Source of the DNA: Deltaproteobacteria bacterium RIFOXYD12_FULL_57_12
GTDB lineage: Bacteria; Desulfobacterota; Desulfobulbia; Desulfobulbales; BM004
DNA length: 36,699 bases
NCBI GenBank assembly: GCA_001799275.1
Contig: MGTE01000057.1
Coordinates: 5,598-42,296, forward strand
Direction of reading: 5' to 3'
The notes under the pieces were generated by a model. That model was not told the DNA's origin. It was given only the letters and a program-made list of their open reading frames with translations, and did not search any database. Numbering within the stretch: the stretch's first letter is position 1; each line of letters starts with the position of its first letter. Positions 1-36,699 of the stretch are shown one piece after another. The position numbers and the translations under genes were made by a program.

Positions 1-3000
1 AGGCGCGTTGGCTAATTCGCCATACCAGCCCGGGAACTTGGTCGGCTTGGCATGGTAGGGTACCACCACCCTCGCGCTCACACCATTGTGGCAGGCAACG
101 CAGGCGCCGAAGTCCTGAATCTTGCCGGCGGTGTTGAAGGAGTGGTTCACGGCCATGGTGGTCTTATACGGCCGGTATACAAAGTTGCTGCTGTTGATAT
201 GGCACTGGCGGCAGGCCGCCTGCACCGGCACATCCTTGGCAGAGTCCGGCACAACGTGACAGAACGTACACTGACCGGCCTTGGCCTCGGTTGAATTGGC
301 ATGATGATTCGGCATGGTATGGCAGGCCAGACAGGAGACCGACACACCGGCCTGGCCATCGGCAATGGCCTTCACCACTGCCGGGACAGTACTTGCATGG
401 CAAACACTGCAGGCCAGCTTGCGTTTATCCACATGCTCGACCACCACGTTCTTGTCATGGCAGGTCGCGCAACCGGTGCTCGGCACCACAGTCATGTCGT
501 GAGCCGCCTTATGGTCGATCGACGCGCCATGGCAATCCGTACAGAGAACCATCGTCCCGTTCATGCCCTTGGCAATAATGCTGGCATAGGCGGTGTTGGC
601 GTGGCAGACCGTACAGGCCAGGGTGCGGTTGACGCTGTGCTCGGTTGCCACGTTTTTGTTGTGGCAGCTAGAGCATTCGGTTGAAGGTACATCGGTCATG
701 TTGTGCGCTGCCACATGGTCGACGCCCTTATGACAGCTGTAACAGTCGACCTGGGTGCCGGCCATGCCCGCCTTGATGGCTGCAACGTGGTTCGGATCCG
801 TACTGGCATGACAGGTTATACAGGTGAGGCCGCGATGATCAACGTGTTCGATAACCACGTTGGCGTCGTGGCAGGCGGTACAGCCTGTGGCGCCTGTCGG
901 CAGCCCAACCTTATCGTGGGCCTGACTGTGGTTGCCGGCGTTCAGGTGACAGTCTGAACAGTAGACCGGTTGGCCGTTCGTGCCTCGACCCTTGGCAATG
1001 GTGGCCTGCACCGTGGAATTGGTGCTCGCATGACAGGTGGCGCACGCAAGGAGTCGAATGGTGACATGCTCGGTGACAACGTTGGCGTTATGGCAGTCGC
1101 CACAGTTGCCGGTATTCAGCAGGGCCTTGTCATGGGCGGCCGTATGCGGGGTTGTATAGTCAACCAGCGCATGGCAGGCCTCGCAGGTCTGCAGGCTGCC
1201 GGTGGCACCCTTGCCGTTGGCAATCGCATCCTTGACTTTTTGGTCCGGACTGCTGTGGCATACGGTACAGGTGAGAGTCCGGTTGGTGACATGTTCGATG
1301 GCGACATCCTGAACATGGCACTCGAGACATTTGGCAACCGGTGTGCCGGTTTTGTTGTGGGCATTGGTATGGTCAGAAGTAGTATGGCACTCCGTACAGG
1401 TAACCGGCTGGGGCGGCCCATTCGCGCCTCTGCCCTTGTCAATGGCTTCCTGCACTGCGGGGTTGGTGCTGTCATGACAGACGCCGCAAGCGATGCCGCG
1501 GTTGTCCACATGCTCGGTCACCACGTTTTCCACATGGCAGTCCTTACAGGCGGCCTGCGGCACTTTCGTCATATCATGGGCCGCGCCATGGCTGAGGTTG
1601 CCGGTATGGCAGTCCGCGCAGTTGACATTGCTGCCGGCGAGTCCCTTGGCCAGGGCGTTCTGCACCACGGTGTTTGCGCTGTTGTGGCAAGCCACACAGC
1701 CCCAGCCTCGGGAAGCATGCTCAACCGCGGCATTCGCGTTGTGGCAATCCTTGCAGGCCCCATCGGTGGGCATGATGATCTTGGTATGCATGGCCGCATG
1801 CGCGTCATGGCAGGAGGTGCAACTAATGTTCACCCCACCGGTGATGACCCCGATAACCTTCGGGTCCGTGCTGCCGTGGCATGTGGCGCAGTCGGTGTGC
1901 AGCGTCAAAATGGACGCCGTGGTGGTGTTCAAGGTTTTATGACAGTCGGCGCACCCGGCTGTAATACTGATCTGATGATCAGTGTCAAAGGCATGTGCCG
2001 CATGGCAGGTGGTACAGGTGACAGGCAGCTTGGCCTTGATGGCATCAATTACAGTCTGCCGGGTGCTGCTGTGGCAGGTGGCGCAGGAACCGGCGCCATT
2101 GGTGGCCACGTTGTGGATGGCCTCAATGCCGGTCAGGTTGGCGTCCAGCTTGGTGTGGCAGGATTTGCAGCCGGCGGTTTCAGTGATCTTGTGGACACTG
2201 AAGGAATGGCCCTGCGCACCATGGCAGGTCGTGCAGTCCGCCTTTGTGCCGGCAATGCCCGTGGTGATGGCATTCAGAACCTCGGGCCGTGCACTGAGAT
2301 GGCATTTCAGACAGTCGTTCTTGTGCAGGGTGTTGATCTGGTTCTGGTTGGTGCTGACGTGACAGCCGGAACAACTGGCTGCAGTGACCATATCCACATG
2401 GGTGTCCATGGCTTGGTTGATATGGCATGCCGAACAGTTAGAACCGGTATTGACAAATATAGTGTCATAGTGCAGAACGCTGGGATTGACTATGACCTTG
2501 TGGGTTCCAGTGTGGCAGTCTGCGCAGCCAACCGTAACGCCGGCTGTGCCCTTGCCCTTGGCAATGGTATTCATCACTTCGGGGCGTGTGCTGGCATGGC
2601 AGGTCTTGCAGCGCCCGGCCCAGGTGCTGTCGTTCGTCGGATGGGCGTTGATGATGTAATCGGCATCAGGGCCGGTAACCTTATCGGTGTGGCAGATGGC
2701 GCAGGTCTTGTTTGCCTGCAATTTGTTGTGAGCCATCGTGCTATCATGTGGGGCATGGCAGTCGGCGCAGGACACTGGCAGTCTGGCCGTGATCTTCGCC
2801 TTGACATCAGTGCGGCTGCTGTTGTGACAGGTAGCGCAGGAACCGGCGCCATTGGTAGGCGTATTGTGTATTGCTTCGATGCCGGTCAAAGTATTGTCAA
2901 GTTTGCTGTGGCAGTCCTTGCAGCCGGCGGTTTCTGTGATCGAATGGATGTCGTTGAATACATGGCCGGTGTGGCAGGCGGAACAGGTAACAGGTTGCAG

Positions 3001-5820
3001 AGCGGCAATCGCGGCCTTTACCTCCGGTCTGCTGCTCTTATGGCAGGTGGCGCAGGAACCGGGACCGTTGGTCGCTACGTTGTGGAGCGTTTCAATGGAT
3101 GCCGGGGTGCCATTAAGAGCAGTGTGGCAGCTGTTGCAGCCGTCAACCGCCGTTATCTTGTGGGTGCTGAAATTATGTTTCTGAGCCAGGGTTCCGTGGC
3201 AGGTAGCACAGTCCATAGGGCTGGCCGGTTTGGTGTTGATCAGCGTCAACACCGCGGGCCGTGTCGATGAGTTCGAATGACAGGTCGCGCAGTTCTTCTT
3301 GTGGGTAACGCCAATGATGTCGGCATTGCCGTGGCAGGAGGCGCACTCGCTAAACACGGAGATCAGCTGGTGGTGTCTGGTGTTATGCGTGTCAAGAGAT
3401 TCCCAGAAATGGCACTCGAAACATGGCACTGGTGTGCCGTTAATTCCCTTTTGGATGATGGGCGCAAACATCGCGTCAACATGGCAGGTGGTACAGTCAA
3501 CCCCGCGGTTGTCATGTTCCGTGGCAGCATTGGCCACATGGCAGTTGGCGCACACGGTTTCGGTGGCATGCAGAATGGTTTTGTCATGGCCAGCCCGATG
3601 CAGGGTAAGGATGCCATTATGGCAGTTACCGCAGGTTACCGGCTGCCTGGCCGCGATGAGGGCCTGGACATCTGACCGTGGGCTGTTGTGACAGGTCGCG
3701 CAGGAGCCAGCGCCGTTGGTCGGGGTGTTGTGCGCCGCTTCAATGCCGGTAAGGGTGGTTGGGGTGCCCAGTGCTGTATGGCAGGCGGCACAGTTGTCAG
3801 TTGGCAAAATGCTGATGGAATGAATGTCCTTGAATACATGATCGGCATGACAGGAGTAGCAGTCATTCGCAGATTTGGCGGCGATGATTGCCTTGACGTC
3901 AGCCCGCACGTTAGGTCCGTGGCAGGTGGCGCAGTCATTGGCATGCACGGTCTTGATTGATTCAATCGTGCCGTTCAGTGCTGTATGGCAGGCGGCACAG
4001 GATGCTACCTGGTTGATGGTGTGGACGGTCATTGGGTGGTCGGTATGGCAGGAGTAGCAGTCTTTTGCCGATTTGGCGGCGATGATAACCTTCACATCTT
4101 GCCGCACGTTAGGTCCGTGACAGGTGGCGCAGTCATTGGCATGAACGGTCTTGATTGATTCAACCGTGCCGTTCAGTGCAGTATGGCAGCCGGCACAGAT
4201 CGCTACCTGATCGATGGTGTGGACGCTCATGCTGTGGTCGGCATGGCAGGAGTAACAGTTATCCGCAGATTTGGCGGCGATGATATCCTTCACATCTTGC
4301 CGCACGGTGGGACCGTGACAGGTGGCGCAGTCATTGGCATGCACGGTTTTGATTGATTCAACCGTGTCGTTCAGTGCAGTATGGCAGATTTTACAGGACG
4401 CCACCGAGTTGATGGTGTGAACGGTCATTGGGTGGTCAGCATGGCATGAGTAGCAGTCTTCCGCCGATTTGGCAGCAATGATTGCTTTAACTGCAGCCCT
4501 TACGCCAGATCCGTGACAGGTGGCGCAGTCATCTGCATGCACGGTTTTGATCGATTCAATCGTGCCGTTCAGTGCGGTATGGCAGCCGGCACACATCGGC
4601 ACCTGGTTGATGGTGTGGACAGACATCGGGTGGGTGGCATGGCAGCTGGCGCAGGTTACCGGCTGCCTGGCTGCGATCAGGGTTTTGACATCGGTTCGCG
4701 GGCTGTTGTGGCAGGTGGCGCAGGAACCAGCGCCGTTGGTCGGTGTGTTGTGCACTGCCTCGATGCCGGTCAGCGAGTTATCCAGTTTGGTGTGGCAGGA
4801 AATACAGCCAGCGGTTTCGCTGATGGAATGGATATCATTGAATACATGTCCGGTATGGCAGCTGGTGCAGGTTACCGACTGCCTGGCCGCGATCAGGGCT
4901 TGGACATCGGCGCGCGGGCTGTTGTGGCAGGTGGCGCAGGCGCCTGCGCCGTTTTTTGGTGTGTTATGCACCGCTTCGATCCCAGCCAGCGAATTGTTGA
5001 GTGTTGTGTGGCAACTGGCGCAGCCGGCTGTTTCGGTAATTGTAGAGGTACCGCTCGTGGTTTTGTGGGAGTTGATGGAGTGCTTCTGTGCCAGGGTGCC
5101 GTGGCAGGAAACGCAGTCAACCGCCAGGGCCGGGTTGGCAACGGCATTGGCGATCACCGTTGGCACCGGCGCGCGGGTGCTTGAATGGCATGATCCGCAG
5201 GAGCCCTTATGGGTAGTGCCAATAATGTCGGCACTGCCATGACAGGAGGCGCATTCATTAGATACCGCAATATGGCCGTCATGTCTGGTCGTATGGGAAT
5301 CAAAAGCCGGGATGCCATATTTTGATGGCGAGGTATGGCAGTCGGTACAGACAGGGGCAGCTGCGGCGTTGATGATTGGGCTGAATGTGGCGTTGTGGCA
5401 CTTGCTGCAGTCGATCTGCCGATTGACCGAGTGTTCGATGACGACATTCTGCTGGTGGCAGCTGGCGCACATCGGCTGCGGGGTGGTGGTCAGGCTGTGC
5501 TCAGGTACGTGCGGTTTGGTGTGGCAATCGGTACAGGTCAGAGGATTAGGAAGACCGGATGCATGACAAAAGGTGCATGTGAACCCATTAGCAGCCCCAA
5601 CATTGTGGTGCATGGTCTTGACATCATATTTTGGTGTCCCATCAGGGTTTAGTACGATGACGCCACTTTTATATGTGTAAGGAAACACATGGCATGGATA
5701 GCAGTTGCTTGCCGCCACGCCGGCTGATGCGGTGCCCCCCTGACAGAGCCACAAAAGCGGCGTCAACACCAGGGCTATCATACATATCCATTGCCTAAAT
5801 CCGATTTTTCCCCCCCACAT
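1..5820 (-). CDS. Giant multiheme c-type cytochrome (at least 79 CXXCH motifs), 3' end beyond window
   Basis: The minus-strand frame starting at ATG 5820-5818 stays open for 1940 codons to the window edge, so the C-terminus is missing. A signal peptide is visible (hydrophobic core at residues 12-26, likely cut after ASA at residue 33). The first heme motif, CYPCH, is at residues 40-44. I counted 79 in-frame CXXCH motifs from 5703 down to 88, each expected to bind heme c covalently, plus many extra His residues that could be distal ligands. Start support: a G-rich Shine-Dalgarno stretch lies just upstream (about 5827-5832). The protein consists of repeats: 66-residue HTINQVA-type units, 72-residue NGAGSCATCHNSPR-type units, and about 70-75-residue units with N-x3-EH after the heme. 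No recognised non-heme domain is visible; the last 29 residues seen are heme-free. It is inferred to be a periplasmic or surface electron conduit. Long plus-strand frames over this region are antisense shadows. Confidence 0.95.
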   Translation of the reverse strand, partial: MWGGKIGFRQWICMIALVLTPLLWLCQGGTASAGVAASNCYPCHVFPYTYKSGVIVLNPDGTPKYDVKTMHHNVGAANGFTCTFCHASGLPNPLTCTDCHTKPHVPEHSLTTTPQPMCASCHQQNVVIEHSVNRQIDCSKCHNATFSPIINAAAAPVCTDCHTSPSKYGIPAFDSHTTRHDGHIAVSNECASCHGSADIIGTTHKGSCGSCHSSTRAPVPTVIANAVANPALAVDCVSCHGTLAQKHSINSHKTTSGTSTITETAGCASCHTTLNNSLAGIEAVHNTPKNGAGACATCHNSPRADVQALIAARQSVTCTSCHTGHVFNDIHSISETAGCISCHTKLDNSLTGIEAVHNTPTNGAGSCATCHNSPRTDVKTLIAARQPVTCASCHATHPMSVHTINQVPMCAGCHTALNGTIESIKTVHADDCATCHGSGVRAAVKAIIAAKSAEDCYSCHADHPMTVHTINSVASCKICHTALNDTVESIKTVHANDCATCHGPTVRQDVKDIIAAKSADNCYSCHADHSMSVHTIDQVAICAGCHTALNGTVESIKTVHANDCATCHGPNVRQDVKVIIAAKSAKDCYSCHTDHPMTVHTINQVASCAACHTALNGTIESIKTVHANDCATCHGPNVRADVKAIIAAKSANDCYSCHADHVFKDIHSISILPTDNCAACHTALGTPTTLTGIEAAHNTPTNGAGSCATCHNSPRSDVQALIAARQPVTCGNCHNGILTLHRAGHDKTILHATETVCANCHVANAATEHDNRGVDCTTCHVDAMFAPIIQKGINGTPVPCFECHFWESLDTHNTRHHQLISVFSECASCHGNADIIGVTHKKNCATCHSNSSTRPAVLTLINTKPASPMDCATCHGTLAQKHNFSTHKITAVDGCNSCHTALNGTPASIETLHNVATNGPGSCATCHKSSRPEVKAAIAALQPVTCSACHTGHVFNDIHSITETAGCKDCHSKLDNTLTGIEAIHNTPTNGAGSCATCHNSSRTDVKAKITARLPVSCADCHAPHDSTMAHNKLQANKTCAICHTDKVTGPDADYIINAHPTNDSTWAGRCKTCHASTRPEVMNTIAKGKGTAGVTVGCADCHTGTHKVIVNPSVLHYDTIFVNTGSNCSACHINQAMDTHVDMVTAASCSGCHVSTNQNQINTLHKNDCLKCHLSARPEVLNAITTGIAGTKADCTTCHGAQGHSFSVHKITETAGCKSCHTKLDANLTGIEAIHNVATNGAGSCATCHSSTRQTVIDAIKAKLPVTCTTCHAAHAFDTDHQISITAGCADCHKTLNTTTASILTLHTDCATCHGSTDPKVIGVITGGVNISCTSCHDAHAAMHTKIIMPTDGACKDCHNANAAVEHASRGWGCVACHNSANTVVQNALAKGLAGSNVNCADCHTGNLSHGAAHDMTKVPQAACKDCHVENVVTEHVDNRGIACGVCHDSTNPAVQEAIDKGRGANGPPQPVTCTECHTTSDHTNAHNKTGTPVAKCLECHVQDVAIEHVTNRTLTCTVCHSSPDQKVKDAIANGKGATGSLQTCEACHALVDYTTPHTAAHDKALLNTGNCGDCHNANVVTEHVTIRLLACATCHASTNSTVQATIAKGRGTNGQPVYCSDCHLNAGNHSQAHDKVGLPTGATGCTACHDANVVIEHVDHRGLTCITCHASTDPNHVAAIKAGMAGTQVDCYSCHKGVDHVAAHNMTDVPSTECSSCHNKNVATEHSVNRTLACTVCHANTAYASIIAKGMNGTMVLCTDCHGASIDHKAAHDMTVVPSTGCATCHDKNVVVEHVDKRKLACSVCHASTVPAVVKAIADGQAGVSVSCLACHTMPNHHANSTEAKAGQCTFCHVVPDSAKDVPVQAACRQCHINSSNFVYRPYKTTMAVNHSFNTAGKIQDFGACVACHNGVSARVVVPYHAKPTKFPGWYGELANAP
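457..1755 (-). repeat. Seven degenerate ~204-225-bp units in the distal part of the giant cytochrome
   Basis: Hemes at 457, 661, 868, 1090, 1315, 1534 and 1741 are each followed in the protein by a short N-x3-EH sequence (for example DKNVVVEH, NANVVTEH, VENVVTEH) and then a second heme after HVDxR. Each unit carries three hemes in about 68-75 residues. These units are more diverged from one another than the 198-bp array, so they look older. Confidence 0.8.
3847..4638 (-). repeat. Four tandem 198-bp units inside the giant cytochrome gene
   Basis: Heme codons recur at exactly 198-bp intervals (3847, 4045, 4243, 4441 and 4639), with the two other hemes of each unit in register (3919/4117/4315/4513 and 3985/4183/4381/4579). 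Each unit encodes 66 residues with three CXXCH motifs. The protein theme is HPMTVHTINQVA, then CAACHTALNGT, then DCATCHGPNVR, then DCYSCHAD. The units are visibly near-identical at the DNA level, which points to recent duplication or ongoing homogenisation. Confidence 0.92.
4639..5070 (-). repeat. Two tandem 216-bp units inside the giant cytochrome gene
   Basis: Heme codons at 4639/4708/4792 repeat at 4855/4924/5008, all offset by 216 bp (72 residues, three hemes per unit). The protein theme is AGCxSCHTxLxNSLxGIEAVHNTP, then NGAGSCATCHNSPR, then a VTCxSCH motif. The same 216-bp spacing recurs at 2755/2824/2908 versus 2971/3040/3124, so this family is used more than once. Confidence 0.85.
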
Positions 5821-5922
5821 AACCTACCCCCCTATTTGCCTGAACTGATGACGCACATATAAAAATGATAAAGTGGTTGGCAACGGCAACCCGGTCTCTT
5901 TATTTTGTGACCGCTGAAAAGA

Positions 5923-6318
5923 TTACGGGCCTTCTGAAAAAATAATCCGGTCAAAGGTGCGGTCGATCCCGGACATGTGATAATTTTCCATGACCACGCC
6001 CGCTTTGAACGCAACCGTGTCGCCGACCTTGACCGTGATGGTTGACGGGATGGCGGCCCATTTAAAAGAATTGGATTTTGCCCTGTCGTTATTTTTTATT
6101 TCCTGAACTTTAACGATCAACCGGTCGTCAAAGGGAATGATTTCCGAAACAACGCCAGCGACCGTTCCCATGACCCGCGGGAGATCCTCGCGGACTGGCC
6201 TGCGGTTCTCTCGGTTGCCCTTTTCCGAGGCGGCGACCGCCAGGCCGGCGCTGGTCAATAAAGAGCAACTCACGATGATAGCAACAATTATGCCCCAGAT
6301 TTTTTTACCAGCACACAT
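5923..6318 (-). CDS. Small exported protein of unknown function, beta-rich
   Basis: This encodes 131 residues from ATG 6318. I chose that start because a GGAGGAGAGGG Shine-Dalgarno sequence lies about ten bases upstream and the protein then begins directly with a classical signal peptide: Lys-Lys, a hydrophobic stretch (residues 5-27) and an AVAAS cleavage region. A longer 158-residue frame from 6399 would bury this signal. The mature part of about 100 residues opens basic, then has alternating beta-like segments (MGTVAGVVSEI, RLIVKVQEI, STITVKVGDTVAFKAG). This could be a small OB-fold or SH3-like barrel, but I do not recognise the family and see no heme or metal motif. It ends 102 bp upstream of the giant cytochrome on the same strand, so co-transcription and a shared envelope role are plausible inferences. 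Confidence 0.7.
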   Translation of the reverse strand: MCAGKKIWGIIVAIIVSCSLLTSAGLAVAASEKGNRENRRPVREDLPRVMGTVAGVVSEIIPFDDRLIVKVQEIKNNDRAKSNSFKWAAIPSTITVKVGDTVAFKAGVVMENYHMSGIDRTFDRIIFSEGP

Positions 6319-6798
6319 AGGCGTCCCTCTCCTCCCACGAATAATTTGAAGATGACAACTCAAGATTGATAAAAATTGTCCGAACAGCGCTGGTCGCACA
6401 ATTATTCGGAATCGTTGCTTTTTTCGTTAATCCTTGGAGCGCTGTTCAGTCAAGTCAGTCCAAAATGTCGCACCAGTTCGTAACTTTTACCAGATGGAAC
6501 AGGGCGGGCGCAAGTTTTTTCAAGAGCAATGCATAGTCGTTATGCAAAAAAATGGTCTTAGACATGTTTAGCAAGAAATATGCCGCAATTCGTCGACCGG
6601 CTCGTTTCCGTCGTGGGCTGCTGGAAAAAAGTCATGAAATCAATTTGTTAGTGATCGGCCGGCCGTGCTTTCTTTTTCCAGGGAATTGCTTTGCTGTCTG
6701 TGGCGGTTATTTTTTTGACGCAAATTGTCGCTAAGTGACAATAAATGGCAATTCCCGGCAGTTCATTGCCTCTGCTTTGGCGGAGCGAAAATCTTCGG
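6319..6798. other. Intergenic region between gspD end and the small exported gene
   Basis: No convincing gene is seen here. A short plus-strand frame at 6552-6734 has no family resemblance or ribosome site. The region holds a 10-bp inverted repeat (6382-6391 and 6438-6447) and a small hairpin just past gspD (arms ATTGTC 6724-6729 and GACAAT 6737-6742). The hairpin might help end the secretion transcript, but it lacks a proper T-run. Confidence 0.5.
6382..6447. promoter_or_regulatory. Inverted repeat GAACAGCGCT...AGCGCTGTTC, possible operator
   Basis: Perfect 10-bp arms lie at 6382-6391 and 6438-6447, separated by 46 bp, upstream of the small exported gene and hence upstream of the giant cytochrome. 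Each arm contains the palindrome AGCGCT. The spacing would suit two bound dimers or a looped operator, but no regulator is known and the role is inferred. Confidence 0.35.
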
Positions 6799-9039
6799 CT
6801 ACGGTTTAGGAGCCTTCTCCTTTTTCTTGACGCCGGTCAGTTGCTCGCGCAGGGAATTTGTCTTTTCCTTGAACTTGTTGATGTATTGGTCGAGGACATC
6901 CTCGGACTCGATGACATAGGGTGTGATCATGATCAGCAGTTCGGTGCTGTTGTTCGACTGGGACTGGTATTTGAACAGCCAGCCGAACAGGGGAATGTCT
7001 TTGGCGATCGGGATGCCATTTTCGTTGAGTTCCCCTTTTTTCTTTATGAGCCCGCCCATCATGATGGATTGGCCGTCCTTGACCGCCAGCTTGGTCTTCA
7101 GTTGTCTGGTGATGATGATCGGGGAATCAATGCCTGAACTCGTATTCTTGGCAAGGTCGTTCACCTGCTGATCAATATCCAGGATGATGATGCCGTTGTA
7201 GTTGATCCGTGGCGTCACGGTTAGAATAATGCCGGTGTCTTTGTATTGGACGGTCCTCGTATTGGTGCCACCTGTCGTGTCATTCAATGCTTCCGAGGTG
7301 ACAACCGGCACCTGCTGGCCGACGTTCACCGTGGCGGTTTCATTATTGAGCACCAGGACCTGTGGCGAGGAAAGAATGGAGACATCGTTGGCGTCCGCCA
7401 GGGCATTCAAGAGACCAACGAGTCGATCGGTGCTGCTGACCACGCTGTATGAGAAACCGCCAAGCGCCGCATCGGTCACTTTCTCAAAGTTGGTTTGGTA
7501 CGTCTGGCCGTAGGTATTGTGGTTGACGTTCAACTTCTGGTCCTTCAGTGCCCATTCAATGCCGAATTTCCAGGAGTCGTCAAGGTTGACCTCCGCCACC
7601 ATGACTTCGATCAGAACCTGGCGCGGCAGGTTGTCCAGCCGTTCCAGAAGTTTCATGAGTCGGGTGTAATCAGCCGGCATGGCCCGCAGCAGGATGACAT
7701 TGCGGCTGTCGTCCGGGATCAGGGTCGGTTCTCCGGCAAAATGCAGGGAAGAGGAGACTTCCTTGGCAATGGCCTTTCTGTTCTTCAGCCCGGCCGCACC
7801 TTCGGGCGCTGCGGCAGGGGGCTCGTTGCCGGGCGATTGCGGGTTCTGTGGCGACCGGGATGAGGCGGATTGCGGTGCACGGGCGGAGGCCGATTTTGAG
7901 CGGGTCGATGCTGTCTCGGGCCGCGTGCTGCCGCCATTTTCACTGATCATGGAATTTACAAGATCAGCGAGCTCGGATGCCACCGAATTGCGGACATTGT
8001 AGATATAGATGTTATCTCGGCCCTGGCCCTGGACAACATCGAGTTCATTGATCCATTTTTCAGCGCTTTTGATCAACGATTCACTGCTGCTTACCAGCAG
8101 AAGTGAGTTTGTCCGTTCAAGCGGGACAACGGAAACTCCTTCGTAGTCCTGTTTGTTAATTTTTAGGGCATTGAAGATTTCCACCAGCTCGTCACGGAGC
8201 TGGAAGAGGGGGGCGTTTTCCACCCGGATCAGTTTGATTTTTAACGAGGAGAGCGCCGAGATATCTATGCGGCTGAGCAGGGTAAGGGCGTCCAGTACAT
8301 TGCTTTCAAAATCGGCAATGATCAGGGTGTTGGTCGCCGTAAGATTATAGAGGGAGCCCTGGTCGGAAATATACGGCTCAATCAGCTTCTGGGCCTCGGC
8401 GGCGGAGAGATTCATGATCGGAATGACCTGGATCACCACCCGTGAAGAACTTTCGAGGTTCGAGGCCTGTTCCGGCCCATAGATCTTGCCGGCCGCAAAT
8501 TTCTTGGCAACATAGATGTAATCGTATTTGCCTTCCTGGCGAATGTCCAGGCCGTTAATGTTCAGTATTTTTCTAAAGATCTCAGGGAGCTGCGCCATCG
8601 GAATCTTGGTGCCGGATCTGATGTTGACCACGCCCTTGACCTGAGGATCAACTATATAATTCATCCCCAGAGTCGCGCCGATAACCTGGATAATCTCGTA
8701 GATATCGGCGTTATCAAAGTTGAGCAGAATACCTTCGCCAGCCGTCTGAGTTGGTACTTCCCTACTTGCTTGAGGTGTCAGTTTTTTCAGGAAAGGATTC
8801 TCCGACTCGCTTGCATCACTTAGGTCCTTGACTTTGGGAGAGCCCTCGCCCGGGAGTTCGGCCTTGTCCGCCACATCGAGGTTGCTGCTCGGCTGCGCTG
8901 GTTTCTTGACCTGGGAGCTGATCTCTTCCAGGTTCATGGTAGGTCTTTCGCTATGTTTGGTCTGCAGAAAATTCGAGCATCCGAAGACCAGTATTAAGCA
9001 GGTCAATAGTAAACCTGTTGTGATTCCCTTAAGTCGCAT
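6799..9039 (-). CDS. gspD: Type II secretion outer-membrane secretin GspD (lipoprotein form)
   Basis: This encodes 746 residues. GspD forms the outer-membrane channel of the type II secretion system. The N-terminus has a lipoprotein signal with lipobox LVFG-C (Cys21), so it is probably lipid-anchored and may not need a separate pilotin. After a low-complexity linker, the N0 domain lies at about 105-180 (LLNFDNADIYEIIQVIG), followed by N1 and N2 at about 200-345. N3 is interrupted by a Ser/Pro/Ala-rich insertion. The secretin barrel occupies about 480-715, with VPVVTSEALND, the YKDTGIILTVTPRI strand region and the closing VKDGQSIMMGGLI motif. The C-terminus is Lys-rich. Length is normal for the family. 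It is the last gene of the operon, after a 212-bp gap that contains inverted repeats. Confidence 0.96.
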   Translation of the reverse strand: MRLKGITTGLLLTCLILVFGCSNFLQTKHSERPTMNLEEISSQVKKPAQPSSNLDVADKAELPGEGSPKVKDLSDASESENPFLKKLTPQASREVPTQTAGEGILLNFDNADIYEIIQVIGATLGMNYIVDPQVKGVVNIRSGTKIPMAQLPEIFRKILNINGLDIRQEGKYDYIYVAKKFAAGKIYGPEQASNLESSSRVVIQVIPIMNLSAAEAQKLIEPYISDQGSLYNLTATNTLIIADFESNVLDALTLLSRIDISALSSLKIKLIRVENAPLFQLRDELVEIFNALKINKQDYEGVSVVPLERTNSLLLVSSSESLIKSAEKWINELDVVQGQGRDNIYIYNVRNSVASELADLVNSMISENGGSTRPETASTRSKSASARAPQSASSRSPQNPQSPGNEPPAAAPEGAAGLKNRKAIAKEVSSSLHFAGEPTLIPDDSRNVILLRAMPADYTRLMKLLERLDNLPRQVLIEVMVAEVNLDDSWKFGIEWALKDQKLNVNHNTYGQTYQTNFEKVTDAALGGFSYSVVSSTDRLVGLLNALADANDVSILSSPQVLVLNNETATVNVGQQVPVVTSEALNDTTGGTNTRTVQYKDTGIILTVTPRINYNGIIILDIDQQVNDLAKNTSSGIDSPIIITRQLKTKLAVKDGQSIMMGGLIKKKGELNENGIPIAKDIPLFGWLFKYQSQSNNSTELLIMITPYVIESEDVLDQYINKFKEKTNSLREQLTGVKKKEKAPKP

Positions 9040-9060
9040 AAGTCACCTTTTCGCCAATCT

Positions 9061-9092
9061 CTTAACGAGCCATCTTTGGCTCAATGGTTAAG
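9061..9092 (-). promoter_or_regulatory. Hairpin in the gspD leader
   Basis: Two stacked stems are visible: CTTAAC/GTTAAG (9061-9066, 9087-9092) and GAGCCA/TGGCTC (9067-9072, 9077-9082), with a 4-base loop and a 4-base bulge. It lies 22 bases before the gspD start. There is no following T-run in the direction of transcription, so an mRNA-stability or translation-control role is more likely than termination. Confidence 0.4.
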
Positions 9093-9100
9093 TTTTTTGT

Positions 9101-9243
9101 TAACTGCTCAAGTTGGTTAGTCTGTAGGGGGTTAGCCTGTAGGCTGGCGGTACTTGCTTTATTAAAAATATCTTCCAACCGTCCTTCTGTCTCTTTTTGT
9201 CTAATAGACTACAGTCTAACGGACTAACCAACCTGAGCAGTTA
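9101..9243. repeat. 143-bp element bounded by 23-bp inverted repeats
   Basis: The left arm at 9101-9123 begins TAACTGCTCA and continues GTTGGTTAGTC. The right arm at 9221-9243 is its reverse complement with two mismatches. The interior holds a perfect TAGACT/AGTCTA hairpin and a partial direct repeat around GTTAGTCTGTAGG / GTTAGCCTGTAGG. It sits between gspC and gspD. It resembles a small non-autonomous element (MITE-like) or a long mRNA stem-loop; no transposase is present. Immediate target duplications were not obvious. Confidence 0.55.
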
Positions 9244-9251
9244 TATTATTT

Positions 9252-10142
9252 TCATGGGAGACGGTTATCGCCCATTGGAATTCTGAGGCCGGCCGGGACT
9301 GGGTTGTCTGTTGACTGTGGTCGTTCCGCCTCGCCTGTTTCCGAGGATAACGGCGGTCGTCTGATTCTGAGAGAAGTCGGCGCTGGTTTTAATTTTCCGT
9401 TGCCGGTGTTCTCGGGATTTTCACCTCCTGCCGCCGGTGGGGTCGGGGCTTGTATCCCAGCTGCCGGTGGTCTTGTCTGGGCTCCGGCGCCTTCTCCTGG
9501 CCCCGTTCCCTCAACTGCGCCACCTTTCTCCGCAGGCGGAGGGCTTTTCTTGTGGGCTGGCAGTTCGGTAACGCGTTGTTTGGCAGGATCGAATAGGGGC
9601 CGCTCTATCGTTTCGCCATTTTTTGCAAAGACAATCCGCTCCGGGAGTATCTCCATAACCTCATAGCCGTTGAACTGTTCTCCCACCACCAGTTGCTGGT
9701 GCGTTACATTCTTCACGGCCGCGCGGCTAGCGACCTGACCCCTACGGCGCGGTTGCTCTTTTGGTTGGTCTTTCGCCGAGGCGGAAAAGGAGATCAGCGC
9801 TTTTTTCTCTTCGCCGATGATTATGGAGCCGGAATAGGTTACGTCTGACAACTTGAAGCTGTCATTCCCCTCGGTTGCTGTGCTGGTGGGGTCCAACTCC
9901 CTTTGCTCGTTGAACAGGTAAGACTTGTGCAGATCAGGCATGGTTGTCGGTGGCGGTGGATAGAAATCGATTTTCTCTTGGCTGACGACAGCGGTGGGCT
10001 TACCAGAGGAATCAACATCGGGTGAGACCGGAATCTGTCCGGTCTGCCAGGCGATGAAGCAGCTTCTAGCCAACAGGAGGAAGGCGATTAGCAGACCGCT
10101 GATTATCGAACCTCTAACTATCACAATTGCATCCTGATCCAA
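9252..10142 (-). CDS. gspC: GspC-like inner-membrane component of type II secretion
   Basis: This encodes 296 residues. GspC links the inner-membrane platform to the secretin. There is one N-terminal membrane segment (about residues 9-26) and a periplasmic Pro-rich linker (FYPPPPTTMPDL). A homology-region-like beta domain follows at about 90-195 (LSDVTYSGSIIIGEEKKALIS, then VGEQFNGYEVMEILPERIVFAKNGETIERPLF), which matches the pattern of GspC/PilP HR domains. Beyond about residue 200 the chain is a long Pro/Gly/Ala/Glu-rich tail with no PDZ domain, unlike the classical enterobacterial protein. It lies 6 bp after gspM and 212 bp before gspD. The assignment rests on HR-domain resemblance and position in the operon, so a PilP-like label is the alternative. 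Confidence 0.75.
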   Translation of the reverse strand: MDQDAIVIVRGSIISGLLIAFLLLARSCFIAWQTGQIPVSPDVDSSGKPTAVVSQEKIDFYPPPPTTMPDLHKSYLFNEQRELDPTSTATEGNDSFKLSDVTYSGSIIIGEEKKALISFSASAKDQPKEQPRRRGQVASRAAVKNVTHQQLVVGEQFNGYEVMEILPERIVFAKNGETIERPLFDPAKQRVTELPAHKKSPPPAEKGGAVEGTGPGEGAGAQTRPPAAGIQAPTPPAAGGENPENTGNGKLKPAPTSLRIRRPPLSSETGEAERPQSTDNPVPAGLRIPMGDNRLP

Positions 10143-10148
10143 TGTTTT

Positions 10149-10715
10149 TTATTTTTCTTGGGGGATACGGTAAAATCCACGTAGTTCCAAGAAGATAGTA
10201 AGCTTTGTGTCCCTTGACGGTTTTAGGGTGAAGCTTTCCATTTGAAACAATTTTTTTGATTGATAGAGACCGGCCAGAAAATGGGAAAACTCATTCAGGG
10301 AACCGGCGAAGCGCACCTTGATCTCGATCTCGCCGATGGTTTTACCTTGTTCGCTATTTTTCTGAAAACTCGGCTTTAAGGTCTCAAGCACCAGCCCGGC
10401 CGCGGTCAACTGTTCCTGAATGGCTATTTGCATGCTCGATGCGGCTTCCTCAACCGATTTGGCCTCAAACAGAAAGGAGTCCATCTGTTCCTTCTGTTTG
10501 ACTAATGTTGCAACCCTGGCTTTAAGCCCGGCAAGTTTACCGGCCGAGATCTGGTGCTGCCCAAGCAAGGTGACTCGGCTTTCAAGTTCTGCCTGCTGGT
10601 TTTGGAAATAGAGCGTTGCATATCTGCCGAGGTTTACCACCAGAAGCACTGCGGCAAACCACAGCAGCAAGGTTTTTGTACCGTAGCGGTCTATAAGCTG
10701 AGTGAGCCGGTTCAT
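10149..10715 (-). CDS. gspM: GspM/PilO-like inner-membrane platform protein
   Basis: This encodes 188 residues. GspM partners GspL in the inner-membrane platform of the secretion machine. A short cytoplasmic N-terminus is followed by one membrane segment (about residues 14-31). A coiled-coil region follows (about 36-85: QQAELESRVTLLGQ, KLAGLKARVATLVKQKEQMDSF), and then a ferredoxin-like periplasmic domain ending in LTIFLELRGFYRI. This is the usual PilO/GspM layout and length. Its start overlaps the end of gspL by 4 bp (ATGA), which indicates translational coupling. Confidence 0.85.
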   Translation of the reverse strand: MNRLTQLIDRYGTKTLLLWFAAVLLVVNLGRYATLYFQNQQAELESRVTLLGQHQISAGKLAGLKARVATLVKQKEQMDSFLFEAKSVEEAASSMQIAIQEQLTAAGLVLETLKPSFQKNSEQGKTIGEIEIKVRFAGSLNEFSHFLAGLYQSKKLFQMESFTLKPSRDTKLTIFLELRGFYRIPQEK

Positions 10716-11857
10716 GTGAGCGTGACTTCTACCTGGAAATAGGTTTTGTTCTGCCGCCGGCTGGTTGATTTAAGCGTGGCCTGGCCGAGTTCTTGGAGTT
10801 TTGTGGTCAATTCGCTGACATCATCGGTATAACCCTGCAGGAGAAGGGATCGGCTCTTGCCGTCCATCCGTAGCTGATCCAGGTAGGATTTTTTGGGCAA
10901 GATCTCGGCCAGTTTTTCAAGCACCGGGATAATCTCTGGGTTTTTGCCAACTGTATTCAACTGCTTGATCTCCTCGGTCACCTTTCGTTCTTGTTCGCGA
11001 AGTTTTTCCGCCTCTTGTACCTGGGGCATGATTTTATCGAGTTCCATCTCAACCAGCCGGTTGGTTCTAAGCAGGCTGAACTCCTTAACTCCGATCAAAC
11101 CAAGCACGGCAATCATATTAAGAACCAGAAGGGCGATAATCGCAATTCTCGTATAATCGGGCAGCCTGTATGTGGCGGGCAGCAGATTGAACTCCTTGAG
11201 CGCCGGCAGTTCGCTTATCAACGGCTGGGCCGGTTTGAAACTGCTGCCGGATGGTGGTTCCACATGATATATGGTCTGCGTGCCACAGAGTGACGTCAGG
11301 TCGTCGAAGGCCGGCTCGGTGCTGCACAGAAACCGATCCTCCAGGTGAGTCCCGGAGAAACTCAAGACCTTGGGAAAATTGCCCGGCAAGACTAATGCCC
11401 ATTTTGTTTTCTGGCTTGCCCGGCCGACATACCTTTGACTTTCAGGGTAGAGACCAATTAATTTGTAACCCGCCGCCAGAATATCTTGAGCGGCTTTTTC
11501 AGCGGGGCCTCGCCTGGTTACAACCAGTGATACTTTGTAGTTTTCCTTGTGGCGTCGGCTCGTAAAACTGTAGAGCACCTCTTCTTTTTTAAAGGGGGTG
11601 AGCATCTCCAGTTGGTAGGCGATGGTTTTGCGCAGATCGCTTGATTTGAGGGGAAGGAGTGCTTCCTTATAATAAATCAGTTCCTCGGAGAGATAGAGAA
11701 CGGCCCTGGCGGTTTTGACGCCATGCCGGCCGCAAAATTCAACCAGACGTTGCCCCAGTTGTTCGGATTCATCGACTACTTCGCTGATTGCGGGATCATG
11801 CGGGTGAACAATGGTCGAGCCGCGCGGGCCGATAATTATGGTCAGAATGTTCTTCAC
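10712..11857 (-). CDS. gspL: GspL, type II secretion platform protein
   Basis: This encodes 381 residues. GspL binds the ATPase GspE in the cytoplasm and GspM in the membrane. The N-terminal half (about 1-225) looks like the actin-like PilM/GspL cytoplasmic domain (LTIIIGPRGSTIV, ARAVLYLSEELIYYKEALLPL). The motif FNLLPATYR then precedes a single membrane segment (about 237-257), typical of PilN/GspL joins. A charged coiled coil (about 262-305) and a small periplasmic ferredoxin-like domain complete it. It is flanked by 4-bp overlaps with gspK upstream and gspM downstream, so it is tightly co-translated. Confidence 0.88.
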   Translation of the reverse strand: MKNILTIIIGPRGSTIVHPHDPAISEVVDESEQLGQRLVEFCGRHGVKTARAVLYLSEELIYYKEALLPLKSSDLRKTIAYQLEMLTPFKKEEVLYSFTSRRHKENYKVSLVVTRRGPAEKAAQDILAAGYKLIGLYPESQRYVGRASQKTKWALVLPGNFPKVLSFSGTHLEDRFLCSTEPAFDDLTSLCGTQTIYHVEPPSGSSFKPAQPLISELPALKEFNLLPATYRLPDYTRIAIIALLVLNMIAVLGLIGVKEFSLLRTNRLVEMELDKIMPQVQEAEKLREQERKVTEEIKQLNTVGKNPEIIPVLEKLAEILPKKSYLDQLRMDGKSRSLLLQGYTDDVSELTTKLQELGQATLKSTSRRQNKTYFQVEVTLT

Positions 11858-12897
11858 AAGGGGCTTTCCTTCCAGGACAGGTATTTTAGGCCAGCTCTTT
11901 CGACGCTGATAAGCGCACTGATCTTGATTCCTGCGGTTTCCTGCATTTTCTTTTGCTCGCCTTCGGCAGAATAACCTGCCAACCCCTCGCCAACAATAAA
12001 ATAATTTGGGTTGCGGTTTGAGGAGTAGGCAAGATAGGGGCTGAAGAGGGCATATCTTTCATCTCCGAGGATCTGTTGAGCCTGTGTTGCCGTAAGGATC
12101 TGTTGAGGCTGTGTTGCTTTTGTTGCCGTGAGCTCTTCACCCGGCGCCCCGGCAGCGGAATATGCCTCAATGATGTCCGCATCGCCGCCGGCCAGGAAGT
12201 CCAGCATTGCCGGGGTCAGGCTGTTGAAGTTAATCTTACTGCCAGGATTGTAGACAGTAAAGACCTCGGCAGCGGTAAATTTGCCGGCCAGAACATCTGT
12301 GCCGTTGACCAGAAAGAATTCCGCCGGGTCCACAATCGCGCCATTCCTGGGGATATACGGGTCGATCATCGCCTTGTAAGTGTCCTGTTCCGCGCCATGC
12401 AACCGGTGAAAATTATCCGTGTCGCGCCAATCGGCCAAGGAGTCAACGATAGTGGCAATCTGTTCCTCGTCTAATCCATAGTGTTTAAAAAAAAGTTCAA
12501 GCAGCCCGGCAGGCGCTGAGTTCAAATCTATCTTGCCGGTTTCGTTTACCGCATAGTATGCCACCTTACCGGCCGGCAGGAATGTTTCATAGGTGTGTCC
12601 CTCATGAAATTTTTCATTTGCCAGCTCATTGTCGCTGGTCGGCAGGTCCAGCAACCGGAAAAGCGCGAGGTTGAGGCCGGCCTCGGCGAGAAACCTGGAA
12701 CGGAAATTCATCTTCGTATTGTTGGCAATCTGGACCTCGGTGCGGACCATCATGATGTATTGGGATGCCATGAAGGTTAAGAGCAACAGAACAACGACCA
12801 CAATCAGGAGGGCGAAACCTTTTTCAGAGGGTTGGCGCCATCGTGCCAGATCCGCAGGTCTTGATTCTGGCTGGTTGATTTTATAGAATATTTTCAT
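11854..12897 (-). CDS. gspK: GspK minor pseudopilin
   Basis: This encodes 347 residues. GspK is the largest minor pseudopilin and caps the pseudopilus tip. The leader ends KG-FALLIVVVVLLLL, with prepilin-peptidase cleavage after Gly27. As expected for GspK, there is no Glu at mature position 5. The alpha-domain insertion is visible at about 120-260, including GKIDLNSAPAGLLELFF and SLADWRDTDNFHRLHGAEQDTY, the helix-hairpin-helix-like part of GspK. A second similar stretch, KINFNSLTPAMLDFLAGG, follows. The gene follows gspI after 14 bp and overlaps gspL by 4 bp. Confidence 0.94.
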   Translation of the reverse strand: MKIFYKINQPESRPADLARWRQPSEKGFALLIVVVVLLLLTFMASQYIMMVRTEVQIANNTKMNFRSRFLAEAGLNLALFRLLDLPTSDNELANEKFHEGHTYETFLPAGKVAYYAVNETGKIDLNSAPAGLLELFFKHYGLDEEQIATIVDSLADWRDTDNFHRLHGAEQDTYKAMIDPYIPRNGAIVDPAEFFLVNGTDVLAGKFTAAEVFTVYNPGSKINFNSLTPAMLDFLAGGDADIIEAYSAAGAPGEELTATKATQPQQILTATQAQQILGDERYALFSPYLAYSSNRNPNYFIVGEGLAGYSAEGEQKKMQETAGIKISALISVERAGLKYLSWKESPL

Positions 12898-12911
12898 CGC
12901 ATCGGCGGGTT

Positions 12912-13235
12912 TTATAATTTATTTTTTTCCAATTTCAACGTCACGAACCCCTGCTCTTCATCAGCTACCAGCACTAATCGGAACTGCAGACCTTCAAGGT
13001 AAATCGTCTGGTCAGGCTCGGTTGTGGGGTCTTCCTGATCGGCCAACAGGCTGTTTTCAAAAAGCAGGGCGTTCATGAACATATCTGTACGTTTCTGTCC
13101 GAGCCGGGAGATGTTTTTTGCTGAAAGGGAAAAGTTCTGCAGGATTGCGACATAGGACAGACCCAGGATAACAGTGGCTACTAATACCTCTAAGAGGGTA
13201 AAACCTTTTTGTCTGCCGCGACCGCTTTTCGGCAT
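12912..13235 (-). CDS. gspI: GspI minor pseudopilin
   Basis: From ATG 13235 this gives 107 residues with an 11-residue basic leader, QKG-FTLLEVLVATVILGL, including Glu at mature position 5. GspI and GspJ form the pseudopilus tip with GspK. I prefer this start because the leader length is typical and GGAG lies 10 bases upstream. An ATG at 13340 that overlaps the gspJ stop would add 35 residues rich in Pro and Arg, unusual for a prepilin leader, but the overlap style matches other genes in this operon, so it cannot be excluded. The C-terminal part has beta-rich segments (QTIYLEGLQFRLVLVADEEQGFVTLKL). The assignment as GspI rests on size and position between J and K. Confidence 0.85.
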   Translation of the reverse strand: MPKSGRGRQKGFTLLEVLVATVILGLSYVAILQNFSLSAKNISRLGQKRTDMFMNALLFENSLLADQEDPTTEPDQTIYLEGLQFRLVLVADEEQGFVTLKLEKNKL

Positions 13236-13336
13236 CACCGATCGCTCCGATCGGCCGGCCACAAAGTTTAGCCGGCCATGCATGCTTGTCGGATGTTTCC
13301 GGCGCGGTAACGGAGGAATCAAGAAGGGCAGCGGGT

Positions 13337-13918
13337 TCATTTTTTTTGCGTATTTTGCAGGGGAGTTTTGGTTAAGATATCTTCTTCCCGGTTTGCGCAG
13401 CGCGGATAAAAGGTGTGCTGATTGCCGGCATAATCGATACTCACGGAACGGGTCTCGGGATCATACTCCATGGCGATGGCGCTTTCGATTTTGCTTAAGG
13501 CAGTCATTTCCTTGAAATCAGGCTGGTAGTTCTCCGTGTAGTCAATATTATAGAAATCCTTTTTTTCAAGATAGTATAATATTTGGTCAGCTTGATCGTA
13601 GCGGTACACGGCCAAGACCAATTCTGCGGACCGGTTGATTAAAGGGACGCGGGTGACAACGCGTAACGTGTCGCCATCAGTTGAAATTATTGGAACTTTA
13701 GTCTGCGGGTCGTACCAGGCACTGCTGATCTGTCGGTGCAGCAGGTCAAGCAGTCCCTGCTGCCGCGCGTTAACCAGGAGTTGTTTCTCGCCTTTGTGCG
13801 ACGCGCGGATTGCGACGTTCATGATTGAATAGATCATGGTGGATATCATGCCAAGGAGGACTACCGCCACCAGCAACTCCACAAGGGTGAAACCTTTCTG
13901 GTGACTTGGGAAGAGCAT
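13337..13918 (-). CDS. gspJ: GspJ minor pseudopilin
   Basis: This encodes 193 residues. A short 9-residue leader ends QKG-FTLVELLVAVVLLGMIS, with Glu at mature position 5, a standard type IV pilin-like signal. The body is longer than GspI and beta-rich (GDTLRVVTRVPLINRSAELVLAVYRYD, TRSVSIDYAGNQHTFYPR), typical of GspJ. It is separated from gspH by 98 bp and overlaps the longer possible gspI start. It is predicted to sit in the pseudopilus tip complex with GspI and GspK. Confidence 0.88.
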   Translation of the reverse strand: MLFPSHQKGFTLVELLVAVVLLGMISTMIYSIMNVAIRASHKGEKQLLVNARQQGLLDLLHRQISSAWYDPQTKVPIISTDGDTLRVVTRVPLINRSAELVLAVYRYDQADQILYYLEKKDFYNIDYTENYQPDFKEMTALSKIESAIAMEYDPETRSVSIDYAGNQHTFYPRCANREEDILTKTPLQNTQKK

Positions 13919-14016
13919 GGGCAGCCTGATTTGTCCGAGGTTTGTCCGTCTTGGTGTTATTCGGTTGATAGCATGAAAAATATGTTGGCGCGTAATGAAG
14001 CGTCGCGGTGGCCAGG

Positions 14017-14493
14017 TCAGTTCATTAACGGCAGGGCGGTAAGCGGATCCATGGTAATCCTCTGGGTCCGCTGACCCTTGGTCAGAACGATTTCCGCCGG
14101 GGTTACCTGACTTTCAGGGAAAAACACCACCTCTGCCGGCTGCAGAGCGAGGCTGTCAATGTCCTCAAAATCATACCTCTTGGCTTCCGATTCGGTGCCA
14201 TTCAGTAGAAGCAGAGCGAAGGGGTTGTCCGGATCAACCATTATTCGTACTTCTCTGCCCTTGCTCACCGACAGGAGTCGGGCATAGCGCAATGCGCCCG
14301 CAAGCTTCTCGGTCTGCCGGCGGAATTCAACATTGTTGGCGATCCGAATGGCACTTGGTGCGGCAAGTGCGGCGATTACTCCCAAGATGATGAGGACAAC
14401 CAGCAGTTCAAATATGGAAAAACCTGCCAGCCGCGGTTCGGTTGTTTGCGGCGACCAGGAGCGTTGGCATACGGATGGCCGGCGGGGAATCAT
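14017..14493 (-). CDS. gspH: GspH minor pseudopilin
   Basis: This encodes 158 residues. The leader is 24 residues, ending LAG-FSIFELLVVLIILGVIA, with Glu at mature position 5. The hydrophobic helix is followed by KLAGALRYARLLSVSKGREVRIMVD, which matches the GspH/FimT family pattern. GspH joins the pseudopilus shaft to the tip. Its ATG overlaps the gspF stop by 4 bp, so translation is coupled. Length is normal for the family. Confidence 0.9.
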   Translation of the reverse strand: MIPRRPSVCQRSWSPQTTEPRLAGFSIFELLVVLIILGVIAALAAPSAIRIANNVEFRRQTEKLAGALRYARLLSVSKGREVRIMVDPDNPFALLLLNGTESEAKRYDFEDIDSLALQPAEVVFFPESQVTPAEIVLTKGQRTQRITMDPLTALPLMN

Positions 14494-15704
14494 ACGGCGA
14501 TATCACTGATACTGAGAATGACGGACAGCATGGAAAAGACCACATAACCGATAAAGATGGCGATAAATACGATGAAAACCGGTTCGACCAGGGCAATCAG
14601 CCTCTTGATGCGGACCCGCAGCTCATTTTCGAAATGATCCGCGATCTGGCCACAGACCTGGCCAACACGGCCGGATTCCTCGCCGATTGACAGGAGGTCG
14701 ACGGCAAGGTCAGGCAGCAACCCTTCGGCTTTGATCCTTTTTCCGACCCGTTGTCCTTCTTTCAGCGCCTGGGTTGCTTGGTGGAGCAGGTGCTGGTATT
14801 CCGAGTTGCTGGCGACGCCGCTGCTTATTTTTAGAGCGGTTGCCAGATGCACACCGTTATTGACCAGCACCTCAAGAGTTCTGAATATCTTGGTGGTTTC
14901 CATGTCCCGGATGAAGTTTGCCAAAAGAGGCGTCCGGATGAGCAGTCGATCGGCCACTCGTCTGCCTTTACTGGTGCGAAGATATGAGATGAGGGCAATG
15001 GGGGGGATGGCCAGCAGCAGAATGGTGAGAAAAAAATGGCTGCTGATCAGTTTGGCTGTTTCCATGAGCATTCTGACATGGAGAGGTAACTGTTTGCCGA
15101 CGCCCTCGAAAAGCACCTCGAATTTTGGCAGGATTAAAGTGACCAGGATGGTCAGCGCGACCGTACCGACGAAAATCAGGATGACAGGATAAATCGAGGC
15201 GGAGATGATAAACTGCTTGAGGTCCTGGAATGTACTCTGGTATTCCGATGTCCTCACAAGCATGGCGGGCAGGATGCCGCCCTCTTCGCCGGCTCTCGCC
15301 ATGTTGACATACATTGATGAAAAATGTTTGGGATGCTTGGCCAGCGCCTGGGAAAACGATTTGCCCTCTTTCAGATCGCGTTCGATTGTGCCGGTAAATT
15401 CTTTAAAAGCCGGTTTGGTCGCCTGCTGTTTCATCACGCGCAGTGCACCGTCTAGCGGCAGGCCGGCGTTCAGCAGCAGGGCGATCTGTTTGGTGAAGAA
15501 ATTTATGTCGGCGGTGGAGATTTTTTGGGAGCGAAAGCGGGCCAGCGGCAGGGTCATCTTCGCCGGGGAACGTTGCCGTATCTCGAGGGGACGCAGTCCC
15601 TGCAGCATAAGTCGTCTGGCGACCGCTGTTTCGTCGTTTTCCTCCAGCACCCCTTCGACGACGGCATTTTCGGCGTTCAAGGCCGAGTAATTATATAGGC
15701 CCAT
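14490..15704 (-). CDS. gspF: GspF inner-membrane platform protein
   Basis: This encodes 404 residues, the usual length. GspF is the polytopic core of the inner-membrane platform that works with the GspE ATPase. Two T2SSF domains are seen at about 70-195 and 270-395: the first has FFTKQIALLLNAGLPLDGALRVM and ARAGEEGGILPAML, the second has KIFRTLEVLVNNGVHLATALKIS and SIGEESGRVGQVC. Three membrane segments lie near 170-190, 220-240 and 375-398. The start overlaps gspE by 14 bp. The N-terminal YNYSALNAENAVVEGVLEENDE is the typical GspF opening. Confidence 0.96.
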   Translation of the reverse strand: MGLYNYSALNAENAVVEGVLEENDETAVARRLMLQGLRPLEIRQRSPAKMTLPLARFRSQKISTADINFFTKQIALLLNAGLPLDGALRVMKQQATKPAFKEFTGTIERDLKEGKSFSQALAKHPKHFSSMYVNMARAGEEGGILPAMLVRTSEYQSTFQDLKQFIISASIYPVILIFVGTVALTILVTLILPKFEVLFEGVGKQLPLHVRMLMETAKLISSHFFLTILLLAIPPIALISYLRTSKGRRVADRLLIRTPLLANFIRDMETTKIFRTLEVLVNNGVHLATALKISSGVASNSEYQHLLHQATQALKEGQRVGKRIKAEGLLPDLAVDLLSIGEESGRVGQVCGQIADHFENELRVRIKRLIALVEPVFIVFIAIFIGYVVFSMLSVILSISDIAV

Positions 15705-17373
15705 CTTCTTTGCCTCTGCATACTCGCATCACTTCTGAAAGCGTGGTGACGCCCTCCCTGACCTTGGCCAGTCCGTCCGCAAACATCGGCTGAAAGCCTT
15801 GCGCCTCCGCGACATCTTTCAATTCAAGCAGATCCATTCCTTTGGAGATGCCACGGCTCAGGGCTTCATCCACGACAAGAAATTCATAGAGGCCGATTCG
15901 GCCTGAATAACCGGTATTGGAGCAGTGCTGGCAGCCTTTCCCCTTGTACATCACAAAGTCGCTGTTGTCCGGTTGATATACGAGGTGCTCGGCCACCATG
16001 CCCTTCTCAATCTTGCAATGTGTGCAGATGCAACGCACCAGCCGTTGGCTCAGCACGGCCCGCAGAGAGGACGAAATGAGAAAACGCTCCACGCCGATAT
16101 CGACCATCCGCATTACGGCGGAGAGGGCATCATTGGTGTGCAGGGTACTGAAGACCAGATGGCCGGTAAGCGATGACTGCACGGCGATCTCGGCGGTGTC
16201 TAGATCCCGGATTTCACCGATCATGATCACGTCCGGGTCCTGTCGGACTATTGAGCGGAGGCCGCGGGCAAAGGTCAGGCCGATCTCCGGTCGAACCTGG
16301 ATCTGGTTGATGCCGTGCAGTTGATATTCAACCGGATCTTCAATGGTAATGATCTTGTTGTCGCCAGAATTGATGTGGTTCAAGGCGCAGTAGAGCGTGG
16401 TAGTCTTGCCGCTGCCCGTTGGGCCGGTAACCATGACAATGCCGTGCGGCACCGTGATGATTTCCTTGAATTTTTTTTCAATTCCCGGGCTCATGCCCAG
16501 TCGGCTCATCTCCAGGATGATGTTCCCTTTCTCAAGGATGCGCACCACCACGCCTTCGCCATAAACCGTAGGCATGGTGGAGACGCGCAAATCGATTTCC
16601 TTGCCGGAAATCCGCATGGAAATCTTGCCGTCCTGTGGCAGGCGACGTTCGGCAATATCGAGCGCGGCAAGCAGTTTTGTTCTGGAAATTATCGCCGCCT
16701 GCATGGATTGGGGCGGAATTTCGTAATCATGCAGTATGCCGTCAATCCGGAAGCGGATGGTCATGCCTTCCTCAAAGGGTTCGAGATGAATATCGCTTGC
16801 CCGGCGATTTACCGCGGTGTCGATCAGATTGTTTACATATTTGATTACCGGGGCTTCGGACGCCATATCCTTAAGTTTGTCGATATCAGCTTCCTCGCCG
16901 GCGTAACCGGGTTCTACCTCATCGTGCAGGTTCAGACCATAATGGTCATCCATTATCTTTTTCAGATGTGTTTCCTGGAGAAGCTGGATGGCAAACGGTT
17001 CCATCGCCAGCATCTCCGCGGCGGAGAGAATATCTCCGTCCTGGGGATCGGAAAGGATGAGCACGGTTTCGCCGCTGCCCTTCTTGACGAAAGCGAAGGG
17101 ATGCTCACGATGGAAGGGGAGAGATATCTCGAGAGGCAGAAATTCGTCGTTGGGCGTCGGAGAATAAAGGTTTAGGGAAAATTCCTGGGCCAGGGCCGCC
17201 ATCAAATCTTCCTCGCTGATGAAACCCAGCGAGATCAGTATCTCGCCGAGACGATGCGGAACGGTTTCTTGATGAGAGAGAGCACGTTCAAGCTGGGCCG
17301 GCTGCAGCTTACCTTTTTGGATGAGTCGCTCGCCAAGAGACTTCTTTTTGGTGAAGAAAATCGTTTGGGTCAT
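15691..17373 (-). CDS. gspE: GspE secretion ATPase
   Basis: This encodes 560 residues. It is the hexameric cytoplasmic ATPase that drives pseudopilus assembly. An N-terminal MshEN/T2SSE_N-type domain (about 10-150, LGEILISLGFISEEDLMAALAQE) is followed by the RecA-like domain. Walker A GPTGSGKTT lies at 317-325, the Asp box IITIEDPVEYQL at about 341-352, Walker B VIMIGEIRD at 382-390, and the His box GHLVFSTLHTNDA at about 404-416. The zinc-binding CxxC pair is at Cys450/453 and Cys481/484. It is the first gene of the minus-strand operon. The start at 17373 is preceded by AAGG within about 12 bases. Confidence 0.97.
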   Translation of the reverse strand: MTQTIFFTKKKSLGERLIQKGKLQPAQLERALSHQETVPHRLGEILISLGFISEEDLMAALAQEFSLNLYSPTPNDEFLPLEISLPFHREHPFAFVKKGSGETVLILSDPQDGDILSAAEMLAMEPFAIQLLQETHLKKIMDDHYGLNLHDEVEPGYAGEEADIDKLKDMASEAPVIKYVNNLIDTAVNRRASDIHLEPFEEGMTIRFRIDGILHDYEIPPQSMQAAIISRTKLLAALDIAERRLPQDGKISMRISGKEIDLRVSTMPTVYGEGVVVRILEKGNIILEMSRLGMSPGIEKKFKEIITVPHGIVMVTGPTGSGKTTTLYCALNHINSGDNKIITIEDPVEYQLHGINQIQVRPEIGLTFARGLRSIVRQDPDVIMIGEIRDLDTAEIAVQSSLTGHLVFSTLHTNDALSAVMRMVDIGVERFLISSSLRAVLSQRLVRCICTHCKIEKGMVAEHLVYQPDNSDFVMYKGKGCQHCSNTGYSGRIGLYEFLVVDEALSRGISKGMDLLELKDVAEAQGFQPMFADGLAKVREGVTTLSEVMRVCRGKEDGPI

Positions 17374-17776
17374 TGGTGACAGCCTTGGAGAGGTATGAGG
17401 TGCCGCTTATCTGTATCAATAGGTTATGTTGAGAGTGTCAGCCGCACGCCTGGAATCTGTGCCGGTATTGTCCGGTTGCGATGGAGTAAGTGGCAAAGGG
17501 TTCTATGCCGGAACGACCGCGCAGTGTGTTTGACTCTGTCAGGAGGTAATGAAAGTTATTTCCGGAAGAATTTCAATGGAAAATAAAAAACGTCGGGATT
17601 TACAGAGTGATTATCCAAAATGTCGGGAAGGCAGCGGCGACCGCCACGGGGTACATGTGTTCGGCAAGGTAGTTCATTAATTATGGGGATTTGTGAAACG
17701 GCAAAGAATATAGTATGGTCAACGCAATTCCGTTTCGGCACAGTGCCGGGGGTACATTTGCTTAATCTATAACTGG
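17374..17776. other. Divergent intergenic region between gspE and gspG
   Basis: This 403-bp region must hold the start signals for both the minus-strand gsp operon and plus-strand gspG. I see one plausible plus-strand promoter (17691-17719). On the minus strand, a weak CTGACA-like box about 60 bp before gspE is all I can propose. A 43-codon frame at 17549, preceded by AGGAGG only two bases away, is not supported as a gene. Confidence 0.5.
17691..17719 (+). promoter_or_regulatory. Possible sigma-70 promoter for gspG
   Basis: The -35-like box is TTGTGA (17691-17696) and the -10-like box is TATGGT (17714-17719), with 17-bp spacing. It ends about 60 bases before the gspG start. Both boxes deviate from consensus, so support is moderate at best. 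Confidence 0.35.
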
Positions 17777-18247
17777 TTGATGATGATGGACTGTGATGTG
17801 AACACCGAAATTTTGGCCACGGTCGACAACGGGAAGAGACAACGGCCTGGACAGGCTGGATTTTCTCTCATCGAACTGCTGATTGTCCTGATAATCCTGG
17901 GGCTTTTGGCATCGCTTGTCGGACCCCGCATGTTTGGCAAACTGGAAATGGCCAAACAAAAAACCGCCAAAGCCCAGATTGAGATGCTGCTGACTGCGCT
18001 GGAGACGTACCGCTTGGATGTGGGGCGCTACCCCGGCAACAATGAGGGGTTGGATGCTCTGGTGCGAAATCCGGGTGAAGACAAGTGGGATGGTCCTTAT
18101 CTGGCGAAGCAGGTTCCTCTTGATCCCTGGGATGCGCCATATTTTTATATGAATCCCGGGGAGCACGGAGAGGTTGACGTGTATTCCTTCGGGGCTGACA
18201 AACAGCCCGGCGGTGAGGGGGAAAATAGCGATGTGGTGAGTTGGTGA
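17777..18247 (+). CDS. gspG: GspG major pseudopilin
   Basis: This encodes up to 156 residues. GspG polymerises into the pseudopilus that pushes substrates through GspD. The leader ends QAG-FSLIELLIVLIILGLLASLVGPRM, with Glu at mature position 5. The GspG-specific body includes KAQIEMLLTALETYRLDVGRYP, the VPLDPWDAPYFY motif and the C-terminal acidic loop around GEVDVYSFGADKQPGGEGENSD, the family's calcium-binding region. The start is uncertain: TTG 17777 is followed by three ATG codons (17780, 17783, 17786) without a clear ribosome site, so 17780 is equally good. It is transcribed away from the other gsp genes, which is unusual because gspG normally follows gspF. Confidence 0.95.
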   Translation: MMMMDCDVNTEILATVDNGKRQRPGQAGFSLIELLIVLIILGLLASLVGPRMFGKLEMAKQKTAKAQIEMLLTALETYRLDVGRYPGNNEGLDALVRNPGEDKWDGPYLAKQVPLDPWDAPYFYMNPGEHGEVDVYSFGADKQPGGEGENSDVVSW

Positions 18248-18524
18248 GTTTTGAGCTGGAGATTTTGCAGTCATGCATAGGTGGCGATGTCCCGGCTTGT
18301 CGTGGAAATCTGTTTTTCGGGCCTGTCTCATTGTGTGATGAGTGGTAGTCGCGGGCGATCTATGCGGGGAAGAGGCGGCGTTTGGCTAAGGCAAGGCCGG
18401 CCCTGGCATGGGAGCATTCCAATGGATAAGGGACTCGGAAATTACTAATGTACCTGGATCGCGCCCGGATTGGGGTCAGATTTGGCTGGGCCGATTGAGC
18501 ACCCCAAGGGTATTTGCTTCGCGG

Positions 18525-18567
18525 CACAAAACCGCAGGCGTAGCAGCGCTACGCCGAGGATTTTGTG
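18525..18567. repeat. REP-like long hairpin
   Basis: Outer arms CACAAAA/TTTTGTG (18525-18531, 18561-18567) and inner arms GGCGTAG/CTACGCC, with loop CAGCG, give an interrupted stem of about 14 paired bases. It is GC-rich in the middle and has no adjacent T-run in either direction. It looks like a dispersed palindromic repeat rather than a terminator. Confidence 0.5.
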
Positions 18568-18642
18568 ATTGAGGCACAGTCAAAGATGGCCCGAAGACGG
18601 GATGCGTTATGGTATATTGGTAATTTCCGAGTCCCTAAGGAT

Positions 18643-18684
18643 CAAAAAACAAAAAGGGCTGTTCCCAGTTTTCAGGAACAGCCC
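18643..18684 (-). terminator. Rho-independent terminator after tRNA-Leu
   Basis: On the minus strand, GGGCTGTTCC pairs with GGAACAGCCC around a short A-rich loop, followed directly by TTTTTGTTTTTT. It begins 13 bases after the tRNA 3' end. This is a textbook intrinsic terminator. Confidence 0.92.
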
Positions 18685-18696
18685 ATCTTGAACATT

Positions 18697-18783
18697 TGGT
18701 GCCGAAGGGGAGATTTGAACTCCCATGAGGAAACCCCCACTAGACCCTGAACCTAGCGCGTCTACCAATTCCGCCACTTCGGC
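18697..18783 (-). tRNA. tRNA-Leu (anticodon CAG)
   Basis: This is an 87-base class II tRNA with encoded CCA. The acceptor stem is GCCGAAG/CTTCGGC, the D arm is GGCGGAATTGGTAGACGC, the anticodon loop TTCAGGG gives CAG, and there is a long variable arm and a GTTCAAATC T-loop. It closely resembles bacterial tRNA-Leu(CAG) in layout. Confidence 0.96.
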
Positions 18784-18796
18784 AAAAGATGGCGAC

Positions 18797-18826
18797 AATA
18801 TAATGGCCGACAATTTTGTTTGTCAA
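18797..18826 (-). promoter_or_regulatory. Sigma-70 promoter of tRNA-Leu
   Basis: On the minus strand a perfect -35 box TTGACA (18826-18821) is followed after 18 bp by -10 TATATT (18802-18797). This would start transcription just upstream of the tRNA 5' end at 18783. Confidence 0.8.
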
Positions 18827-18915
18827 GACATTCTTGGCAAGCTTTCTGACATCCAGGAATATAAGTTCCGCCCCCTCCGGTTTCTCATCGTCGGGGTATA
18901 ACCGAATTAATCCAT

Positions 18916-19890
18916 ATGAAAATTTATACAAATCTTTCGGAGATAGCCCCGCCGCTTACCAATACCTGCGTCACCATCGGCAATTTTGACGGCGTTCATC
19001 TCGGTCATCAGATGCTTTTCAGCGAGGTGGTGGGCAAGGCCTACCGGGAGAAGGTGCAAAGCGTTGTTGTTACCTTTGATCCACATCCCCTGCAGGTGTT
19101 ACGGCCCGAAATAAGCATAAAACTCATTTCCACATATGAGCAGAAAGTAGAGTTGATCGGCATGGCAGGCATTGATGCCTTGGTTGTCATTCCCTTCACA
19201 CGCGAGTTCGCCACCACCACCGCCAAGAACTTTGTTGAGCAGGTATTGATCGGGAAAATCGGGGTGAGTGAGTTGGTGGTCGGTCATGATTATGCCTTTG
19301 GCAAGGGCCGGCAGGGGGATATCCCGTTTCTTCAGGAACAGGGCCGCCTCCGCGGTTTTTCCGTGAAAGTGGTGGAACCCTTCTATGTGGAGGATATGCT
19401 GGTAAGCAGCACGAAAATTCGTGAGTTGGTACGTCTGGGGCGCATGCGTGATGTCAGGAGGCTTCTCGGTCGGTATTATCAGATCCGGGGCGAGGTACAG
19501 CAGGGGAAGAAACGCGGTGGACCGGTTGTCGGTTTTCCCACGGCCAATCTGCATCTCGCCGAGGAGGATCTTTGCCCGCGGCATGGTGTTTATGTTACTC
19601 AGGTAAGTTATGAGGGCAAGTGCTACGGTGGAGTGCTCAATATCGGCTATAATCCGACCTTCGGAGAATCCCGCCTTTCGGCAGAGACCCATATTTTCGA
19701 TTTTGATCAGGATATATATGGGAGACAGATCAAGATCAACCTGCTGCGTTTTCTGCGTGGGGAACAGAAATTTGCCGGGCCGACGGAGTTGGCCGCCCAG
19801 ATCAGCCAGGATATCCGCCAGGCCAAGGAGGTGTTGGCCGAAGCGCTGGAGGAATTCCAGCTTTCCTGTGAAGAAAAATTCAACCGGTGA
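18916..19890 (+). CDS. ribF: Bifunctional riboflavin kinase / FAD synthetase
   Basis: This encodes 324 residues. RibF phosphorylates riboflavin to FMN and adenylates FMN to FAD in the cytoplasm. The N-terminal nucleotidyltransferase domain carries TIGNFDGVHLGHQMLF (about residues 21-36, with the HxGH motif) and FDPHPLQVL. The C-terminal flavokinase domain begins near residue 185 (LGRYYQIRGEV) with the GFPTANLHL motif and HGVYVTQV, then YNPTFG and the helix LRFLRGEQKFAGPTELAAQI. Length is typical. It stands alone on the plus strand, 132 bp past the divergent tRNA-Leu, and could feed FAD to the downstream AprA and Qmo flavoproteins. Confidence 0.96.
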   Translation: MKIYTNLSEIAPPLTNTCVTIGNFDGVHLGHQMLFSEVVGKAYREKVQSVVVTFDPHPLQVLRPEISIKLISTYEQKVELIGMAGIDALVVIPFTREFATTTAKNFVEQVLIGKIGVSELVVGHDYAFGKGRQGDIPFLQEQGRLRGFSVKVVEPFYVEDMLVSSTKIRELVRLGRMRDVRRLLGRYYQIRGEVQQGKKRGGPVVGFPTANLHLAEEDLCPRHGVYVTQVSYEGKCYGGVLNIGYNPTFGESRLSAETHIFDFDQDIYGRQIKINLLRFLRGEQKFAGPTELAAQISQDIRQAKEVLAEALEEFQLSCEEKFNR

Positions 19891-20033
19891 GTTTCGGGCT
19901 TTTCCCCGTCCGGTATCATTTTTCCACTTGCCAATCCAAGGATAGTGCCTATATTGTAGTGACTTTTCTCGGGGGAGAATGAGCCCTCATTTCATTTTAA
20001 TTATTTGTATTTATTTATAAAAGAGGCAAGCTG

Positions 20034-20672
20034 ATGACGGAGAATAGCTCGCAGGATGATATGGGCAAGGTCATTGCCGAACTGGAACAGAAATGTATCG
20101 AGATGCCGCAGTCGGTGCCGGTCCACCATCATCTCGGCCTGGTTTACCGGCAGGTCGGGCGGTTGGATGACGCAATCCGTGAACTGGAAAAGACAGTTGA
20201 GATTGATCCTCTCTCGGTAGCCTGCCTAGTCAATCTTGGTTCCATGTATTTTGACCGAGGCGAAACGGATAAAGCGCAGGCCGTCAACGAACGTGCCTTA
20301 AAGATCGCGCCTGAGACCGCCCAGGCGCACGCCAATCTTGGATTGATATGCCAGCAGCGCGGCGAGATAGACAAGGCGATTGAGCACTATACGCAGGCGA
20401 CCATCACCGACCCCAAACTTGCTACCGGCTGGATTAATCTGACCACCGCACAGTTGATGGGCGGGAACTATGACCAGGCGATCAATGCGGGTCGGCAGGC
20501 AGTGGCTCTGGATCCGAATCTGGCCATGGCTCAGAATAATCTGGCGGTTGCCCTGTATTATAAGGAAGACTACAAGACCGCCAAGCAGCATGCGGATACT
20601 GCCGCCCGACTGGGATATGCGGTTGATCCTCGATTTATTGATGCCCTGAATAAAGGGTTGGCCGCTTCCTGA
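20034..20672 (+). CDS. Tetratricopeptide repeat protein
   Basis: This encodes 212 residues built almost entirely of about five TPR units (residues 27-195). Consensus pieces are LGLVYRQVGRLDDAIRELEK, LGSMYFDRGETDKAQ, LGLICQQRGEIDKAIEHYTQ, LMGGNYDQAINAGRQ and ALYYKEDYKTAKQ. There is no signal peptide or membrane segment, so it is probably a cytoplasmic scaffold for protein contacts. The ribosome site is GAGGCAAGCTG before ATG 20034. It is the first of three genes (TPR, zinc/HEAT, TPR) that seem to form a unit in front of ribE. The exact role is unknown. Confidence 0.85.
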   Translation: MTENSSQDDMGKVIAELEQKCIEMPQSVPVHHHLGLVYRQVGRLDDAIRELEKTVEIDPLSVACLVNLGSMYFDRGETDKAQAVNERALKIAPETAQAHANLGLICQQRGEIDKAIEHYTQATITDPKLATGWINLTTAQLMGGNYDQAINAGRQAVALDPNLAMAQNNLAVALYYKEDYKTAKQHADTAARLGYAVDPRFIDALNKGLAAS

Positions 20673-20760
20673 CGGAAAGGGAGAGAATCCCCTCGTTTTT
20701 TTTGGCAGGACAGCCGCCGGCGGCCTGTTCAGCATTATATGGCGTAGGGAGTGAGACTCC

Positions 20761-21927
20761 TTGCATGCCTACGATGAATACCCCATGCGAAATATGCAAA
20801 TCAAAACTCCGCCCTGGTGTCCGTTTTGTTTACAGGTCGTGGCCAAGGCCGTGATGTCTCCAGAACGGAAGCTCGGAGAGTTTCCGGTCGGCCATTGTGC
20901 GTGCGGCGCTGTTTATGTTTCGGACCCAACGGGTTTCAATATCGGCGCCGCCCTTGTTGACTGTCTGGTTTATGCCTGTGGAGATAACTGGGATATGGCA
21001 TGGGATCTGCTCCCGGGTGAAGATTATTTGACCGGCCGGCTCGAGAAGTACGACGAGCAGACCCATCAAGTGGTGGAGACCAGGAATCTTGACGGGCGAC
21101 TCATCCGCGGGGTTCTGTACTTCGTACGTCTCCACAAGGAACTTTCCGAGGTTGCCGGCAAGCTCGGAAAGGACCGGGACGGCGGCGACAGAACCAGGAC
21201 TGCTTCACTTTTTGAGACCGCCGCAGTTCCCCTCGAGCCGGAGCGTGATCCCAAGCGGACGCGGCAAAAGGCCAGCAAAGAGTCGGTGCGGATCCTGGTT
21301 GAGCAAGGGGACATCGATGCGTTGGTTGACCTCTGCTTTGATGACAAACGTACCGTTCGTTTTATCCAGCGACTTCTTTACGATCCAGCGGAGAACAAAC
21401 GCTGGACGGTTGCCCACATAATGGGTAAAGTGCTCGCCCGTGTTTCCACCCGCATGCCGGGTATGGTCAGCGACCTTCTGCATAGACTATTCGAGGCATG
21501 TGCTGATTCCGCATCCGCTAACTGGGGGGCCATCGAGGTTATCGGCGAGATCATCGGGCGGCGGTCGGATATTTACGGTGCCTTTGCCCGGCATCTTCTG
21601 CCGTTTGTCGGGGCGCACCGCATGCAATTCCAGGTTTTGTGGGCCTTGGGCACTATCGCTCGCCAGCGTCCCGACTTGATCAGGTCCATGCCGTTTTATG
21701 ATCTTTTCGGGTTGTTAGACAGCGAAGAGGCGTTGGTGCGCGGTCATGCGTTGCGGTTATTCGGCAGGATTCGGGCTCGCGAGGTGCTGGCTCAGATTGA
21801 AAACATGCAAAACGATCCCGGACAGTTGATCATTTATGAGGAAGGGGTGCCGGTGTCAACCTCTGTGGGCCGCCTGGCAACCGAGGCAGCGGCCCTTATT
21901 GGTACGCAAGGAGAAAAAATATCGTGA
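20761..21927 (+). CDS. Conserved hypothetical protein: Cys-rich N-terminus plus HEAT-like repeats
   Basis: This encodes 388 residues from TTG 20761, chosen because GGGAG lies about nine bases upstream. In-frame ATGs at 20785 and 20794 are alternatives but lack a ribosome site. A zinc-ribbon-like set C-x2-C (20, 23) and C-x-C (46, 48) precedes a conserved region with [29 protein letters not shown]. From about residue 170 on there are helical HEAT/ARM-like repeats ([69 protein letters not shown]). It resembles what I recall as the DVU0298 family of sulfate reducers; this is memory, not a search. It overlaps the next TPR gene by 4 bp, so the products likely act together. Confidence 0.75.
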
Positions 21928-22511
21928 GTGAGCAGGAAAAACAAAATTGCGAGACGGCTGAAGAACCGCAGGTAATAGATCAGGCCAAGGCTGATTACGA
22001 ACAGGGTAAGGTTTTCCTCGACGCCGGGGATGCGACTCTGGCTGCCGCTGCTTTTCATAATGCGCTGATCGGTTTTGAGCAATGCAATGATGTGAACGGC
22101 ATGGCCAACGCCGCCGACAAATTGGGAGATATCTGCTTCGCGCGGGAGGAGTACCCGGGCGCGCTCCGGAATTTTCAGTGTGCCTATGATATCTGTGTTC
22201 AGAGTCAAGACCAGTTCAGTCTGCTGTTTTTGAAGAAGAAAATAGCCAAGGCTCATCAGCGAATGGAACGCTTTCAGGAAGCGGTTGGTATCTATATGGA
22301 TATCCTGGATATCTACGGTGGGTACAATAATCCCGCCGGTGCGGTAAAGGCTCTTGAAGAATTGGCTGCGATCTACTTGGAGATGGGCGATCGGGCAAGC
22401 GCGGCAGATTCTTATCGGACAGCTGCGTCCATTCACGCCAATTTCGGACACTCGCGTCATTCTGACGCCTTGATGACCAAGGCGTCCGCAGTTGACGCCG
22501 GCCAGAAGTGA
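21924..22511 (+). CDS. Second tetratricopeptide repeat protein
   Basis: This encodes 195 residues from GTG 21924, which overlaps the previous stop (GTGA) and has AAGGAG about 11 bases upstream. Four to five TPR-like helical hairpins fill residues 20-185 ([72 protein letters not shown]). It is acidic at the N-terminus and has no export signal. It probably binds the preceding HEAT-like protein or a shared partner; the function is unknown. Confidence 0.82.
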
Positions 22512-22592
22512 AGATGCAAAGAGAATGTGTGGCAGGCTTTCCGGGTAGGGTGGTGTCTCATTTTGGCCTGATACTATATTGAAGGGTCGCAA

Positions 22593-23252
22593 GTGTTTAC
22601 AGGGATTATACAGGGCAAGGGAAGGATTATTGAGAGCCGACCGGCGGGCGGAGGAATGGTCTTTGTCCTTGAGGCGGATTTCGATCTTGTCGACCCCGAG
22701 GAGGGTGAGAGCATTGCGGTGAACGGTGTTTGTCTTACTGCTAAGGCTATAGCCGGGCGCCGTTTTGCCGTGGATGTCTCGCCGGAAAGCCTCGCGCGGA
22801 CCACTCTGGGCAGGTTGGCTCACGGGAAAACAGTTAACCTGGAACGGGCGTTGCGGCTCAGCGATCGTCTGGGAGGACATCTGGTGAGTGGCCATGTGGA
22901 CGGGGTCGCATCGGTACTCGATGTGCGACCCGAAGGCGATTTTGTCCGTTATACCTTTGGTATTCCCGCCAACCTGGCAAAATATATTATTGAGAAAGGC
23001 TCGATTGCCGTCAACGGGATAAGTCTTACGGTCAACAGTTGCGATGCGCAGGTTTTTGCCGTGGCTATTATTCCGCATACCTTGAAGATTACTACCATGG
23101 GCAGTTTGAAGAAGGGGGCTTCGGTTAATATCGAGGTCGATCTGATCGGCAAGTATGTGGAGAAACTTCTCGCAGTGAAACATGAACCGGGCCAGGTGGC
23201 CGAGTCGCGGCTCAACCCCGCGTTTCTCGCCGCGCATGGCTACATTAGATAG
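22593..23252 (+). CDS. ribE: Riboflavin synthase, alpha subunit
   Basis: This encodes 219 residues from GTG 22593 with GAAGGG upstream. The enzyme dismutates two 6,7-dimethyl-8-ribityllumazine molecules into riboflavin. It shows two lumazine-binding repeats: the first begins [12 protein letters not shown] with VNGVCLTA and [16 protein letters not shown], and the second begins [13 protein letters not shown] with VNGISLTVN and [12 protein letters not shown]. Length and order are standard. It opens the riboflavin cluster ribE-ribBA-ribH. No ribD is seen here. Confidence 0.97.
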
Positions 23253-23262
23253 GGGAAGAAGC

Positions 23263-24495
23263 ATGGGGGTCAGCAAGATCGAAGAGGTTGTCGAAGATAT
23301 CCGGGCCGGGAAGATGATCATCCTGGTTGATGATGAAGACCGGGAGAACGAGGGTGATCTGTGCATGGCCGCCGAAGCCGTAACACCAGAGGCGATCAAC
23401 TTCATGGCGAAATACGGCCGGGGATTGATCTGTCTCACTTTAGATCGCGAAATCGTCAAGCAGTTACAGCTTCCCATGATGGTTCGGGATAATCAGTCTC
23501 CTTATGGCACTGGTTTTACCGTGAGTATCGAGGCACGCACTGGGGTCACCACAGGTATTTCTGCTGCCGACCGGGCGCGCACTATTCAGGTGGCAGCGGA
23601 TCCGAATGCCAGACCTTACGATCTGGTCAGTCCGGGCCACATCTTTCCCTTGCGGGCTCGCCGGGGCGGTGTCCTGGAGCGCACCGGTCAGACCGAGGGC
23701 TCTGTTGATCTGGCTCGCTTGGCCGGTATGCGCCAGGCCGGTGTGATCTGCGAGATCATGTCGGATGACGGCACCATGGCCCGCATGCCGGATTTGGAGA
23801 AATTTGCAGCTGAGCATGACCTGAAGATTGCCACCATTGCCGATCTGGTCGCCTATCGCCTGCGGCGCGACCGGCTGGTGCATCGGGCGGCGGAGGCCCG
23901 GCTGCCGTCTCTTTTTGGTGGTGAGTTTCGGGCCATTGTTTATACGAACGACGTGGATAAGCATGAGCATCTGGCATTGGTCATGGGCGATATCGATCCG
24001 GAGGAGGAAATCATGGTTCGGGTGCATTCGGAGTGCCTGACCGGCGATGTGTTCGGCTCGGTGCGCTGCGACTGCGGGCCGCAGTTGCAGGAAGCCATGC
24101 GGATGGTGGCGGCGGCCGGCCGCGGTGTAGTTCTTTATATGCGCCAGGAAGGCCGCGGAATCGGTCTGATCAACAAATTCAAGGCCTATTATCTGCAGGA
24201 TAATAACGGGCTGGACACGGTGGATGCCAACTTGGAGCTGGGCTTCAAGGCTGATTTGCGCGACTATGGAATAGGCGCTCAGATTCTTCGGGATCTGGGT
24301 GTCAGAAAAATGTGTCTGCTGACCAATAATCCGAAAAAGATCGTCGGGCTTGAGGGGTATGAGCTCCAGGTCACGAGCCGCAAACCAATTGAGGTGAAGT
24401 CGCGGCCGGAGAATGTCAAGTATCTGCGGTGCAAGAAGGAGAAACTGGGTCACTTGTTGGAACTGGCTGGGGCTGATTCTCGGGAGAGCGATTAG
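23263..24495 (+). CDS. ribBA: Bifunctional DHBP synthase / GTP cyclohydrolase II
   Basis: This encodes 410 residues from ATG 23263, chosen for AGGGGAAG just upstream; an upstream in-frame ATG at 23182 lies inside ribE. The N-terminal domain (about 1-200) makes 3,4-dihydroxy-2-butanone 4-phosphate and carries [11 protein letters not shown] and the [21 protein letters not shown] region. The C-terminal domain opens GTP to start riboflavin synthesis. It has zinc Cys in [18 protein letters not shown], the nucleotide/active-site motif RQEGRGIGL and [25 protein letters not shown]. Both active sites look intact. It starts 10 bp after ribE. Confidence 0.97.
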
Positions 24496-24550
24496 TCCCA
24501 TATCAGGCATTGCGCCGGGCGTTATATTGTTTAAGGAAAGGAGAGGGTGG

Positions 24551-25021
24551 ATGGCAAAGTATATTGAGGGTTCTCTGCAGGCGAGTGGTAAAAAGTTCGG
24601 GATTATTGTCTCGCGTTTTAATTCTTTTATTGCCGAACGGTTGCTGGAAGGCGCCCTGGATGCCTTGCAACGTTCCGGGGCCAGTGCCGACGATATCGAA
24701 GTGGCCAGGGTGCCCGGTGCTTTTGAGATCCCCCTCGTTGCCAGGAAAATGGCGGGGTCTGCCCGGTTTGACGCAGTGATCTGTCTGGGGGCCGTGATCA
24801 GGGGAGCTACCTCCCATTACGATCTCGTGGCCAATGAGGCGGCGAAAGGTATTGCCCAGGTCGGGATGGAAACCGGTGTGCCGGTGATTTTCGGAGTGCT
24901 TACCACCGATACCATTGAACAGGCCATTGAACGGGCTGGATCAAAGGCCGGGAATAAAGGGTCCGAAGCTGCTATGACCGCCATTGAGATGGTAAATCTT
25001 CTTAACTCGATGACCACATGA
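24551..25021 (+). CDS. ribH: 6,7-dimethyl-8-ribityllumazine synthase
   Basis: This encodes 156 residues from ATG 24551, with AAAGGAGAGGG as ribosome site. The enzyme condenses the RibB and RibA/RibD products into the lumazine that RibE uses. Family motifs are [55 protein letters not shown] with the catalytic His, and [21 protein letters not shown]. Length is normal. It sits 55 bp after ribBA and 13 bp before nusB. Confidence 0.97.
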
Positions 25022-25034
25022 TGTACGTTTCTTG

Positions 25035-25445
25035 ATGGGCACCCGACGGAAATCAAGAGAGATTGCCCTGCAGTCACTCTACCAGATTGAAATGTCAAAC
25101 CAGCCTCCCGAGGAGGCCTTTGATATTTTCTGCCAGCATTTCGAGGTAAGCAAACAGTCTCTTTCCTACGCGCGCGAGCTGGTCTTCGGGGTCCGCGGGA
25201 AATGGGACGAGATCAACGAGATGATCGGTGTGCATGCCGACAACTGGCGAATGGAACGCATGTCTGTGGTCGACCGCAATATCCTGCGGGTGGCGGTATA
25301 CGAACTCTGCTGCCAGAAGGATATCCCCGCCCGGGTGGTCATCAATGAGGCGATTGAGGTGGCAAAACGCTATGGGACCGACGAGTCCGGGCCGTTTATC
25401 AACGGTATCCTCGACGCTATTCAAAAAAAAATGGCCATAGGGTAA
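25035..25445 (+). CDS. nusB: Transcription antitermination factor NusB
   Basis: This encodes 136 residues from ATG 25035; a TTG one codon earlier is possible. NusB binds boxA RNA with NusE and supports rRNA antitermination. The family pattern is clear: RRKSREIALQSLYQIEM at the N-terminus, VFGVRGKWDEINEMIG, WRMERMSVVDRNILRVAVYEL and PARVVINEAIEVAKRYGTDESGPFINGILDAI. The ribH-nusB order is widespread in bacteria. Confidence 0.97.
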   Translation: MGTRRKSREIALQSLYQIEMSNQPPEEAFDIFCQHFEVSKQSLSYARELVFGVRGKWDEINEMIGVHADNWRMERMSVVDRNILRVAVYELCCQKDIPARVVINEAIEVAKRYGTDESGPFINGILDAIQKKMAIG

Positions 25446-25467
25446 CCTTTTTCTGTAATACAATAGA

Positions 25468-27615
25468 ATGGCCAGGGAGCAGAAACAACAGTCACGGCCC
25501 TCGTTAGGCCAGGAGCTCCTGGCAGTTGCGGGTTTGTTTGGCGCAACATTTCTTTTCCTGTCACTGATCAGTTTCAATCTGCCGGCGGTTCGGACCGCCG
25601 TACCGGTAACCGCAGCGGTCAACTGGTGCGGGCCGGTTGGACATTTCGTCGCCAAAAACCTGATGCTCTTTCTGGGTGTCAGTTCCCTATGGTTGATCTT
25701 GCTTCTCCTGTTGTTTTCCTGGAGATTGTTTGCCCACAGGTTTCCCCGGAAGCGGTTTTTCTCCATTCTTTTTGGTTCGGGTGGTTTGCTGGTCGCTGCC
25801 AGCGGTCTAACGGCTGCGGTCAGGCCAGGCTCGGCAAGCACCTTTCAACTGTTTGATCGTGCTTATCCCGCCGGGGGTCGGATCGGCAATCGGTTGTTGA
25901 CGTTGCTGCTCGGTTATTTCGGTTGGTCCGGCGCCATCTTGCTTCTGTTGCTCTTTTTCCTTTTTTCCGTGATGCTGGCCCTCCGCTTTTCCCCCTATTT
26001 TTTATGGGCGAAGTTATTGGATTTCTGTCGGTGGATAGGAGAAAATCAGCAGAAAATTCTCGTGGCAAAAGAAGAGAAGGTCGCACCCCGTAAGCTGGAA
26101 CAGATATCCTCGCGCGCTGATACCACTGAAACCGTTTTGAACGTTCAGGAGTTGCCTCAGAGTCCTGATCCGCAGGGACGGGATGAAGATTTTCGGGTCA
26201 TGCCGGTTGCTGCCGGGGCATACCAACTGCCCGGGCTCGGTCTCCTCGATAAGGTGGAGTCCGGCCGCTACGAGGTGGACCGCGATCATTACTATGCGGT
26301 CAGCCAGCAACTGGAGGCAAAACTCCTGGATTTCGGAGTGGCCGGCAAGGTCATCGGCATTTCGCCAGGGCCGGTGGTCACTACGTACGAATTCACTCCG
26401 GCTCCCGGCATTAAAATCAACAAGGTAGTTGCGTTGGCAGATGATTTGGCCATGGGGCTCAAGGCCGAGTCGGTCCGAATCGTCGGTTCAATCCCCGGCA
26501 AGGCTGCGCTTGGCATTGAAATCCCCAACCCGCAAAGAGAAATTGTTTATGCGCGTGATATTTTTGCCAGCGATAGTTTCTGGAAGTCTCCTTCGAAATT
26601 GACCCTGGCCCTGGGCAAGGATGTAGTGGGTAAGCCGGTATTTGCCGATCTGGCCAAGATGCCGCATCTGCTCATCGCCGGCGCGACCGGCTCAGGGAAG
26701 AGCGTTGGCATCAATACTATAATCTGTAGCATTCTCTTTCGTGCCACTCCTGACGAGGTGCGGTTTCTGATGATTGATCCGAAACGGATCGAATTATCCG
26801 GATATGAAGCCATTCCTCACTTGCTGCATCCGGTTGTTGTTGAGCCGAAAATGGCGAACAGGGCGCTGCAGTGGGCGGTCCGCGAAATGGAACGACGTTA
26901 TGAACTGTTGGAAGAGTTGCGGGTAAAAAATATTTCATCTTATAATGAAGTGGCAGAGGTAAAGCTGCCGTTAATTGTCATTGTGGTTGACGAACTGGCC
27001 GATCTGATGATGGTTTCATCAAGGGATGTGGAAGAATCCATCGCACGGTTGGCCCAGATGGCTCGGGCGGCTGGTATTCATCTCATTTTGGCGACGCAGC
27101 GGCCATCGGTTGATGTGCTGACCGGTTTGATTAAGGCCAATTTGCCCACCCGGATTTCGTTCAAGGTTTTCTCTAAAATCGATTCCAGGACCATTCTCGA
27201 CGGCAGTGGCGCAGAGCACTTGCTCGGTGACGGCGATATGCTGTTTATGCCGCCAGGCAAGGCCAGGCTATTACGGATTCACGGGGCCTATCTTTCGGAA
27301 AGGGAGGCGGAACGGGTTGTTGCCTTTCTGAAGGAACAGGGAGTCGCCCAGTATGACGAATCCGTATTAAAGATTGCCGACGAGGCGAACGAGAATGAAG
27401 AAGGGGGGGCTGTCGACGAATATGATGAAAAATATGACGAGGCCGTGGCCTTGGTCTGCGAAACCGGCCAGGCTTCGATCTCCATGATTCAGAGACGGTT
27501 ACGGGTCGGTTATAATCGCGCGGCGCGCATGATTGAACTCATGGAAAAGGAAGGAGTCGTCGGCCCGAGCGACGGCTCTCGACCTCGTGATGTGTTAACA
27601 AGGAAAGGCTATTGA
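25468..27615 (+). CDS. ftsK: DNA translocase FtsK/SpoIIIE
   Basis: This encodes 715 residues, the short FtsK/SpoIIIE size class. It pumps chromosomal DNA through the division septum. The N-terminus has four hydrophobic membrane segments within residues 10-185. A short linker is followed by the alpha domain (about 265-365, with VVTTYEFTPAPGIKINKVVALADDLAMGL). The RecA-like motor has Walker A GATGSGKS at 405-412, the FLMIDPKRIEL segment and Walker B LIVIVVDELADLMM. The C-terminal gamma winged helix (about 650-710, ASISMIQRRLRVGYNRAARMIELME) would read KOPS-type sequences. The ATG lacks an obvious ribosome site but lies only 22 bp after nusB. Confidence 0.96.
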   Translation: MAREQKQQSRPSLGQELLAVAGLFGATFLFLSLISFNLPAVRTAVPVTAAVNWCGPVGHFVAKNLMLFLGVSSLWLILLLLLFSWRLFAHRFPRKRFFSILFGSGGLLVAASGLTAAVRPGSASTFQLFDRAYPAGGRIGNRLLTLLLGYFGWSGAILLLLLFFLFSVMLALRFSPYFLWAKLLDFCRWIGENQQKILVAKEEKVAPRKLEQISSRADTTETVLNVQELPQSPDPQGRDEDFRVMPVAAGAYQLPGLGLLDKVESGRYEVDRDHYYAVSQQLEAKLLDFGVAGKVIGISPGPVVTTYEFTPAPGIKINKVVALADDLAMGLKAESVRIVGSIPGKAALGIEIPNPQREIVYARDIFASDSFWKSPSKLTLALGKDVVGKPVFADLAKMPHLLIAGATGSGKSVGINTIICSILFRATPDEVRFLMIDPKRIELSGYEAIPHLLHPVVVEPKMANRALQWAVREMERRYELLEELRVKNISSYNEVAEVKLPLIVIVVDELADLMMVSSRDVEESIARLAQMARAAGIHLILATQRPSVDVLTGLIKANLPTRISFKVFSKIDSRTILDGSGAEHLLGDGDMLFMPPGKARLLRIHGAYLSEREAERVVAFLKEQGVAQYDESVLKIADEANENEEGGAVDEYDEKYDEAVALVCETGQASISMIQRRLRVGYNRAARMIELMEKEGVVGPSDGSRPRDVLTRKGY

Positions 27616-28142
27616 GCCAACCTTGCCGATGCCCGCGACCCTAATGTGCCGCCCAGCTGGTTTCGTTCCTAAATCATTGATATTTCAATGTGCCGATGGC
27701 ATTACCTCCGCTTTACTGTGAAACTGCCAAGTTTGCGTGGTTTTCTCAAAATTAAATTTTTCTCCTTCCTGCTGCCCTGCCAATTAAATGTTTTTTCCTT
27801 GACATTTACCATACGACAAATTATACAACCGTTGGGCAGAAAATGAGTGACCGTTCAGTCATAAACCGGGCTGGAACGGTACCATCCGGAATGCTTAGAA
27901 AAATTAGTCTGATATCTTGGATTGAGCCTGAAGCGGCCTGTTCCGGTCAGCCGAAGGAATATTTTTGCCCAAGAATTTTTCTGTAGCGCCTTGCACAAGA
28001 ACAAGTTTTGGGTTTAGCAGGCTGCGAGTGAAAAGCGGTTTTGGTGGTCGCGGGCAGTCTGATTGTTATAGAAGAGTAATAAAAACGGGTTTTGCTTTTG
28101 GCGGAGCCTGCAAAGGTCAAACAAATGTGAGGAGGTAATTTA
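27616..28142. other. Long upstream region of aprBA
   Basis: This 527-bp region has no supported gene. It contains the strong promoter at 27799-27827 and about 310 bases of untranslated leader before aprB. I see no clear intrinsic terminator for ftsK in its first 150 bases. The aprB ribosome site GAGGAGG lies at about 28130-28136. Confidence 0.6.
27799..27827 (+). promoter_or_regulatory. Near-consensus sigma-70 promoter for aprBA
   Basis: TTGACA (27799-27804) and TATACA (27822-27827) are separated by exactly 17 bp. Start of transcription is expected near 27834, leaving a leader of about 310 bases before aprB. The strength fits the high abundance known for APS reductase in sulfate reducers. 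Confidence 0.75.
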
Positions 28143-28562
28143 ATGCCAAGCTATGTAGAAGCATCAAAATGTGATGGTTGTAAAGGCGGCGATAAGACGG
28201 CTTGCATGTACATCTGCCCCAATGACCTCATGGTCTTGAACAAGGAGGAGATGAAGGCCTACAATCAGGAGCCGGATGCATGCTGGGAATGCTACTCCTG
28301 CGTAAAGATCTGCCCGCAGGGCGCCATCGCGGTCCGCGGCTACAACGACTTCGTTCCCATGGGCGGCCAGGTGCATCCGATGCGGAGCTCCGATTCCATC
28401 ATGTGGACCGTCAAGTTCCGGAACGGCAATATGAAGCGGTTCAAGTTCCCCATTCGCACCACGGCTGAGGGCGCTGCCAATGCCTACAAGGACGGCAAGG
28501 GCGCCAACCTGGATGACGAGTGCTTGTTCCTGGAGGCTGCACTTCCTACTCCCAAGAAATAA
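28143..28562 (+). CDS. aprB: Adenylylsulfate reductase beta subunit
   Basis: This encodes 139 residues. AprB is the ferredoxin-like subunit that passes electrons to the AprA FAD. Two [4Fe-4S] sets are visible: Cys10/13/21/25 and Cys47/50/53/57 (SKCDGCKGGDKTACMYICP, then DACWECYSCVKICPQGA). The C-terminal tail (KFPIRTTAEGAANAYKDG to LEAALPTP) is the arm that wraps AprA in known structures. A strong ribosome site GAGGAGG precedes ATG 28143. It is followed by aprA after 50 bp, the standard order in sulfate reducers. Confidence 0.98.
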   Translation: MPSYVEASKCDGCKGGDKTACMYICPNDLMVLNKEEMKAYNQEPDACWECYSCVKICPQGAIAVRGYNDFVPMGGQVHPMRSSDSIMWTVKFRNGNMKRFKFPIRTTAEGAANAYKDGKGANLDDECLFLEAALPTPKK

Positions 28563-28612
28563 TTTCGCCAATAAACTGTTTAATAATATACATTTTTAAG
28601 GAGGAAACGAAT

Positions 28613-30607
28613 ATGGCGTTACCGAATAAACCGTTGGGAGAGCTTCCCGCCGTGGCCAATCCTGAAATTGCCGAGCACACTTGCGATTGCCTGATCGTCG
28701 GTGGTGGTATGGCCGCCTGCGGCGCCGCTTTTGAGATCAAGAAGTGGGCCCCGGCTGATATGAAAATTCTTTTGGTTGACAAGGCGTCCATGGAGCGTTC
28801 CGGCGCTGTTGCCCAGGGCCTCTCCGCCATCAACACCTACATCGGCGAAAACCCAATCGAGAATTACGTAAAAATGGTGCGCAACGACCTGATGGGCGTG
28901 GTCCGCGAAGACCTGATTTACGACTGCGGCCGGCACGTTGACGAGTCTGTGAAGTTGTTCGAAGAGTGGGGTCTGCCCATCTGGAAAGTTGATGCCGATG
29001 GAGAGACTCTTGACGGCTCCAAGCCGGCGCCAACCCTGCGGCAGGGTGGCAAGCCGGTACGGACCGGTAAGTGGCAGATCATGATCAACGGCGAATCCTA
29101 CAAATGCATCGTGGCCGAGCCGGCCAAGGCTGCCCTGGGCGAAGAAAACTGCCTGGAGCGGATTTTCATCGTCAAGCTGCTCCTTGACAAGAACGTGCCA
29201 AACCAGATCGCCGGCGCGGTGGGTTTCTCCACCCGCGAGAATAAAGTGCATGTATTCAAGTGTACGTCTATGCTGGTAGCCTGCGGTGGTGCGGTCAACA
29301 TTTTCCGGCCGCGGTCCACTGGTGAAGGCAAGGGCCGGGCCTGGTACCCTGTATGGAACGCCGGATCCACCTACACCATGTGCGCCCAGGTTGGTGCTAC
29401 GCTGACCATGATGGAAAATCGTTTCACGCCTGCCCGTTTCAAAGATGGGTACGGTCCGGTCGGTGCCTGGTTCTTGCTGTTCAAGGCCAAGGTGCAGAAC
29501 GGTCTTGGCGAATTCTACGCTAACAGCGATGCAGTCAAGGGCGAGTTGGAAAAGTTCATGCCGTACGGTGCCTCCCCCGTTACGCCGACCTGTCTGCGGA
29601 ACCACCTGATGCTGAACGAACTGAAAGCTGGCCGTGGTCCGATTTACATGGCCACCGATGTTGCCCTGAACGCCTTCCTGGATGCTAGAAGGGCTAAGGG
29701 CATGGATGAGAAGTCTGTTCAGAAATACTGGAAACACCTTGAGTCCGAGGCCTGGGAAGACTTCCTCGATATGTCTGTTGGCCAGGCCGGTCTTTGGGCC
29801 GGTGCCAACATCGAGCCGGAAAAAGTCGGCTCCGAGATCATGCCCACTGAGCCGTACATGCTGGGTTCCCACTCCGGCTGTTGCGGTATCTGGACCTCCG
29901 GTCCCAATGAGGACTGGGTACCTGCTGCCTACAAATGGGGCTACAACCGGATGACCACGGTTAACGGCTTGTTCACCGCCGGTGACGGCGTGGGCGCTTC
30001 CGGTCACAAGTTCTCCTCAGGTTCCCATGCCGAGGGCCGTATTGTTGCCAAGCAGATGGTTAAATACTGCCGTGATCATGCCAGCTTCAAGCCTGAACTG
30101 AAGCAGACCGCTCAGGAACTGGCCGATGAAATCTACGCCCCGGTCAAGCTGTATATCAAGCATGCCGGCGAGAACACGTCTTCTGATATCAACCTCAACT
30201 TCTGCAAGCCGGCCGGTCTGATGATGCGCCTGATGAAGGCCACCGATGAGTACGGCGGCGGCGTTGCCACTTACTACATGACCTCCGGCAAACTGCTCAA
30301 CATCTGCCTGGATCTCCTCAGGATGATGCGTGAAGATGCCGAGAAGATGGCAGCCGGCGACTTGCATGAACTGATGCGGGCCTGGGAGAACTACCACCGG
30401 ATCTGGTGTGTAGAAACCCATATCCGTCACATCGAGTTCCGGAAAGAGTCCCGTTACCCGGGCTTCTACTACAGGTCAGACTACCCGACCTGCGATGACG
30501 AGAACTGGAAGTGCTTTGTCAACTCCACGTTCAATCCTGATACCAAGGAATGGAAGTGCGAAAAAGTTGAATGCATCAACGTAGTCGCAACGGATCCTTG
30601 GCTGTAG
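28613..30607 (+). CDS. aprA: Adenylylsulfate reductase alpha subunit
   Basis: This encodes 664 residues from ATG 28613, with AAGGAGGAAACG as ribosome site; a longer frame from 28520 overlaps aprB and is not used. AprA is the FAD subunit that reduces APS to sulfite and AMP in the cytoplasm, or runs in reverse in sulfur oxidisers. The FAD-binding motif CDCLIVGGGMAACGAAFEI lies at 24-42, AINTYIG at 72-78, and the HSGCCGIWTSGPNEDW and GDGVGASGHKFSSGSHAEGRI regions mark the fumarate-reductase-like fold and FAD site. Length is normal and no truncation is seen. Codon use looks like that of a highly expressed gene. Confidence 0.98.
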   Translation: MALPNKPLGELPAVANPEIAEHTCDCLIVGGGMAACGAAFEIKKWAPADMKILLVDKASMERSGAVAQGLSAINTYIGENPIENYVKMVRNDLMGVVREDLIYDCGRHVDESVKLFEEWGLPIWKVDADGETLDGSKPAPTLRQGGKPVRTGKWQIMINGESYKCIVAEPAKAALGEENCLERIFIVKLLLDKNVPNQIAGAVGFSTRENKVHVFKCTSMLVACGGAVNIFRPRSTGEGKGRAWYPVWNAGSTYTMCAQVGATLTMMENRFTPARFKDGYGPVGAWFLLFKAKVQNGLGEFYANSDAVKGELEKFMPYGASPVTPTCLRNHLMLNELKAGRGPIYMATDVALNAFLDARRAKGMDEKSVQKYWKHLESEAWEDFLDMSVGQAGLWAGANIEPEKVGSEIMPTEPYMLGSHSGCCGIWTSGPNEDWVPAAYKWGYNRMTTVNGLFTAGDGVGASGHKFSSGSHAEGRIVAKQMVKYCRDHASFKPELKQTAQELADEIYAPVKLYIKHAGENTSSDINLNFCKPAGLMMRLMKATDEYGGGVATYYMTSGKLLNICLDLLRMMREDAEKMAAGDLHELMRAWENYHRIWCVETHIRHIEFRKESRYPGFYYRSDYPTCDDENWKCFVNSTFNPDTKEWKCEKVECINVVATDPWL

Positions 30608-30662
30608 TTGTCTTCTAGGGTCGATGAAATTTTTAATGATCCGAAGATAGATGCGGTAAAAA

Positions 30663-30703
30663 AAAATCTCCAGGCACCGATTGCGGTGCCTGGAGATTTT
30701 TCT
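30663..30703 (+). terminator. Rho-independent terminator after aprA
   Basis: TCTCCAGGCACC pairs with GGTGCCTGGAGA (12 bp) around a GATTGC loop, followed by TTTTTCT. It lies about 55 bases after the aprA stop and should separate aprBA from the qmo transcript. Confidence 0.95.
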
Positions 30704-30732
30704 ATACGGATTCCTTAATAGTTTCTGCAAAC

Positions 30733-30822
30733 GACTGGTTCGGTTGATTGAGTTGGTATGTGTCGCGGCATGAATCTCCATTTGTTTAGGGATACATGCC
30801 GATTGAACCAACAGAACCAATC
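30733..30822. repeat. Nested inverted repeats upstream of qmoA
   Basis: The inner perfect arms are CGGCATG/CATGCCG (30766-30772, 30795-30801). Outer imperfect arms of 19 bp lie at 30733-30751 and about 30804-30822 (15 of 19 matching; GACTGGTTCGGTTG against GATTGGTTCTGTTG). The centre lies between the aprA terminator and qmoA. It could be an operator or an mRNA stem-loop. No T-run follows, so termination is unlikely. Confidence 0.5.
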
Positions 30823-30861
30823 TCATACAGGAAATCATCACTTTATTAATGGAGGAATGGC

Positions 30862-32121
30862 ATGACGGACGAACGCAGCACACCTGGGACCGGTGGCATA
30901 TTGGTCGTTGGCGGTGGCATCAGCGGGCTGACGACTGCGGTGGAAGCCGCGGAGGTAGGTAACGATGTCTTTCTGGTTGAGCGGAATCCATACATGGGGG
31001 GGAGAGTGGCTCAGCTGAATCAATATTTTCCGAAGTTATGCCCCCCAACCTGTGGTCTGGAAATCAATTTTAAACGGGTCAAGAACAACCGGAAAATTCG
31101 GATGTACACCATGACCGAGGTGCAGAGCATTTCAGGCGCTCCTGGTAGTTACCAGGTTACCTTGGTGAGTAAACCTCGTTATGTAAACAACAACTGTACT
31201 GGCTGCAATGCCTGTGTTGATGCATGCCCTGAGCAACGCGACAATGCGTTTAATTTTGACATGGATAAAACAAAGGCTATTTATAAAGCCCATGACATGG
31301 CTTTTCCCATGAAGTATGTCATTGACATGCCCGCCTGCACCAAGTGCGGTAAATGCAAGGATGCCTGCAAATACGACGCGGTTGACCTTGATATGGAGTC
31401 CAAGACCTTTACCCTGGATGTCGCCTCTATCGTCTGGGCCACGGGTTGGAATCCCTATGATGCCACAAAGATGGATAATCTTAAGTTCGGTCAGAGCAAC
31501 GCCATCATCACCAATATGATGATGGAAAGACTGGCTGCTCCAAACGGTCCGACCGGCGGGAAGATTCTGCGGCCAGGTGATAACAAGGAGCCGGGTAGTT
31601 TTGCTTTTGTGCAATGCGCCGGATCCCGTGATGAGAATCATCTTGAATATTGCTCTTACATCTGTTGCATGGCAACCATGAAGCAGATTACCTATATTCG
31701 TGAGCGGTATCCCACCGCAAAGATATATGTATTCTACATCGACCTGCGTACGCCTGGCAAGTATGAGAAATTCCGTGAAAAACTGATGGCAGATGCCAAC
31801 ACTGTGTTTATTAAGGGCAAGGTGGCTAATATTACCCCCGAGGCAGACGGTGGTGTTACAGTCGTGGCTGAAAATGCCATGACCGGTGAAAAAATACAGC
31901 AGAAGGTTGATTTGGCGATTCTTGCGACTGGCATGGCACCCGCACTCAAGCTTCAGGGTGCCTCTCTGGGCGTTCAGTTGGACAGCAACGGTTTCGTGAT
32001 GTCTGATACCGCAAAAGGGATTATCGCGGCCGGTTGTGCCAAAAAAGCTGCTGACGTCGTCACCTGTGGCCAGAACTCTACAGCCGCAGCCTTAAAAGCC
32101 ATTCAAGCGACAAGGAGGTAA
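30862..32121 (+). CDS. qmoA: Quinone-interacting oxidoreductase subunit QmoA
   Basis: This encodes 419 residues with AATGGAGGA as ribosome site. QmoA is an HdrA-like flavoprotein of the complex that links the quinone pool to APS reductase. FAD motif ILVVGGGISGLTTAVEAAEVG lies at 13-33. The NPYMGGRVAQLNQYFPKLCPPTCGLEINF segment is typical of HdrA relatives. Two [4Fe-4S] sites follow: Cys112/115/118/122 and Cys159/162/165/169. A further Cys cluster (QCAGSRD, YCSYICCMATMKQ) matches the HdrA family pattern. It is 6 bp from qmoB. Confidence 0.97.
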   Translation: MTDERSTPGTGGILVVGGGISGLTTAVEAAEVGNDVFLVERNPYMGGRVAQLNQYFPKLCPPTCGLEINFKRVKNNRKIRMYTMTEVQSISGAPGSYQVTLVSKPRYVNNNCTGCNACVDACPEQRDNAFNFDMDKTKAIYKAHDMAFPMKYVIDMPACTKCGKCKDACKYDAVDLDMESKTFTLDVASIVWATGWNPYDATKMDNLKFGQSNAIITNMMMERLAAPNGPTGGKILRPGDNKEPGSFAFVQCAGSRDENHLEYCSYICCMATMKQITYIRERYPTAKIYVFYIDLRTPGKYEKFREKLMADANTVFIKGKVANITPEADGGVTVVAENAMTGEKIQQKVDLAILATGMAPALKLQGASLGVQLDSNGFVMSDTAKGIIAAGCAKKAADVVTCGQNSTAAALKAIQATRR

Positions 32122-32127
32122 TAGTCG

Positions 32128-34395
32128 ATGGATAAAAAATATGGTGCATTTATATGCACAGGATGTGGGATAGGGGACACCCTTGATATCGGAGCTCTTT
32201 CCGGAGTGGTTTCCGGTGAAATGAAAATGAGCTGCAAGACCCATGAGTTCCTGTGCGGCGCGGAAGGACGAGCCCTGATCGAAAAAGATATAAACGAGGA
32301 GGGCGTGAATAGTGTCGTGATTGGTGCCTGTTCTCCCAGGGTAATGCAGGATGAATTCAATTTCGGCGGAGATAAGATCTCCGTGCGGGCGAATTTGCGT
32401 GAACAGGTGGTGTGGGCCAAGGCCGAGGACGCCAAAGCAGATTTTGTCCTGGAATTGGCGTCGGACAATATGCGGATGGCGTGTGCGCAGATCAAGAAAA
32501 CCGAGCTGCCTGAGCCCTATCAACTTGAGACGGTCAATAAAAAGATTTTGGTGGTCGGCGGCGGTGTTGCCGGGTTGACTGCCGCAGTCGAGGCCGCTCA
32601 AACGGGCTATGATGTCACGATTGTTGAAAAGAGCGATGCCCTCGGTGGGTTTGCCAAGCAGTGGCGGAAACAGTTGCCTTCCAGAGCCCCATGGACCGAT
32701 TTGGAGACTCCGGTGGTTGGATCTCTGCTAAAGTCAGTTGAGGCATCTGACAAAATTACAGTGAAAACCGGAACCGAAGTAGCACGCATAGCTGGGGCCC
32801 CTGGCGCCTTTGAGGTAACCTTTAAGCCGGCAGGTACCAGTGGTGAGTGGGATGCCCCGGCCAAGGTCGGTGTCGACGAACAAGATAAAATCGATAAGGG
32901 ACTGATGGAAGACCCGAACAAAGAATTCAGGAAATATACGGACAAGAATTCTGATGCCGAGGGATTTGGTTCGGTTATTCTGGCCACAGGTTGGAACCCG
33001 GCCGATGTTTCCGAATACGCGCACTTGGGATATGGCCAGTTCAAGAACGTCGTGACCAATGTCGAGTTTGAACAGCTTGCTGCCAAAGGGAAGATCGCGC
33101 GACCGTCAGATGGCAAGCCCGTCGAGTCAGTGGCTTTTGTTCAAAGTCCTGGCGGGGCGGAACATGACAAGGATTTTCCCTATTGCAACTCTGTAACCAG
33201 TTTGGTGGCATTGAAGCAGGCCCGTTATGTCCGTGAGGACAATGCCAACGCCAAGGCATATATCCTCTACCAGCACATGCGCACTCCTGGCAATATGGAG
33301 TTGTTTTACAAAGCGGCGCAGAATGATGACGGGGTATTCTTGACCAAAGCAAATGTCATGCAAGTCACGGAAGAGAGCGACGGTTCGCTCAGCGTGGCGG
33401 TTGAGAACACCCTGCTCAATGAAAACATGAATATCAATGTGGATATGGTTGTCCTTGCCGCAGGCATGGTTCCCACCACCAAGGATGCGCCAATCATTAA
33501 TCTTGCGTATCGTCAAGGGCCGGCTTTTCTTGATCTCGACATTTTTGATGGCCATGCTGACTCCCACTTCATTTGCTTCCCTTATGAGACCAGAAGGACC
33601 GGCATTTATGCCTGTGGTGGTGTCAGGAAGTCCATGACCGTGGAGGAAACCATGGATGATGCCACGGGTGCTGCATTGAAAGCAATTCAGTGTCTTGAGT
33701 CGGTGGATCGTGGCGTGGCTGTCCATCCACGTTCCGGTGACAAGTCCTATCCGGAATTCTTCTTTCAGCGCTGCACCCAGTGTAAGCGGTGCACTGAGGA
33801 GTGCCCCTTCGGAGCCTTGGATGATGATGAAAAAGGCACACCGCTGCCTAATCCGACCCGCTGCCGGCGCTGTGGAACCTGCATGGGGGCGTGCCCTGAG
33901 CGGATCATTGGCTTCAAGAACTATAACGTTGACATGATTGGTTCCATGGTTAAAGCCATCGAGGTCCCGGATGACGATGAAGAAAAACTGCGGATTCTCG
34001 CGCTGGTCTGTGAGAACGACGCCTATCCTGCCTTGGACATGGCCGGCATGCGCCGTTTGGGTCTCAACAACTTGGTGCGTGTAATTCCGGTAAGGTGCCT
34101 GGGTTCAGTCAACATGGTCTGGATTAAGGATGCCATGTCTGCAGGGATGGACGGCGCCATTCTCCTGGGTTGCAAATATGGTGACGATTATCAGTGCCAT
34201 TTCGTCAAGGGCAGTGAGATTGCCAATAAACGAATGGACAATATCGGCGAAACCCTGAAGAGTCTAGGCCTGGAAACGGCTCGTGTCGCCACCAGGCAGA
34301 TTGCTATTTCCGACTATGATAAAGTTCCAGAGATTATAAATGAATTTGTCGAGTCGATAGTCGCGATGGGGCCAAATCCATTTAAGGGTTTTTAG
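32128..34395 (+). CDS. qmoB: Quinone-interacting oxidoreductase subunit QmoB
   Basis: This encodes 755 residues with AAGGAGG upstream. QmoB is a fusion of an HdrA-like flavoprotein with an MvhD-like C-terminus. The N-terminal HdrA segment (FICTGCGIGD, SCKTHEFLCG, VIGACSPRVMQDEF) is followed by FAD motif ILVVGGGVAGLTAAVEAA near 138-155. A pair of [4Fe-4S] sites begins at Cys549 (C-x2-C-x2-C-x3-C) and a second CRRCGTCMGACP follows. The C-terminal 140 residues (LALVCENDAYPALDMAG to LLGCKYGDDYQCHFVKG) match the [2Fe-2S] MvhD/FrhD type. It probably exchanges electrons with AprBA. Confidence 0.97.
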   Translation: MDKKYGAFICTGCGIGDTLDIGALSGVVSGEMKMSCKTHEFLCGAEGRALIEKDINEEGVNSVVIGACSPRVMQDEFNFGGDKISVRANLREQVVWAKAEDAKADFVLELASDNMRMACAQIKKTELPEPYQLETVNKKILVVGGGVAGLTAAVEAAQTGYDVTIVEKSDALGGFAKQWRKQLPSRAPWTDLETPVVGSLLKSVEASDKITVKTGTEVARIAGAPGAFEVTFKPAGTSGEWDAPAKVGVDEQDKIDKGLMEDPNKEFRKYTDKNSDAEGFGSVILATGWNPADVSEYAHLGYGQFKNVVTNVEFEQLAAKGKIARPSDGKPVESVAFVQSPGGAEHDKDFPYCNSVTSLVALKQARYVREDNANAKAYILYQHMRTPGNMELFYKAAQNDDGVFLTKANVMQVTEESDGSLSVAVENTLLNENMNINVDMVVLAAGMVPTTKDAPIINLAYRQGPAFLDLDIFDGHADSHFICFPYETRRTGIYACGGVRKSMTVEETMDDATGAALKAIQCLESVDRGVAVHPRSGDKSYPEFFFQRCTQCKRCTEECPFGALDDDEKGTPLPNPTRCRRCGTCMGACPERIIGFKNYNVDMIGSMVKAIEVPDDDEEKLRILALVCENDAYPALDMAGMRRLGLNNLVRVIPVRCLGSVNMVWIKDAMSAGMDGAILLGCKYGDDYQCHFVKGSEIANKRMDNIGETLKSLGLETARVATRQIAISDYDKVPEIINEFVESIVAMGPNPFKGF

Positions 34396-34426
34396 GGTAA
34401 TTGACTCGATATGCCATAAAATTCAC

Positions 34427-34480
34427 AATAGTCGTTTGGCGGCTAGTTGCATAACCGCCAAACGACTATTATTGTTTTTT
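34427..34480 (+). terminator. Terminator-like hairpin between qmoB and qmoC
   Basis: A perfect 16-bp stem, AATAGTCGTTTGGCGG with CCGCCAAACGACTATT (34427-34442 and 34455-34470), has a 12-base loop and is followed by ATTGTTTTTT. It has the full form of an intrinsic terminator but sits inside the qmo operon, 118 bases before qmoC. Confidence 0.85.
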
Positions 34481-34597
34481 GGTTGCCATCATTCGAGTAG
34501 ATATGGTAATGCAGCCTAGCTGAAAACGAAATATGATTTTGCGGCAAGGAGATATGTGTTAACCACGGGAGTGAAGGATTGAAACGGGAGGCATGAA

Positions 34598-35797
34598 ATG
34601 ACAATGAACGTAAATCCTGATTTGAGTTTCATCAAGTTTTTGAAAAGTGCGGGCGGGGATACTCTGAAAAAGTGCTATCAGTGCGCGACCTGTTCGGTAG
34701 TTTGTCCTCTGTCCTCCGACAAAAAGCCTTTTCCTCGGAAAGAAATGGTCTGGGCGCAATGGGGGTTGAAAGACAAGCTGATAGGCGACCCTGATATCCT
34801 GCTTTGCCACCAGTGCGGCGACTGCACTGCATATTGCCCCAGAGGAGCGAAGCCGGGTGATGTGTTGGGAGCGATTCGGGCCTATATCTACACCTACTAT
34901 GGGTTCCCCCAAGGTCTTGCGAAATTGGCAAGTAATGGCAAGAATCTCCCGTTGCTGATTGGTATTCCGGCAGCGGTCATCCTGATTATGTGGCTTATCT
35001 CCGGTGGGATGCATCTACCTACTGAGGAAGTATTTACAAAATACGGCTTCTCGCAGTTCTTCGGGCATTGGGATTTTCGTTGGCTGTCCAAGAACGTTTT
35101 TTTCATTGACATAATTTTTCTGCCGGCTGCCGCCTTAGCGCTTTTTTCCGCCTATAAAGGGGCTTCCGCCATGTGGCAGAAGATGAATGAGGGTTTAAAT
35201 TCCGACAGTAATTTCCGGCCTTCCTGTAATCAGTTTGTGCTTGATTATCTTTGGCCGGCAATCAAGGAAACCGTGCTGCACAAACGGTTCAACGAGTGTG
35301 GCGTCAACATTGACCGAGTCAAAGGTCATCTGCCCCTATTGCTTGCCTTTATTGGTCTCTTTATTGTCACCACTTATGGTTTTATCCGTAAAGATTTACT
35401 GGGTGTTTTTATCCCAGCATTGCACGGCGTAATTCCGCAATACGATCCATTTAAACTGCTGGCAAACGTCAGTGCTATTGCCCTGATTATCGGTATTGGG
35501 ATTCTTTGGGCAAATCGCGCCAACATGGAAGAGAAGAAGGGGATAGTCCCGACTTTTTATGACTGGTTTCTGATCGGTGAGATTATGGCGGTCGGCGTAA
35601 CCGGCTTAGGCGCCGAATTATTGCGGCTGGCTGATTTCATGACAGTGGCGTATGTCGTCTACTACGCCCATCTGGTATCTGTCTTGATGCTGTTTCTGTA
35701 TATGCCCTATACAAAGTTTGCTCACTTGGTGTACCGAACGGTTGCCATGGCTTTTGAGAAATATCGCGAAAGCGGCTTCGTTAACAAGGGTGCCTAA
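34598..35797 (+). CDS. qmoC: Quinone-interacting oxidoreductase subunit QmoC
   Basis: This encodes 399 residues from ATG 34598, with GGGAGG seven bases upstream. QmoC is an HdrC-HdrE-type fusion that holds the membrane quinone site. The N-terminal ferredoxin part has Cys26/29/32/36 (CYQCATCSVVCP) and Cys70/73/76/80 (CHQCGDCTAYCPRGAKPGDV). About six membrane segments follow (near 117-138, 168-190, 240-262, 290-308, 328-345 and 350-372), a cytochrome b-like domain with several His residues for heme b. It completes the complex encoded by qmoAB but is preceded by its own 202-bp gap with a terminator-like stem. Confidence 0.96.
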   Translation: MTMNVNPDLSFIKFLKSAGGDTLKKCYQCATCSVVCPLSSDKKPFPRKEMVWAQWGLKDKLIGDPDILLCHQCGDCTAYCPRGAKPGDVLGAIRAYIYTYYGFPQGLAKLASNGKNLPLLIGIPAAVILIMWLISGGMHLPTEEVFTKYGFSQFFGHWDFRWLSKNVFFIDIIFLPAAALALFSAYKGASAMWQKMNEGLNSDSNFRPSCNQFVLDYLWPAIKETVLHKRFNECGVNIDRVKGHLPLLLAFIGLFIVTTYGFIRKDLLGVFIPALHGVIPQYDPFKLLANVSAIALIIGIGILWANRANMEEKKGIVPTFYDWFLIGEIMAVGVTGLGAELLRLADFMTVAYVVYYAHLVSVLMLFLYMPYTKFAHLVYRTVAMAFEKYRESGFVNKGA

Positions 35798-35881
35798 TCG
35801 CCTGCTGATTGCTGCGAAAGATAAACGTATAGCGAATAACGATAATTGTTTTCCGAAGATAAATTAGCTGTGAAAAAACAG

Positions 35882-35910
35882 TTGATTTTTGTCTGTGGAA
35901 AGATTATCGT
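35882..35910 (+). promoter_or_regulatory. Promoter of the tRNA-tuf operon
   Basis: TTGATT (35882-35887), 17-bp spacer, TATCGT (35905-35910). This would start transcription just before tRNA-Thr at 35924. The -10 box is weak, but position and spacing fit a stable-RNA promoter. Confidence 0.5.
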
Positions 35911-35923
35911 TTTTCGCTTCTGC

Positions 35924-35999
35924 GCTGGCGTAGCTCAACTGGCAGAGCAGCTGATTTGTAATCAGCAGGTTGCGGGTTCAAGTCCCATCGCCAGCTCCA
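35924..35999 (+). tRNA. tRNA-Thr (anticodon TGT)
   Basis: This is a 76-base gene with encoded CCA. The acceptor stem is GCTGGCG/CGCCAGC, the D arm TAGCTCAACTGGCAGAGCA, the anticodon loop TTTGTAA with TGT, and the T arm GCGGGTTCAAGTCCCAT. It is first of four tRNAs before tuf. Confidence 0.97.
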
Positions 36000-36068
36000 A
36001 CAGGAAAATTTGAGATTCGGCCGTGTAGCGTCGGATTGATGCATATTCCCGTCGTTAGAGGATGGCAT

Positions 36069-36153
36069 GGAGGGGTTCCCGAGCGGCCAAAGGGAACAGA
36101 CTGTAAATCTGTCGGCAACGCCTTCGGAGGTTCGAATCCTCCCCCCTCCACCA
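36069..36153 (+). tRNA. tRNA-Tyr (anticodon GTA)
   Basis: This is an 85-base class II tRNA with encoded CCA. The acceptor stem is GGAGGGG/CCCCTCC, the anticodon arm GACTGTAAATC gives GTA, and there is a long variable arm and a GGTTCGAATCC T arm. Confidence 0.97.
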
Positions 36154-36266
36154 TTTTTATGTTTGGAATGTGTCGCGAACAGAGAGACAGCTTAGTTGTT
36201 ATGTCGCAGAAGGGGATTGCCGCCGGATCAAGGCATCCTTTTCAATTCCACCTAGACAGGCTCAAA

Positions 36267-36342
36267 GCGGGAATAGCTCAATTGGTAGAGCATCAGCCTT
36301 CCAAGCTGAGGGTTGCGGGTTCGAGACCCGTTTCCCGCTCCA
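36267..36342 (+). tRNA. tRNA-Gly (anticodon TCC)
   Basis: This is a 76-base gene with encoded CCA. The acceptor stem is GCGGGAA/TTCCCGC, the D arm TAGCTCAATTGGTAGAGCA, the anticodon loop CTTCCAA gives TCC, and the T arm is GCGGGTTCGAGACCCGT. Confidence 0.97.
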
Positions 36343-36427
36343 ATTGCTTAGCTTAGTGGGCCAGATTCATCGCTGCGATGCCTGCGAGTTGCGAGAAGAA
36401 GGATTTGAGACAATATAACTTGTGCCA

Positions 36428-36503
<76 letters not shown>

Positions 36504-36616
36504 TTAATTTTCTTGCGAAAAAGGTTGGAAGATTATTAGGCCGCCGGGAAAAAAGTAAGTTCATAGTCATCTGGCACCCAGTAAAATAATCAAGATTAAG
36601 GCTTAGGAGAAGAGCG

Positions 36617-36699
36617 ATGGCGAAGCAGAAGTTTGAGCGGACGAAGCCGCATGTGAACGTAGGGACGATTGGGCACATAGACCATGGTAAGACCACGTT
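36617..36699 (+). CDS. tuf: Elongation factor Tu, N-terminal fragment cut by window edge
   Basis: Only the first 27 codons are visible. The protein begins [19 protein letters not shown] and continues HIDHGKTT, the start of the EF-Tu GTP-binding P-loop (GHxDHGKTT). AGGAGAAGAGCG before ATG 36617 is the ribosome site. EF-Tu delivers aminoacyl-tRNA to the ribosome. The four tRNAs directly upstream reproduce the classical tufB operon. An Ile replaces the more usual Val in the GHVDHGKT motif, which is a common conservative variant. Confidence 0.97.

Follow-up and report, generated by a model that had tools for sequence, protein, structure and literature searches.

A 79-heme c-type cytochrome encoded next to a type II secretion locus in a Desulfobulbales genome, and relatives that share its C-terminal cap

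Introduction

The extracellular filaments of OmcS, OmcE and OmcZ are polymers of 4-8-heme subunits, and heme stacking in OmcS filaments amounts to about 0.8 nm per heme. Giant multiheme cytochromes (MHCs), with tens of hemes in a single polypeptide, have so far been highlighted mainly in archaea. The ANME-2c ERB4 cytochrome contains 86 hemes (PMC9012536), a 113-heme protein of Ca. Methanoperedens Mn-2 was described in 2020 as the largest of any microorganism (PMC7327174), and a survey from 2024 mentions gene neighbourhoods in which there are more than a hundred motifs (PMC11475568). For bacterial MHCs of electrode communities, 45 hemes in Geobacter, 49 in Burkholderiales and a survey range up to 53 have been given (PMC7399161). 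The GSU1996-type proteins of Geobacter (12 to 27 hemes) are built from tandem triheme domains of the Cytochrome_C7 type in one chain.

The analysis presented here concerns a stretch of 36,699 nucleotides (the window) from the genome of Deltaproteobacteria bacterium RIFOXYD12_FULL_57_12, order Desulfobulbales, which corresponds to C57:5598-42296 (C57, contig MGTE01000057.1) in an assembly of 3.84 Mb, 126 contigs and 90% completeness. As this locus and its relatives show, covalent heme arrays of a size similar to the archaeal ones are also encoded in Desulfobulbales and Desulfuromonadales. The coordinates of the features are collected in Table 1.

Table 1. Features of the cytochrome and type II secretion region, with positions in the window
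Feature	Positions	Strand	Remarks
Giant multiheme c-type cytochrome	1..5820	-	N-terminal 1940 of 2112 residues, with all 79 CXXCH; gene end outside the window at C57:5079
Start of conserved cap	1..333	-	Hemes 76-79 and PYHAKP segment; runs past the window into the heme-free segment, then TIG (alignment A1)
Heme array	334..5535	-	Residues 96-1829, hemes 3-75; 24 units CxxCH-H-H-CxxCH-H-CxxCH, one unit with an extra heme
Most regular part of array	3842..4645	-	Four tandem 198-nt units (66-residue, 3-heme; 4.1 copies), 82% matched
Signal-peptide-like N-terminus	5719..5820	-	MWGGKIGFRQWICMIALVLTPLLWLCQGGTASA, then GVAAS; judged by eye
Small secreted companion	5923..6318	-	131 aa, likely start 6318; between gspD and the cytochrome
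GspD, T2SS secretin	6799..9039	-	TIGR02517, 426 bits (cutoff 351); PF00263
GspC-like	9252..10142	-	By position and syntenic counterpart in G002; no family match
GspM-like (T2SSM_b)	10149..10715	-	
GspL-like (PilN domain)	10712..11857	-	
GspK-like	11854..12897	-	
Pseudopilin, GspI-like by position	12912..13340	-	N_methyl
Pseudopilin, GspJ-like by position	13337..13918	-	N_methyl
Pseudopilin GspH	14017..14493	-	PF12019
GspF	14490..15704	-	PF00482; best NCBIfam TIGR02120, below its cutoff
GspE ATPase	15691..17373	-	PF00437; best NCBIfam TIGR02533, below its cutoff
GspG, major pseudopilin	17777..18247	+	Divergent; the genome's only match over the TIGR01710 cutoff

Results and discussion

Extent of the cytochrome gene

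The minus-strand frame of 1940 codons reported in the preliminary description was found as one unbroken frame that begins with ATG at position 5820 and reaches position 1 without a stop inside the window. That it is open at this edge results only from a 41-nt N run in the scaffold (C57:5557-5597), which directly precedes the first base of the window. Past the N run, the frame goes on for 158 codons to a stop at C57:5079-5081, so that the cytochrome, which had been regarded as still incomplete, comprises 2112 residues; the part beyond the gap adds no CXXCH motif and the total stays at 79. Immediately 3' of the stop there is a strong terminator, a 14-bp hairpin with a U run (MFE -29.5 kcal/mol, z -6.1). 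Relatives align on both sides of the scaffold gap in the same frame (cap alignment A1). At the gap, 14 undetermined codons in this gene stand against six residues (for instance GRGTFN) in the relatives, and this difference is eight whole codons, hence the frame agrees across the gap. From the stop, the terminator and the in-frame relatives it follows that the gene is complete except for a short unsequenced stretch.

Heme count and heme register

The 79 CXXCH motifs previously counted by hand were confirmed by a regular expression search, which gave exactly this number and no CX3CH or CX4CH motif in the cytochrome. In 200 shuffles of its residues the mean was 1.1 CXXCH and the maximum 6. Motif spacing ranges from 14 to 42 residues, with a mean of 23.9 residues per heme, and the Pfam family Cytochrome_C7 matches the protein with an E value of 1e-91. 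The computed mass is about 216 kDa without heme and about 265 kDa with 79 hemes. The many CXXCH motifs are present in a putatively exported polypeptide; the signal peptide mentioned earlier is supported as an export signal by a signal-like N-terminus, judged by eye.

Two irregular hemes are located between the signal-like start and the triheme units. Along most of the cytochrome, the number of His residues outside CXXCH after each successive motif is 2, 1, 0, 2, 1, 0, and this 2-1-0 order was observed in 58 of 77 successive triples (shuffle mean 7.8, maximum 22). When 19 triheme units were aligned, the only fully invariant positions were six Cys and six His, with no conserved Met, and all motif columns were present in each of 72 windows from relatives. 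The heme zone contains 83 non-motif His for 79 hemes. Given the invariant residues and these spare His, every heme can be bis-His, that is, a distal axial ligand in strict register is available for each heme, and the triheme unit, as read from its sequence, fits three bis-His hemes.

The C-terminal cap and the tip domain

The heme array is followed by a module with the pattern ACRQCH...DFGACxACH...YHAKP...APGRGxFNxF, which defines a family of cytochromes (alignment A1) and is found in this protein, where the APGRG part coincides with the scaffold gap. The absence of any non-heme domain, as had been stated, does not hold for the full protein: a conserved heme-free segment (linker) occupies residues ~1912-2020 and a TIG domain residues 2026-2104 (PF01833, E 4e-15). 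Only cytochrome domains and TIG were revealed in the Pfam scan of the full cytochrome. The domain behind the cap differs among relatives. It is TIG in this cytochrome and, twice, in G038; G002b and G017 each gave a weak GH115_C-like match, G028 has Big_9 and L065 has F5/8 type C. These beta domains are exchangeable and of surface type.

Comparison with described multiheme cytochromes

This 79-heme cytochrome is a large bacterial example of the known giant-MHC class and no record, since archaeal proteins with 86 and 113 hemes have been published. It resembles the ANME MHC types A-C in being a single exported polypeptide with tens of CXXCH and non-heme surface domains and a proposed role in extracellular electron transfer (PMC9012536, PMC7327174), whereas the S-layer, peptidase M6-like or pectin-lyase-like domains of MHC-A/B/C were not found here by the Pfam scan; the present protein has a TIG tip, the cap common to Desulfobulbales and Desulfuromonadales members, and a strict triheme register. 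With the electrode-community MHCs it shares a dense packing (about 23 residues per heme in those proteins), a variable heme number and a proposed role as molecular wire (PMC7399161), but they have fewer hemes than 79.

A phmmer search of the PDB with the whole cytochrome returned only TIG-like domains of cyclodextrin glucanotransferases, and for this reason profiles of the triheme unit were used. Such a profile matched GSU1996 (3ov0), in agreement with the tandem Cytochrome_C7-type triheme domains of both proteins. GSU1996 has one His-Met heme per domain (PMC10138318), in contrast to the six invariant His and the lack of a conserved Met in the units described here, and the present cytochrome has six times its hemes plus a cap, a tip domain and a neighbouring type II secretion system (T2SS). 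OmcS, OmcE and OmcZ were not among the matches listed for the triheme unit profile; those filaments would work alike, as an extracellular chain of bis-His hemes, whereas the chain is here covalent within one polypeptide. The score for the DmsE/MtrA family (TIGR03508) was 223 bits against a cutoff of 192, but the protein has 79 hemes and not ten, and it is not a member of that family.

Relatives sharing the cap

The cap is common to cytochromes with 6-87 hemes in Desulfobulbales and Desulfuromonadales and is conserved across genera. A cap scan of named genomes (A1) yielded 20 loci from Desulfobulbaceae and Desulfuromonadales MAGs, a few labelled only as Deltaproteobacteria. Within the order of the window, 21 of 258 genomes had a cap match at E 1e-12. 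Across the phylum, an even sample of 395 genomes contained, apart from the genome of the window itself, only two with a match at E 1e-15. Frames with a strong cap match contain from 6 to 87 CXXCH. Complete proteins with 86 hemes (G017) and 87 hemes (L065:4703-10978, Desulfuromonadaceae UBA6124) are among them; the latter is built from diheme HH units, shares the cap and has the F5/8 type C tip.

The triheme 2-1-0 order is kept in most Desulfobulbales members of the cap family and a diheme 2-0 order is found in the Desulfuromonadales members, while a few Desulfobulbales members have a mixed heme order. The cap tree has several weak branches and two long rows. Three changes are required to place the two grammars on it, at least two of them forced by well-supported branches, and therefore the array type has switched more than once under the same cap. 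No description of the cap or of the two heme grammars was found among the open-licence literature.

It is proposed, with about equal chances of being right or wrong, that the cap defines a family of adjustable-length surface heme wires. Such wires would have a constant tetraheme cap with its heme-free segment and an adhesive tip that can be exchanged. Their array would grow by whole modules (6-87 hemes) in a clade-specific grammar that keeps roughly one spare His for each heme, and in one lineage a T2SS would be the dedicated exporter. The relatives show that wires of this kind are assembled from repeated modules, with an end piece that is conserved and presumed surface-binding tips that are interchangeable, and the arrays of these bacteria can be read as a grammar in which each module provides one spare His for every heme. 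The family is a natural series of lengths, from 6 to 87 hemes under one cap, with which the dependence of conductance and redox span on heme number could become directly testable.

Very long heme frames are present in a single draft genome of the same order (G028). One frame of 8469 aa (C173:3-25409, minus strand; L038 and L039) is still open where its contig ends and has at least 252 CXXCH, and another contig (C176, L040) consists entirely of a single open frame, 5696 aa long, with 173 CXXCH. Each of these two counts is above the 113 hemes of the protein published in 2020. The reading of C173 and C176 as one gene was rejected: they share 94 nt where both heme frames meet the contig edges, and this overlap has the look of a repeat at which the assembly branched, which does not justify merging the two contigs. 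On contig C22 of the same genome (loci L162 and L106) a complete stop-to-stop frame of 4471 codons contains 110 CXXCH, and behind it lies a 66-heme frame open at the contig edge.

The type II secretion locus and the small companion

On the same strand, 5' of the cytochrome, the genes gspE-F-H-J-I-K-L-M-C-D are located, with gspG divergent. This T2SS locus is complete and is the only clear one of the genome. Between it and the cytochrome, the companion has a core predicted as a five-stranded OB-like barrel (pLDDT mostly >90), and its best Foldseek matches were mostly OB-fold proteins, none of them below E 0.001. The companion also precedes giant cytochromes in two relatives. The gene order in G002 is T2SS, companion, 54-heme cytochrome, companion, 36-heme cytochrome, with the T2SS genes ordered as here, and in G006 the companion precedes a truncated cytochrome. 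In the flanks examined of other cap-family members no T2SS genes were detected, the linkage being observed in G002 only. The view that the companion is exclusive to giant-cytochrome loci was rejected: of the 258 genomes of the order, 228 encode its domain, in most cases within proteins of about 300 aa, so that only the small stand-alone form beside giant cytochromes is special.

On the other side of the cytochrome, 3' of it and outside the window, secreted-type proteins with beta-helix and CarboxypepD_reg domains are encoded (L007:2690-4891 and 1-1734, minus strand), broken up by scaffold gaps.

Host metabolism and other cytochromes

The genes aprB and aprA, two genes for HdrA-like proteins (in the QmoA/QmoB position) and qmoC lie at 28143-35797 (+) of the window; aprA (943 bits), aprB and qmoC scored over their cutoffs. 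Together with dsrB, which is found on another contig of the genome, these aprBA and qmo-like genes indicate that the host has a dissimilatory sulfur pathway. The same genome has a cluster (G000:C10:1235-18463, L154) with three 12-heme genes and 5-heme, 26-heme and 16-heme genes, which also codes for a 707-aa beta-barrel candidate, an NHL-repeat protein and a PPIC protein. It is plausibly an outer-membrane electron conduit locus, resembling the porin-cytochrome type.

Proposed function

The protein is probably an exported cytochrome, likely located at the surface or outside the cell, in which 79 covalent bis-His hemes would form a long electron-hopping chain. The electron-wire reading put forward previously gains support from the spare-His register, the adjacent complete T2SS, the cap with surface-type domains and the beta-barrel/multiheme cluster. 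Surface-type beta domains come after the cap, and both here and in G002 the T2SS genes, in one and the same order, run up to the cytochrome genes. We infer heme loading, wire geometry, export by the T2SS, surface binding and extracellular electron transfer as follows. The polypeptide would pass out by Sec export, and the hemes would be attached in the periplasm. The T2SS could then export the cytochrome, by analogy with Shewanella MtrC, which is exported by a T2SS (PMC12175506), and from the adjacency of the locus. The C-terminal cap and TIG, at one end, may attach to the surface of a mineral, of matrix or of a partner cell, or may serve as an anchor, and the heme array would move electrons between an outer-membrane conduit and an outside acceptor or donor. 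The length of tens of nanometres given in the preliminary description is an extrapolation: 79 hemes would span about 60 nm if stacked as in OmcS filaments; GSU1996 is crescent-shaped, so the real span may be shorter. An AlphaFold2 model of a 9-heme stretch (73 in-register rows; hemes are absent from the method) had a pLDDT of 75 and no PDB match.

In a sub-version of the surface-wire explanation, which is possible, if rather doubtful, the protein would be a contact wire through which two species exchange electrons directly, its tip recognising a partner surface and not mineral. The exchange of carbohydrate- or surface-binding-type tips between relatives, the domains proposed for partner recognition in large ANME cytochromes (PMC9012536) and the dissimilatory sulfur pathway of the host, like that of syntrophic SRB, are in its favour, but the same tip domains would suit binding to mineral, matrix or the cell's own surface. 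An unlikely alternative is electron storage by a cytochrome retained in the periplasm, the role suggested for Geobacter GSU1996, whose tandem triheme domains are held to act as a periplasmic capacitor (PMC10138318) and which is the protein matched by the triheme unit profile (3ov0). A T2SS locus adjoins the cytochrome gene, TIG, Big_9 or F5/8C surface-type domains accompany the cap in family members, and a rod of some tens of nm would need to lie flat in the periplasm, all of which argue against such storage.

Assembly of the cytochrome gene

No exact DNA repeats of 30 nt or more were found within the gene, and its best tandem array is only 82% matched, so that misassembly by repeat collapse or expansion is unlikely. 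No plasmid records matched the gene. That modules were wrongly joined and the true protein is shorter or longer is very improbable, even considering a draft genome in 126 contigs with a scaffold gap in this gene and contigs of some relatives that break within such genes, because, apart from the lack of long exact repeats, the frame is unbroken, the alignment with relatives stays in frame from one side of the gap to the other, and complete relatives with 86 and 54 hemes are gap-free.

An antisense frame of 766 codons (window 970-3270, plus strand) extends across the cytochrome array; it probably arises from the periodicity of the repeat and is not regarded as a candidate gene.
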